The notes below the pieces were generated by a model. The model did no database searches. It saw only the letters and a program-made list of their open reading frames with translations, and was not told the DNA's origin. Shown here piece by piece: positions 1 to 64,000 of a DNA stretch of 64,000 nucleotides. The stretch's first letter is position 1; every line of letters begins with the position of its first letter. Both the position numbers and the translations under genes were made by a program. The stretch is from Psychrobacter sanguinis. GTDB lineage: Bacteria > Pseudomonadota > Gammaproteobacteria > Pseudomonadales > Moraxellaceae. Location of the stretch: the NCBI RefSeq assembly GCF_020736705.1, contig NZ_CP085990.1:3251064-3315063 (forward strand), in the 5' to 3' direction.

Positions 1-917
1 GCCTGAGAGGTAACAACAACCCATGCCCTTCCATTACAGTAAGTACCTAAGTTCTCAGTAATGGTCTGAAGCTTGAGCATCATCTGAGTATTTCGACCAA
101 TAAACTGCCCTACCTCATCGACCAAGAAAAGAATATTTTTATCTTCTTCAGAATCTAAATAGTCTTTTACCCACTTACAAAAGTTTTGAATATCTAATGG
201 AAAGTTCTCCTCTACATTTTCAATCATTTGCGTAGCAGAGCTTAAGGACTGCTTAGTAGCAAAACTTAGGGCTTCAGCTATTTCATCTCTATAAAAGTCA
301 TAAGCATCACGCTCATCTTCCCATACAGACCCTGATAATTCGGCGAACTTTTCTTTAAATGCCTCATATTCACCACGCTCATCAAGTTGTCTCTCTAAGT
401 GCGCAATATGAGGAAAATCAGCACAATAACCTAGTCGCTCATTAAAAACTTTCAAAAAGACTTTTAGGATGGCATTTTCACGATCTTCAGTATTAGCTCG
501 AGAGTCAATATTAAATAAAATAACATCGGTATTTTTTTCACCTGCGCTTTGAATATTAGCCCAAAGCATATTATCGTTGATTTTATTTTCAAAAAAATCA
601 ACCGCTCTACGATGCTGACCATCTTTTTCAACAACGTTATTTTCTAATAAGTACGAAAGTATTTTTAAAAAGTGGGATTTACCTGAACCAAAGAAACCCG
701 AGATCCAAACCCCGTTATCTCCAGAGCTAGCAACACCTTGCGATGTACCTGATGGGGAATAAACATCAAAGAAATCATTAAAGTGCTTATGTAGTTCGCG
801 AGTTACTACATATTCGTCTAGTTCAACAAATATCTGTTCACTATCTCTTTCCTCTGCTTTAACAACACCGTTAATATTCCGAGTTAACTTCTTAGAAAAA
901 ATACTTTCAATATTCAT
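1..917 (-). CDS. brxC: BREX P-loop ATPase BrxC (5' part, runs off the left edge)
   Basis: N-terminal ~305 residues of a large P-loop NTPase; the C-terminal remainder lies beyond base 1. The translated sequence has a Walker A motif GFFGSGKSH (bases about 675-700) and a Walker B-like segment ILFLVDEVGQF (about 115-145), the pattern of BrxC/PglY. In BREX systems BrxC is an ATPase of the complex needed to block phage replication. I chose the ATG at 915-917 because GAGGG lies 5 nt upstream. It follows brxB by 28 nt, and brxA-brxB-brxC is the conserved start of type 1 BREX operons, so pglX, pglZ and brxL are expected to the left of the window. Family assignment is by motif and gene order; I am confident in it. 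Confidence 0.9.
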   Translation of the reverse strand, partial: MNIESIFSKKLTRNINGVVKAEERDSEQIFVELDEYVVTRELHKHFNDFFDVYSPSGTSQGVASSGDNGVWISGFFGSGKSHFLKILSYLLENNVVEKDGQHRRAVDFFENKINDNMLWANIQSAGEKNTDVILFNIDSRANTEDRENAILKVFLKVFNERLGYCADFPHIAHLERQLDERGEYEAFKEKFAELSGSVWEDERDAYDFYRDEIAEALSFATKQSLSSATQMIENVEENFPLDIQNFCKWVKDYLDSEEDKNILFLVDEVGQFIGRNTQMMLKLQTITENLGTYCNGRAWVVVTSQ

Positions 918-945
918 ATTTCCCTCTCAACTTTATAGCTTATTA

Positions 946-1536
946 TTAATATTTACTTTCATTGCCAGACTCAGGAACTAACTTAAAAGCTCGATAGTAG
1001 TTTTGCGAATCGATTATTCCAAAAGGATGCAAGTCTGTACCACTATACTCTCCAGGGTAAAATAAGATCATCGGTGTGCTTCCCATAACATCCTGCAATG
1101 CACTCAACAACTCATGACCTCTAACCAATGGCCAAGCACTTCCTAGTCCTGATAGAATAAGAAAATCCATTTCTTCAATATCATAGTTACTTGCTATGAA
1201 CTTCGCTACTTTCTCCTGACTTAAAGGTCCTGAAAGAGTTTTCTTAATGGCTTCAACACCTACCTTTTTCTCACGCTGGCATGCACGCTCAAATAGACCT
1301 CGTTCTTCTAACATCGTGACAAGGACTTGAAATATGTTTAAATTTTCAAATTTATACCCTCTACTCTGAAGCCTGTTGGTCATTAACTGTAAATGTTCGC
1401 GAACCAACAACTCATGCTTAGCAGGGTAGTCAAAAACCCAAAAGCCAATCTCATTGCCTAGCCCATCATTCTTTAAAAACTTTGGGCTTTCAATCCTATC
1501 AATGATTAAGTCTAAGCGACGCTGTAAAGCTTTCAT
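946..1536 (-). CDS. brxB: BREX protein BrxB (DUF1788)
   Basis: About 196 aa, the usual size of BrxB (DUF1788). Segments such as GFWVFDYPAKHELLVREHL and MEEMDFLILSGLGSAWPLVR-like text near the C-terminal half (IEEMDFLILSGLGSAWPLVR) match what I recall of this family. The biochemical role of BrxB in the BREX complex is not well defined. The frame is open to an ATG at 1545, but I prefer the ATG at 1534-1536 (protein start MKALQRRL) because it forms an ATGA overlap with the brxA stop, a standard translational-coupling arrangement. Lies between brxA and brxC on the same strand. Confidence 0.9.
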   Translation of the reverse strand: MKALQRRLDLIIDRIESPKFLKNDGLGNEIGFWVFDYPAKHELLVREHLQLMTNRLQSRGYKFENLNIFQVLVTMLEERGLFERACQREKKVGVEAIKKTLSGPLSQEKVAKFIASNYDIEEMDFLILSGLGSAWPLVRGHELLSALQDVMGSTPMILFYPGEYSGTDLHPFGIIDSQNYYRAFKLVPESGNESKY

Positions 1537-2156
1537 AGAGTACACTCCATAACTTCGATTAAATCTGCTCTATCTAAGCGTAGCAACCACTCCTTTACTT
1601 CTGGCATTAGATACACCGGATAAATCTCTCTTTTTCTAGCATCACTAAGATATCCACTAAGCACTAATATCTTGATAACATTAGTCCCCAGTTTTTTTAT
1701 GGTTGATTCAGAGTAATTATTCAGATCAGGATACTTCAGTGACTGTGTTTCATAGAAATCTTGCCAAGCAGTACTTGGTAGATTAGGCTTATAAGTTCTT
1801 TTAGCCTCCGCCAAGCTTAGCCTCATAAAATCCTCTACTATTGGAGAGTTAATCATAACTGCAACCAATAAGAGTTGTATGTAAGCTCGCTCCGTAGAAG
1901 TAACCAGTGCACTCATAAAGTCCTTACCTAGCCCTTCAATGCGCGTCCTAATTACACGAACGTAACGGCTAGAGGTTTTTACAGATTTTTTCTGTAGAAT
2001 GTTTTGGTCTATGACTAAGGCACGCCATTCATCTTCAGGCAACTGCTTTAGCAGAGTCTCTGCAATAATACGAGTCTCTGCTATTAACAGACTTCCTCCT
2101 ATTAAGTCGCCTACATAATCTCTAATGTCATGTATACCTCTACTTGCATCAATCAT
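1533..2156 (-). CDS. brxA: BREX protein BrxA (DUF1819)
   Basis: 207 aa, the length expected for BrxA (DUF1819), a small winged-helix-like DNA-binding protein that opens type 1 BREX operons. The C-terminal part (VIKILVLSGYLSDARKREI, then YPVYLMPEVKEWL) is typical of the family. It is the first gene of the operon; its stop overlaps the brxB start (ATGA at 1533-1536). A GAGGG sequence lies about 10 nt upstream of the ATG. Only 108 bp separate it from the end of umuC on the same strand, so the BREX promoter must lie in 2157-2264 or transcription must read through from umuDC. I could not identify a convincing -35/-10 pair. Confidence 0.92.
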   Translation of the reverse strand: MIDASRGIHDIRDYVGDLIGGSLLIAETRIIAETLLKQLPEDEWRALVIDQNILQKKSVKTSSRYVRVIRTRIEGLGKDFMSALVTSTERAYIQLLLVAVMINSPIVEDFMRLSLAEAKRTYKPNLPSTAWQDFYETQSLKYPDLNNYSESTIKKLGTNVIKILVLSGYLSDARKREIYPVYLMPEVKEWLLRLDRADLIEVMECTL

Positions 2157-2264
2157 ATCGTTCGCGACCCTCAGTTAATCTAGTAAATTCTGTAATCATA
2201 TCAATTAGGTGCAATCCTGTCATAAGCATTTAATAAAACAACCCATAACTTATGATTAATTAAA

Positions 2265-3563
2265 TTACTTAACAACAAGCAAATCACTAACCCGAGTAGT
2301 ATAACAAGGGCTCAATAGCTGGCGATTCATTTGCCATTCCTGCTTCTCTCTTATTCCCTCACTGGCGACAAACAAAGCATTTTGCTGATGTCTGTCTGCT
2401 TTATACTTTGTATTAAGCTCATCCATCACCGCCATAAGTGCCTGCTTCTTATCAGTATTAGCACCGCTTGCCTCTTCTTGCTCAAATAAATCAAGTTGTA
2501 TCTCATCATGCTGACAAATCCCTGATAGCATCACCCCTGCCTTAGCATAACGAATATTATCTTTATAGATTTTTGCTAGCACCACTCTTGCAGCAGCGAC
2601 CAGCTTTCTAGTATCTGCTGTTGGCGTGTCAAATTGATATTGGCCCGATATAGGCGTATATCTTTCTCGTTTATTAAATGCACTATTCTTAGCAAACACA
2701 GTCATAAAGCTGCATACGCTTTGTTGACGACGTAACTTATCGGCTGCTCTTGCAGCATGACCACATATCGCTTCCGCCAGCTCTTCTTGACAAGTAATAC
2801 GTGTCGAAAAAGATCGGGAGGAAATGATTTGCTTCTTAGGCTCAACGGTTTCCATACCCAAGCATGCCTGTCCATTAAGCTCTAAACAAGTACGCTCCAA
2901 CACCACACCGAAGTGCTGTCGTATTTTCCCTGGCTCACAAACGGCCAATTGATATACCGTCTCAATGCCCATTGTATTGAGCCTATTTTTATACTGTCGA
3001 CCAACCCCCCACACCTCCCCTACATCCGTAATCTGCATCAGGCGCCTTATCCATCTGGGATTAGTGAGCACACATGTCCCTTTGGTAGCAGGATACTTTT
3101 TGGCCGCATAGTTGGCCAACTTAGCCAGAGTTTTAGTTTCACCAACACCTACCCCAACTGCAATGCCCGTGTACCGCTCAACAATATATTTAACTTTTTT
3201 GGCATAAGCATCTAAGTCTTGCATGGCCACAGGATAGTCAGCTAAATACAAAAAGGCTTCATCAATTGAGTAGACTTCAACAGTAGGACACAACGACTCT
3301 AAAGTACTCATAACTCGCTGAGACATATCGGCATAAAGTGCGTAATTGGAACTAAATACCTCAACGTAATTTCTTTTACAAAACTCTTTAACTTGAAAGT
3401 AAGGTACGCCCATTTTGATACCTAACTCCTTAGCCTCCTTGGACCGAGCAACGATACACCCATCATTATTTGATAACACAACGACTGGCTTGTTTTTAAG
3501 GTCAGGCCTAAACAGCTTCTCACAGGAGGCATAGAAGCTATTACAGTCAATCAGGGCATACAT
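2265..3563 (-). CDS. umuC: DNA polymerase V catalytic subunit UmuC
   Basis: 432 aa, normal length for UmuC, a Y-family translesion DNA polymerase. It begins MYALIDCNSFYASCEKLF, giving the first catalytic Asp (D6) and the steric-gate region, and has the second acidic motif VYSIDEAFLYL around residue 100. With cleaved UmuD it forms Pol V, which copies past DNA damage during the SOS response. It lies 201 bp downstream of umuD on the same strand. AAGGAT about 5 nt upstream supports the ATG at 3563. It sits between umuD and the BREX genes, a pairing often seen on mobile islands. The frame is intact and I see no unusual residue. Confidence 0.95.
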   Translation of the reverse strand: MYALIDCNSFYASCEKLFRPDLKNKPVVVLSNNDGCIVARSKEAKELGIKMGVPYFQVKEFCKRNYVEVFSSNYALYADMSQRVMSTLESLCPTVEVYSIDEAFLYLADYPVAMQDLDAYAKKVKYIVERYTGIAVGVGVGETKTLAKLANYAAKKYPATKGTCVLTNPRWIRRLMQITDVGEVWGVGRQYKNRLNTMGIETVYQLAVCEPGKIRQHFGVVLERTCLELNGQACLGMETVEPKKQIISSRSFSTRITCQEELAEAICGHAARAADKLRRQQSVCSFMTVFAKNSAFNKRERYTPISGQYQFDTPTADTRKLVAAARVVLAKIYKDNIRYAKAGVMLSGICQHDEIQLDLFEQEEASGANTDKKQALMAVMDELNTKYKADRHQQNALFVASEGIREKQEWQMNRQLLSPCYTTRVSDLLVVK

Positions 3564-3764
3564 GAGCTATCCTTATCTAGCCTACACTATGATAATTAAA
3601 TCAATAAAGGTATCAGGGTTATTCTTTAGTAAGATAGCAAGAATTAACAGATAAAAAATAGCGACTAATGATTCTTTACGACGTTCGTTGTCGTTTATTT
3701 TTTAAAAGTAGCGCAAGGAAGGAATAATGAGGAAAGTATATTACATTTAGTAGAAGAGTTATTC

Positions 3765-4238
3765 TTAGAAATCAGCACGGCGATTTTGACCACGGCCACG
3801 CTTTAGCTCTCTAATAATGTTCTTGACCACACCGAAGACTTCAAATTCAATATCATCACTCAATGGAATATCATCAAAATCTTTATTATAAGCGACTAGT
3901 TTAGGGGTTGGCTCAAGACAAAGCTCTTTAACAGTGAACTCACCATTAACCGCACAAACAATAATGTCACAGTGTTGAGCCTCTAGACTACGATCTACCA
4001 CTAATAGGTCTTCAGGATAAATGCCTGCATCAATCATAGACAATCCTCCGGCGCGCACTAGAAAGGTTGCGTTGGGGTGGCTGATACAAAGCTCGTTCAA
4101 GTCAATACTGGCTTCTATATAACCTGATGCCGGCGAAGGAAATCCTGCCGGTACCTTTTCAATAAAGAAAGGTAGTGGGTTGTAGCTTTTTGGGTTTAGT
4201 TTGCCTAGAATTTTTGTTTTCATAGCTTTTATTGCCAA
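3765..4238 (-). CDS. umuD: UmuD-like self-cleaving Pol V accessory protein (S24 peptidase)
   Basis: 157 aa; LexA/UmuD-like S24 peptidase. The expected autocleavage site is A31-G32 (PAGFPSPASGY region). The catalytic dyad is Ser67 (GGLSMID) and Lys104 (FTVKEL), spaced 37 residues as in Escherichia coli UmuD. Family role: RecA-stimulated self-cleavage makes UmuD', which activates UmuC. Oddity: the usual G-[DE]-S-M motif reads G-L-S-M here, so the residue before the nucleophile is hydrophobic. A second start (M6, base 4223) is possible. It is upstream of umuC on the same strand. Moraxellaceae regulate UmuD-type genes without a classical LexA, and I see no clear SOS box in 4239-4443. Confidence 0.9.
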   Translation of the reverse strand: MAIKAMKTKILGKLNPKSYNPLPFFIEKVPAGFPSPASGYIEASIDLNELCISHPNATFLVRAGGLSMIDAGIYPEDLLVVDRSLEAQHCDIIVCAVNGEFTVKELCLEPTPKLVAYNKDFDDIPLSDDIEFEVFGVVKNIIRELKRGRGQNRRADF

Positions 4239-4443
4239 TTAAAGAAACATAAAAATAGATTATCAGATATACAGTTCAATAAACTATATATATATTTAAT
4301 TAATCGTATTTTAAACGTACTCTATTTATTTCATATGCTGAGTCAATATCACTCGGGAAGATGTTGAAAGCGCGAATTGATACCTGCTAGATCTTATCTG
4401 ATCGATGAGATAGTAAAATAATATTCCACGATGAGGCTTACTA

Positions 4444-4712
4444 TTAGTCTTTCAACGGAATATCCTCATCCATAATTAAAAACATATGCACAGCAAATCT
4501 TAGAACCGAAGAATACTTCCATTTTTTTGATGTATCTTTAACGGTATTAGGTATACCAACTCCGACTAAATATGTAGAGACTATATCATCGCTTATGTAT
4601 TTAATTCCTCTCACAGATTCGAGGCTACTGAGTTTAGAAAGTAGCTCTTTATTAGTAGTAACTAATACATGCTTGTTAGGTAATAACTTCTGAGTAATAC
4701 TTATGAAGCGTT
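4444..4712 (-). pseudogene. 3' remnant of an unknown gene, cut by the IS66 element
   Basis: About 90 codons are open to a stop at 4444 (ending DEDIPLKD). The apparent start and first five or six residues of the open frame (to 4728) come from the IS66 terminal repeat, which begins at 4713, so the host part is only the C-terminal end of a longer protein whose 5' part is not in the window. I do not recognise the protein. Visible segments include KWKYSSVLRFAVHMFLIM near the end, amphipathic and possibly helical. Not expected to be functional. Confidence 0.6.
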
Positions 4713-4760
4713 GTAAGCATCCGACCATCCCATCTTTTTTTCTATTAAAAAATGCGAGAT

Positions 4761-4790
4761 AGTGTCCATGAACAAATAATCGTGGACACT
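4761..4790. repeat. Inverted repeat just before IS66 tnpA
   Basis: AGTGTCCA (4761-4768) and TGGACACT (4783-4790) are a perfect 8-bp inverted repeat with a 14-nt spacer, ending 3 nt before the preferred tnpA ATG. The same structure occurs at copy B. In the duplicated terminal unit of copy B the arms are extended by one substitution to 10 bp. It may be an operator or a translation-limiting hairpin for the transposition genes; that role is inference. Confidence 0.5.
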
Positions 4791-4793
4791 AAC

Positions 4794-5192
4794 ATGACAA
4801 CACAATACCCTAACACACCCAAACGCAGAACTTACAGCGCTGAGTTTAAAGCGCTTTTAGTAAAAGAAGCGACAGACTCAGGTCGATCAATTGCCAGTAT
4901 CGCTCGAGAGCATGGCATTAACCAAAACCTTCTACATAACTGGAAACGCCAGTATCAGCGGGCACATGCTCAAGCTGACACATTACCTGGCGCTATAAGC
5001 AGACCAGATGATCCAACAAACCCGCACTTTATTCCAATTCATCTTGAGCCTGAAGGTGCGCATCTAGGCTCAGCCTCCGTCATAAAGAACATCAAACTGC
5101 AAACCACAGCTCGAGCATCTGGGACGATAAACCTCAACATTGCCCAAATAGACACTCAAAGCTTGATTGACCTACTACGAGGACTGCAATGA
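4794..5192 (+). CDS. tnpA: IS66 accessory protein TnpA (copy A)
   Basis: Small helix-turn-helix protein of the IS66 tnpA-tnpB-tnpC set. The N-terminus has RRTYSAEFKALLVKEA followed by IASIAREHGINQNLLHNWK, the classic transposase_8-type HTH. The frame is open from 4752, but the ATG at 4794 (MTTQ) is preferred because the upstream segment is the inverted repeat. The stop overlaps the tnpB start (ATGA, 5189-5192). It differs from copy B at several residues around positions 65-80, so the two copies arrived separately or diverged. Confidence 0.85.
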   Translation: MTTQYPNTPKRRTYSAEFKALLVKEATDSGRSIASIAREHGINQNLLHNWKRQYQRAHAQADTLPGAISRPDDPTNPHFIPIHLEPEGAHLGSASVIKNIKLQTTARASGTINLNIAQIDTQSLIDLLRGLQ

Positions 5193-5464
5193 TACCCATC
5201 ACTCACATCTGGCTATCCACCACGCCCATGGACATGCGATGTGGTAGTGGCAAACTACTGGCCCACATCCTCACCGAGCATCAAAGCATTCGCCCTCACT
5301 GTGCCTACCTGTTTTACAACAAAGCAGGCACACGCCTAAAAGTATTCATTCATGATGGGCTTGGGGTATGGCTTTGTAGCCGTCAGCTTGATGACAATAA
5401 ATTTCATGGCTTAACCAAGCCGCTCACCACCACTCAAACTGGCATCAGCATCAAACCCCGATAA
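5189..5464 (+). pseudogene. tnpB: IS66 TnpB, truncated (copy A)
   Basis: First ~85 residues of IS66 Orf2/TnpB (MIPITHIWLSTTPMDMRCGS...). The intact copy B homologue is 114 aa. Here the protein leaves the family sequence after TQTGISI and stops after a short unrelated tail (KPR), which marks the IS truncation point near base 5458. Confidence 0.85.
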
Positions 5465-5665
5465 TAATCAATCCACCTAACAATTTAAAAAACCATTAGA
5501 AATAGTTAAGATCTATATCATACAGGGATTTCGGAATTCTGAAGTCATAGAACTAGAGATAATAAAAACCTTGAAGTGTATTCTTCTGAACAGAATAATA
5601 CTATTAGTTTTACTGGTTTTTATACCTGAGATTTTATGAAAGCATAGTTTATTCAACCATTTAAT

Positions 5666-6013
5666 CTACAGTAATTTTTCAATAACATCCTTCTGACTCA
5701 GGTTGATACGTTTGCAGTATAAGGCCTCTATTTCATTTAAAGCATCTCGAAGCTGGCGCTGTGATACTTGAATGTATTGTAATGTCACATCATCGCTAGA
5801 CTTTGCTTCACGATGGTTTAATAGTCTTTTTAGTACAGGGTAGTTAACGTTTAAACTATTAGCCACTGTGCCAAATGTGCGGCGTAAATCATGAGGTGTA
5901 ATATACAAGCCAGCCTTTTGAGAGATAGTCTTGTAACTACCGCTTAAGTCTTTGACATGATCATTACTTCTTTTCAAGTCACTTGGGAACACCCATTCTT
6001 CACCACTACTAAG
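5666..6013 (-). pseudogene. 3' fragment of a P4-type tyrosine integrase
   Basis: The reading frame is open from about 6013 down to 5666. It encodes LSSGEEWVFPSDLKRS, then HDLRRTFGT (H-x-x-R box), RLLNHRE and a Tyr in TLQYIQVSQ, i.e. the last third of the catalytic domain of a phage/island integrase. The N-terminal and central parts, including the first catalytic Arg, are absent: in frame there is a stop just upstream, and the DNA there belongs to the 3' end of the 1087-aa recombinase gene, which overlaps by ~20-40 bp. The ATG at 5992 is probably not a real start. The fragment looks like the target gene or the old end of an integrated element. Confidence 0.7.
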
Positions 6014-9000
6014 TCTTTTACGAAGCGTTTAAGCTCTTCAAACTCCTTTAATGGGAAAGATATATTGGCATGAGTCGACGTTATGCGCTGCGCCACTATA
6101 TGCAAGTACCAGTTATAATCTTTCCAACAATCTTCCCTTAGCTTTAAAAACCCTTTATACATCAGAGCCATTAATTCGTGTTCAATATACTCATAAATAC
6201 GCATTGGCAGCAATTTATGCTTATCTGTAACGAAGCGATAGCTCTCTTTTTGAAGCGTTGAGGAACTTATTTTCGATATAATCTTAGCTCTTCTATATAA
6301 CTCTTCAGCATCTTCTGGTTTAATTACTGCCTTTGACGATCCAGATAACATTGTCTGTTTTGCAACTCTGTCTTTAGCATTAGGACTTGGATTGAGATAA
6401 CTCTTCTCTATTGTAGTCAACAACGTTAATACTTGATGAATAGCATATCGTGTTAATAATGTATCAGAAATAGCCACTCCAAAAATCTCCGACTCTGTTT
6501 GATCATCAAGAGTCGATAGCATAATATTATGTTTAATCGGCTTTCGACGCTCTTGGGTAGGCTGAGTAACTTGTCTATATAGCCAAGGCACTGCAGACTT
6601 GATGGAAACATATCCATTCTCATCCGAGACAATTTTATTGTCTTTTAGAGCCCTACTTTTAATGTCTGTTATATTGATAAAAGCTCTTTTGGGCAGCTTA
6701 ATATCAGCATTAGCCAGCTCATAAGTTGCGATTAGAGCAGCTGCATGATAATAAAATTCAAAACTCCGGCTTGGAGTAAGATGTCCCACCACTCGTGCTA
6801 ATGCCTTCCATTTATCAGATCCATCGTGATTTACACCGTTTAGACCCGTCAAAGCTCTCTTAATATCTTTCTCCGAGTATCCTGTTAATGCAGTAACCAA
6901 TCTGGGACTAGCGCTGGTCAGAATAGCTAAGTTAGTAACTGCTGTATGCCGTAAACCATGAAAAGTAATCGCTCTACTCTCACCTACATAGCCCATCATC
7001 GTTCGTAAAAGCTCTAATGGCACGTCTGCATCTATTGGATGTTTTGATGCCATCGTGCTGAACAAATAAGTCCCAGAGCCTTGGCCTATTTTAGATAGTA
7101 CATAGCGACTGAATAAAGCCAACTCACGGGGTGTTAATAATGCATAGATAGGAACACGACGCTTACTACTCTGGTTTTTTAATTCACGGTAGGTATTAGA
7201 CCTCACAATGATAGAGGGCTCATTTAACTGTAACCCCTCTATATCTCTAATTTGAATACCAAGCAGCTCTTTTTTTCTAAAACCACAGCGGTAGGTCAAA
7301 ACTATTAAAAGCATCAGCATGTCCCTTTCTGTAGGCTCAGCCGAATAATGTATTTGTCTAAGAATGCTGTGATAACCTTGAACAGAAAGCCACTCTGCTC
7401 TTACTTTAACTTGCATTTTTGCCTGCTCAATCGTCACAGCCGGAAATCCATAAAACTTAACACCTACGTTATGTATACGTTGGAGCAGATTAGCGGGCTG
7501 ATCGATGGCTTTATTATCTCGAACAACGGATTTGAATTCTAACAAGCCGTCATAAAACTCAATGAAATCTTCCTCATCCCAGTTAGTTAAGTCTTCTTGG
7601 GTTAGAGACATAAAATAACACCACTCATTACCTACTTTACCAAGATATCCATTAATCGTTTTTAGCTGACGCTTCTGTGACTCCTTTAGTAACTCAATAA
7701 CCCAATGAACCAAAATTTTCTCATATAGCTCTCGATTAGTTATCAGCTGAGCACTAATCTCCTTTTTTATGCCATAAATAAACCAGTTTTTTAAAACAAT
7801 CGGTTCATTGATTAGTATGGATAACTTATTAAATGTCGCGTTACTTTTAATAAAAGTAGGATACCTGTACTTTTTAGAAAGATTTTCCTCTAGTTGCTCT
7901 TTTAAGAAGCTAACAATGTCTGATTTTTTATAATCTACTTTAGAGGGAGGCAGATGAGCCTTTGAGTTTTTTCTTTGTAAACTATAGCTATTACTATGAA
8001 GCGAGTAAGGGTTTGTGCAGTAGCTATACTTAGCACTCATAAAATTATTAAAACTATCTTCTAATAAGCCTACTGTCTTAATAGATCCTTGCAAGACACT
8101 CACTAATGCTTGATTCAATTTAACCCCTGGAAGAATTTCCCAATGATAACTGGCAGATTTTAAAAGTTGGCTAAGGGTGGGTACTGGTATGCTAAGTGGC
8201 TCGAGTAAGGTTTCAAGAAACTCTTTTAATAGCCTTTCAATATCATTTAATGAAAGGCAGTTGTTGAGCTTAACGGTCGGTAATTTATAATAGCGTACCA
8301 GCCAGCACTGGCTGATAGGGTCGATGATAATTTGATGGCTGTTGAATAGTTCTGAATTTAATTTTTGTCTTTTCAGTGAGTCTGATTCATATTCAATCCG
8401 TTCATTTCCATATTTGGCGCTGCCATACCTAATTGTAGTTTGTAGTGTGTAGTCTACGAATGGCTGTAACTGATTATTAAGACATTGAGTTAGCCATGGC
8501 AATAGCCAGTCTTTATCATTTATCCCTCCATAAACAATGCCTGAAAAAATAAGACTGGCTATTATCTCTTCTTCAGAATTTCTCTTTTTCTCTCCCCAAT
8601 AGTCGACTACTAATTGAATCGTTTCATGAATATATTTACTTTCAGCTACCCAACTATCTGCAATACTAAGAGGATTTTTTCTGCTTGGTTTATTAATTTG
8701 GGGTAAGGCATAATGAGAAGGCTTAAGAAGGTAGTTTTTATTTATAAAATCAATAAATTTCACATACCTATTAAAAGCAGTTTCAAAACGTCTGCCTTTA
8801 CTAAAATGTCTTTTTAGGTCATCAGCCACCATAGCCTGAAACTCTTCAAATGACTTCGGTGATAAGACCTGGCTCTTCTTATTTAAATCAGAAAGATAGG
8901 TTTTTACAACCCTATCCCATGGATGATAGCTCGTACAGGAGAAGCCCTGCGATACAAATGTAAATAATTGAGCACCTATAAAAAATTGTTCATAAAATCT

Positions 9001-9237
9001 TTTTATATACTTCTTAACAGACTTAAGACTTTTTTGTTTCGCTTCATAATCATCATATGAAGTTTGCTGCTGTCTCAAGCACTTATCCCACATGTTCTGT
9101 AGAGCCACATTGTGCTTATATTTTTCATAACGAGCAGTACTGACATGATGCTCATCAACCAGTAGCTGATATCCAGGGTCGCCAAATGGCTCGGCATAAC
9201 CATCAACTATTTTCGGGGGATATATACTCTTTAACAA
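5974..9237 (-). CDS. Very large tyrosine-recombinase-like protein (1087 aa)
   Basis: 1087 aa, about three times the usual integrase length. A tyrosine-recombinase catalytic core can be read in the second half: Arg in CGFRKKELLG (about residue 650), a basic KRRVPI segment, HGLRHTAVTNLA (H-x-x-R, about 760), GHLTPSR (about 815) and a candidate nucleophile in FEFYYHAA (about 827). The first ~600 residues and the last ~250 have no motif I recognise. It is the third gene of an overlapping operon (173 aa, 807 aa, 1087 aa): its ATG lies 35 nt inside the 807-aa gene. The last ~14 codons run into the integrase remnant, so its C-terminus may be chimeric. The function, site-specific integration or excision of a mobile island, is inferred from the motifs. 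Confidence 0.7.
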   Translation of the reverse strand: MLKSIYPPKIVDGYAEPFGDPGYQLLVDEHHVSTARYEKYKHNVALQNMWDKCLRQQQTSYDDYEAKQKSLKSVKKYIKRFYEQFFIGAQLFTFVSQGFSCTSYHPWDRVVKTYLSDLNKKSQVLSPKSFEEFQAMVADDLKRHFSKGRRFETAFNRYVKFIDFINKNYLLKPSHYALPQINKPSRKNPLSIADSWVAESKYIHETIQLVVDYWGEKKRNSEEEIIASLIFSGIVYGGINDKDWLLPWLTQCLNNQLQPFVDYTLQTTIRYGSAKYGNERIEYESDSLKRQKLNSELFNSHQIIIDPISQCWLVRYYKLPTVKLNNCLSLNDIERLLKEFLETLLEPLSIPVPTLSQLLKSASYHWEILPGVKLNQALVSVLQGSIKTVGLLEDSFNNFMSAKYSYCTNPYSLHSNSYSLQRKNSKAHLPPSKVDYKKSDIVSFLKEQLEENLSKKYRYPTFIKSNATFNKLSILINEPIVLKNWFIYGIKKEISAQLITNRELYEKILVHWVIELLKESQKRQLKTINGYLGKVGNEWCYFMSLTQEDLTNWDEEDFIEFYDGLLEFKSVVRDNKAIDQPANLLQRIHNVGVKFYGFPAVTIEQAKMQVKVRAEWLSVQGYHSILRQIHYSAEPTERDMLMLLIVLTYRCGFRKKELLGIQIRDIEGLQLNEPSIIVRSNTYRELKNQSSKRRVPIYALLTPRELALFSRYVLSKIGQGSGTYLFSTMASKHPIDADVPLELLRTMMGYVGESRAITFHGLRHTAVTNLAILTSASPRLVTALTGYSEKDIKRALTGLNGVNHDGSDKWKALARVVGHLTPSRSFEFYYHAAALIATYELANADIKLPKRAFINITDIKSRALKDNKIVSDENGYVSIKSAVPWLYRQVTQPTQERRKPIKHNIMLSTLDDQTESEIFGVAISDTLLTRYAIHQVLTLLTTIEKSYLNPSPNAKDRVAKQTMLSGSSKAVIKPEDAEELYRRAKIISKISSSTLQKESYRFVTDKHKLLPMRIYEYIEHELMALMYKGFLKLREDCWKDYNWYLHIVAQRITSTHANISFPLKEFEELKRFVKDLVVVKNGCSQVT

Positions 9238-11361
9238 AAGGATTTACCTCTATAATCTTGTAGATGATGTCACTAAAGTCCTGTAAACCAAGCTCTAAAG
9301 CTATTTGCTCAAAGTTTAACCCAACACTTTTAATTGCTGCTTTACTTACTGAGGAATATGAGTGCAGTGCTTGTTCCTCATTCTTCTCATGTCCTATGAC
9401 TGCATTAATTAAGGTCATACTTAGCCCTTGTCGCTCTAAGTTCACTCTGACGAAATGCCTTACCCCATATGGATCATGAAATGGTGTTAGATTTTGTACT
9501 ATCTTAGAAGCTTCACCTCTTGTAATCGGTGACAAATCATTCAACTCAGTATTTGAGAGGTTTAGAAAAGGGATATCTTGAGCCGTCTTAATCAAATAGA
9601 CAGCTGTACTAAATGTTTCAAGGAAAGGCTTATCAATAGCTACAAGGTAGGATCTATAAAGTTTAAATAGCTTTATAAGCGAACCGCAAAGTGGTATTAA
9701 CCTATGGTTCTGTGTCACTTTATTAGACTTATCGGCGACCTGATACCAGCCAACTTCAAGGTCTAGGCTTTTAGCATTAGGTAGTTTATTGTTAGGCCGA
9801 GTCCCTGTTAATATACAGAAGCCATACCATGTATAGATACTGAATCGATTAAAAAGCTGTTTATGGCACTGGCTCTCTATAACCCAACTCTTGAGCCGTT
9901 GAAAAAACAATCTGACACTTTCTGTCTTTAATGCAAAGCCCGAGCCTGTCAGAAAGTCTTCTGAAGAACTGTCGATATAAGAAAGATCAAAAAGGTTATG
10001 TATATTTAGGAGTTGCAATGCTTTTTTATAGTGCCCTATTAGCTCCTGATGGGAATGGCTACTATAAAATATAGCGGGTGCTTGACTTGCATCAATCCGA
10101 CAAAGAATATCAGCTATATGAGAGTTACTACCTTCAACATATCGTCTCAAAAGAAAATGTAGCGCTGACTCAATTCTAGAAATGGTTAAATACACTATCC
10201 CGAGACTTTCTTTTATACTCTTTACATAGGCTTTAATGTCTTTTATTTTAATTTTGCTTTTAGATGCTTCTATGGCTGTTTTTAGCAAACTAACAGGCAG
10301 AGGTATTTTAATTAGGTCCGTGCTATTTAAATTATTGTGACTGTATTCTTCTATCGTAGTTACCCCAAGTTTCGACTGTAGATAACCTTTACGTTTACCT
10401 ATATAGAATAACCCTGATTGTTCAATAAAACCCTCTTCAATCAAGCTTGGCACTGGACACGCTGTGATTAATGAAAGGAATAAGGGTGCCGCCATCAGAC
10501 TTGTATTTTTATCCTCACTCTTCAAGTCATATGCCAACTGGTTAAATACAAGTTTGCAAGATGCAGGTGAAAGCATATTTATATCTGAAAGAAACTCATG
10601 CTCTCGCAAACTCATGTATTGCTGTTTAACGCTAAAATCTACATCATCTATGCCAAAACTTTGTAATTTACGTTTTTGGAATTGAGGATTCAACCAGTAC
10701 GTATTAATTCTAGATGGCATGACATCAACAGCTTCTTCAAGAGTCGAATACTCTGTAGTAGTATCCTGTAAATAGATAGTATCTACTACTGCCCCATCCT
10801 TTCCATTATTTGAGCTGTCTATATTATTTGACAAAGAAGCAGTAGGTGCTTTTGTGACATTATCTGAGAGTTTGGGTGGTCTGATTCTTTTAGTTCGCCC
10901 CTCTCCTTTATCTTTATCAGTGCCACTACTTTTAGATTTCGTCTTTGGCTTTGATGGCTTTTTTTGGCTTTTACGATGTGGGTAATACGCAGCTTCTATG
11001 TATTTTTTAACTTCGTTTATTTGATTGAGCTTTTTATCTCTAAATTTTTTTGTTGCTTCAGTTTCAACTATTCCTCTTAATCTGTCTGCTTCAACTTGAG
11101 TTTTGTTTCTGTTCAACTTATCCAGCATTAAAGAAAAAGTGTCTAAAATAAAAGAAGATGTTACTCCTTCAGCCTTAGTTAGGATTGGCAATTCTTTCCA
11201 AATCCACTGGTAGTTTTGTGTTTGATAAAAGTAGGCTGTTTTAAAGCGCTTAATCAGCCGCTCAGACTCTTTATCTTTTCCATGCGCTTTTAATAACAAG
11301 CTATGATAAAAGGTTTGACCCCTGCCGTCAAATCCGTACACCTAAACTTGGGAGATTTTAA

Positions 11362-12180
11362 TTACGCAGCCTGACGGTAGAAATCAACCCAAACCTGTCT
11401 TGGCGATCTCATACCTAAATCTTGCTGAATCCTCGTTTGGTTGTAATCTAACTCAATATATTTGATGATACTGTTAATAGCCTCAAATCGAGTTCTATAA
11501 TTATGATGATATACCAACTCATTCTTTAAGACGCCCCAGAAGCTCTCTATTGGTGCATTGTCGAAACAATTACCTTTCGCACTCATTGAACCTTTAAAAC
11601 CGTGTTTACTGATGATTGTGCGATAATCATCGCTACAGTACTGACTACCTCTATCTGAATGCACAATAAGACCTTGGCTAGGTTGTTTATCCTTGATCGC
11701 TTTATTTAAGGCCTTACAGACTAAATCAGCCTTCATACGTTTATCGATAGCGTAGCCAACCAATTCTTTGGTATACAAGTCTTTAACACCTGCCAAATAA
11801 AGCCAACCCTCATCTGTCCAAATATAGGTGATATCACTGACCCATGCACAATTAGGACGATTGACGCCAAATTGTTGTTTAAGCAAATTAGGATAGATTC
11901 GCTTGTTATGGCCTGAGTCCGTTGTCACTTTAAAGCGCTTATGACGTCTACATTTGATGTCATGTTCTTCCTTGATACTACGTACCATATACTTGCTGAC
12001 ATCGTGCCCTTGTTCACTTAAGTGTGCGTGTAGACGCTGATAACCATATCGCTCTTTAGTCTCACTGTGAGCAGCTTTAACAAGTAGCTCACAGTGATTA
12101 CGATGTATTTGCTGAGTACTGATATCACGCTTCGTCCAGTCATAGTAGCTTGATGGTTTGATATCAAGGATTTTACACAT
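11362..12180 (-). CDS. IS3 element A OrfB transposase (copy 1)
   Basis: 272-aa catalytic part with the rve/DDE core: Asp in WVSDITYIW, Asp in VHSDRGSQYCSD, and Glu in NAPIESFWGVLKNE. It is expected to be translated mainly as an OrfAB fusion by -1 frameshift; the OrfB frame is open upstream to the slippery site. The internal ATG (MCKILDIK) is only the first Met of the open frame. Confidence 0.9.
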   Translation of the reverse strand: MCKILDIKPSSYYDWTKRDISTQQIHRNHCELLVKAAHSETKERYGYQRLHAHLSEQGHDVSKYMVRSIKEEHDIKCRRHKRFKVTTDSGHNKRIYPNLLKQQFGVNRPNCAWVSDITYIWTDEGWLYLAGVKDLYTKELVGYAIDKRMKADLVCKALNKAIKDKQPSQGLIVHSDRGSQYCSDDYRTIISKHGFKGSMSAKGNCFDNAPIESFWGVLKNELVYHHNYRTRFEAINSIIKYIELDYNQTRIQQDLGMRSPRQVWVDFYRQAA

Positions 12181-12227
12181 GCTGGTAATGCTAAATTCAT
12201 ATTTGTGATGGTCAATAAAGGCGTACC

Positions 12228-12527
12228 TTACTGACCGTTCCTTGCAAAGTACGCCGTGGCCTTTTTTAGTATCTCTCGCTCTTCTTGTGCAATCTTTAAC
12301 TCTCGCTTTAAACGCTTATTCTCTTCAATAACGGCCATTAATTCAGAATCAAACTGTTTAGTACCTTTGAGCTTACCTTGATTAGCTTTCCGTTGCCAAT
12401 TAGCTAGCGTTTGCATTGGTAGCCCTAACTGCCTTGCTGTGGCACTGACATTGCCACCATTATTTTCTATTGCTTTGACCGCTTCTGCTTTAAATTCTTC
12501 ACTATATCTCTTAACTTTCTTAGTCAT
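12228..12527 (-). CDS. IS3 element A OrfA (copy 1)
   Basis: 99-aa DNA-binding N-terminal part of the transposase: KRYSEEFKAEAVKAIE, an HTH with NVSATARQLGLPMQTLANW, and a C-terminal leucine-zipper-like stretch (ENKRLKRELKIAQEEREILKK, positions 69-89). An A_AAA_AAG slippery heptamer near codon 88 allows -1 frameshifting into OrfB. Confidence 0.9.
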   Translation of the reverse strand: MTKKVKRYSEEFKAEAVKAIENNGGNVSATARQLGLPMQTLANWQRKANQGKLKGTKQFDSELMAVIEENKRLKRELKIAQEEREILKKATAYFARNGQ

Positions 12528-12903
12528 GGTAAACTCCTATTTGTCTTCTTTAGTTTACCAAGCTTTTGTCTACGGTTTTTTCAGCATACATCAGTTATTG
12601 CTACCCAGAACGCTTTATGCATGTCATTTTTGGCAGCATCTATAAGTATTGCGATAAGCTGGTGCTTAAACGACTTACCTTTAAACCACTTTCGTGATAT
12701 TTCATATTTGTACGACTTAATGCTTGCTAACTGATCTACCTCTTCGCCTTTAAAAGTCTCTTCAGTAGTTAAACTAAGGTGCAATTTGACTATCAACTCA
12801 TTTAAAGCTGCACATAATTCTGTGTCTAACACTGATGTGGCACACTCCAAAGCAATCTTTAAATCAGATAAATCGATAATTACCATGTCTTCAACTGAAT
12901 CTG

Positions 12904-13425
12904 TCATAGCATACGACCTCGTGAACGATCGAAAGTAGACTGTGATATGCCAACCCGCTCTAGATAATCAGCAATTGTGAACTTGTTTTTTCCTAAAATA
13001 CTGTTCCACTCATCTTGCTTTAACTGCCTTTTTAGTACCTTATATATCTCAACATGACATAGGTTTGATCTCTTTCTAGAAATTGCCTGTAAAACGCTCA
13101 ATGTTTCAATCACTAAGTTAACTTTTAGATTTTTAATCTTACTCCAACTAATAATCTCTAACTTACTACCCAGAAGCTTTTGAGAAAGGGATTCTTTTTT
13201 TAATAGCACTAGTAGACCAAAGTTATTAGCTAACCAGTAGGATCCTTTAACTTTCTGGTGAAGAGCAATGGGTTGTTGTATTAGATATTGCAATAGGTGG
13301 CAATGCTTGTCGCGGGTAATCTCATTGACCAAATGATATTGATATAGTTTATATAGCTCATTTATAGATTCATCTATCAAAATATTTTGCTTCGCCAGCC
13401 AGGACAATCTAACCATTTTTGTCAC
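12904..13425 (-). CDS. Small first gene of the recombinase operon (173 aa, unknown)
   Basis: I do not recognise this protein. It opens the 173/807/1087-aa operon, and its stop overlaps the next ATG (ATGA at 12904-12907). The start is GTG at 13425 with an AAAGGA-type ribosome site about 8 nt upstream; an ATG four codons in (13416) is an alternative. The sequence is basic and mainly helical in appearance. The C-terminal FTIADYLERVGISQSTFDRSRG looks like a helix-turn-helix. By position it could be a small accessory DNA-binding factor, as TnpC is to the two recombinases of Tn554; that is analogy, not homology. Confidence 0.7.
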   Translation of the reverse strand: MTKMVRLSWLAKQNILIDESINELYKLYQYHLVNEITRDKHCHLLQYLIQQPIALHQKVKGSYWLANNFGLLVLLKKESLSQKLLGSKLEIISWSKIKNLKVNLVIETLSVLQAISRKRSNLCHVEIYKVLKRQLKQDEWNSILGKNKFTIADYLERVGISQSTFDRSRGRML

Positions 13426-13776
13426 TTTAAAATCCTTTTACTAAACCTTACTGACCTAAAAAACAAACCAACAATATCAATATTACTTAACAGCTCAATA
13501 AAAAACACTACCTAGAAAAGCTTTGTACTACATGTTGTATATATATGAAGCCTTTTAATTATGTGTATTATAGTGAGCATAGCTCTTATTCATAAGCACT
13601 GTAGATTAAGTATTACTTAAATATTAAAATATATTATTTTTTGTATGTTTAGTAAGTTAAGAAACAACAGTCCATTTTTACACTACATGAAGTACTGAAC
13701 ATAAAATCTTATTAAAGTAAGAATAAGATTTTGGCATTTCTACTTTTTATTACGTGATACAAGTTATTTAGAGGTT

Positions 13777-13829
13777 TTAATCGAAAAAAGGCATCAATGC
13801 TTCAAACATTGATGCCTTTTTTCGATTAA
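13777..13829. repeat. 23-bp perfect inverted repeat (bidirectional terminator-like)
   Basis: Arms 13777-13799 and 13807-13829 are perfectly complementary around a 7-nt loop. The arms contain an A-run, then GGCATCAATG, so either RNA strand would form a GC-containing stem followed by a T-run. This fits a bidirectional Rho-independent terminator. Its length and perfection also fit a protein-binding palindrome. No gene ends nearby, which makes the terminator reading less comfortable. Confidence 0.6.
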
Positions 13830-14137
13830 TAATAGACTAATTTTTTATTTATATATCAGTAGCATAAATATAGGTGCTGTTTATTGAACTCATAAGGAAT
13901 ATAGAACTTTGTTAATGATATCTTTGCCATTTAATGTTCCTTGCTAAGCTAAATATATGTGAACCTTTTAAAGGGGTATGTTTTTGTAGACCTATCTATT
14001 TATTTATTATTTCAGTCAAAGAGTACGAAAGATTATTTGGCAGGCCTGTTAATATAGTAAGTTTATTGTGATCGGTATAAAACTAAGGCAAGATAATTAC
14101 AAATACAGTTAAAAGGTCTCAATAATATATTTGGAGC

Positions 14138-14172
14138 AAAAAAGCATCAATGCTTAGCACTGATGCTTTTTT
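14138..14172. repeat. Second, related hairpin (terminator-like)
   Basis: AAAAAAGCATCA (14138-14149) pairs with TGATGCTTTTTT (14161-14172). The loop can add TGC/GCA pairs after one mismatch. The shared core with the 13777-13829 hairpin (GCATCAATGCTT) suggests that the two are related copies or serve the same protein or the same termination function. Confidence 0.55.
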
Positions 14173-14401
14173 TTATTAGGATAACTTTAACAGTGAACAG
14201 AACAATCTCACCACTGCGTTTTATAGATGCAAAATTTAAAACCGCAGTTGTTATTCTGCTGACTATTCGTGGGCTTAACTAATACCTTGGCTATCTGCTA
14301 TTTACACTCTGCTGTCTCTAGCTGATAGTAATGGCGAATTATTTTAATGTCAAAGATCAGGTAGGCTAAATAAGGTACTCCCCAATGTCTAGACCAAATT
14401 A

Positions 14402-15301
14402 TCATAAAATTAAGATAGAGTTGGGTTGATAAAACGATTTATTATCCGAACTATTGTTAGCCAGATAAACCTGTGCAGGAGTATGGTAATCGAGCGACTG
14501 ATGTAAACGCTCATGATTGTAAAACTCGAAATACTCTTTCAAACCTGCTCTTGCCTGACTGACTGTCTCAAACTGTCGCAAATACACGCATTCATACTTC
14601 ACTGACCGCCAAAGCCTTTCCACAAAGATATTATCCAGTGCCCTACCGCGACCATCCATACTGATAGCAATACCCTGCTCAATGAGCGGTCTGGTAAATC
14701 TTGGGCTGGTAAACTGAGAGCCTTGATCTGTATTAAAAATCTCACAGCGTAACCCATTGTGCAATAAGCTGCTCACCGTATCCACGCAGAAATCCGCCTC
14801 AAGCGTGGTAGATAGCGACCAGTCTAGAACATAACGACTGTACCAATCTATCACCGCCATCAAATATACGAAGCCCTTGGCTAGGCGAATATAGGTGATA
14901 TCAGTACTCCACACTTGATTACAACGGCTAATCGGTACATGCCTAAGCAAGTACGGGTAAACTTGATGCTCAGAGTTAGGCTTACTCGTGTTAGGATGCT
15001 GATAAATAGCGTCTAGCCCCATTTGCCGTAGTAAGCGCCTAACTCGCTTTTCTCCCACTTGATAGCCTAGTTGCCTCAAATACGCTGTCATGCGTTTAAC
15101 CCCATAAAATGGGGTCTTGGTGTACTGCTGGTCAAGCAGGTTCATCAGGGTAATATCAAGCTCGCTGATGGGCTTTGGCTGATAGTACAGACTTGAGCGG
15201 TTGATACTGAGTAATTCACATTGCTTACGAACACTAAAATCCTTGTTGTCAGGTTCTAGCAGTTGTTTACGAGTGCTCAGGGTAGCTGTAAGGACTTTTT
15301 T
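14402..15301 (-). CDS. IS3 element B OrfB transposase (copy 1, frame entered by -1 shift)
   Basis: Catalytic half of the transposase. The first in-frame Met is at 15145 (247 aa from there), but the frame is open up to the slippery site near 15301 and encodes about 50 further residues, as expected for an OrfAB fusion. DDE core: Asp in VWSTDITYIR, Asp in FNTDQGSQFTS, Glu in NIFVERLWRSVKYE. Ends with the usual FYNHERLHQSLDYHTPAQVY. Confidence 0.88.
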   Translation of the reverse strand, partial: KKVLTATLSTRKQLLEPDNKDFSVRKQCELLSINRSSLYYQPKPISELDITLMNLLDQQYTKTPFYGVKRMTAYLRQLGYQVGEKRVRRLLRQMGLDAIYQHPNTSKPNSEHQVYPYLLRHVPISRCNQVWSTDITYIRLAKGFVYLMAVIDWYSRYVLDWSLSTTLEADFCVDTVSSLLHNGLRCEIFNTDQGSQFTSPRFTRPLIEQGIAISMDGRGRALDNIFVERLWRSVKYECVYLRQFETVSQARAGLKEYFEFYNHERLHQSLDYHTPAQVYLANNSSDNKSFYQPNSILIL

Positions 15302-15567
15302 TTAAGCCAGTCTCTTTCGCTTATAACTTGCCCTAGCTGCCTATGTAGTTCATCGATAATAGCTTGCTGGGCTTGTTCGTTGGCTTGCTGTTTGGTATTG
15401 AATGCAGTAGGGATAACTGCCAAAGCCTGCTTTTTCCAGTTGCTGATTTGGGTTGCATGAACCCCATATTCTGTGGTTAACTCGTTGAGGGTCTTGTGTT
15501 CTTTGATGGCTTCAACGGCGACTTTGCTTTTAAATTCAGCATTGTGACGCTTACGTACTTTTGTCAT
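15277..15567 (-). CDS. IS3 element B OrfA (copy 1)
   Basis: 96-aa HTH protein (RKRHNAEFKSKVAVEAIKEH, then LTTEYGVHATQISNWKKQAL). Near its 3' end an A8G run (15295-15303, minus strand) contains the slippery heptamer A_AAA_AAG, from which a -1 shift enters the OrfB frame. Confidence 0.9.
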   Translation of the reverse strand: MTKVRKRHNAEFKSKVAVEAIKEHKTLNELTTEYGVHATQISNWKKQALAVIPTAFNTKQQANEQAQQAIIDELHRQLGQVISERDWLKKKSLQLP

Positions 15568-15643
15568 TAGATAGACCTCTTTTTCTAAAGGTTATTCTAT
15601 CTTATTTGCTACAATTTTTTGGTCTAGTTTTCCGGGAGTATTA

Positions 15644-15989
15644 TAAAACATGCGCTAATACTTCTGACTGTAATATAATGTTGAACAAGCTCTTTGAGCC
15701 TTGAGGAGGCTACCTCTTTTTGAAATACACTCTATAAGATATCTAATTTTAGATGTTATTCGGTATATACCTTCTTGAGAAGAGCATTCTTAACCTCTAT
15801 TTCTTTGAGAAAAAAGATTAGTGAGGCATCCATACCGCCGTACTTTCTTCTCTATTAATAGAAAGTAGAAATCTCATGCTGATATTTTAGTAGTTGGATA
15901 TTCCTAATCAAATAGTGGTCTATTATCCAACTACAGGTAGCACTTGAATGGTTGCTCTAGGATATTCCTTAAAGAAACTACTTAATGTT
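15644..15989. other. Non-coding stretch, nothing convincing seen
   Basis: About 350 bp between IS3-B copy 1 and the Sel1 remnant. No plausible open frame. An 8-bp inverted repeat (GTTGGATA ... TATCCAAC) lies around 15893-15931, with a long loop; its significance is doubtful. Confidence 0.4.
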
Positions 15990-16164
15990 TTAGAGTGTTA
16001 TTAGATCGAGGTTATGTCTCGCGTCTGCATGCCCTTGACCAGCGGCTTCTATATACCATTTAGCAGCCTTTTCAAGATCTGTAATACCTGCAACACCTGT
16101 ATGATACATTACCCCCATATTAAATTGAGCATCAACATAACCCTGATTGGCAGACTTCAAATAC
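15990..16164 (-). pseudogene. 3' remnant of a Sel1-repeat protein
   Basis: 57 codons ending in a TAA at 15990. The text SANQGYVDAQFNMGVMYHTG followed by DLEKAAKWYIEAAGQGHADA is one and a half Sel1-like repeats (tetratricopeptide-related solenoid). The upstream part of the gene should continue past 16164 but IS3-A copy 2 starts there, and a different gene is found on its other side, so the 5' part has been lost. Open-frame extension into the IS is spurious. Confidence 0.75.
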
Positions 16165-16230
16165 TGATGTATGCTGAAAAAACCGTAGACAAAAGCTTGG
16201 TAAACTAAAGAAGACAAATAGGAGTTTACC

Positions 16231-16530
16231 ATGACTAAGAAAGTTAAGAGATATAGTGAAGAATTTAAAGCAGAAGCGGTCAAAGCAATAGAAAATAATG
16301 GTGGCAATGTCAGTGCCACAGCAAGGCAGTTAGGGCTACCAATGCAAACGCTAGCTAATTGGCAACGGAAAGCTAATCAAGGTAAGCTCAAAGGTACTAA
16401 ACAGTTTGATTCTGAATTAATGGCCGTTATTGAAGAGAATAAGCGTTTAAAGCGAGAGTTAAAGATTGCACAAGAAGAGCGAGAGATACTAAAAAAGGCC
16501 ACGGCGTACTTTGCAAGGAACGGTCAGTAA
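16231..16530 (+). CDS. IS3 element A OrfA (copy 2)
   Basis: 99 aa, identical to OrfA of copy 1. The slippery heptamer A_AAA_AAG is at 16491-16497; a -1 shift there enters the OrfB frame, which is open from that point. Confidence 0.9.
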   Translation: MTKKVKRYSEEFKAEAVKAIENNGGNVSATARQLGLPMQTLANWQRKANQGKLKGTKQFDSELMAVIEENKRLKRELKIAQEEREILKKATAYFARNGQ

Positions 16531-16577
16531 GGTACGCCTTTATTGACCATCACAAATATGAATTTAGCATTACCAGC

Positions 16578-17396
16578 ATGTGTAAAATCCTTGATATCAA
16601 ACCATCAAGCTACTATGACTGGACGAAGCGTGATATCAGTACTCAGCAAATACATCGTAATCACTGTGAGCTACTTGTTAAAGCTGCTCACAGTGAGACT
16701 AAAGAGCGATATGGTTATCAGCGTCTACACGCACACTTAAGTGAACAAGGGCACGATGTCAGCAAGTATATGGTACGTAGTATCAAGGAAGAACATGACA
16801 TCAAATGTAGACGTCATAAGCGCTTTAAAGTGACAACGGACTCAGGCCATAACAAGCGAATCTATCCTAATTTGCTTAAACAACAATTTGGCGTCAATCG
16901 TCCTAATTGTGCATGGGTCAGTGATATCACCTATATTTGGACAGATGAGGGTTGGCTTTATTTGGCAGGTGTTAAAGACTTGTATACCAAAGAATTGGTT
17001 GGCTACGCTATCGATAAACGTATGAAGGCTGATTTAGTCTGTAAGGCCTTAAATAAAGCGATCAAGGATAAACAACCTAGCCAAGGTCTTATTGTGCATT
17101 CAGATAGAGGTAGTCAGTACTGTAGCGATGATTATCGCACAATCATCAGTAAACACGGTTTTAAAGGTTCAATGAGTGCGAAAGGTAATTGTTTCGACAA
17201 TGCACCAATAGAGAGCTTCTGGGGCGTCTTAAAGAATGAGTTGGTATATCATCATAATTATAGAACTCGATTTGAGGCTATTAACAGTATCATCAAATAT
17301 ATTGAGTTAGATTACAACCAAACGAGGATTCAGCAAGATTTAGGTATGAGATCGCCAAGACAGGTTTGGGTTGATTTCTACCGTCAGGCTGCGTAA
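16578..17396 (+). CDS. IS3 element A OrfB transposase (copy 2)
   Basis: 272 aa from the first internal Met, identical to OrfB of copy 1, with an intact DDE core (SDITYIW, HSDRGSQY, IESFWGVLKNE). Probably active as a source of both copies. The weak open frame at 16543-16740 in another phase is a shadow. Confidence 0.9.
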   Translation: MCKILDIKPSSYYDWTKRDISTQQIHRNHCELLVKAAHSETKERYGYQRLHAHLSEQGHDVSKYMVRSIKEEHDIKCRRHKRFKVTTDSGHNKRIYPNLLKQQFGVNRPNCAWVSDITYIWTDEGWLYLAGVKDLYTKELVGYAIDKRMKADLVCKALNKAIKDKQPSQGLIVHSDRGSQYCSDDYRTIISKHGFKGSMSAKGNCFDNAPIESFWGVLKNELVYHHNYRTRFEAINSIIKYIELDYNQTRIQQDLGMRSPRQVWVDFYRQAA

Positions 17397-17442
17397 TTAA
17401 AATCTCCCAAGTTTAGGTGTACGGATTTGACGGCAGGGGTCA

Positions 17443-18476
17443 GTTTCAGCTATCACGGATTAGATATAGATTTCATTCAGCCTATAACTTCAGAAAGTAT
17501 TTATATTATTACTAAAAATGAAATTTTAGAAACTATTATACCTGCCTCCTCTCCTGTTCCTAATCCTTCAGCTTTTGAAACCACTCTAGTTGTTGCAAAT
17601 AGTAAGCAGTCCAGTATCGAATTGCCAATTTGTGTAGGTAACAAAAACAAGCTGCTAGGTATCATCACAATTGACTCAGATAATGAATATTTCAATATAG
17701 GTGATGAAGTTCATGTTACGGCCTCCATCAACCAAGAAAAACTTTTAAGTATCACAGCTTCAGTTGCAGGTAAAACCGTTGCATCAAGCATCCTAAATCC
17801 ATTATCAAATGAAGAGCTTACTGAAACTGAGTCTAGATTATTGAAAGCCAAACAAGCCTTTAATCAAGACTTATTAGACTATAAGGGACGACCAAGAATA
17901 CATGTAGTAAAAGCATATGCGGATGCCGCTTTAGATGCCGGTGCGTATGAACTTGCTGCAGAGCTATACCAAGGCATTGAAAGAATGGATAGTACCTATG
18001 ATTATTCAACGACTATATGCTATGCATATGCTAGAGCTGGACGGCCTAATTTAGCTAATGAGTGGGCTAATTTAGCTTATAAACGCAAGCCTAATGCTGT
18101 TAATGCATATAACTTATCCTGTAGATATTCTGGTCCTGAGCAAGAGAAATATCTTAGATTAGCGCTTGAACATGATCCTTCATACGATAGTGCTTTGATT
18201 GTATTGGGTCGCATTCTGCATAGCAGAGGAGATAAAGAAGGTCGTGAATTACTTGAGAAAGCTAAAAATAATATAATGTCTGGCTATGACTTTGGATATA
18301 TTGACTATGATGAAGCTGAAGACCTTCTAAAAATAAGTCGTATACTGAATGATGATGATACAAAACGTAAAGCTGAAAAGTTGATTGAAGAAATTAAAAG
18401 TAAGGAAAAATCATCTGTATACTCTGATAATAATCTTGTACAAACAAAAAATAATAATAACTTACTTAATAAATAG
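17443..18476 (+). pseudogene. Hsp70-like protein with C-terminal TPR region, 5' end lost
   Basis: The open frame starts inside the IS end, so the first residues (MTAGV) are not native. The remaining ~344 residues begin at the ATPase-to-substrate-domain junction. There is a beta-rich segment resembling an Hsp70 substrate-binding domain (LLGIITIDSDNEYFNIGDEV, then VTASINQEKLLSITASVAGK, about residues 70-125). It is followed by helical TPR-like repeats (about 150-280: AYADAALDAGAYELAAELY, YAYARAGRPNLANEWANLAY) and a Lys/Asn-rich tail. The N-terminal nucleotide-binding domain is absent. It precedes the UvrD-like gene by 8 nt with GAGG between them, so it was the first surviving gene of an operon. 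The Hsp70 assignment is moderate; TPR is good. Confidence 0.6.
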
Positions 18477-19226
18477 AGGTTCCTATGGCTTGGTGGATAC
18501 CGTTTAATAAACTCAGAGATAGACAGACACGCTATATTAATGAAATGCTTAAGTCAGTTAGGGAAGGTAAAAAGACCGTTTACTGGGTTCAAGGCTTTGC
18601 GGGTACTGGTAAGACGACTGTCCTAGCTAACTTAGCAGTTAAACTAAGGGCAGATCGAAAGTCTTTGGGAGTTCGTGAGACTTATTGCTTTATTACGTAT
18701 ACTCATGCCATGAAAGAACTGATAAAGAAGACATTTGTTGCAGAGAATAAAGGCTTTATAAACATTCAAACACATACGAAATTTTTAAGGGACCAAAAGA
18801 AGTATGACTTTGTATTTCTCGATGAGGTACAAGACATTAGTCCTAATGATTTAAACAGAATAAAAGCTCTTTCGAACTTCTTATTTATAGCTGGTGACTG
18901 CGAACAAAGTATTTATCAGGGAAGCGCTGAAGAAACTCAAATCGATGAAATCTTTAAACCCAATAAGCTTGTTTTTACAGAGATTCTAAGACTAACAAAA
19001 TCCATGAGAGACTTAGCCAAAAAAATACTTCCTGATAGCAGAATTAATGAAGGCTCTCCAGAAAATACAAATGGCGATAATACACCCTTAATTGTTGAGT
19101 TTGACAGTGAGGCATCTGAATTTAGCTGGATTGCTGATAATGCGGTTCAGCGCGCAGCGCCAGGCAGCCCGAGTTGCATATTATTCACACACCATTCAGA
19201 TATTAAAAAATTCTTTTATCAAATAT

Positions 19227-20416
19227 CTCTGCACACGACAAAAAAACAAAAAAGTCTGTTAAAGCAAAGGCATAATAGTAATTTTCAAGACGAATCAGAC
19301 CATGCCAAACTTTAACAGACTTAGTGAAACTTTAACCCAAAACCTGAGTATGAACAAGGCAAGAATCACATGTTTGAGCCTAATGATAATAGCCCTGATT
19401 ACTGCTCAAAGCAGTAATCTTAAAAAAATAGCAAGACACCTTCCTAAGGGTGGTAAAACCGACAGTCACTATCGCAGACTACAGCGATTTTTTGCCGAAG
19501 CGAGGACAGACTACGATCAACTGGCTTTAATGATATATCGACTATTTAGGCTAGGCAAAGTCACCTTAACCATTGACCGTACCAACTGGAAATGGGGTAA
19601 AAGTAACCTCAACATCTTTATGCTAGGGGTGGTATATAAAGGGATAGCCATCCCCTTATACTGGCAAATGCTAGATAAGCGAGGTAATACAAACCATCTT
19701 GAACGCTGTGAACTTATTGAGCGGTTTATCAAACAATTTGGCAAAGATAACCTTGAGATGATAGTAGCGGACAGAGAGTTTGTTGGCGAAAAATGGTTTA
19801 ACTGGCTCACCAATAATCACATACCCTTTGCCATACGGATTAAGAAGAACAGTAAAGTTAAGAATCATCATGGCAAGTTGGTACAGATTAAAGAATTATT
19901 TCGCCATGTTAGCCATCAAGAAACATATCGACATGGGCGAATACTGACTGTCGATGGTTGTTTGGTTCGAGTATTTGCCAAGCGTGATAAAGACTATGAT
20001 TTAGTGATTGTGGCAACCAATCAACTAGAAACAGTGGATGCGATGACAAGCTATGCTAAGCGTTGGGAAATTGAGACTTTATTTGCTTGTCTAAAGGGGC
20101 GTGGCTTTAATCTTGAAGATACCCACTTAACCCATCTTGATCGGGTCAGTAAATTAGTCGCAGTGAACGCCTTAGCATTTTGTTGGGCTTATCATGTCGG
20201 TATTTATAAAGACAAAGATAAGCCGTTAAAACGCAAGTTAAAGTCAAACGCTCGACCTCAAGCCAGTTTGTTTGCGCTTGGCCTGGATTTATTGATCGAA
20301 GGTCTTCGCTTGGTGTTTTTTAACAATGATAAGACTGTATTTCGACAGTTAGTTAGCTTTTTAACCCCTAAACCTATGAAAATCGGGTGGGGATGATTTT
20401 TTTGTCGTGTGCAGAG
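19227..20416 (+). mobile_element. IS4-family element (1190 bp)
   Basis: Terminal inverted repeats CTCTGCACACGACAAAAA... and the mirror ...TTTTTGTCGTGTGCAGAG. Flanked by a perfect 9-bp duplication ATCAAATAT at 19218-19226 and 20417-20425. Complete and probably recent, since the interrupted gene is otherwise intact. Confidence 0.95.
19302..20396 (+). CDS. IS4-family transposase
   Basis: 364 aa DDE transposase. Asp in TIDRTNWKWG, Asp in IVADREFVG, and the IS4 signature Y-(2)-R-(3)-E-(6)-K as YAKRWEIETLFACLKGRG. Intact frame. Related to, but clearly different in sequence from, the IS4 copies at 56223-57406 and 62428-64000. Confidence 0.93.
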   Translation: MPNFNRLSETLTQNLSMNKARITCLSLMIIALITAQSSNLKKIARHLPKGGKTDSHYRRLQRFFAEARTDYDQLALMIYRLFRLGKVTLTIDRTNWKWGKSNLNIFMLGVVYKGIAIPLYWQMLDKRGNTNHLERCELIERFIKQFGKDNLEMIVADREFVGEKWFNWLTNNHIPFAIRIKKNSKVKNHHGKLVQIKELFRHVSHQETYRHGRILTVDGCLVRVFAKRDKDYDLVIVATNQLETVDAMTSYAKRWEIETLFACLKGRGFNLEDTHLTHLDRVSKLVAVNALAFCWAYHVGIYKDKDKPLKRKLKSNARPQASLFALGLDLLIEGLRLVFFNNDKTVFRQLVSFLTPKPMKIGWG

Positions 20417-20905
20417 ATCAAATATATAAATCTCAAAATATATCTCCAGCTGGACCTTTTGAAGACGTTAATCTAAATGACCATAATACTAAACTTGACT
20501 ATAGGCAAGTTAATGGCTATTTCAAACGTCACAAGCTACCTTATAGGTATTTAGGTAATAGCTTTGGCGAATTGGACGAAAGTGATAAGCAGCCTATTGT
20601 TTTTATCATGACCTACCATAGCTCAAAAGGGTTAGATTTCGATACAGTTTACGTTCCTCAATTGACTATTAACAAGCAGATAGTACTTCCACACGTTTTA
20701 GAAAAATCTCCAGGCTTAGATCAAAGGCTTTTATTTGTTGCTGTAACTCGGAGTCGTAAGGACCTATTCTTAACCTATAGTGGGAAAGCATCTCATAAAT
20801 ACATCACCGATTTACCAGCTGGTAGCTATGAGAAAATTGAAAACCCACATTTAGTAGATGATGATGAAGAAGACGATTGGGATATATTCTAATGGAAAAT
20901 AATAA

Positions 20906-21694
20906 GGTGGTGGTTCAAAAAGTAGGCTGAAAAAAAACAGGCTGAGAAATTGATAAAATAGTGAAATGCAAATCACACTATACATCAAATGCCCAGCCTG
21001 TCTAAGTGACAGTATAAAGAAAAATGGCTTCAAAAGCTATGGTAAACAAAACTATAAATGCAAAGACTGCAAACGGCAGTTTATTGGCGACCATGCCTTA
21101 ACGTACCAAGGCTGTCACTCCCAAAAAGATAGCAAAATACGCCATCTTATGGTTCGAGGCAGTGGCATAAAAGACATCGCTTGCGTTGAGAGAATCAGCA
21201 AAGGCAAAGTACTGGCCACCCTAAAAAAGTGTCACTACCAAATAACCCCCAAGCAAAGGCAATACGACTGTCTTGAAGTCGATGAGCTTTGGACATTCGT
21301 AGGCAAGAAGACCAACAAACAATGGCTAATTTATGCCTATCACCGTGACACAGGTGAAATTGTTGCCTATGTGTGGGGAAAACGAGACCTTAACACTGTC
21401 AAAAAGCTTAAAGCTAAACTGCAAGCCTTAGGCGTAAGTTGTGCTAGAATCGCTAGTGATACCTGGGATAGCTTTGTTACCGGTTTTAAGGGCTTTACCC
21501 AAGTCATTGGCAAGTTTTTCACGGTCGGTATTGAAGGTAATAATTGCACTATCAGACATCGAGTAAGGCGAGCATTTAGGCGAAGTTGTAACTTTTCTAA
21601 AAAGCTGGAAAATCACTTTAAAGCCTTTGATTTAGCTTTCTTTTACATCAATCATGGATATGTCTAATGTCAGCCTACTTTTTGAACCACCACC
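20906..21694 (+). mobile_element. IS1-family element (789 bp)
   Basis: Ends GGTGGTGGTTCAAAAAGTAG... and ...CTACTTTTTGAACCACCACC, flanked by an 8-bp duplication AATAATAA (20898-20905 and 21695-21702). Inserted 14 bases into the 680-aa gene, which would abolish its normal start. Confidence 0.93.
20966..21667 (+). CDS. IS1-family transposase, single-frame type
   Basis: 233 aa. N-terminal zinc-finger-like CPACLSDSIKKNG...CKDCKRQF and HTH; the catalytic part resembles InsB: VDELWTFVGKKTNKQWLIYAY, ASDTWDSF, and RHRVRRAFRRSCNFSKKLENH. Classical IS1 needs a frameshift between insA and insB; here both halves are in one frame, as in some IS1-family branches. Intact. Confidence 0.92.
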   Translation: MQITLYIKCPACLSDSIKKNGFKSYGKQNYKCKDCKRQFIGDHALTYQGCHSQKDSKIRHLMVRGSGIKDIACVERISKGKVLATLKKCHYQITPKQRQYDCLEVDELWTFVGKKTNKQWLIYAYHRDTGEIVAYVWGKRDLNTVKKLKAKLQALGVSCARIASDTWDSFVTGFKGFTQVIGKFFTVGIEGNNCTIRHRVRRAFRRSCNFSKKLENHFKAFDLAFFYINHGYV

Positions 21695-23629
21695 AATAAT
21701 AATTCTATAGCAAACAGCAACTGTATACTTATTACCCACAAGGAATGGTTGGATTGGCTAGCATTCGGCTACTTGCGTACTTCACCATCACGCATTACTT
21801 ATTTTGATGGATCTCAATCAAGTTTCGAACTACTATTAAGCTACAGTACGATTAGTATCGGCTCAATTACAGAAGAAGATGGCTTTTTGATAGCTAGCTT
21901 GGTTGATGACTATAACGACTCAGACCTCCATATATCGCGAAATTCTTCTACATTGTATATATCCATACAAGCTGTTCAAACTTTTTATTCATTGACACAT
22001 CACGCACTTAATCTGCTAGAAAATGAGATTTTACAGTCTCACTCTATTGTTAGATATGACCCAAGCATTGAGCGTCTCTGGACTGAGTGGGTAGGTTATC
22101 AAATTAAACTAAGAGATCATGATAAAGGAAATAAACTTCTTGAAATACTCGATTATCCTAAGTTTTTAGAAACCCCAGATCTTATTAATAATAATTTATT
22201 TAATGATATATTAATAAGCTATGGTCATACACAGCTACCTGAGAAGCTAAAGAGCTTTCATAACAAAACATTATATCCTTGGTTATTCATTAACTATAAA
22301 TTAAGTAAAAATAATAAAAATATATTCAACAATTGTAGGGCTTTACGGAAAGAAATTAAGGAGTTAGATGACGCCTACTCAAATGGTGCAGAATCTTATA
22401 TTCAAACTGATAATAGCCCTCTGACTCATCAGCCATTTTTAGTATCTGAAAAAGTGCTCCTCGATAATATAGTTAATTCCGAAAGCCACTTTTTAGCATC
22501 ATCATTCTTAGCTCATTATTACAACCTTTCGGATAATAATTATTTAGAAAGTAACCTAGAGTTCTTGAAGAAAGACTTAGCGTTTTTAGACACCCTATAT
22601 TCAAAAACTGACTTTTCTAAACTTATTATATATTATTTAGGTAGAAGATTAGATGAAGGCTATTTAAACTATCTATATAACGCTAAAAATATAAGTCAAC
22701 TGCAATCTAATGTGTTTGATATTAATTTCTTCTCTGAATTAGAGAGAACTGAACTACCCGTAAGTAACTTTAATGAAGAAGATATCCAAAATATCGTAAA
22801 TGACGTCAAAGCTAAGGCTGAAGAAATAGAGCGTATTTATAATGAAAGTCTAAATAAGCCACAAGAGCAACAAAGTGTAAAGAATACTCCTGAACAAAAC
22901 ACAACTAATGATAAAGAAAAAATCACTAAGCCTCATTCAGGCGAAGATACATCTAATGGTCTAAAAGCAGAAAATGTATCGACAGGTGATTCCGAAGGTC
23001 AGAATACTAAGAATAATACTAACCCTAATCAGCTCGAGTCAGAAACTGCGGTCTCATCTACCGACGAAAACTCTATAAGCGGCTCTCAAGGTGATGCTCA
23101 ACCAGCCCAACAAGCGGCTAATGATTTGACTGATAGTGATACTCTAATGAATCAACCTACTCCCCAAGATGATAAAGAGAATACCGATGCTCTGGACTCG
23201 GAAAACCAGGATATCGCTAGGCAGGTAGATGAATCTAGTGATGATTACCCAAACAATAAAGAAGAAGCTAATCATAACAAGCCCAGTAGCTCTAATAAGG
23301 ATGAGCTAAATAAAATAGGGGGTGCAAACCAGATAGGTTTGTCACCAACGAAATCTCCGGATAATCAAGTTGAAGGAGTGGGAAATAAAAGTGTTAATAC
23401 CAACGTTAATAATACAGAGCAAGAAAATCAGGACCTTACTTCTAGTGAACAAATGTCATTCCTCGATAATTTTATAGAGGTTGATAGAAGTCAGTTAATT
23501 CAAGATGCCAAAAATGTAATATCGGAATTAGCATCAGACGAGAAGACAAGTGGTAGCGCTTTTAAAAAGCACTTTTTAAGAAAACGACCTGAATATATTA
23601 AGGTACTCCCCAATGTCTAGACCAAATTA

Positions 23630-24529
23630 TCATAAAATTAAGATAGAGTTGGGTTGATAAAACGATTTATTATCCGAACTATTGTTAGCCAGATAAACCT
23701 GTGCAGGAGTATGGTAATCGAGCGACTGATGTAAACGCTCATGATTGTAAAACTCGAAATACTCTTTCAAACCTGCTCTTGCCTGACTGACTGTCTCAAA
23801 CTGTCGCAAATACACGCATTCATACTTCACTGACCGCCAAAGCCTTTCCACAAAGATATTATCCAGTGCCCTACCGCGACCATCCATACTGATAGCAATA
23901 CCCTGCTCAATGAGCGGTCTGGTAAATCTTGGGCTGGTAAACTGAGAGCCTTGATCTGTATTAAAAATCTCACAGCGTAACCCATTGTGCAATAAGCTGC
24001 TCACCGTATCCACGCAGAAATCCGCCTCAAGCGTGGTAGATAGCGACCAGTCTAGAACATAACGACTGTACCAATCTATCACCGCCATCAAATATACGAA
24101 GCCCTTGGCTAGGCGAATATAGGTGATATCAGTACTCCACACTTGATTACAACGGCTAATCGGTACATGCCTAAGCAAGTACGGGTAAACTTGATGCTCA
24201 GAGTTAGGCTTACTCGTGTTAGGATGCTGATAAATAGCGTCTAGCCCCATTTGCCGTAGTAAGCGCCTAACTCGCTTTTCTCCCACTTGATAGCCTAGTT
24301 GCCTCAAATACGCTGTCATGCGTTTAACCCCATAAAATGGGGTCTTGGTGTACTGCTGGTCAAGCAGGTTCATCAGGGTAATATCAAGCTCGCTGATGGG
24401 CTTTGGCTGATAGTACAGACTTGAGCGGTTGATACTGAGTAATTCACATTGCTTACGAACACTAAAATCCTTGTTGTCAGGTTCTAGCAGTTGTTTACGA
24501 GTGCTCAGGGTAGCTGTAAGGACTTTTTT
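23630..24529 (-). CDS. IS3 element B OrfB transposase (copy 2, frame entered by -1 shift)
   Basis: Identical to copy 1 OrfB: DDE core in TDITYIR, NTDQGSQF and VERLWRSVKYE. First in-frame Met at 24373; the frame is open up to the slippery site. Confidence 0.88.
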   Translation of the reverse strand, partial: KKVLTATLSTRKQLLEPDNKDFSVRKQCELLSINRSSLYYQPKPISELDITLMNLLDQQYTKTPFYGVKRMTAYLRQLGYQVGEKRVRRLLRQMGLDAIYQHPNTSKPNSEHQVYPYLLRHVPISRCNQVWSTDITYIRLAKGFVYLMAVIDWYSRYVLDWSLSTTLEADFCVDTVSSLLHNGLRCEIFNTDQGSQFTSPRFTRPLIEQGIAISMDGRGRALDNIFVERLWRSVKYECVYLRQFETVSQARAGLKEYFEFYNHERLHQSLDYHTPAQVYLANNSSDNKSFYQPNSILIL

Positions 24530-24795
24530 TTAAGCCAGTCTCTTTCGCTTATAACTTGCCCTAGCTGCCTATGTAGTTCATCGATAATAGCTTGCTGGGC
24601 TTGTTCGTTGGCTTGCTGTTTGGTATTGAATGCAGTAGGGATAACTGCCAAAGCCTGCTTTTTCCAGTTGCTGATTTGGGTTGCATGAACCCCATATTCT
24701 GTGGTTAACTCGTTGAGGGTCTTGTGTTCTTTGATGGCTTCAACGGCGACTTTGCTTTTAAATTCAGCATTGTGACGCTTACGTACTTTTGTCAT
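24505..24795 (-). CDS. IS3 element B OrfA (copy 2)
   Basis: 96 aa, identical to copy 1 OrfA, with the same A8G slippery run for -1 frameshifting close to its end. Confidence 0.9.
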   Translation of the reverse strand: MTKVRKRHNAEFKSKVAVEAIKEHKTLNELTTEYGVHATQISNWKKQALAVIPTAFNTKQQANEQAQQAIIDELHRQLGQVISERDWLKKKSLQLP

Positions 24796-25171
24796 TAGAT
24801 AGACCTCTTTTTCTAAAGGTTATTCTATCTTATTTGCTACAATTTTTTGGTCTAGTTTTCCGGGAGTATTATATATCGAGATATTCTCAGACTGCAAAAA
24901 ACTTAAAGATTTTTATGCATCCTTCGCTGAACAAGCTGGCATTGATGAAATGAAAGACTATACTCGCTTCACTCAATTTGAGAAGGAAATTTTATCTATA
25001 CAGATTTAATAGACATAGCGTAAGCATCCGACCAACCCCTATTGCGGTGGCACCCAGCGATGAGGCAACAACTCATCCAGATCCTCTTGAGTAGGCAGGC
25101 GTCTTAGCACGTCTGTCAAATAAGCAGACACATCCAAGCCATTTAAGCGAGCTGACTGAATGATTGACATA

Positions 25172-26295
25172 ATACCAATTCCACAAAATAATATACAATA
25201 TAATCAACTCAACAACATAATAGAATCATATGCCGAAAAAGACCCCTAGAAATCATAAACTCACAGACCACGATTTTCTGCAACTATCTAAAACAGAAGG
25301 CAATGCCAGAGCGCGAATCAGACTACTCATGCTGCATCAACTGAGTCAAGGTCATCCTATAGCGACCGTAGCAGAGAACTTTGGCTATAACCCTAGAGGC
25401 GTCTATACCATAAGAAGGAAATACTGGTTGCATGGTATCACTAGTGTCTATGACGCAGCTGGCAGAGGCAGAAAGAGTCTTTTAGCAGAAAAAGACATAG
25501 AACCATTCAAACAAGCGATAGTAGAAGCTCAGCAGCAAAGAGGTGGTGGTAGGCTCACGGCAAAAGACATCGCACAAATCGCCAAGGAACAATTTAACGC
25601 CAACTATACCCCTAAAGCGATCTATCCTCTCATGAAACGTATTGGTATGAGCTGGATATCTGCGCGTAGTCAGCATCCTAAGGCAGATCCTAAAGTCATG
25701 GAGGCATATAAAAAAACTTCCTTGAGCAGGTAAAGCAAGTTCTACCTGATGGTGTTGATATCAAGCAAGTTGATATATGGTTTCAGGATGAAACACGTAT
25801 TGGCCAACAAGGCTCTATCACAAGGGTTTGGCACTATAAAGGACAAAGACCTCGAGTCGTCAGGCAACAGCAGTTTGAATCGACTTATCTATTTGGTGCC
25901 TTTAATCCGGCGACAGGTGAGAGTGTTGGACTTGTTCTACCTTATGTGAATAAGCAAGCCATGGCATTGCATATGGAGGAAATCAGTAAAGCTGTTCCTG
26001 AAGGTCGGCATGCCGTGGTGGTTATGGATGGGGCGCTATGGCACCAACCAAGTTTGGATCAAGACAATGTGACCATGCTTAAATTGCCTCCCTACTCACC
26101 TGAGCTTAACCCTGCTGAACAGGTATGGCAGTACCTTAAACAGCATTGGTTATCTAATCGCTGTTTTGAGAGTTATGATGCGATTGTCGATGCGGCATGT
26201 GACGCTTGGAATGCATTGTGTAATGAGACTAACTTAATTAGGTCTATCACTCAGCGGGAGTGGTGCGACTTGAGTGTTATTTTTTAGAATTGGTA
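25172..26295 (+). mobile_element. IS630-family element inserted in IS66 tnpC
   Basis: Ends TACCAATTCCACAAAATAA... and ...TTTTTTAGAATTGGTA are inverted repeats, at a duplicated TA as usual for IS630/Tc1. Boundaries may be off by one or two bases. The target is the IS66 tnpC gene. Confidence 0.88.
25230..26287 (+). CDS. IS630-family transposase, two frames joined by a -1 shift
   Basis: The first frame (25230-25733, 167 aa) has the HTH part (VAENFGYNPRGVYTIRRKYW). The second, in the -1 frame from about 25712 to 26287, has the DDE core: IWFQDETRIGQQG, VVVMDGALWHQ and PPYSPELNPAEQVWQYLK. The overlap contains an A7 run (TATAAAAAAACTTCC, about 25708-25722), where -1 slippage gives ...AYKKNFLEQVKQV. 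It is either programmed frameshifting, common in this family, or a simple indel; I favour the former. Confidence 0.8.
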
Positions 26296-27964
26296 TAATA
26301 TTCGCAGCCCGCTGCCCACTTCGCAGCGAACCGGCAAACAACCAGTTTTTACGCCCAAGTGCCCACGGACGCATCTGATTCTCCGCCCAATTATTATCAA
26401 TCGGCAGCCTGCCATCATCTAGATACTGAGTCAGCGCCTGCCAACGTTTCAGGCAATAATCCATCGCCTTACTAATACTGGCATTTTTAGTGGTTAACTG
26501 TCTTTTTTCTTGTAACCATTGGTGCAGCTTATCGGCAATTGGTTTGGCTTTTTCTTGCCTGATTTGCCGAACTACTTGGGGATCTCTTGGTATTGGGGGT
26601 GTATTTTTTTCAAATCGCTCATCAATCTCACGTTCAATGGCATACAACTGCCTAAATAACGTTAATGCTTCAATGCTCACGATACTTTGCCCAGTGACAT
26701 GCAGTTCATGAAATTTACGCCGTGCATGAGCCAGACAAACGATTTCTGTCACACCTTGATGAAATAAGAACTTATACCCGCTGTAATCATCGCAAACCAG
26801 CTTACCGCGCCACTTATCTAAAAAGGCTTTAGGATGCTCATTACGACGACTTTCAGCAAAGTCATAGACCACCGCCTTTAAGGAGCTGTGCTGTGGCGTA
26901 AGATACGCCCAGACATAGCCTTTTTTTAATGATTTACCACCTACCTTTACATGGTTCTTCATGATAGATACCGGGGTTTCATCGGCATGTAAGATAGGCT
27001 CAGACAGTAATAGTTCATGCAAGCGACTGACTAAAGGCTCAAGGGCGACGCCGCAGCGTCCTACCCAATCTGCCATAGTAGCATCGGGGATATTTACCCC
27101 ACTTCGCTGATAGATAATATTTTGCCGATATAGGGGCTGATGGTCTGCATATTTGCTAATAAGGATGTGTGCAAGCAGCTCTGGGGTGGCGATGCTTTTG
27201 TTAATAATCTGCTTGGGGGTAGCCGCTTGATGAATGATGTCACACTCACGGCATACCCATTTAGGGTAGATGTGACGCTCAATATAAAACTGCTTAGGGA
27301 TAATGCCAAGTTTGTCTTGTTTATCCTCCCCAATTCGCTTCATTTGACAGCCGCAGTCACAGACGGTGGTAAGTGGTTCGTGAACCTGGGTTTTCACCTC
27401 AAGGTTGTCAGGAATCACTGTGTATTTGGCACGCTTTGTTTTTTTAGGCTGATCAGTAGCTGAAGCTGGCAGCTCATCTGTCTTCTCTTTGGCGGCTTTA
27501 AGCTCAGCCTCATCAATGAGGATTTCTGCCTGAGTACGATCAATAGCAGGGAGCTTGGCAAGCTCATCTTGGCTTAAGCCGCTAAGGTAGTCATCTCGGA
27601 TTTGTTCAAGATGCGCTAAGTCCTCTTGCGCCGCCTCATAGTTTAAGTGGGTTTGTCTGGCAGTGATGCCTTCGCTTTTTTGTCCATAGAGCCGGTGAAT
27701 AAGCCGCTTTTGTTTTTCGATGAGCTCAAGCACTTGTTCATATAGCTTGTGGTTTTCTTCAACCACTTGGTTAAAAAGCTGCTGTAGTTGATCGTGACTT
27801 GTGTTTGTTTGAACAAGCTGTTGCTGCAGGTGCTCATTACGCTGTTCAAGCAGGTGGATTTTCACCAGAAGCTCGGCGTAAGTGGGGTCTTTTGATAAGT
27901 CGGATAAGTTGGCAACAGTCATGGCGATATGTTGCCAGAGTTTTATTTGCCTGTCATCTGCTAT

Positions 27965-28309
27965 TTATAGGATGGGGGTTAATTTATCTTTGCCCATGTT
28001 ACGCCAAGGCAGTCCACTGATTAAGGCATTAAATTGTTCACGGTTGATGCTGATACCAGTTTGAGTGGTGGTGAGCTGTTTGGTTAAGCCATGAAATTTA
28101 TTGTCATCAAGCTGACGGCTACAAAGCCATACGCCAAGCCCATCATGAATGAATACTTTTAGGCGTGTGCCTGCTTTGTTGTAAAACAGGTAGGCACAGT
28201 GAGGGCGAATGCTTTGGTGCTCGGTGAGGATGTGGGCCAGTAGTTTGCCACTACCACATCGCATGTCCATAGGCGTGGTGGATAGCCAGATGTGAGTGAT
28301 GGGTATCAT
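27965..28309 (-). CDS. tnpB: IS66 TnpB (copy B)
   Basis: 114 aa, full-length IS66 Orf2. Starts MIPITHIWLSTTPMDMRCG and contains YLFYNKAGTRLKVFIHDGLG. Start overlaps the tnpA stop (ATGA). The role in transposition is poorly defined but it is required in this family. Confidence 0.9.
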   Translation of the reverse strand: MIPITHIWLSTTPMDMRCGSGKLLAHILTEHQSIRPHCAYLFYNKAGTRLKVFIHDGLGVWLCSRQLDDNKFHGLTKQLTTTQTGISINREQFNALISGLPWRNMGKDKLTPIL

Positions 28310-28701
28310 TGCAGTCCTCGTAGTAGGTCAATCAAGCTTTGAGTGTCTATTTGGCTAATGTTGAGGTTTATCGTCCCAGATGCTCGAGCTGTGATTTGCA
28401 GTTTGATGTTTTGTATGACGGAGGCTGAGCCTAGATGCGCACCTTCAGGCTCAAGATGGATTGGGATAAAGTGCGGGTTTGGATCATGAGACCTGTTTAT
28501 AGCACCAGGTAATGTGTCAGCTTGATTCTGCTTGCGCTGATACTGGCGTTTCCAGTTATGTAGAAGGTTTTGGTTGATGCCATGCTCTCGAGCGATACTG
28601 GCAATTGATCGACCTGAGTCTGTCGCTTCTTTTACTAAAAGTGCTTTAAACTCGGCGCTGTAAGTTCTTCGTTTGGGTGTATTAGGAGATTGTGTTGTCA
28701 T
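28306..28701 (-). CDS. tnpA: IS66 TnpA (copy B)
   Basis: HTH protein like copy A (RRTYSAEFKALLVKEA, IAREHGINQNLLHNWK). The frame is open to 28743, but the ATG at 28701 (MTTQ) is preferred because the inverted repeat occupies the upstream part. About 10 residues differ from copy A. Confidence 0.85.
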   Translation of the reverse strand: MTTQSPNTPKRRTYSAEFKALLVKEATDSGRSIASIAREHGINQNLLHNWKRQYQRKQNQADTLPGAINRSHDPNPHFIPIHLEPEGAHLGSASVIQNIKLQITARASGTINLNISQIDTQSLIDLLRGLQ

Positions 28702-28898
28702 GTTAGTGTCCACGATTATTTGTTCATGGACACTATCTCGCATTTTTTAATAGAAAAAAAGATGGGATGGTCGGATGCTTACCTTCGTTTGGGTGTATTA
28801 GGAGATTGTGTTGTCATGTTAGTGTCCACGATTATTTGTTCGTGGACACTATCTCGCATTTTTTAATAGAAAAAAAGATGGGATGGTCGGATGCTTAC
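28667..28898. repeat. Tandem duplication of the IS66 terminal 116 bp
   Basis: 28667-28782 and 28783-28898 are direct tandem copies differing at one base (GTTCATGG versus GTTCGTGG). Each contains the first codons of tnpA, the upstream inverted repeat and the complete IS terminal sequence ending GGTCGGATGCTTAC. Confidence 0.92.
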
Positions 28899-28939
28899 GC
28901 TCGGCTATTGAAGGATCAAACGCAAATAGATAAAAATTT

Positions 28940-28993
28940 GCATCATCCACCCTAAAAGCCTTGATTACCTAAAGCCTTTGGGGTGAATGATGC
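28940..28993. repeat. Long imperfect inverted repeat
   Basis: GCATCATCCACCCTAAAAGC (28940-28959) is nearly complementary to the segment 28974-28993 (GCCTTTGGGGTGAATGATGC), with two or three mismatches and a 13-14-nt loop. It could be a second transcription stop between the IS66 and the adhesin gene. Confidence 0.6.
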
Positions 28994-29018
28994 AATATTA
29001 ATGCGGGAATTAATAATC

Positions 29019-29052
29019 TTATAAGGTGCGCTTTGATAGCCGCACCTTATAG
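29019..29052 (-). terminator. Probable terminator of the giant adhesin gene
   Basis: ATAAGGTGCG (29021-29030) and CGCACCTTAT (29041-29050) form a perfect 10-bp stem, extendable by 1-2 pairs, with a 10-nt loop. It starts 27 nt past the adhesin stop codon. The following minus-strand sequence is AT-rich but lacks a strict U-run. Confidence 0.7.
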
Positions 29053-29078
29053 CCATATCTTTAACTTTTAGTCATAGT

Positions 29079-32000
29079 TTATAAAATCGTAATATCGGTC
29101 TGAATCAGTAGCTCATGAGTGCCATTGTTATCATTAAAGCTATAAACATGATAACTATTGCCCCCTTGAGTGGTAGTGCCGCTGTTCGTCCAATCGTTAC
29201 CAGTTAAACTCACGCTATCAGCACTATCACCGTTGATAACCAAGCCTTTATTGGTCATCACCGTGTCATTGATGATATCTAGCACATCACTGGTACTAAG
29301 GTTGGTCAGCGACTGCGCACCGTTACCTGTCATATCGATGGTTTCGATACTATTAAACACCGCTGTGTCAAAATTACTGAAATCGATACTGGTATCAGCA
29401 ACGTTAATGAGGAGCGTATCATTACCAGCACCACCATCCATTAAGGCGTTATCTACAGAGAATACAATTTTATCGTTACCTGCACCACCTTTCAGCGTAT
29501 TGACACCAGTGCCACCATCGAGGAAGTCATTACCGCTACCTCCGATTAAGGTGTCATCACCAGCGCCGCCTTTATAATTCACAGCTACAGACTGTCCAGA
29601 GGCATCAACGATATCATTCTCCGCTGTACCTACAAAGGTTTTGCTAAAAGCGATATCGACAGATACCGTTTCAGTCACTTCAGTTGATATACTATCAGTC
29701 ATCCCTGTAGCTTTATCGGTAGTGCTAAGCGCAAAGTCCAAATCACCTTTTAGCGGTACAGAAGACTGAATTTGTAAGTCATTTATTTGCTCAGGGGTGA
29801 TACCAGTTATGGTATAGCTATTAGTACTATCATCCCACACGGCAGTCAACATTTCACCTGTACTCTTCACCCTAAAGCGTAAGACATCATCGGTTAAGCT
29901 AACGCCATCATCAGTGATAACCATATTAACGGTCTCACTACCATCCGTGTCTTGCATAACTGCGTTTAGGTTAAGCGTGGTCCACTTACCCTGACGACCA
30001 AGAATAGTAGAAGGATTAGCAGTTACCCCATCAGCGACTGGGGTCACATCGAGATCAATCACTAGAGGATCACTAATCATACCGCTGTCATTAACCACCT
30101 TCATCTCGATACCAGTTACTTCACCGCTGATATTTTCAGGGGGCTTAATGAATATATTAGGCGTTTCACCTGCTGCGCCACTGTTGACGTTAGCCAGTTT
30201 GGAGGCGTCAATAGACCATAATTTATTACCACCAGAATTACCATTATTGCTCGCCAAGACGGTAACGCCATTGGTATTAGTATAATAGACCAAATAGCCG
30301 TTAGGGATATTATCTAAGGTAATAACGCTAGCCATATCACCTTCATCAATATTGGAAATTTTATAGTCGATAGCAATCATGCTATCTTCGTCACCAATAG
30401 CTGTGGCTATTGACTCACCACTATTACTAGTGATATTTAGATTATCCGGCTGCGCTGAGACTTCAACGGTATATTCATGCTCATAGGTTAGCGTACCACT
30501 GTCATACCCTGCCTCATCTGTCATTTCTTTGTGAGCAGCATTTACAGTGATAGTGGCATTACCATAGGCGTTTTCGGCAGGCGTGTATTTGACCGTGACG
30601 CTATCAGGAGGGTTAGTGCCGACCTCTAGCTCATAGTAAGTGCCAGCAGGAATATCACCGACCTCGTTATCATTCAATATCACCTCATTTAGGGGATTAT
30701 CATTGGCATCAGTCAGCACTCCAGCAGGACCAGTACCTGTCAATAGACTAGATTCATCTACTTGAATGTAAAGCTTGCCATTGATTAGTAGGACATAATC
30801 ACCATCAGCACTGTTTATTAGGTTGATATTGATATCGATGCTAGTATCTTCATCCGTTGCCACCGTGGTTGATTTGCCATCAGCATCCAAAGGATCAGTA
30901 ACTGGCTTGATTTCGACATTGACGTCACTGACCTGCTCCCTTTCCTCGCCACCATCTTTATCCAAGACGGTAAAGTTGGCATTAAAGGTAAAATCTTGGG
31001 TGCCATCTGTCACGTTGGTACTAAAGTCTTTCGGCGGGGTTACTGTCACCGCATCAAGAGCTTCTTCTGGACTGAGGCTACTAGCATCATCCACACTAAT
31101 AATCCACTTACCGCCAATCTGTTGCACACTCACCGCTGGGTTGGTACTCTCTAATACAGTGCCTGCTGGCAGATCAGTCAATGAGAAAGTATAAGAGTCG
31201 ACAGTATCAGCGGTCGCAGGATTCAGAGTCGCATCTAATATATCGCCAAGAGTAAAACCAGTATCCTCTAACTGTGCTGGTATTTCTGCCTTACTAGTAA
31301 AGCTATCTATTAAGTCAGGCTTGACAGGCGCATCACCACCGCCCGTTCTATCTAAAATAACATCAAAGCTTCCTTCTACACGCGCTTCGCTACCGTCACT
31401 ACCTTGACCATTAATATCTTGTGTAATACCCGTCACTTTAATAGTGAAAGACCCTTTGGGTATATTGACCGTGCTGTCATTACGCTCAAGCACTAATTCA
31501 TAAGTCGGCGCTGTGGTAGTGATGGCTGGGTTATTAGGCACATCAACGTACCAGATACCATCTGATAAGATACCACCCACTACATTCAGACCCTCAGGAA
31601 CATCATTAACTTCTAGGCGAGTAAAGCTCTCTGAGCCATCTTGGTCAGGTGACGATAGTGATACGGTGACAGAAGCAGTATTATCCGTACCGCTATTATT
31701 AATAGTGCTATCTGTCACATCCAGGGTCATGCTTGGTGTATCAGTGACCGCTTGGAAGGTCACCTCTACCGTTGCCCTGCGTGTTGTAGATTGACTAACC
31801 TTTGAACCATCAGTCAAAGTAGCCGTGTCACTATAAGTGTAGTCAAAGTCTATACTAACATCATCATCGCTATGTTCTTTAGCGTCGTCATACTTAAATT
31901 TAATGGTTTGATTCACTGTATAAGTATAAGACTCACCAGCAACCAGCTCCACTTCTACATCGTCGACACTTAAGATGAGATCAGCCGCTAATAAGCTATC

Positions 32001-35000
32001 AGCTGAAAGAGTAATGCTCTCAAGTACTTCATCTCCTGCAGACGCGTCCGTAGTTTTAAAAGCAGCAGCAAAGTCTACCGCTGTCCACTGATCTTCAGTG
32101 GCAACGACTTGAGGATTATTCATAGTGCCATCAGCAGCATCAGGAGTCACTAGAATAGAAACGTGTTTACCATCATGAGTCACACTGTCACCAGATACTG
32201 TCTCTGTCGTGGTACCCGTGATTGTAAAGTTAATTTCACCAGCGAAGTTATTTGGTGTCTTTAATTGTGCAGTATTATTCTGCAGCGCCTCTAGTGTCAC
32301 TGACCATACTCGATCAGCACCACTGCCACCAAAGAAGGTAACCCCTGCACCAGCTAAGTTAAAGCCAGCAGGTAAGTTTTCAACTCGATAAACCACCTGC
32401 TCAGCAGCTGGGCTGTCACCATCATAAGCCTCGATATCCGCAACATCCTTGATGAATAGGCTAGATAAGGCAATCTGATGGTTACCTGTACCATCTAGCG
32501 TTGCCTCGTCAGTGACATAAGTATAGTCCTTACCATTGATAGTGGCGGTCTCTTTTGCTAAGTCATCATTGGTTATTAGATCTGCCTTGCCAACAACTTT
32601 GATAGGTAGATTAAGAATAGGGCTTGCAATACCGCTAGTGCCATCCTCTTGACTTACTGCCTGTACTTTTAGATTTACCGTACCGCTGAAGTTCTCGGCA
32701 GGCACAAAGTACAACCCAGTTACGCTATTATTGTAATCTTCAATCACTACCGTACCACCAGTAGTATCAAGTAAGAGTGTATCACCGTCTTTATTGGTGT
32801 AATAAAGCTGCCCATCTTTTGGTATCTCTGAGATGGTCACATCATAAGTCTCTGACCCGTCGTTATCACGCGAGCTTGGGCGGATATTGAGTGCAATGCC
32901 GTCGGTAGGAATGACGTCAGTTGTCATATCCGCAGCAGTATCACGATTATTACCACCGTTTATTGCCTGATCTTCGACCCCTTTGGCAGGATCAACAGCT
33001 AAAGTGGATGGGTCGGCTACGCCTTTAACCTTAAAGGTTAAGTAACTTCCGCCACTGATGGCTGTATCTGTTGCGCCACCATCTTCGTCAACATCGACCG
33101 TTTTTGCCTCAACTTTTACTGCTGTCTCAGCACCCCTGGTACGGTTATAGTCGCTATAGTCTCGCGGCGGGGTCACTGTAACTGTATCTAAATACTTCAT
33201 CGGGATATCGACACCGTTGCCGTTATCAGTCAGGCTAACTAAACCATTGCCGTCATTATAAGTAAATACCGCACCTTCAACTGAAGTGAAGCCGCTGTCA
33301 CTCTTATTACCAAATGTCATATGAGCGAAAGTTTGTTCAGAGGTGTCCTGATTATTCCAATAGCCTTTTAGGTCAAACCCATCACTCTTAAGATCAAATG
33401 CTGCATCTTCATTAGCGTTGGCTGCGTAAGTATGACTTGGATTGATGGTAAGGTCATCTATGGCATCACTATCACTACGTCCTCCAACGACTTCAGCAAC
33501 GGGCGTTACGACTACCGTTTGCGTTAAATCTTGACTACCTGTTGCTGGTAGATCAATACCACCATCATCATCCGGATCTACCGTAGTTACTGTGAAGGTA
33601 AAATCAGCATCTCTGGATGAGTGTGCAGGCGGTGTAATAGAGAAGTCTTCCAAATAAGCATCTAAATCAGCATTATCTGCCGGCGTAATACCACTGATAA
33701 TAATCGGTGTCCCGCCACTGCTACCTACTGTCGTTGTCCCTGCATTGTCCTTATAAGTCCAGCCTTCAGGTAAAACAAACTGTATCGTTGTAATGGTTTC
33801 TGGTAATAGACCGTTATCATCTTGTTTGTCCTGCACGGTAAAGCCAAATTTATCAAGGGTGACAGCTGTGTCTTCTTTGGTTGTGACACCTTGATTATCA
33901 AGCTCAACTTGTCCTGCCACTGGCATTAACGTTAAATCAACTTTGACTGTATCAATACGCTCTACAGAAGTATGCTTAGTAGCAGAATCAGGATCATGGT
34001 CTTGAGTATATAAAGAGACCGTAATGCCCTTCATATCTACAGAATCATAATCTCCAGGCTTAATGCTAATTTGTGGTTGTGAACTACTATTTACCTTTAA
34101 GCTAGTACCTGTGATATTACCTGAACCATCCTTAGTAACTCCAATCAATACTGTGCCTGTATTGTCTACAATGAATAGCTGAGTCTCGCCTCCACCGGCG
34201 GGGGTAAATTCTACAGTTGCCCCTGGACGTAGGTTATTAAGTATAAAGCCATAAGTTTCACGAGAGTTATCAGCACCTACTAAATCACCAAAGGTAGTTG
34301 TAATAGGTAATTTAACACTTTGACCCTCTAAAGCTGTAACCGTAAAGGTATTGTCAACAACACCTTCTCCAGCGGTGTAACCAAACTGGCTAGCATCATC
34401 AGTTTCATTATTTTTCTTAACACTGTCTGTAACAGCCTGCACATCAACATTGATGGTGTCATTTTTTGTTTCACCATTTACTCCTGCAAGCTTGTTACCG
34501 CTAGCATCAACCTCAAACTCAGTGACTGAGGTCTTAATAGTGATATTAGTCGCATCGTCTTTAGGTGGTGTCAGCTTTAAGGATTCAAACTGATCCGAAG
34601 TCATAGTTAGTGTTTGTGTTCCAGGATTGTTGACTATCATGTCATTGTCAAAATAGTCGCTTAATAAAATAGTGATCATCTGCTTGGCAGCTGGTCCAGT
34701 TGCTGTATACTCAACACCACCAAAATCAAGCTTAGTACCCTTTGGTATATTGCTTAGAGTAATTAAGCCAATACGTTCTGGGTTGTCGCCATTAGCAGTG
34801 CCATTTAGGTCTATAGCATCGGTAATGGTTGGCGCTTTTAAGCCTGTCCCATCACCTTTAACTCGAATACCGATGTTGACGGTTGTATCTTCTTCAGTTT
34901 TAACTGACACTGATGCAAAATCTGGTTTATCAGATACTGGAGTTACTGTAATACTAAGTTTTTCAGTACCCTCAGCTCTAGTTACACCGGCCACACCATT

Positions 35001-38000
35001 TGATACTTTGATATTAATATCAGGAACTTGACCGCTATAATTATCTTCAGGTTCAAAGGTATAGTCGCCATTCCTTTCGATTTTTATAGTACCAATAACC
35101 TTACCGTTCACCTCAATATTATGTTCAATACCAAGATCTGTAATTTCAATAATACTATCACCAATAGTGAAACTCTCTACCTGCAGTGTCTCACCATAAT
35201 CTGGGTCTTGAGTATCATTATTAAATACATTACCGTTAGCAGCTTTATCCTCAAGGACAGTAACTACATCATCTTTAAGTACAAAGTTATCGTTAGTACC
35301 CGTGATGTTAAATTCAACATAACGAATTTCACTGGTACTAATCTGGTTACCATCAGCAACATTACTAATACCTTTATTATCAGATACTTGTACCGCATAC
35401 TTAATAGTAACTATTTCACCCCTAGGTATTAAATCTAGCAGTTCCGATGGAGCTATAAAATTCCATTCAGCTTTGCTATTGGTAGCAAACTCTGTATTTA
35501 TTGAGAACATTGATTTAAATGCCAACTGTTCAGCTTCTGTTAGTACTAGATTATCAGAGGTTACAATGGTGGTATCATTCTTAAGATAACTTATTGATAG
35601 TTTGTCTTTGATATCAATATCGCTAAATCCGACGATTCCTTTTTCAAAAATACTAGAACCGTTCTCTGGTTCAGTAATATTTACAGAGTCAATTACACCG
35701 TTCCCCTTATCAATATTAGTAATAACGGGTCGATCATTACTACCTTTGATAGTAATTTCGAGTTTAGATGTGCTTGAATCACCATCAGCATCAGTAATCG
35801 CATAGTTAAACGACTCTTTTAAAGTCTCACCTAAGCCAAGTTGCTGTACTTTTGCGTTGGTATTATCGAGGCTATAGGTGTACTCACCCTTGCTATCCAC
35901 TGTCAATTTGCCATAAATACCCTGTATTTCAACACCTACAGAGCCAGTGTCACCATTAACTGAACTAACTAAGACGCCATCTGCATCTTTGATATCATTA
36001 GTTAAGACATTACCTGCGATAACTGAGGTTTCAGCATTGTTGTCTTCAAACATTGCTGCATCCGCTGTATCTTCTTTCACAGCATTAATATCTGGCTTAG
36101 CAATGGGCTGTGTGTCTATAATCTGAATATCTAAGGCATCAGTTACCGTTGTGCCTGCTGTGGTAGTAAGCACAATATCAAACTTATCGAGCACGCTATT
36201 ATCGCCAGCACTATGATTTTTAGCCTTACCGTTCTCAATAAATTTATAAGTTAATTCACCAGTTGACGAATTATAGCCAGTAATAACTAACTTACCTTGA
36301 TTCCCATCAATAGTTACTGGAGTAGTAGATGCTTTTAGGACTGATTCACCGCCAATGGTTAACTCGCTAACACTTTGAGGGTTAGTCACTTTGATAGTGC
36401 CCGTCACTGTAGCTCGTGAACCTTCTATTACACTGTTATCGGCAGGAGTTATCATACCATCTTCATCTTTGACAGTAATTTTGGGTTCGATATCATTATC
36501 TAAGATAGTACCAATACCTGTCGTACCGCCAACCTCAAGCTGAGTCGTCTCATTGTTTTCAAGAACGCTATCATTAATTGTCGGATAGCTCACTGTAAAC
36601 TCAGTAACACCCGCTGGAACAGTAATGGTGCCTGTTACCGCATCATAGGTCACGCCATTGCTAAACGTAGGCGGGTTGCTGTAGTCTTCACCGGCTTTGG
36701 CACTGCCATCTTTTAATTCAAATGGATAGCTCACTTCAGTCTGAGTCGTATGGCTTAGGGTAACCTTATGAACTAAGGTGTCACCCTCAACAGCACTGGC
36801 TCCGCTTACGGTTACTGTCGGCTTGTCGCCATCTTTTGGTGTGTCTAAGATTGTGCCAGTTGCTTCTTTGGTATCTACCGCTGCATTATCTGCACTATCA
36901 ATAACAAAGCTCAGGCGCTCATCTGCTTCATACACAGCATCATCTTTGATAATCACTGTGATTTCAGGTGCAGCTGTGCGACCTCCAGGTACTTTTACCT
37001 CAAGTGTGGTATCACCATCTAAGATAGCTTGGATAGCACCACTACCCGTAACCGTAACAACCTTACCTGCTGCATTGGTATAACTAATTGATTCAATGTC
37101 TGAGGCATCAACATCGGTGTGTGTTAAATCGACTTTAACGCTAATTGTGGTATCAAAGTTGCTGACAGTGTCTTGAGAAACAACATACTTCAGAACAGAG
37201 TCCACCCCCTCAATCGCCTGATTATCAGTGGCACTAATGCTCACTACTGGCTTATCGCCTTCAGTGTTGCTGCCATCAAACGGATCTTCACTGTTGTCTG
37301 ATTCATCTAAGATATCACCGGTCGCTGTGCCTGTACCAATCGTAGCGTTCACAGGGCTTGATAGGTTCATGCCCAGTGTCTCAAGCTGCTCATAGATATC
37401 ATCTTGCTTAGGCGTGATCGCAATGCTTGGCATATCGCCAGCGGCTGTACCAGCAGGTATGCTCACCTTAATACCCGCAATAGCATCTGCCACAGTGATA
37501 GTCTGGGTGCTGCCATCTGTATTGGTCAATACAATGCTGTCAATGTCTGAGGCATCCACGTCTTGTAGATCAAGCTTAACAGTAACGCTAGTAGCTTTAT
37601 CACTTAGACCTGATTGCTCGATGTTAAACACAATAGGGTCGTCGCTGCCTTCAATCGCTGTATTTGGCTCAGCTTTAATGTTAAGCACAGGCGTGGCATT
37701 ATTATCTAAGATCGTACCTGTGCCAGTAACACCATCAATCGTCAGACCGGTGGTTTCATCACTCTCATCAATGTTATCAGCTGTTGTCGGATAGCTCACT
37801 GTAAACTCAGTAACTCCCGCTGGTACGGTGATGGTGCCTGCTACCGGATCATAGGTCACGCCATTGCTAAACGTAGGTGTAGGCGTGTTGCTGTAGTCCT
37901 CACCCGCTTTGGCACTGCCATCTTTTAATTCAAATGGATAGCTCACTTCAGTCTGAGTCGTATGGCTTAGGGTAACCTTATGAACTAAGGTGTCACCCTC

Positions 38001-41000
38001 AACAGCACTGGCGCCGCTTACGGTTACTGTCGGCTTGTCGCCATCTTTTGGTGTGTCTAAGATTGTGCCAGTTGCTTCTTTGGTATCTACCGCTGCATTA
38101 TCTGCACTATCAATAACAAAGCTCAGGCGCTCATCTGCTTCATACACAGCATCATCTTTGATAATCACTGTGATTTCAGGTGCAGCTGTGCGACCTCCAG
38201 GTACTTTTACCTCAAGTGTGGTATCACCATCTAAGATAGCTTGGATAGCACCACTACCCGTAACCGTAACAACCTTACCTGCTGCATTGGTATAACTAAT
38301 TGATTCAATGTCTGAGGCATCAACATCGGTGTGTGTTAAATCGACTTTAACGCTAATTGTGGTATCAAAGTTGCTGACAGTGTCTTGAGAAACAACATAC
38401 TTCAGAACAGAGTCCACCCCCTCAATCGCCTGATTATCAGTGGCACTAATGCTCACTACTGGCTTATCGCCTTCAGTGTTGCTGCCATCAAACGGATCTT
38501 CACTGTTGTCTGATTCATCTAAGATATCACCGGTCGCTGTGCCTGTACCAATCGTAGCGTTCACAGGGCTTGATAGGTTCATGCCCAGTGTCTCAAGCTG
38601 CTCATAGATATCATCTTGCTTAGGCGTGATCGCAATGCTTGGCATATCGTCAGCGGCTGTACCAGCAGGTATGCTCACCTTAATACCCGCAATAGCATCT
38701 GCCACAGTGATAGTCTGGGTGCTGCCATCTGTATTGGTCAATACAATGCTGTCAATGTCTGAGGCATCCACGTCTTGTAGATCAAGCTTAACAGTAACGC
38801 TAGTAGCTTTATCACTTAGACCTGATTGCTCGATGTTAAACACAATAGGGTCGTCGCTGCCTTCAATCGCTGTATTTGGCTCAGCTTTAATGTTAAGCAC
38901 AGGCGTGGCATTATTATCTAAGATCGTACCTGTGCCAGTAACACCATCAATCGTCAGACCGGTGGTTTCATCACTCTCATCAATGTTGTCAGCTGTCGTC
39001 GGATAGCTCACTGTAAACTCAGTAACACCCGCTGGAACAGTAATGGTGCCTGCTACCGGATCATAGGTCACGCCATTGCTAAACGTAGGTGTAGGCGTGT
39101 TGCTGTAGTCTTCACCGGCTTTGGCACTGCCATCTTTTAATTCAAATGGATAGCTCACTTCAGTCTGAGTCGTATGGCTTAGGGTAACCTTATGAACTAA
39201 GGTGTCACCCTCAACAGCACTGGCGCCGCTTACGGTTACTGTCGGCTTGTCGCCATCTTTTGGTGTGTCTAAGATTGTGCCAGTTGCTTCTTTGGTATCT
39301 ACCGCTGCATTATCTGCACTATCAATAACAAAGCTCAGGCGCTCATCTGCTTCATACACAGCATCATCTTTGATAATCACTGTGATTTCAGGTGCAGCTG
39401 TGCGACCTCCAGGTACTTTTACCTCAAGTGTGGTATCACCATCTAAGATAGCTTGGATAGCACCACTACCCGTAACCGTAACAACCTTACCTGCTGCATT
39501 GGTATAACTAATTGATTCAATGTCTGAGGCATCAACATCGGTGTGTGTTAAATCGACTTTAACGCTAATTGTGGTATCAAAGTTGCTGACAGTGTCTTGA
39601 GAAACAACATACTTCAGAACAGAGTCCACCCCCTCAATCGCCTGATTATCAGTGGCACTAATGCTCACTACTGGCTTATCGCCTTCAGTGTTGCTGCCAT
39701 CAAACGGATCTTCACTGTTGTCTGATTCATCTAAGATATCACCGGTCGCTGTGCCTGTACCAATCGTAGCGTTCACAGGGCTTGATAGGTTCATGCCCAG
39801 TGTCTCAAGCTGCTCATAGATATCATCTTGCTTAGGCGTGATCGCAATGCTTGGCATATCGCCAGCGGCTGTACCAGCAGGTATGCTCACCTTAATACCC
39901 GCAATAGCATCTGCCACAGTGATAGTCTGGGTGCTGCCATCTGTATTGGTCAATACAATGCTGTCAATGTCTGAGGCATCCACGTCTTGTAGATCAAGCT
40001 TAACAGTAACGCTAGTAGCTTTATCACTTAGACCTGATTGCTCGATGTTAAACACAATAGGGTCGTCGCTGCCTTCAATCGCTGTATTTGGCTCAGCTTT
40101 AATGTTAAGCACAGGCGTGGCATTGTTATCTAAGATCGTACCTGTGCCAGTAACACCATCAATCGTCAGACCGGTGGTTTCATCGCTCTCATCAATGTTA
40201 TCAGCTGTTGTCGGATAGCTCACTGTAAACTCAGTAACTCCCGCTGGTACGGTGATAGTGCCTGCTACCGGATCATAGGTCACGCCATTGCTAAACGTAG
40301 GTGTAGGCGTGTTGCTGTAGTCCTCACCCGCTTTGGCACTGCCATCTTTTAATTCAAATGGATAGCTCACCTCAGTCTGAGTCGTATGGCTTAGGGTAAC
40401 CTTATGAACTAAGATGTCACCCTCAACAGCACTGGCGCCACTTACGGTTACTGTCGGCTTGTCGCCATCGTTTGGTGTACCATCCGTAGCATCTTCATCT
40501 AAGATTGTCGCTTTATCAGAAGCTTGACCTAATACCGCATTTACAGGACGGCTAATCTCAAGCACCATATCCTCTGACTTCTCATAAACTGTATCATCAA
40601 CGACAGTTATGATAATCGCAGACGCCTGGGTACTACCCGCTGGGATAGTAACTTTATCGCCTTTTTCAAAGAAGTTTTGGATTTGGGCTTGAGTCGATAG
40701 AGTAACGGCCTCTCCATTAGCATTAGTGTAAGTGATCGAAGCGATGTCTGAGGCATCAATATCACTTGCCCCTAAACTTACGGTTACCGTGGTGTCAAAG
40801 TTACTGATCTTGGTTTGTGAGACAGTAAACACTAACGTGTTATCAATCCCCTCAATCGCCTGATTATCAGTGGCACTAATGCTCACTACTGGCTTATCGC
40901 CTTCAGTGTTGCTGCCATCAAACGGATCTTCACTGTTGTCTGATTCATCTAAGATGTCACCGGTCGCTGTGCCTGTTCCAATAGTGGCATTCACAGGGCT

Positions 41001-44000
41001 TGATAGGTTCATGCCCAGTGTCTCAAGCTGCTCATAGATATCATCTTGCTTAGGCGTGATCGCAATGCTTGGCATATCGCCAGCGGCTGTACCAGCAGGT
41101 ATGCTCACCTTAATACCCGCAATAGCATCTGCCACAGTGATAGTCTGGGTGCTACCATCTGTATTGGTCAATACAATGCTGTCAATGTCTGAGGCATCCA
41201 CGTCTTGTAGATCAAGCTTAACAGTAACGCTAGTAGCTTTATCACTTAGACCTGATTGCTCGATGTTAAACACAATAGGGTCGTCGCTGCCTTCAATCGC
41301 TGTATTTGGCTCAGCTTTAATGTTAAGCACAGGCGTGGCATTATTATCTAAGATCGTACCTGTGCCAGTAACACCATCAATCGTCAGACCGGTGGTTTCA
41401 TCACTCTCATCAATGTTGTCAGCTGTCGTCGGATAGCTCACTGTAAACTCAGTAACACCCGCTGGAACAGTAATGGTGCCTGTTACCGCATCATAGGTCA
41501 CGCCATTGCTAAACGTAGGCGGGTTGCTGTAGTCTTCACCGGCTTTGGCACTGCCATCTTTTAATTCAAATGGATAGCTCACTTCAGTCTGAGTCGTATG
41601 GCTTAGGGTAACCTTATGAACTAAGGTGTCACCCTCAACAGCACTGGCTCCGCTTACGGTTACTGTCGGCTTGTCGCCATCTTTTGGTGTGTCTAAGATT
41701 GTGCCAGTTGCTTCTTTGGTATCTACCGCTGCATTATCTGCACTATCAATAACAAAGCTCAGGCGCTCATCTGCTTCATACACAGCATCATCTTTGATAA
41801 TCACTGTGATTTCAGGTGCAGCTGTGCGACCTCCAGGTACTTTTACCTCAAGTGTGGTATCACCATCTAAGATAGCTTGGATAGCACCACTACCCGTAAC
41901 CGTAACAACCTTACCTGCTGCATTGGTATAACTAATTGATTCAATGTCTGAGGCATCAACATCGGTGTGTGTTAAATCGACTTTAACGCTAATTGTGGTA
42001 TCAAAGTTGCTGACAGTGTCTTGAGAAACAACATACTTCAGAACAGAGTCCACCCCCTCAATCGCCTGATTATCAGTGGCACTAATGCTCACTACTGGCT
42101 TATCGCCTTCAGTGTTGCTGCCATCAAACGGATCTTCACTGTTGTCTGATTCATCTAAGATATCACCGGTCGCTGTGCCTGTACCAATCGTAGCGTTCAC
42201 AGGGCTTGATAGGTTCATGCCCAGTGTCTCAAGCTGCTCATAGATATCATCTTGCTTAGGCGTGATCGCAATGCTTGGCATATCGTCAGCGGCTGTACCA
42301 GCAGGTATGCTCACCTTAATACCCGCAATAGCATCTGCCACAGTGATAGTCTGGGTGCTACCATCTGTATTGGTCAATACAATGCTGTCAATGTCTGAGG
42401 CATCCACGTCTTGTAGATCAAGCTTAACAGTAACGCTAGTAGCTTTATCACTTAGACCTGATTGCTCGATGTTAAACACAATAGGGTCGTCGCTGCCTTC
42501 AATCGCTGTATTTGGCTCAGCTTTAATGTTAAGCACAGGCGTGGCATTGTTATCTAAGATCGTACCTGTGCCAGTAACACCATCAATCGTCAGACCGGTG
42601 GTTTCATCGCTCTCATCAATGTTGTCAGCTGTCGTCGGATAGCTCACTGTAAACTCAGTAACACCCGCTGGAACAGTAATGGTGCCTGTTACCGCATCAT
42701 AGGTCACGCCATTGCTAAACGTAGGTGTAGGCGTGTTGCTGTAGTCCTCACCCGCTTTGGCACTGCCATCTTTTAATTCAAATGGATAGCTCACTTCAGT
42801 CTGAGTCGTATGGCTTAGGGTAACCTTATGAACTAAGGTGTCACCCTCAACAGCACTGGCGCCGCTTACGGTTACTGTCGGCTTGTCGCCATCTTTTGGT
42901 GTGTCTAAGATTGTGCCAGTTGCTTCTTTGGTATCTACCGCTGCATTATCTGCACTATCAATAACAAAGCTCAGGCGCTCATCTGCTTCATACACAGCAT
43001 CATCTTTGATAATCACTGTGATTTCAGGTGCAGCTGTGCGACCTCCAGGTACTTTTACCTCAAGTGTGGTATCACCATCTAAGATAGCTTGGATAGCACC
43101 ACTACCCGTAACCGTAACAACCTTACCTGCTGCATTGGTATAACTAATTGATTCAATGTCTGAGGCATCAACATCGGTGTGTGTTAAATCGACTTTAACG
43201 CTAATTGTGGTATCAAAGTTGCTGACAGTGTCTTGAGAAACAACATACTTCAGAACAGAGTCCACCCCCTCAATCGCCTGATTATCAGTGGCACTAATGC
43301 TCACTACTGGCTTATCGCCTTCAGTGTTGCTGCCATCAAACGGATCTTCACTGTTGTCTGATTCATCTAAGATATCACCGGTCGCTGTGCCTGTACCAAT
43401 CGTAGCGTTCACAGGGCTTGATAGGTTCATGCCCAGTGTCTCAAGCTGCTCATAGATATCATCTTGCTTAGGCGTGATCGCAATGCTTGGCATATCGTCA
43501 GCGGCTGTACCAGCAGGTATGCTCACCTTAATACCCGCAATAGCATCTGCCACAGTGATAGTCTGGGTGCTACCATCTGTATTGGTCAATACAATGCTGT
43601 CAATGTCTGAGGCATCCACGTCTTGTAGATCAAGCTTAACAGTAACGCTAGTAGCTTTATCACTTAGACCTGATTGCTCGATGTTAAACACAATAGGGTC
43701 GTCGCTGCCTTCAATCGCTGTATTTGGCTCAGCTTTAATGTTAAGCACAGGCGTGGCATTATTATCTAAGATCGTACCTGTGCCAGTAACACCATCAATC
43801 GTCAGACCGGTGGTTTCATCACTCTCATCAATGTTGTCAGCTGTCGTCGGATAGCTCACTGTAAACTCAGTAACACCCGCTGGAACAGTAATGGTGCCTG
43901 TTACCGCATCATAGGTCACGCCATTGCTAAACGTAGGCGGGTTGCTGTAGTCTTCACCGGCTTTGGCACTGCCATCTTTTAATTCAAATGGATAGCTCAC

Positions 44001-47000
44001 TTCAGTCTGAGTCGTATGGCTTAGGGTAACCTTATGAACTAAGGTGTCACCCTCAACAGCACTGGCGCCGCTTACGGTTACTGTCGGCTTGTCGCCATCT
44101 TTTGGTGTGTCTAAGATTGTGCCAGTTGCTTCTTTGGTATCTACCGCTGCATTATCTGCACTATCAATAACAAAGCTCAGGCGCTCATCTGCTTCATACA
44201 CAGCATCATCTTTGATAATCACTGTGATTTCAGGTGCAGCTGTGCGACCTCCAGGTACTTTTACCTCAAGTGTGGTATCACCATCTAAGATAGCTTGGAT
44301 AGCACCACTACCCGTAACCGTAACAACCTTACCTGCTGCATTGGTATAACTAATTGATTCAATGTCTGAGGCATCAACATCGGTGTGTGTTAAATCGACT
44401 TTAACGCTAATTGTGGTATCAAAGTTGCTGACAGTGTCTTGAGAAACAACATACTTCAGAACAGAGTCCACCCCCTCAATCGCCTGATTATCAGTGGCAC
44501 TAATGCTCACTACTGGCTTATCGCCTTCAGTGTTGCTGCCATCAAACGGATCTTCACTGTTGTCTGATTCATCTAAGATATCACCGGTCGCTGTGCCTGT
44601 ACCAATCGTAGCGTTCACAGGGCTTGATAGGTTCATGCCCAGTGTCTCAAGCTGCTCATAGATATCATCTTGCTTAGGCGTGATCGCAATGCTTGGCATA
44701 TCGCCAGCGGCTGTACCAGCAGGTATGCTCACCTTAATACCCGCAATAGCATCTGCCACAGTGATAGTCTGGGTGCTGCCATCTGTATTGGTCAATACAA
44801 TGCTGTCAATGTCTGAGGCATCCACGTCTTGTAGATCAAGCTTAACAGTAACGCTAGTAGCTTTATCACTTAGACCTGATTGCTCGATGTTAAACACAAT
44901 AGGGTCGTCGCTGCCTTCAATCGCTGTATTTGGCTCAGCTTTAATGTTAAGCACAGGCGTGGCATTGTTATCTAAGATCGTACCTGTGCCAGTAACACCA
45001 TCAATCGTCAGACCGGTGGTTTCATCGCTCTCATCAATGTTATCAGCTGTTGTCGGATAGCTCACTGTAAACTCAGTAACTCCCGCTGGTACGGTGATGG
45101 TGCCTGCTACCGGATCATAGGTCACGCCATTGCTAAACGTAGGTGTAGGCGTGTTGCTGTAGTCCTCACCCGCTTTGGCACTGCCATCTTTTAATTCAAA
45201 TGGATAGCTCACCTCAGTCTGAGTCGTATGGCTTAGGGTAACCTTATGAACTAAGATGTCACCCTCAACAGCACTGGCGCCACTTACGGTTACTGTCGGC
45301 TTGTCGCCATCGTTTGGTGTACCATCCGTAGCATCTTCATCTAAGATTGTCGCTTTATCAGAAGCTTGACCTAATACCGCATTTACAGGACGGCTAATCT
45401 CAAGCACCATATCCTCTGACTTCTCATAAACTGTATCATCAACGACAGTTATGATAATCGCAGACGCCTGGGTACTACCCGCTGGGATAGTAACTTTATC
45501 GCCTTTTTCAAAGAAGTTTTGGATTTGGGCTTGAGTCGATAGAGTAACGGCCTCTCCATTAGCATTAGTGTAAGTGATCGAAGCGATGTCTGAGGCATCA
45601 ATATCACTTGCCCCTAAACTTACGGTTACCGTGGTGTCAAAGTTACTGATCTTGGTTTGTGAGACAGTAAACACTAACGTGTTATCAATCCCCTCAATCG
45701 CCTGATTATCAGTGGCACTAATGCTCACTACTGGCTTATCGCCTTCAGTGTTGCTGCCATCAAACGGATCTTCACTGTTGTCTGATTCATCTAAGATGTC
45801 ACCGGTCGCTGTGCCTGTACCAATCGTAGCGTTCACAGGGCTTGATAGGTTCATGCCCAGTGTCTCAAGCTGCTCATAGATATCATCTTGCTTAGGCGTG
45901 ATCGCAATGCTTGGCATATCGTCAGCGGCTGTACCAGCAGGTATGCTCACCTTAATACCCGCAATAGCATCTGCCACAGTGATAGTCTGGGTGCTACCAT
46001 CTGTATTGGTCAATACAATGCTGTCAATGTCTGAGGCATCCACGTCTTGTAGATCAAGCTTAACAGTAACGCTAGTAGCTTTATCACTTAGACCTGATTG
46101 CTCGATGTTAAACACAATAGGGTCGTCGCTGCCTTCAATCGCTGTATTTGGCTCAGCTTTAATGTTAAGCACAGGCGTGGCATTGTTATCTAAGATCGTA
46201 CCTGTGCCAGTAACACCATCAATCGTCAGACCGGTGGTTTCATCGCTCTCATCAATGTTATCAGCTGTTGTCGGATAGCTCACTGTAAACTCAGTAACTC
46301 CCGCTGGTACGGTGATAGTGCCTGCTACCGGATCATAGGTCACGCCATTGCTAAACGTAGGTGTAGGCGTGTTGCTGTAGTCCTCACCCGCTTTGGCACT
46401 GCCATCTTTTAATTCAAATGGATAGCTCACCTCAGTCTGAGTCGTATGGCTTAGGGTAACCTTATGAACTAAGATGTCACCCTCAACAGCACTGGCGCCA
46501 CTTACGGTTACTGTCGGCTTGTCGCCATCGTTTGGTGTACCATCCGTAGCATCTTCATCTAAGATTGTCGCTTTATCAGAAGCTTGACCTAATACCGCAT
46601 TTACAGGACGGCTAATCTCAAGCACCATATCCTCTGACTTCTCATAAACTGTATCATCAACGACAGTTATGATAATCGCAGACGCCTGGGTACTACCCGC
46701 TGGGATAGTAACTTTATCGCCTTTTTCAAAGAAGTTTTGGATTTGGGCTTGAGTCGATAGAGTAACGGCCTCTCCATTAGCATTAGTGTAAGTGATCGAA
46801 GCGATGTCTGAGGCATCAATATCACTTGCCCCTAAACTTACGGTTACCGTGGTGTCAAAGTTACTGATCTTGGTTTGTGAGACAGTAAACACTAACGTGT
46901 TATCAATCCCCTCAATCGCCTGATTATCAGTGGCACTAATGCTCACTACTGGCTTATCGCCTTCAGTGTTGCTGCCATCAAACGGATCTTCACTGTTGTC

Positions 47001-50000
47001 TGATTCATCTAAGATATCACCGGTCGCTGTGCCTGTTCCAATAGTGGCATTCACAGGGCTTGATAGGTTCATGCCCAGTGTCTCAAGCTGCTCATAGATA
47101 TCATCTTGCTTAGGCGTGATCGCAATGCTTGGCATATCGCCAGCGGCTGTACCAGCAGGTATGCTCACCTTAATACCCGCAATAGCATCTGCCACAGTGA
47201 TAGTCTGGGTGCTACCATCTGTATTGGTCAATACAATGCTGTCAATGTCTGAGGCATCCACGTCTTGTAGATCAAGCTTAACAGTAACGCTAGTAGCTTT
47301 ATCACTTAGACCTGATTGCTCGATGTTAAACACAATAGGGTCGTCGCTGCCTTCAATCGCTGTATTTGGCTCAGCTTTAATGTTAAGCACAGGCGTGGCA
47401 TTATTATCTAAGATCGTACCTGTGCCAGTAACACCATCAATCGTCAGACCGGTGGTTTCATCACTCTCATCAATGTTGTCAGCTGTCGTCGGATAGCTCA
47501 CTGTAAACTCAGTAACACCCGCTGGAACAGTAATGGTGCCTGTTACCGCATCATAGGTCACGCCATTGCTAAACGTAGGCGGGTTGCTGTAGTCTTCACC
47601 GGCTTTGGCACTGCCATCTTTTAATTCAAATGGATAGCTCACTTCAGTCTGAGTCGTATGGCTTAGGGTAACCTTATGAACTAAGGTGTCACCCTCAACA
47701 GCACTGGCGCCGCTTACGGTTACTGTCGGCTTGTCGCCATCTTTTGGTGTGTCTAAGATTGTGCCAGTTGCTTCTTTGGTATCTACCGCTGCATTATCTG
47801 CACTATCAATAACAAAGCTCAGGCGCTCATCTGCTTCATACACAGCATCATCTTTGATAATCACTGTGATTTCAGGTGCAGCTGTGCGACCTCCAGGTAC
47901 TTTTACCTCAAGTGTGGTATCACCATCTAAGATAGCTTGGATAGCACCACTACCCGTAACCGTAACAACCTTACCTGCTGCATTGGTATAACTAATTGAT
48001 TCAATGTCTGAGGCATCAACATCGGTGTGTGTTAAATCGACTTTAACGCTAATTGTGGTATCAAAGTTGCTGACAGTGTCTTGAGAAACAACATACTTCA
48101 GAACAGAGTCCACCCCCTCAATCGCCTGATTATCAGTGGCACTAATGCTCACTACTGGCTTATCGCCTTCAGTGTTGCTGCCATCAAACGGATCTTCACT
48201 GTTGTCTGATTCATCTAAGATATCACCGGTCGCTGTGCCTGTACCAATCGTAGCGTTCACAGGGCTTGATAGGTTCATGCCCAGTGTCTCAAGCTGCTCA
48301 TAGATATCATCTTGCTTAGGCGTGATCGCAATGCTTGGCATATCGTCAGCGGCTGTACCAGCAGGTATGCTCACCTTAATACCCGCAATAGCATCTGCCA
48401 CAGTGATAGTCTGGGTGCTACCATCTGTATTGGTCAATACAATGCTGTCAATGTCTGAGGCATCCACGTCTTGTAGATCAAGCTTAACAGTAACGCTAGT
48501 AGCTTTATCACTTAGACCTGATTGCTCGATGTTAAACACAATAGGGTCGTCGCTGCCTTCAATCGCTGTATTTGGCTCAGCTTTAATGTTAAGCACAGGC
48601 GTGGCATTGTTATCTAAGATCGTACCTGTGCCAGTAACACCATCAATCGTCAGACCGGTGGTTTCATCGCTCTCATCAATGTTATCAGCTGTTGTCGGAT
48701 AGCTCACTGTAAACTCAGTAACTCCCGCTGGTACGGTGATAGTGCCTGCTACCGGATCATAGGTCACGCCATTGCTAAACGTAGGTGTAGGCGTGTTGCT
48801 GTAGTCCTCACCCGCTTTGGCACTGCCATCTTTTAATTCAAATGGATAGCTCACCTCAGTCTGAGTCGTATGGCTTAGGGTAACCTTATGAACTAAGATG
48901 TCACCCTCAACAGCACTGGCGCCACTTACGGTTACTGTCGGCTTGTCGCCATCGTTTGGTGTACCATCCGTAGCATCTTCATCTAAGATTGTCGCTTTAT
49001 CAGAAGCTTGACCTAATACCGCATTTACAGGACGGCTAATCTCAAGCACCATATCCTCTGACTTCTCATAAACTGTATCATCAACGACAGTTATGATAAT
49101 CGCAGACGCCTGGGTACTACCCGCTGGGATAGTAACTTTATCGCCTTTTTCAAAGAAGTTTTGGATTTGGGCTTGAGTCGATAGAGTAACGGCCTCTCCA
49201 TTAGCATTAGTGTAAGTGATCGAAGCGATGTCTGAGGCATCAATATCACTTGCCCCTAAACTTACGGTTACCGTGGTGTCAAAGTTACTGATCTTGGTTT
49301 GTGAGACAGTAAACACTAACGTGTTATCAATCCCCTCAATCGCCTGATTATCAGTGGCACTAATGCTCACTACTGGCTTATCGCCTTCAGTGTTGCTGCC
49401 ATCAAACGGATCTTCACTGTTGTCTGATTCATCTAAGATATCACCGGTCGCTGTGCCTGTTCCAATAGTGGCATTCACAGGGCTTGATAGGTTCATGCCC
49501 AGTGTCTCAAGCTGCTCATAGATATCATCTTGCTTAGGCGTGATCGCAATGCTTGGCATATCGCCAGCGGCTGTACCAGCAGGTATGCTCACCTTAATAC
49601 CCGCAATAGCATCTGCCACAGTGATAGTCTGGGTGCTACCATCTGTATTGGTCAATACAATGCTGTCAATGTCTGAGGCATCCACGTCTTGTAGATCAAG
49701 CTTAACAGTAACGCTAGTAGCTTTATCACTTAGACCTGATTGCTCGATGTTAAACACAATAGGGTCGTCGCTGCCTTCAATCGCTGTATTTGGCTCAGCT
49801 TTAATGTTAAGCACAGGCGTGGCATTATTATCTAAGATCGTACCTGTGCCAGTAACACCATCAATCGTCAGACCGGTGGTTTCATCACTCTCATCAATGT
49901 TGTCAGCTGTCGTCGGATAGCTCACTGTAAACTCAGTAACACCCGCTGGAACAGTAATGGTGCCTGTTACCGCATCATAGGTCACGCCATTGCTAAACGT

Positions 50001-53000
50001 AGGCGGGTTGCTGTAGTCTTCACCGGCTTTGGCACTGCCATCTTTTAATTCAAATGGATAGCTCACTTCAGTCTGAGTCGTATGGCTTAGGGTAACCTTA
50101 TGAACTAAGGTGTCACCCTCAACAGCACTGGCGCCGCTTACGGTTACTGTCGGCTTGTCGCCATCTTTTGGTGTGTCTAAGATTGTGCCAGTTGCTTCTT
50201 TGGTATCTACCGCTGCATTATCTGCACTATCAATAACAAAGCTCAGGCGCTCATCTGCTTCATACACAGCATCATCTTTGATAATCACTGTGATTTCAGG
50301 TGCAGCTGTGCGACCTCCAGGTACTTTTACCTCAAGTGTGGTATCACCATCTAAGATAGCTTGGATAGCACCACTACCCGTAACCGTAACAACCTTACCT
50401 GCTGCATTGGTATAACTAATTGATTCAATGTCTGAGGCATCAACATCGGTGTGTGTTAAATCGACTTTAACGCTAATTGTGGTATCAAAGTTGCTGACAG
50501 TGTCTTGAGAAACAACATACTTCAGAACAGAGTCCACCCCCTCAATCGCCTGATTATCAGTGGCACTAATGCTCACTACTGGCTTATCGCCTTCAGTGTT
50601 GCTGCCATCAAACGGATCTTCACTGTTGTCTGATTCATCTAAGATATCACCGGTCGCTGTGCCTGTACCAATCGTAGCGTTCACAGGGCTTGATAGGTTC
50701 ATGCCCAGTGTCTCAAGCTGCTCATAGATATCATCTTGCTTAGGCGTGATCGCAATGCTTGGCATATCGTCAGCGGCTGTACCAGCAGGTATGCTCACCT
50801 TAATACCCGCAATAGCATCTGCCACAGTGATAGTCTGGGTGCTACCATCTGTATTGGTCAATACAATGCTGTCAATGTCTGAGGCATCCACGTCTTGTAG
50901 ATCAAGCTTAACAGTAACGCTAGTAGCTTTATCACTTAGACCTGATTGCTCGATGTTAAACACAATAGGGTCGTCGCTGCCTTCAATCGCTGTATTTGGC
51001 TCAGCTTTAATGTTAAGCACAGGCGTGGCATTGTTATCTAAGATCGTACCTGTGCCAGTAACACCATCAATCGTCAGACCGGTGGTTTCATCGCTCTCAT
51101 CAATGTTATCAGCTGTTGTCGGATAGCTCACTGTAAACTCAGTAACTCCCGCTGGTACGGTGATAGTGCCTGCTACCGGATCATAGGTCACGCCATTGCT
51201 AAACGTAGGTGTAGGCGTGTTGCTGTAGTCCTCACCCGCTTTGGCACTGCCATCTTTTAATTCAAATGGATAGCTCACCTCAGTCTGAGTCGTATGGCTT
51301 AGGGTAACCTTATGAACTAAGATGTCACCCTCAACAGCACTGGCGCCACTTACGGTTACTGTCGGCTTGTCGCCATCGTTTGGTGTACCATCCGTAGCAT
51401 CTTCATCTAAGATTGTCGCTTTATCAGAAGCTTGACCTAATACCGCATTTACAGGACGGCTAATCTCAAGCACCATATCCTCTGACTTCTCATAAACTGT
51501 ATCATCAACGACAGTTATGATAATCGCAGACGCCTGGGTACTACCCGCTGGGATAGTAACTTTATCGCCTTTTTCAAAGAAGTTTTGGATTTGGGCTTGA
51601 GTCGATAGAGTAACGGCCTCTCCATTAGCATTAGTGTAAGTGATCGAAGCGATGTCTGAGGCATCAATATCACTTGCCCCTAAACTTACGGTTACCGTGG
51701 TGTCAAAGTTACTGATCTTGGTTTGTGAGACAGTAAACACTAACGTGTTATCAATCCCCTCAATCGCCTGATTATCAGTGGCACTAATGCTCACTACTGG
51801 CTTATCGCCTTCAGTGTTGCTGCCATCAAACGGATCTTCACTGTTGTCTGATTCATCTAAGATATCACCGGTCGCTGTGCCTGTTCCAATAGTGGCATTC
51901 ACAGGGCTTGATAGGTTCATGCCCAGTGTCTCAAGCTGCTCATAGATATCATCTTGCTTAGGCGTGATCGCAATGCTTGGCATATCGCCAGCGGCTGTAC
52001 CAGCAGGTATGCTCACCTTAATACCCGCAATAGCATCTGCCACAGTGATAGTCTGGGTGCTACCATCTGTATTGGTCAATACAATGCTGTCAATGTCTGA
52101 GGCATCCACGTCTTGTAGATCAAGCTTAACAGTAACGCTAGTAGCTTTATCACTTAGACCTGATTGCTCGATGTTAAACACAATAGGGTCGTCGCTGCCT
52201 TCAATCGCTGTATTTGGCTCAGCTTTAATGTTAAGCACAGGCGTGGCATTATTATCTAAGATCGTACCTGTGCCAGTAACACCATCAATCGTCAGACCGG
52301 TGGTTTCATCACTCTCATCAATGTTGTCAGCTGTCGTCGGATAGCTCACTGTAAACTCAGTAACACCCGCTGGAACAGTAATGGTGCCTGTTACCGCATC
52401 ATAGGTCACGCCATTGCTAAACGTAGGCGGGTTGCTGTAGTCTTCACCGGCTTTGGCACTGCCATCTTTTAATTCAAATGGATAGCTCACTTCAGTCTGA
52501 GTCGTATGGCTTAGGGTAACCTTATGAACTAAGGTGTCACCCTCAACAGCACTGGCGCCGCTTACGGTTACTGTCGGCTTGTCGCCATCTTTTGGTGTGT
52601 CTAAGATTGTGCCAGTTGCTTCTTTGGTATCTACCGCTGCATTATCTGCACTATCAATAACAAAGCTCAGGCGCTCATCTGCTTCATACACAGCATCATC
52701 TTTGATAATCACTGTGATTTCAGGTGCAGCTGTGCGACCTCCAGGTACTTTTACCTCAAGTGTGGTATCACCATCTAAGATAGCTTGGATAGCACCACTA
52801 CCCGTAACCGTAACAACCTTACCTGCTGCATTGGTATAACTAATTGATTCAATGTCTGAGGCATCAACATCGGTGTGTGTTAAATCGACTTTAACGCTAA
52901 TTGTGGTATCAAAGTTGCTGACAGTGTCTTGAGAAACAACATACTTCAGAACAGAGTCCACCCCCTCAATCGCCTGATTATCAGTGGCACTAATGCTCAC

Positions 53001-55083
53001 TACTGGCTTATCGCCTTCAGTGTTGCTGCCATCAAACGGATCTTCACTGTTGTCTGATTCATCTAAGATATCACCGGTCGCTGTGCCTGTACCAATCGTA
53101 GCGTTCACAGGCTTGATAGGTTCATGCCCAGTGTCTCAAGCTGCTCATAGATATCATCTTGCTTAGGCGTGATCGCAATGCTTGGCATATCGTCAGCGGC
53201 TGTACCAGCAGGTATGCTCACCTTAATACCCGCAATAGCATCTGCCACAGTGATAGTCTGGGTGCTACCATCTGTATTGGTCAATACAATGCTGTCAATG
53301 TCTGAGGCATCCACGTCTTGTAGATCAAGCTTAACAGTACGCTAGTAGCTTTATCACTTAGACCTGATTGCTCGATGTTAAACACAATAGGGGTCGTCGC
53401 TGCTTCAATCGCTGTATTTGGCTCAGCTTTAATGTTAAGGCACAGGCGTGGTGCATTGTTATCTAAGATCGTACCTGTGCCAGTAACACCATCAATCGTC
53501 AGACCGTGGTTTCATCGCTCTCATCAATGTTATCAGCTGTTGTCGGATAGCTCACTGTAAACTCAGTAACTCCCGCTGGTACGGTGATAGTGCCGCTACC
53601 GGATCATAGGTCACGCCATTGCTAAAACGTAGTTGTAGCGTGTTTGCTGTAGTCCTCACCCGCTTTGGCACTGCCATCTTTTAATTCAAATGGATAGCTC
53701 ACCTCAGTCTGAGTCCGTATGGCTTAGGGTAACCTTATGAACTAAGATGTCACCCTCAACAGCACTGGCGCCACTTACGGTTACTGTCGGCTTGTCGCCA
53801 TCGTTTGGTGTACCATCCGTAGCATCTTCATCTAAGATTGTCGCTTTATCAGAAGCTTGACCTAATACCGCATTTACAGGACGGCTAATCTCAAGCACCA
53901 TATCCTCTGACTTCTCATAAACTGTATCATCAACGACAGTTATGATAATCGCAGACGCCTGGGTACTACCCGCTGGGATAGTAACTTTATCGCCTTTTTC
54001 AAAGAAGTTTTGGATTTGGGCTTGAGTCGATAGAGTAACGGCCTCTCCATTAGCATTAGTGTAAGTGATCGAAGCGATGTCTGAGGCATCAATATCACTT
54101 GCCCCTAAACTTACGGTTACCGTGGTGTCAAAGTTACTGATCTTGGTTTGTGAGACAGTAAACACTAACGTGTTATCAATCCCCTCAATCGCCTGATTAT
54201 CAGTGGCACTAATGCTCACCGTTGGCGGATAGGCAATAGTAATCGTTGCCTCGTTTGACTGTAGACCAGTGGTGTCAGCTACTACATATTTTATTGGTGT
54301 TGGATCACTAATAAAGCCTAGATCTGGTTGGAAGGTTACGTCACCCGTTATCGTATCAACCTTCCATACCCCTTCGCCTGCCACTATAACTTCCGTGGTT
54401 TGATTAACCGTATCTGGATCAATAAGTTTAACCGTCGTTGGGTCAAGATTATTATTAGCATCCGTATCATTATTAATGACATCTATTATCACAGGCTTAT
54501 TGGTTTCACCTACTACGGTGTCATCATTTGCCACAGGAGGATTTTTTACAGGCCCTTTATCATTATCATTTTTACCTATAGCTACAATAGGAATCAGACC
54601 TAAACCTAACCACCAAGGAAATCCTACAGGCGCAGTAACCCACCATGGTGCAAGCATTTCATCACCACCTAACGCTTGACCTTCTGTTGCGCCAACTTCT
54701 AGCTGCGTAACATAGTCATATACTTGACCTGTATCTGGTATATAGTAGTAATAGTTGCCATCTTCAGCCATACCAATTAGTGCTTGATCATTACTTGCTT
54801 CTTCATCGATATGGTTAGCTTCATTTTGTTTTTTAGTAGACTTATAAAAGCCCTCAATTATCAAATCAGTTTCTTTACCTTCACGCTCAAATGAAACGTG
54901 TAGATTATTATCTATCCGCTTGGTAATAACGTGGTTTGGTGCACGTCCAATTGACTCGTCAAAAAACTCATAGTTGACGTTCTTAACAGCTTTGATGATA
55001 TTGGGTTGGCCATCTTTAGTAACAGCTTGAATTTCTTGTATGGTCTGTTTGCTGTTGTGAGCTTTTACGATAACAGTTTTCAT
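29079..55083 (-). CDS. Giant RTX/Bap-like adhesin (about 8,600-8,700 aa), frame broken by a cluster of indels
   Basis: Read as one gene: an N-terminal frame 55083-53704 (459 aa) and a main frame 53108-29079 (8009 aa), joined across a degraded repeat unit (53105-53715). N-terminus: BapA-prefix-like beta domain (residues 1-90, with DLIIEGFY), acidic linker, hydrophobic Trp-rich segment WWVTAPVGFPWWLGLGLIP (147-165) and a PPVANDDTV-type domain (182-285). Next come about 44 Calx-beta-like modules (36.5-54.2 kb), then cadherin/VCBS-type domains (for example SYAITDADGDSS-like text, AITDADGDSSTSKLEI). The C-terminus has RTX nonapeptides (GGAGDDTLIGGSGNDFL, GGAGNDTLL, about 29400-29580) and a type I secretion signal-like end. 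Family role: surface adhesion and biofilm formation, calcium-dependent folding and T1SS export; no secretion genes are in the window. Lies 53 bp after the OmpA-domain gene, so probably one operon. Confidence 0.88.
36560..54230 (-). repeat. Array of about 14.5 Calx-beta super-repeats, 1206-1218 bp each
   Basis: Equivalent positions recur every 1206, 1212 or 1218 bp (for example 37414, 38626, 39838, 41056, 42262 ... 51964). Each ~404-aa unit has three Calx-beta-like modules: A (ATDNQAIEG...), B (VSGASAVEGD...), C (IKAEPNTAIEGSDD...). I count 15 A, 15 B and 14 C modules. A occurs in two versions: A1 (IEGVDSVLKYVVSQDTVSN, nine copies) and A2 (IEGIDNTLVFTVSQTKISN, six copies). Order from the N-terminus: A2 A1 A2 A1 A2 A1 A2 A2 A1 A1 A1 A2 A1 A1 A1. 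Copies are nearly identical at DNA level. Confidence 0.9.
53105..53715 (-). other. Indel-rich repeat unit that breaks the adhesin frame
   Basis: Compared with the other units, this C/B module segment has about a dozen one- or two-base indels within 610 bp: for example CACAGGCTTG for CACAGGGCTTG, ACAGTACGC for ACAGTAACGC, GCGTGGTGCATTG for GCGTGGCATTG, GAGTCCGTATGG for GAGTCGTATGG. Other units are almost error-free, so this is probably a low-quality consensus patch at the edge of a collapsed repeat rather than real decay. Confidence 0.8.
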
Positions 55084-55136
55084 GATTTTTACTCTAGCTT
55101 ATAATATTAATTTTCAAATAAATTTGTTTAGGGCTT

Positions 55137-56114
55137 TTACTTTAATATTTGGTTGCCTTCTTGATCCACTCGTACTCGCTCCTTGATAACAGCGATGGTA
55201 CGGCGGTTTAGTTGACGACCTTCTGCGGTTTTATTAGTCGCTCTCGGACGCTGCTCACCATAGCCTATAGCTGATAGTCGGTCAGGTGAAATATTAAATT
55301 TACTAATTAGGATCTGTTTAATAGCGTTAGCGCGTCTCTCTGATAGCTTTTGGTTATAATCGTCACTAGCATTGCTATCTGTATGACCTTCAATTATTGC
55401 TGAGGTATTGCTGTATTTCTGCATAAATTCTGCTAGCTCTTGAACTTCATTAAAGTACTCCTGCTTAACGATAGCCTTATCGTTGTCAAACAATACTTCA
55501 AGCTCTATGCTGACTTCTTTTTCAAGTACCGGTGCCGGTACGGGTGATGTTATAACTGATGCACTAGGCTTTATAATTGGACAGTTCGGAACGACTCGTG
55601 TAATCTGGTGCGCCTGATAACGCTTACCTTCTAGATAGTTGAGTGCTTTGTCACTTTCTATTGGCTGTATAGTTGAGTTACCTTTGCTGTCTATGTCTAC
55701 ATAGAAAAAATAGTGGTTGTTTGGGGCTAGATTGAAGTCGATACTATTCGCTAACAGGTCATTTGTTTTTTGTCCAGTCACCTCAGTACTTAAACGGTTA
55801 ACCCCTACACATGAGTAAACCTGAGTAAAGCTACCCGGCTGAAGGCTTACTTGATAGCGGTCATTAATGGCAATATTGGCACTCGTCTGTTCGGGATCAT
55901 TATTTAATGGTCTAATAAAAAAGATACTGACATTATCTTTAGGTATTGGTTTTTTAATTAAATCTTCAGGTTTAGTATCTGATTGTAGATGCCATCTTAC
56001 ATTACCTACTGCTTTAGAGTTACTTTCATTCAAAATATTAACTGCTTGTGACTCTATAGCTAATAAACTTGACGTTAACAAAGCTAGTGTAGTAAATAAT
56101 TTTTTCGTTTTCAT
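55137..56114 (-). CDS. OmpA-family outer-membrane/periplasmic protein upstream of the adhesin
   Basis: 325 aa. Sec signal peptide (residues 1-25, MKTKKLFTTLALLTSSLLA, cleavage near ESQA). Residues ~30-200 are a beta-rich domain I do not recognise. Residues ~205-315 are an OmpA-C-like peptidoglycan-binding domain with the typical EVLFDNDKA start and IIEGHTDSNASDDYNQKLSE, RRANAIKQ, IGYGEQRP motifs, including the Asp and Arg that bind diaminopimelate. No lipobox. It ends 53 bp before the adhesin start on the same strand. OmpA-domain proteins beside Bap-like or LapA-like adhesins are commonly seen and may anchor the adhesin or its secretion apparatus to the cell wall; that role is inferred. Confidence 0.88.
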   Translation of the reverse strand: MKTKKLFTTLALLTSSLLAIESQAVNILNESNSKAVGNVRWHLQSDTKPEDLIKKPIPKDNVSIFFIRPLNNDPEQTSANIAINDRYQVSLQPGSFTQVYSCVGVNRLSTEVTGQKTNDLLANSIDFNLAPNNHYFFYVDIDSKGNSTIQPIESDKALNYLEGKRYQAHQITRVVPNCPIIKPSASVITSPVPAPVLEKEVSIELEVLFDNDKAIVKQEYFNEVQELAEFMQKYSNTSAIIEGHTDSNASDDYNQKLSERRANAIKQILISKFNISPDRLSAIGYGEQRPRATNKTAEGRQLNRRTIAVIKERVRVDQEGNQILK

Positions 56115-56222
56115 ATATTAGAATCCTAATTTTATGTAGAGAGTCAAAGCATAAAGAAGTAAATATTACCTAGCAAAATACGACTTACAATTAACGACAT
56201 TTTATATTTTTATATTTTAAAC

Positions 56223-57406
56223 CTCTGTACACGACAAAAATGCTCAAAGTCTCAAAGGTCGTGGACTAGGAGACAAATAACTTATTAGAACCTCAAACAC
56301 ACGTCGATTGCCAGCAAAGAAATACTCACGCAAACCATCAATCAAAACATCCAAACCAATAGCAAACAGACTTTGCTGGGGTCGACCATGTTTCTTAAGC
56401 TTTCGTCTTTTAGGGTGATGCTGTACAGTTTTAATCCCAATGCGATATGACCAACAAAATGCTAGCGCACAAACCGCCACTAACTTACTTACCCGATCCA
56501 ACTGTGTAAGATGCGTATCTTCAAGATTAAACCCTCGTCCTTTAAAACAAGAAAACAAGGTTTCAATCTCCCAGCGTCTGCTATAAAGAGCCATAGCATC
56601 CGTATGATCTAAATTGTTGCTCGCTATGATGACATAATCGTTGTCAGCATCACGCTTTGCAAATAGACGAACTTTAACGCCATATACGGGAACAGCTCTG
56701 GCTAACATAAACGTTTCATGAGGGGATAGATGACGTAACAATGTCTTTATTTGTACCAATTTACCCTGATGATTGGCTACTAGGGTGTTGTGTTTGATGC
56801 GAATGCAAAACTTTATTTGCTCTTTATTTAGCCATTGAAACCACTCTTTGCCAACAAACTCTCTATCGGCTAATACATACTGTATTTTGTCTGCGCCAAA
56901 GGTGTTGATGAACTTTTGTATGAGCTCACATCTCTCATTACTATTGCTGTTACCTTTTTTATCCAGTAGTGTCCAGTATAAGGGAATAGCGATTCCTTGA
57001 TGAACAACGCTGAGCAAAAAGATGTTAATGTTCTTTTTACCCCATTTCCAGTTGGTCCTGTCTATACTGATGATGACTTCGTCTAAGTCAAAGAGTTGAT
57101 AGATGAATTTGGCTAGCTGGTCTTGGTCTATGTCAACTTGTGCAAAGAAGCGTTGTAGCCGTCTGTAATTACTGTTTGTCCTATCCTTTGACAAATCCTC
57201 TTGCTATTTGTTTGAGGTTGCTACTTTGTACTTGTATTATCGCTAGAGTAATTAAGCCTAAACACGTCAATCTTGCCTTGTTCATAGTTAGGTTTTGCGA
57301 TAATATATTTATGAGCTGATTAAGGTTTGGCATAGTGTGGTTCGTAAGAAAAATTACTATTATGCCTTGTCCTTAGTCAGCTTTTTTGTTTTTGTCGTTT
57401 ACAGAG
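56223..57406 (-). mobile_element. IS4-family element, second type (about 1184 bp)
   Basis: Ends CTCTGTACACGACAAAAA (56223) and TTTTTGTCGTTTACAGAG (57406). No matching 9-bp duplication in the flanks (left ATTTTAAAC, right AATGTTTCC), so it has been rearranged or is old. Nearly identical to the broken copy at 62428-64000. Confidence 0.88.
56244..57333 (-). pseudogene. IS4-family transposase with 5' frameshift
   Basis: The start MPNLNQLINIL is at 57333, but one extra A (GTCAAAGGATAGG versus GTCAAAGGTAGG in the other copy) creates a stop near codon 50. The rest (316 codons, from a TTG at 57194) is open and has the full catalytic core: SIDRTNWKWG, VLADREFVG, YSRRWEIETLFSCFKGRGF. Confidence 0.85.
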
Positions 57407-57651
57407 AATGTTTCCATAGTTAAAATTTAAAAGTAAAAAAGGTTTGAAGAATAAATAAATTACCTTGTTGCGATGATTTTTTATTTATCGCTTATTAATC
57501 TAGAGCTTGCTTATCTAAATAACTTATTTGCTTAAATAAAAATAAGTTAAAGATTTTTTTGCTAGCTGTTTTAGTGATAATTGTTATTAAAGATAATCCC
57601 TTTAAAGCAGCTATGACTTAACTCTTAAATGTTAAGGGTAAATTTGAAAAA

Positions 57652-58815
57652 TTAAGGGGTTAAAATGACTTTACGACATTCTTCTTCACGCTTTTCAAAA
57701 ATTTCATAACCTTTAGCAGCGTCAGACAAATTCATACGGTGAGTAATAATAGCTTCAGGTGATAAATCACCATTTTCAATATACTCTAATAATTGTGGTA
57801 AATACTTGTGTACATGGGTTTGGCCCATTTTGAAAGTAAGCCCCTTATCAAAAGCGTCACCAAATAAGAAACCATGAATAGGTCCTGCATACACACCCGG
57901 AACACTAACGATCCCACCACGACGCACAGCTGCAATACATTGACGTAGTGCTGCACCACTTGACCCTTCAATTTTCAAATTGGTCATTATTGTTTCTAGT
58001 ATACTGCCTTTGGCTTCAAAGCCAATCGCATCAATAACGCCGTCAACGCCACGATGTCCTTTGGTCTGTTCAATAATAAATTCAGCAGCATCCACCTTAT
58101 CGAAATTAACCGGAATAGCACCGTAGGTATCTTTGGCATACTGCAAACGGTAGTCATTATGATCTACCACGAAAATCTGCTCAGCACCTAACATTTTGGC
58201 ACAAGCTGCTGATAATAACCCCACAGGACCCGCACCATAAATAGCTACGGTTGAACCTTTAGTAATATTGGCATTAGTCACGGCCTGCCAAGCAGTCGGT
58301 AAAATATCGGATAAAAATAAAACCTTCTCATCTGACAGTGAGCCAGGTACCTTGAACGGACCAAAATTACCTTTAGGAACCCGTACAAATTCTGCTTGCC
58401 CACCAGGAATACCACCATACAAATGGCTAAAACCAAATAAAGCAGCCGGTGGCGGAATTATTTTTTTATTAATAGCAGCGCCTGGGCCTGTATTTGTAGT
58501 CTCACAAGCGGACATTAGGTCATGTTGACAGAAAAAGCAGTTACCACATGCAATAACAAAAGGAATAACGACTCTATCGCCTTTCTTAACAGCTGTGACT
58601 TCAGAGCCTACTTCTTCAACCACACCCATAAACTCATGACCGAAGATATCGCCTTCCTCGGTTGCAGGCATTTTGCCACGATACAAGTGTAAATCTGAGC
58701 CACAAATTGCAGTCGCAGTCACACGTAAAATAACATCATCTTTTTCTTGCAGTTCAGGCTCTGGGACATTGTCCACTCGTACATCTTTAGCACCGTGGTA
58801 AGTTAAAGCACGCAT
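57652..58815 (-). CDS. Zinc-dependent alcohol dehydrogenase, formaldehyde-dehydrogenase-like
   Basis: 387 aa medium-chain dehydrogenase. Catalytic zinc ligands Cys38 (AICGSDLH), His60 and Glu61 (FGHEFMG). Structural zinc cysteines C90, C93, C96 and C104 ([17 protein letters not shown]). Rossmann motif [13 protein letters not shown] around residue 190. The insert between residues 104 and 150 and the overall length match the glutathione-independent formaldehyde dehydrogenase-like branch. It oxidises small alcohols or aldehydes with NAD(P); the substrate is not readable from sequence. Single gene, no operon partner, divergent from the small gene at 59049. ATG at 58815 with GGAGA about 7 nt upstream. 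An ordinary host gene among IS elements. Confidence 0.9.
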
Positions 58816-59048
58816 AATTTCTCCAATTAAGTAAAGATTGCAAAATCTAGATAAATAATAATCTGTGATAATACAAGATGAAAATTATTAGAATCAGTGG
58901 TTTATGTTATCTAATGTTAAGTATTACTCAATTATATTAGCACCTTGAAAATCGAGATTTATAATTAACGTGTGTTAAAAAGGTTGCGTATTGTAAGTAA
59001 AAAATGTAATCGTGTAAACGCAGATGAGAGATAAAATTATGTTGGAAT

Positions 59049-59369
59049 ATGGAGAATTTAATATTTATATATATCGACATTAAACCGGAGCAGAGTATCC
59101 CTAAAACGATACAAGTTCCTGGTTTCAAGGCAACTTATACTTTTGTCAACGATAAAACAATCCCTAAATATGCTATTGCCAATAAAACCCAAAAGGCAGT
59201 TCTGAATGAGCTCGAGCATATTTTTATCGTTCCGAATGAGCTGAGACAAAATAGAGTAGTGTCCTATGCGGAGAAGTATCCAGACAATCAACGGATTCAA
59301 CATATTGAAGTGGTAAAACGTTTTGGAACCTTGGTCAGAATGAATAAACTGCCTGTCACGATTCCCTAG
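59049..59369 (+). CDS. Small hypothetical protein (106 aa)
   Basis: Not recognised. It has a mixed alpha/beta appearance (NLIFIYIDIKPEQSIPKT, NELEHIFIVPNELRQ, VVKRFGTLVRMNKLP), no signal peptide and no membrane span. Supported as real by a Rho-independent terminator that would follow directly if the IS982 were removed (TAG then GCACAAAAAAAGGCCC). The ribosome site is weak and the start is uncertain. It is divergent from the alcohol dehydrogenase gene across a 233-bp intergenic region. The stop codon is part of the IS982 target duplication, so the coding sequence is unharmed. Confidence 0.55.
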   Translation: MENLIFIYIDIKPEQSIPKTIQVPGFKATYTFVNDKTIPKYAIANKTQKAVLNELEHIFIVPNELRQNRVVSYAEKYPDNQRIQHIEVVKRFGTLVRMNKLPVTIP

Positions 59370-59374
59370 AGTTA

Positions 59375-60402
59375 ACCTGAGTTCGGGATAAGAGCTTGCC
59401 TAAATCATTGAAACAGCTTATTTTTTTGCAGCTTGTCCATAAGCCGACACGTTTTTGAGTGTCGGCTTAAAGGGAAACCAACAGTAAGCAATGAGTCCTG
59501 CTAAAAGATTAGCAGCGAAACCTGTGAAGCTTCGATGCCTTGAGTGTTCAATCTGACAAAAGTTTTTAAGCTCATCAAAAACAGTTTCAATTAACGAGCG
59601 TCCGTTAAGTAACGCCTCATCAATAGGTTTAAGAATCTGCTGTTTCATATTCCTTCGAAGCTTGGTTATAAATCGATATTGAAGTCATTAAACAGTTTAT
59701 CTTTTAAATCTTGACTGACATACCCTCGATCACCAAACAGTTTACCGAATATATCATTTGCTAGGCCCTGTCTTAGCGGCTCTCTATCATCTATATTTCC
59801 CGGAGTGACTCTAATCGATAATAACTCACCGTGATGATTGATAATGGCGTGCAGTTTAAATCCGTAAAACCAACCCATACTTGTCTTACCTCTTTGAGCA
59901 ATCCCCTCAAAGACCTTATGACGCTTAATCCGCCGGTTATGGCATACAGATAGTTTGGTGGCATCCACAAAGCTAATACCTGTGCAACTTCCCATCAAGC
60001 TTTTAAGATAAGCACACAAAGGCACAAGAGCACGGGGTACTAATTCAATAAAACGTGAGTAGCTTGGTAGGTCCGGAAAATCTTTTTTCATCATGCCTAG
60101 CATATGATGATAGTAAAACCCTTTAAATTGACGATAACGTAATTGATGAAACAGTACCAATATAGTCATTATCTCTGGTACACTTATCTTGCATGCTCTT
60201 AATCGCTTTGTCCCATTTTCGATCAGCTGACGTTCAAATTCTGGTTTGAATGCTTGGTAAAAGTCGTCAATGTGGCAGTATAATTCGGTTAGGTTGTCCA
60301 TGTAAGAAGTCCTTTTTGTTGAGTTTTTATTAGTACATTGACTTTAACAATTTTGGACTTCTTTTTTTTGCCTTTTTTGACCTGCTTATCCCGAACTCAG
60401 GT
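59375..60402 (-). mobile_element. IS982-family element (1028 bp)
   Basis: Perfect ends ACCTGAGTTCGGGATAAG and CTTATCCCGAACTCAGGT, flanked by an 8-bp duplication TAGAGTTA (59367-59374 and 60403-60410). Confidence 0.93.
59418..60301 (-). pseudogene. IS982-family transposase with one frameshift
   Basis: First frame 60301-59666 (211 aa): FVDATKLSVCHNRRIKRHKVF, GWFYGFKLHAIINHHGE and FGDRGYVSQDLKDKLF. Second frame to 59418: LNGRSLIETVFDELKNFCQIEHSRHRS, the C-terminal catalytic Glu region. Between them GATTTATAACC appears to lack one A relative to the expected DLITKLRRN reading. Probably inactive unless this is a sequencing error. Confidence 0.85.
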
Positions 60403-60414
60403 TAGAGTTAGCAC

Positions 60415-60453
60415 AAAAAAAGGCCCTAATCTTTATGATTGGAGCCTTTTTTT
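60415..60453 (+). terminator. Rho-independent terminator of the 106-aa gene, displaced by IS982
   Basis: AAAAAAAGGC (60415-60424) and GCCTTTTTTT (60444-60453) with inner pairing CTAATC/GATTGG around TTTAT. Before the IS982 insertion it started about 10 nt after the stop at 59369. Confidence 0.75.
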
Positions 60454-60536
60454 GAGCTTAATATTTAATTGCGAATATTTCTCATTACTATTATAATCCT
60501 CATTCGAAATTTAAAGTGAATACAATAGGGTCGTTC

Positions 60537-61064
60537 CAGGGCAATCGCACTACAAAAAGTCAAAGAAGGAGTAAAATATAGCAACCGATCCATAAGAGGG
60601 AGCTATTATGCTCAATGGTCCAAGAGAGTTTTTTGCCAAACTCAATGACCCAAGACGCCAAAACAAAAACCTCTATCATCCACTAGAGAATGTCATATTT
60701 ATTGCGCTAACCGCTTTTATCTGCGGCTATAACGACTGGGTGAGTGTCGAAGACTTTGCCAAAGAGAACAGGTCATGGTTTGAGAAGGTTCTGAATATGC
60801 CTTATGGTATACCCTCGCATGACACCTTTGGAAATGTCATGAAAATGATAGACAAAGATCACTTTGCCCTATGCTTTGCTCATTGGATGACCGAAAGTGT
60901 TAAAGACCATACACACATAGCCATTGATGGTAAATTTCTCCAAGGTGGCTTTAAAGATACAGACTCTATTCATTTATTCACTGCCTTTGCCAGTGAAACT
61001 AAATTGGTATTAGCACAAACGCAAGTAAATAGTAAAGACAACGAGATAACGACACTGCCTAGAC
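60537..61064 (+). mobile_element. ISAs1-family element, left part only
   Basis: Begins with a CAGGGCAATCGCAC end near 60537, carries the first 150 codons of an ISAs1-type transposase and is cut at 61065 by the IS3-family element C. The right part is not on the other side of that element, so it has been deleted. Confidence 0.8.
60608..61064 (+). pseudogene. ISAs1-family transposase, truncated
   Basis: N-terminal ~152 residues: FFAKLNDPRRQNKNLYHPLE, FICGYNDWVSVEDFAKEN, GIPSHDTFGNVMKMID and the first catalytic Asp in HIAIDGKFLQGG. The family length is about 370 aa. The last residues of the open frame (NRPDYIGEWIA) come from the IS3 end. Confidence 0.85.
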
Positions 61065-61103
61065 TGAACCGCCCCGACTATATCGGAGAGTGGATTGCTT
61101 GAG

Positions 61104-61868
61104 TCAGGCAGCTTTGTCTGACTCATTAAGGCTATCATAGTATCGTCTCTCAAACTCAAAAGGCGACACATAACCAATCGTACTATGAATGCGAGTTTTG
61201 TTAAACCAATCGACCCATTCAAGGGTTGCTAATTCAACATCATACGCATCCCGCCACTGCGGTTTTAAATATTCAATCACCTCTGTTTTATAAAGCCCGT
61301 TAACCGTTTCAGCTAACGCATTATCGTATGAATCACCGGTTGTACCAACAGATGCAATAACGCCAGAATCAGCCATCTTATCCGTATAGCGAATGGATAA
61401 GTACTGAACGCCGCGATCACTATGATGAATGACATCTTTAGGATGGTTTCTGTCTGCAATGGCTTGATTTAACGCTGCCATCACCATATCCGTGTTCATT
61501 CGATCTGATACTTTCCAACCAACGATAGCGCGAGCAAACACATCAATGATAAAGGCAGTATAGACCCAACCACTCAATGTTTTAACGTAAGTAAAGTCAG
61601 CAACCCATAGCTGGTTAGGGCGATGGGCATTAAAGTTACGATTAACTAAATCATCAGCACGCTTTTGATCATCACGAGACTTAGTGGTTATCTTACCTTT
61701 ACCTCGCCAAATACCCTGCATACCATGCTGACGCATTAACCGCTCTACAGTGCAACGTGCAGGATGTACACCTTTAGATTTCAACTGTTTCCAGACTTTA
61801 CGAGCACCGTATCGGCATTTGCTGTCCTGCCAGATACATTTAATCTCATTAAGATAGAAGTTCGTCAT
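61104..61868 (-). CDS. IS3 element C OrfB transposase
   Basis: 254 aa from the first Met; rve-type DDE core: Asp in WVADFTYVKT, Asp in IHHSDRGVQYLS, Glu in NALAETVNGLYKTE. Ends with WFNKTRIHSTIGYVSPFEFE. Intact. Confidence 0.9.
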   Translation of the reverse strand: MTNFYLNEIKCIWQDSKCRYGARKVWKQLKSKGVHPARCTVERLMRQHGMQGIWRGKGKITTKSRDDQKRADDLVNRNFNAHRPNQLWVADFTYVKTLSGWVYTAFIIDVFARAIVGWKVSDRMNTDMVMAALNQAIADRNHPKDVIHHSDRGVQYLSIRYTDKMADSGVIASVGTTGDSYDNALAETVNGLYKTEVIEYLKPQWRDAYDVELATLEWVDWFNKTRIHSTIGYVSPFEFERRYYDSLNESDKAA

Positions 61869-62006
61869 GCTGGCTACGCTGTGAACGTTTTTCAGGCGTC
61901 TCTCCTAGCTCTTTAGCACGATAGTATGTGGATGGAGCAATCAGTAATACTCTACAGATTGGCTCGACTCCATATTGTTGTTTGTGATCGTCAATAAAAT
62001 CAACCA

Positions 62007-62324
62007 TTACTTGGGTTTGCGGTCGAACTCTGCCTGGGCTTCAAGACCTGCCGCTTTCTTTATAATCTCATTGGCTTGCTTTAACTCTCTGTTCTCACGT
62101 TCAAGCTCTTTGATACGCTCGGCTTGGCTTTGAGCTTGAATATTCGTAGGAATGGTTTTATCAATGTGCTTTTTATGCCATGATCGTTGGGTCTCAGGCG
62201 TGCAACCTATCTTTGGCGCTATGGCTTTGATGGCTGACCAGGTAGATGGGTAATCGTCTTTAGCTTCAATTAGCATACGGACGGCTCGCTCTTTCATTTC
62301 AGGGGCATAGTTTCGTGTTTTCAT
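62007..62324 (-). CDS. IS3 element C OrfA
   Basis: HTH protein starting MKTRNYAPEMKERAVRML, with IGCTPETQRSWHKKH and a C-terminal heptad stretch (ERIKELERENRELKQANEII). The frame is open up to 62375, but upstream residues come from the terminal repeat. A -1 shift near the AAAGAAAG stretch would enter OrfB. Confidence 0.87.
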   Translation of the reverse strand: MKTRNYAPEMKERAVRMLIEAKDDYPSTWSAIKAIAPKIGCTPETQRSWHKKHIDKTIPTNIQAQSQAERIKELERENRELKQANEIIKKAAGLEAQAEFDRKPK

Positions 62325-62807
62325 TGTCGTATTCTCTTGGAGCATTGAGTCTCCGACAATCCCGGGGCGGTTCAATATTGATAAGCACCGATAATAATGC
62401 TTTATTTTTTTTAATTATGTTTAAAATCTCTGTACACGACAAAAAACAAAAAAGCTGACTAAGGACAAGGCATAATAGTAATTTTTCTTACGAACCACAC
62501 TATGCCAAACCTTAATCAGCTCATAAATATATTATCGCAAAACCTAACCATGAACAAGACAAGATTGACGTGTTTAGCCTTAATTACTCTAGCGATAATA
62601 CAAGTACAAAGTAGCAACCTCAAACAAATAGCAAGAGGATTTGTCAAAGGTAGGACAAACAGTAATTACAGACGGCTACAACGCTTCTTTGCACAAGTTG
62701 ACATAGACCAGGACCAGCTAGCCAAATTCATCTATCAACTCTTTGACTTAGACGAAGTCATCATCAGCATAGACAGAACCAACTGGAAATGGGGTAAAAG
62801 AACATTA

Positions 62808-63690
62808 TAGTCATAGCCCCATAAATAAGATACACTGATAAGATGGCATATTCAAAAGACTACAGACAAATGATATTAGATAAGCTTGACGAAGGTTACA
62901 GTTATCGAGAGCTTGCCGAAGAATATCAAATCAGTACAACGACAATTCAGCGTTGGAAAAAGAACATTGAGCGTAAAGTTTACGTCTATACTGTTTACAA
63001 GGTGGATAGCGATAGTCTTAAAGCAGATGTTGAGCTTTATCCAGATGCTTATCAAATAGAACGAGCAAGACGTCTTAACTGTAGCCAAAGAAGCATCAGT
63101 CGTGCACTGAAGCGACTTGGTATTACTCAAAAAAAGACACTGCATCATCCTAAATCAGATGAAGAAAAACGTCAGTTATTCGCTGAGCAGTTAGCCTGGT
63201 ATGAAAAAGATAACCGTCCTGTCGTTTACTTAGATGAAAGTGGCTTCAAGGCACATGATTACAGACCTTACGGCTATGCCAAAAAAGGTGAGAAGTGCTT
63301 TGGCGAGCATAACTGGCAACTAAAAAACCAAACCAATGCTATAGGTGCTATTTACAATAATCAGTTATTCGCAGTAGGTCTTTACGACTGTAGTGTTAAT
63401 AGTGATGTATTCCATAGCTGGGCTCAGCAACTGTTATTACCACAACTTCCCCTTAATAGTGTGATCGTTATGGATAATGCAACTTTCCATAAGGGCCTTG
63501 ATATTCAAAAAACCATTGAAGATTCAGGACACACTATTCTATGGTTACCGCCTTATAGTCCTGACTTAAACCCTATTGAGCAAACTTGGGCTTGGGTTAA
63601 GAAAAAGCGTCAAGATTGGGGAATAGATTGTATCGATACGTTATTCTTCTATTTCTTTGGCTGTGTGACTGTTTTTAAGGGCTATGACTA
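62808..63690 (+). mobile_element. IS630-family element, second type (883 bp)
   Basis: Ends TAGTCATAGCCCC... and ...AGGGCTATGACTA are inverted repeats, flanked by duplicated TA (62806-62807 and 63691-63692). Different from the IS630 in the IS66. Confidence 0.92.
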
Positions 63691-63847
63691 TAACATCTTT
63701 TGCTCAGCGTTGTTCATCAAGGAATTGCTACTCCCTTATACTGGACACTACTTGATAAAAAAGGTAACAGCAATAGTAATGAGAGATGTGAGCTCATACA
63801 AAAGTTCATCAACACCTTTGGCGCAGACAAAATACAGTATGTATTAG
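62843..63847 (+). CDS. IS630-family transposase, probable frameshift near the 3' end
   Basis: N-terminal HTH (YSYRELAEEYQISTTTIQRW) and a DDE core: VVYLDESGFKAHDYRP, SVIVMDNATFHKG, WLPPYSPDLNPIEQTWAWVKK. The open frame runs 157 nt past the IS end into IS4 sequence. In another frame, near the right end, TGG CTG TGT GAC TGT TTT TAA would give a normal stop at 63678, so one base has probably been gained or lost around 63650-63660. Confidence 0.8.
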   Translation: MAYSKDYRQMILDKLDEGYSYRELAEEYQISTTTIQRWKKNIERKVYVYTVYKVDSDSLKADVELYPDAYQIERARRLNCSQRSISRALKRLGITQKKTLHHPKSDEEKRQLFAEQLAWYEKDNRPVVYLDESGFKAHDYRPYGYAKKGEKCFGEHNWQLKNQTNAIGAIYNNQLFAVGLYDCSVNSDVFHSWAQQLLLPQLPLNSVIVMDNATFHKGLDIQKTIEDSGHTILWLPPYSPDLNPIEQTWAWVKKKRQDWGIDCIDTLFFYFFGCVTVFKGYDYNIFCSALFIKELLLPYTGHYLIKKVTAIVMRDVSSYKSSSTPLAQTKYSMY

Positions 63848-64000
63848 CCGATAGAGAGTTTGTTGGCAAAGAGTGGTTCAATGGCTAAATAAAGAGCAAA
63901 TAAAGTTTTGCATTCGCATCAAACACAACACCCTAGTAGCCAATCATCAGGGTAAATTGGTACAAATAAAGACATTGTTACGTCATCTATTCCCCTCATG

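Follow-up and report, generated by a model that had tools for sequence, protein, structure and literature searches.

In a 64,000-nucleotide stretch of Psychrobacter sanguinis DNA (contig NZ_CP085990.1; hereafter the window, whose own numbering is used below), positions 17443-25009 hold the remains of an operon encoding an Hsp70/TPR protein, a small UvrD-type helicase and a large third protein. We put at about 0.55 the probability that what remains at this locus is a mobile and rare three-gene candidate immune system wrecked by IS elements. Our best reading of the intact form is a chaperone-gated, RNA-targeting candidate immune system that follows a CoCoNuT-like logic yet is distinct from CoCoNuTs; we infer its role in defence. 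No description of the trio was found in the open literature searched, a scope that leaves most subscription papers outside, and the accessible parts of PMC11090510, PMC7159879, PMC3710099, PMC13092281 and PMC12169576 do not describe it.

The damaged operon in P. sanguinis

All three genes lie on the forward strand and are interrupted by three kinds of IS element, namely IS4-like, IS1-like and IS3-like. The first gene survives as the C-terminal half of the Hsp70, comprising the peptide-binding beta domain and TPR-like helices (17443..18476; 71% identical to the 802-aa Hsp70 of P. piscatorii over residues 457-792 of the latter). It is abutted by a forward-strand IS3-like element (16231..17442; the left end is approximate and is that of the first transposase frame), and at this junction residues 1-456, the ATPase half, have been lost. 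The helicase gene follows in two pieces. The first (18485..19226) carries the Walker A and DEVQD motifs, matches PF00580 and AAA_19, and is 87% identical to residues 1-247 of a 402-aa relative; the second (20417..20892) contains the UvrD_C region (PF13361, E 5e-14) and is 80% identical to residues 246-402. Between them sits a forward-strand IS4-like element (19227..20416; family assigned by eye) flanked by a 9-bp target duplication.

The third gene starts at 20892..20905, where a TAATG overlap joins it to the helicase stop codon. A forward-strand IS1-like element (20906..21694; family assigned by eye) with an 8-bp target duplication follows at once, and directly after it the conserved N-terminus of the third protein picks up in the main piece of the gene (21695..23606; 49% identical to the third protein of P. 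piscatorii over residues 1-386 of the latter). The gene is cut again by an IS3-like element on the reverse strand (23607..24870, ends approximate and set by eye), for which a target duplication was looked for and not found. The C-terminal piece (24872..25009) is an open frame to the TAA at 25007-25009 and, by eye, resembles the P. piscatorii C-terminus.

A sequence-only reading of the window had proposed a three-gene operon once the elements it called IS4, IS1 and IS3-B were removed, and this is confirmed by the sequence and by intact relatives in the same order. The TAATG coupling that it described is present both here and in P. piscatorii. Its further suggestion, that a chaperone-helicase system, perhaps a defensive one, survives here in degraded form, is likewise supported: the trio keeps together elsewhere, is rare, and in Psychrobacter lies near BREX, Zorya or DarG-like genes. 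Judging from its sequence, the P. sanguinis copy is dead, because the Hsp70 ATPase half is gone and both the helicase gene and the third gene are interrupted.

Intact relatives and the proteins they encode

Complete trios with the same gene order were found in Psychrobacter piscatorii, in P. immobilis, on the Antarctobacter plasmid pSMS3-3 and on the Persicobacter plasmid pPP6, while P. raelei has a copy damaged by IS elements. The two plasmid records label the genes 'Hsp70 family protein', 'AAA family ATPase' and 'hypothetical protein'. The sequence-only reading had asked whether the trio stays together or is known only as separate homologues or housekeeping genes. The three genes occur side by side in Gammaproteobacteria, Alphaproteobacteria and Bacteroidota alike, and the rarity of the trio is not that of a housekeeping set: it occurs in 4 of 100 genomes of the genus (counted by the helicase) and 5 of 249 of the family, the window's genome being counted in both. 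That genome is also the only carrier in a phylum sample of 398 genomes and a class sample of 369, which overlap and in which just 4 and 5 candidates, respectively, were scored per genome, so that weak relatives may escape. Plasmid searches returned relatives in the Antarctobacter and Persicobacter records only. Five other plasmid matches were discarded as they cover the tail of an open frame that reads into an IS element. Among viral contigs, a helicase scan gave at least 66 distant helicases (best E 8e-8) and an Hsp70 scan turned up two loci with frames that, judged by eye, have an N-terminus of the HEPN type; a phage collection searched at E 1e-8 gave no match.

The Hsp70 and helicase genes travel together. 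Among the 120 Hsp70 and 120 helicase matches listed, 18 pairs have longest contigs of equal length, where 0.66 would be expected per offset. One equal-contig pairing, P0055-P0137, was rejected as a likely product of chance (0.25 expected). The distance matrices of the two proteins correlate at 0.958 over 22 pairs (Mantel p 0.0001) and at 0.950 over the 18 equal-contig pairs alone, host kinship accounting for part of this correlation.

In all 17 rows of Hsp70 relatives that were aligned with the DnaK of this genome, the five ATPase motifs (phosphate 1, lysine, connect, phosphate 2 and adenosine) are intact. An AF2 model of the C-terminal half (pLDDT 86) matches the DnaK SBD and TPR proteins in fold; the family member found here has a DnaK-like peptide-binding beta domain, and TPR-like helices occupy the position of the usual Hsp70 lid. 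A long N-terminal extension of at least 150 residues is present in 60 of the 120 Hsp70 relatives listed out of 224, and 59 of these 60 contain the motif R[NH]xx[AS]H, for which the shuffle rate is 0.00075, in line with the R-x4-6-H active-site motif of HEPN domains. When nine Hsp70s were scanned with PF18731, four scored above the cut-off (P0186, P0199, P0213 and P0233, which had been picked since the database already listed a HEPN domain for them), two fell below it (Antarctobacter and P0225) and three had no match. Many relatives carry at the N-terminus a HEPN domain of the Swt1-like type, complete with the active-site motif, a predicted RNase. The P. piscatorii Hsp70 has neither an N-terminal extension nor a HEPN match, and no Psychrobacter copy that was read shows HEPN, that of the window having lost its N-terminus.

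Both UvrD cores (PF00580 and PF13361) are found in the helicase, in the window pieces as in the intact relative. By profile search its nearest solved structure is PcrA, with UvrD, Rep and GajB among the first matches. At some 380-400 aa it is about half the length of PcrA and therefore probably lacks the large inserted subdomains.

Profile searches on the 680-aa third protein, which the sequence-only reading had called for, matched no Pfam, NCBIfam or PADLOC model. Its likeness to the Antarctobacter third protein (hhalign E 1e-4, probability 55%; tblastn E 2e-5 over ~61 residues) is confined to the N-terminus, and similarity to the Persicobacter third protein is not significant. It evolves fast: in three equal-contig pairs, identity to the P. 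piscatorii third protein is 52, 68 and 51%, against 95% for the Hsp70 C-terminal half. Between P. piscatorii and P. immobilis, dN/dS is below 1 in all parts measured (0.07-0.53; helicase 0.08, Hsp70 ATPase domain 0.09), so the values do not show that positive selection drives the rapid divergence of the third protein. In the TPR part and in the third-protein core dS is elevated, which suggests recombination. For the P. raelei helicase, dS is saturated and hence gives no dN/dS.

Genomic neighbourhood and alternative explanations

In raw distance, all four Psychrobacter copies lie ~15 kb or less from BREX, Zorya or DarG-like genes. The proximity to defence genes that the earlier reading had proposed checking is thus observed in this genus, the neighbours being BREX, Zorya, or DarG-like genes together with broken Zorya genes. 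In the window they are the BrxB and BrxA genes (946..2156, reverse strand; PADLOC E 8e-68 and 2e-82) of a BREX system that runs on to the left, with the PglZ of this genome at G000:C1:3233668-3234198. The annotated neighbours of the pSMS3-3 and pPP6 copies include toxin-antitoxin genes and no other named defence system. Between BREX and the operon lies a reverse-strand recombinase module (5974..13425) encoding four proteins, of 1087 (with a Phage_integrase domain), 712, 108 and 173 aa, and having an IS3 copy among their genes. Homologues of the 1087-, 712- and 173-aa proteins adjoin the P. piscatorii trio. An NCBIfam scan of ten module and neighbour proteins, made for comparison with Gamma-Mobile-Trio, gave a single match, XerA, under the cut-off.

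This neighbourhood raises the idea that the trio is a maintenance or transfer module, which helps the recombinase module or a host plasmid to move or persist. Three of the 100 genus genomes hold both the helicase and a 791-aa type recombinase, and in each of them the two are 4-7 kb apart (a post hoc count, as the module was noticed first), two trio copies are plasmid-borne, and on pSMS3-3 a tyrosine recombinase is annotated ~10 kb before the trio. However, the recombinase occurs in 35 of 100 genus genomes and the helicase in 4, the P. raelei trio lacks the module (three surrounding stretches searched, and the whole genome at E 1e-40), and the module was not found in the plasmid stretches searched; we regard this explanation as unlikely. 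A little less doubtful is a stress or DNA-repair module, in which a dedicated chaperone would remodel a UvrD-type helicase complex as an accessory rather than an anti-phage function. PcrA and UvrD function in repair and are the closest solved helicases by sequence, and purifying selection on the helicase and ATPase domain is strong (dN/dS 0.08 and 0.09). Against this stand the rare and patchy distribution of the trio, its position beside defence genes and the HEPN fusion in many relatives.

Other comparisons are with named defence systems. Type III CoCoNuTs, as far as the accessible part of their description goes, join HEPN effectors to an Hsp70-like CnuD (NBD/SBD) and the SF1 helicase CnuH, and sometimes share superoperons with BREX (PMC11090510). 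The trio likewise brings together an Hsp70, an SF1 helicase and a HEPN RNase, so it might be a divergent CoCoNuT branch, normally built around the McrB GTPase, that lost McrBC. We find this highly improbable: no McrB-type GTPase was found in the three operon genes, among the annotated plasmid neighbours (from an incomplete gene table) or in the scanned neighbour ORFs of locus L001; the helicase is PcrA/UvrD-like rather than UPF1-like; and the Hsp70 ATPase motifs are intact, unlike the degenerate Walker A-like motifs reported for CnuD homologs in that same part (PMC11090510). The trio also differs from CoCoNuTs in that HEPN is fused to the Hsp70 itself and TPRs stand in place of HEAT-like repeats. 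The helicase also matches GajB models and structures, as in Gabija, but its partner is an Hsp70 and no GajA nuclease was seen, the third protein (window piece and P. piscatorii) having no PADLOC hit. The view that no named system fits is supported.

A candidate chaperone-gated immune system

Like DnaK, the trio Hsp70 has ATPase motifs and a peptide-binding beta domain; unlike DnaK, it has a TPR array at the lid position, HEPN in many relatives and a helicase in its operon. The HEPN domain is of the same type as in Swt1-like proteins, including the active-site motif, which is rated just partly conserved in the Swt1 family; the accessible part of that survey lists no Hsp70 fusion (PMC3710099). 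A precedent for phage sensing through Hsp40/Hsp70 machinery, compared here by description, is the defence protein bNACHT25, which requires the host chaperone DnaJ according to the part of the report available (PMC12169576), whereas the trio encodes its own chaperone.

In the candidate immune system, the Hsp70 cycle would read a viral or unfolded client protein, and the TPR array may hold the third protein, which would bear a variable recognition surface. The helicase would act on the invader's single-stranded nucleic acid, presumably its substrate. Activation would free the HEPN domain, leading to RNA cleavage and an end to infection; in the Psychrobacter form without HEPN, the effector probably resides in the third protein or comes from elsewhere. 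More tentatively, at odds that we place well short of even, an Hsp70 whose lid is replaced by TPRs may sense viral clients through its own ATP cycle and directly unleash the fused HEPN RNase, with the mini-helicase and a diversifying partner giving specificity.

If this is true, a family would be added in which the Hsp70, with its fused RNase, acts itself as the immune switch and not as the helper of another sensor, and the system would represent an immune sensor triggered by protein folding state. Bacterial sensing of infection through folding load would then become directly testable, and operons annotated generically on two plasmid records gain a parts list.

The trio remnant in the window

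Three coupled genes lie at 17443-25009 of the window: the C-terminal half of an Hsp70 gene, then a UvrD-type helicase gene, then a third gene. In the Hsp70 piece, a peptide-binding domain of DnaK type leads into TPR-like helices; both were identified by fold matches, and the TPR also by sequence profile. The helicase gene is in two pieces with an IS4-like insertion between them (9-bp target duplication), and the third gene is split twice, by an IS1-like insertion (8-bp duplication) and an IS3-like element. All coding pieces are open frames, and the gene coupling claimed in the sequence-only reading (GAGG with an 8-nt gap, then TAATG) was exact when we re-read the sequence. Of the ATPase domain of the Hsp70, which spans residues 1-456 in an intact relative, nothing remains in the window. 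Three Hsp70 matches turned up in the genome, all of them outside the window; the window copy is therefore, judged by sequence, dead. With its ATPase half lost and its helicase and third gene interrupted by IS elements, the locus is, as had been proposed, the degraded remains of a chaperone-helicase system.

The helicase frame runs into the IS4-like element (19227-20416), and that stretch of the element is repeated at 19 further places in the genome among the matches listed, which fits IS expansion. By eye, a Sel1-like (TPR-like repeat) open frame at 15990-16160 on the reverse strand is cut by the IS3 element adjoining the Hsp70 fragment. A Sel1-repeat protein also follows the Persicobacter trio, a resemblance that is perhaps due to chance.

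Relatives and linkage of the trio

Complete trios were found in Psychrobacter piscatorii (802, 402 and 600 aa), P. immobilis (801, 402 and 757 aa) and the Persicobacter plasmid pPP6 (785, 388 and 596 aa), and the Antarctobacter plasmid pSMS3-3 encodes a 959-aa Hsp70, a 387-aa AAA ATPase and a 456-aa hypothetical protein. A genome from another genus of the same family carries the Hsp70 and helicase genes at the edge of an 8.3-kb contig, which stops short of where a third gene would lie. The P. raelei copy is also damaged: its Hsp70 match starts at residue 132, adjoining an IS3 end that seems to be the same as in the window, and its third gene is interrupted. Gene order is identical in all relatives, across three bacterial classes and two phyla, confirming that the trio stays together across genomes.

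A profile of the helicase matched 4 of 100 genomes of the genus and 5 of 249 of the family, the genome of the window being counted each time; among 398 genomes of the phylum, and likewise among 369 of the class, that genome was the only match. The trio is an accessory gene set. Database relatives number 533 for the helicase and 224 for the Hsp70 C-terminal half, with 120 of each listed, and 41 for the third protein, where the four with an organism name are all from Psychrobacter.

Linkage was assessed by pairing the 120 listed helicases with the 120 listed Hsp70s by identical size of the longest contig carrying each. This gave 18 pairs on exactly equal-sized contigs, where near misses predict 0.66 per offset. 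Hsp70 and helicase distances correlate at 0.958 (Mantel p 0.0001; 22 pairs, four read directly from DNA), at 0.950 for the 18 contig pairs alone and at 0.943 for 13 HEPN-bearing pairs; shared descent along host lineages contributes to this correlation. Separately, a viral-collection contig (L096, 7470-10349) encodes a 959-aa Hsp70 relative that, by eye, has a HEPN-type N-terminus and adjoins phage or gene-transfer-agent tail genes.

Conserved and variable domains

The first ATP motif is visible in 110 of the 120 listed Hsp70 relatives, 60 of which have at least 150 residues ahead of it. All but one of these 60 have the HEPN motif R[NH]xx[AS]H where it is expected (59 of 60; shuffle rate 0.00075). 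Nine Hsp70s were scanned with Pfam, including four database relatives (P0186, P0199, P0213 and P0233) picked because the database already listed a Swt1-like HEPN domain. The domain scored above the Pfam cut-off in those four and below it in the Antarctobacter protein and P0225; it was absent from P0256, the Persicobacter protein and P0269. The last of these, the sole motif exception among the 60, has an N-terminal NERD nuclease-related domain (Pfam) where others have HEPN, which suggests effector swapping. An alignment of the Antarctobacter Hsp70 with P0199 takes in 99% of the query, its N-terminus too, at 43% identity. No HEPN domain was found in the Psychrobacter Hsp70s read. Most members of the HEPN superfamily are RNases, and bacterial Swt1-like versions include active ones, as described in excerpts of PMC3710099.

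The Hsp70 of the trio is not degenerate: 17 of 17 rows compared with the genome's own DnaK retain the full set of five nucleotide-binding motifs. Between P. piscatorii and P. immobilis, identity is 95% in the ATPase domain, 91% in the helicase, 61% in the TPR part and 63% in the third protein (50% in its core). The dN/dS ratio is below 1 in every part measured; the TPR part and the core of the third protein also have elevated dS, and allele exchange is therefore as likely as selection to account for their divergence. Three contig-matched pairs compared with P. piscatorii are 95% identical in the Hsp70 C-terminal half and 52, 68 and 51% identical in the third protein, which is the variable part of the trio.

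Genomic setting and predicted function

Known defence genes lie within about 15 kb of all four Psychrobacter copies (as raw proximity), and the reported nearness to BREX holds in the window, where BREX genes are within about 15 kb. The defence-gene scan placed a Zorya type I system beside the P. piscatorii trio; for P. immobilis the scan gave Zorya type II, and matching sequence indicates type I beside its trio as well. The damaged P. raelei trio is accompanied (locus L089, 1840-12867) by a DarG-like gene, by Zorya type II pieces broken by IS elements and by a frame that matches the candidate family PDC-S69 and has a weak DarT match in its last residues. Among the annotated neighbours on pSMS3-3 and pPP6, we found no named defence system beyond toxin-antitoxin genes. 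Further PADLOC matches in P. piscatorii (L085, 1921-7035), to PDC-M72A, PDC-S02 and a type II REase, are at least about 7 kb away from the trio.

A recombinase module at 5974-13425 on the reverse strand encodes unusually large tyrosine-recombinase-like proteins of 1087 and 712 aa. Three loci, those of the window, P. piscatorii (module proteins of 791 and 1149 aa) and P. immobilis, have such a module at a distance of 4-7 kb from the helicase. Of 100 genus genomes, 35 carry the 791-aa type (712 aa in the window), and 32 of the 35 lack the helicase; this type may be the sign of a mobile element that carries defence genes. Also in the window, a single open frame of 8009 aa (29079-53108, reverse strand) has evenly spaced open frames on the opposite strand, a pattern that a giant surface protein made of repeats would be expected to show; its neighbour (53704-55083) has CshA, Big_9 and Calx-beta matches.

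The closest systems in predicted working are the published CoCoNuTs, with which the trio shares Hsp70, SF1 helicase and HEPN. However, the trio helicase is of UvrD type, neither the operon nor those neighbours that were examined contain an McrB GTPase, and the CoCoNuT Hsp70s have degenerate Walker A-like motifs, according to the part of PMC11090510 that treats them, whereas the nucleotide-binding motifs of the trio Hsp70 are kept. Gabija had been set aside on composition, correctly, as the GajA partner is lacking. The third protein (window piece and P. piscatorii) has no PADLOC match, and the P. piscatorii Hsp70 matches only one candidate family there, weakly (E 4e-5). Searches of a library of open papers did not yield an account of the trio.

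The domain content, coupling, linkage and patchiness of the trio are matters of observation. In the mechanism that we propose, the Hsp70 cycle would act as a sensor or switch, the TPR array would dock the third protein, the helicase would act on invader nucleic acid, and HEPN, in the relatives that carry it, would cut RNA upon activation. Chaperone-dependent phage sensing has a precedent in bNACHT25 and DnaJ, as excerpted from PMC12169576. The finding is real, and the earlier interpretation stands, with the function predicted: the trio family is predicted to be a conflict system that targets RNA and is built around a chaperone, and the value of the finding lies in that family rather than in the dead copy in the window.
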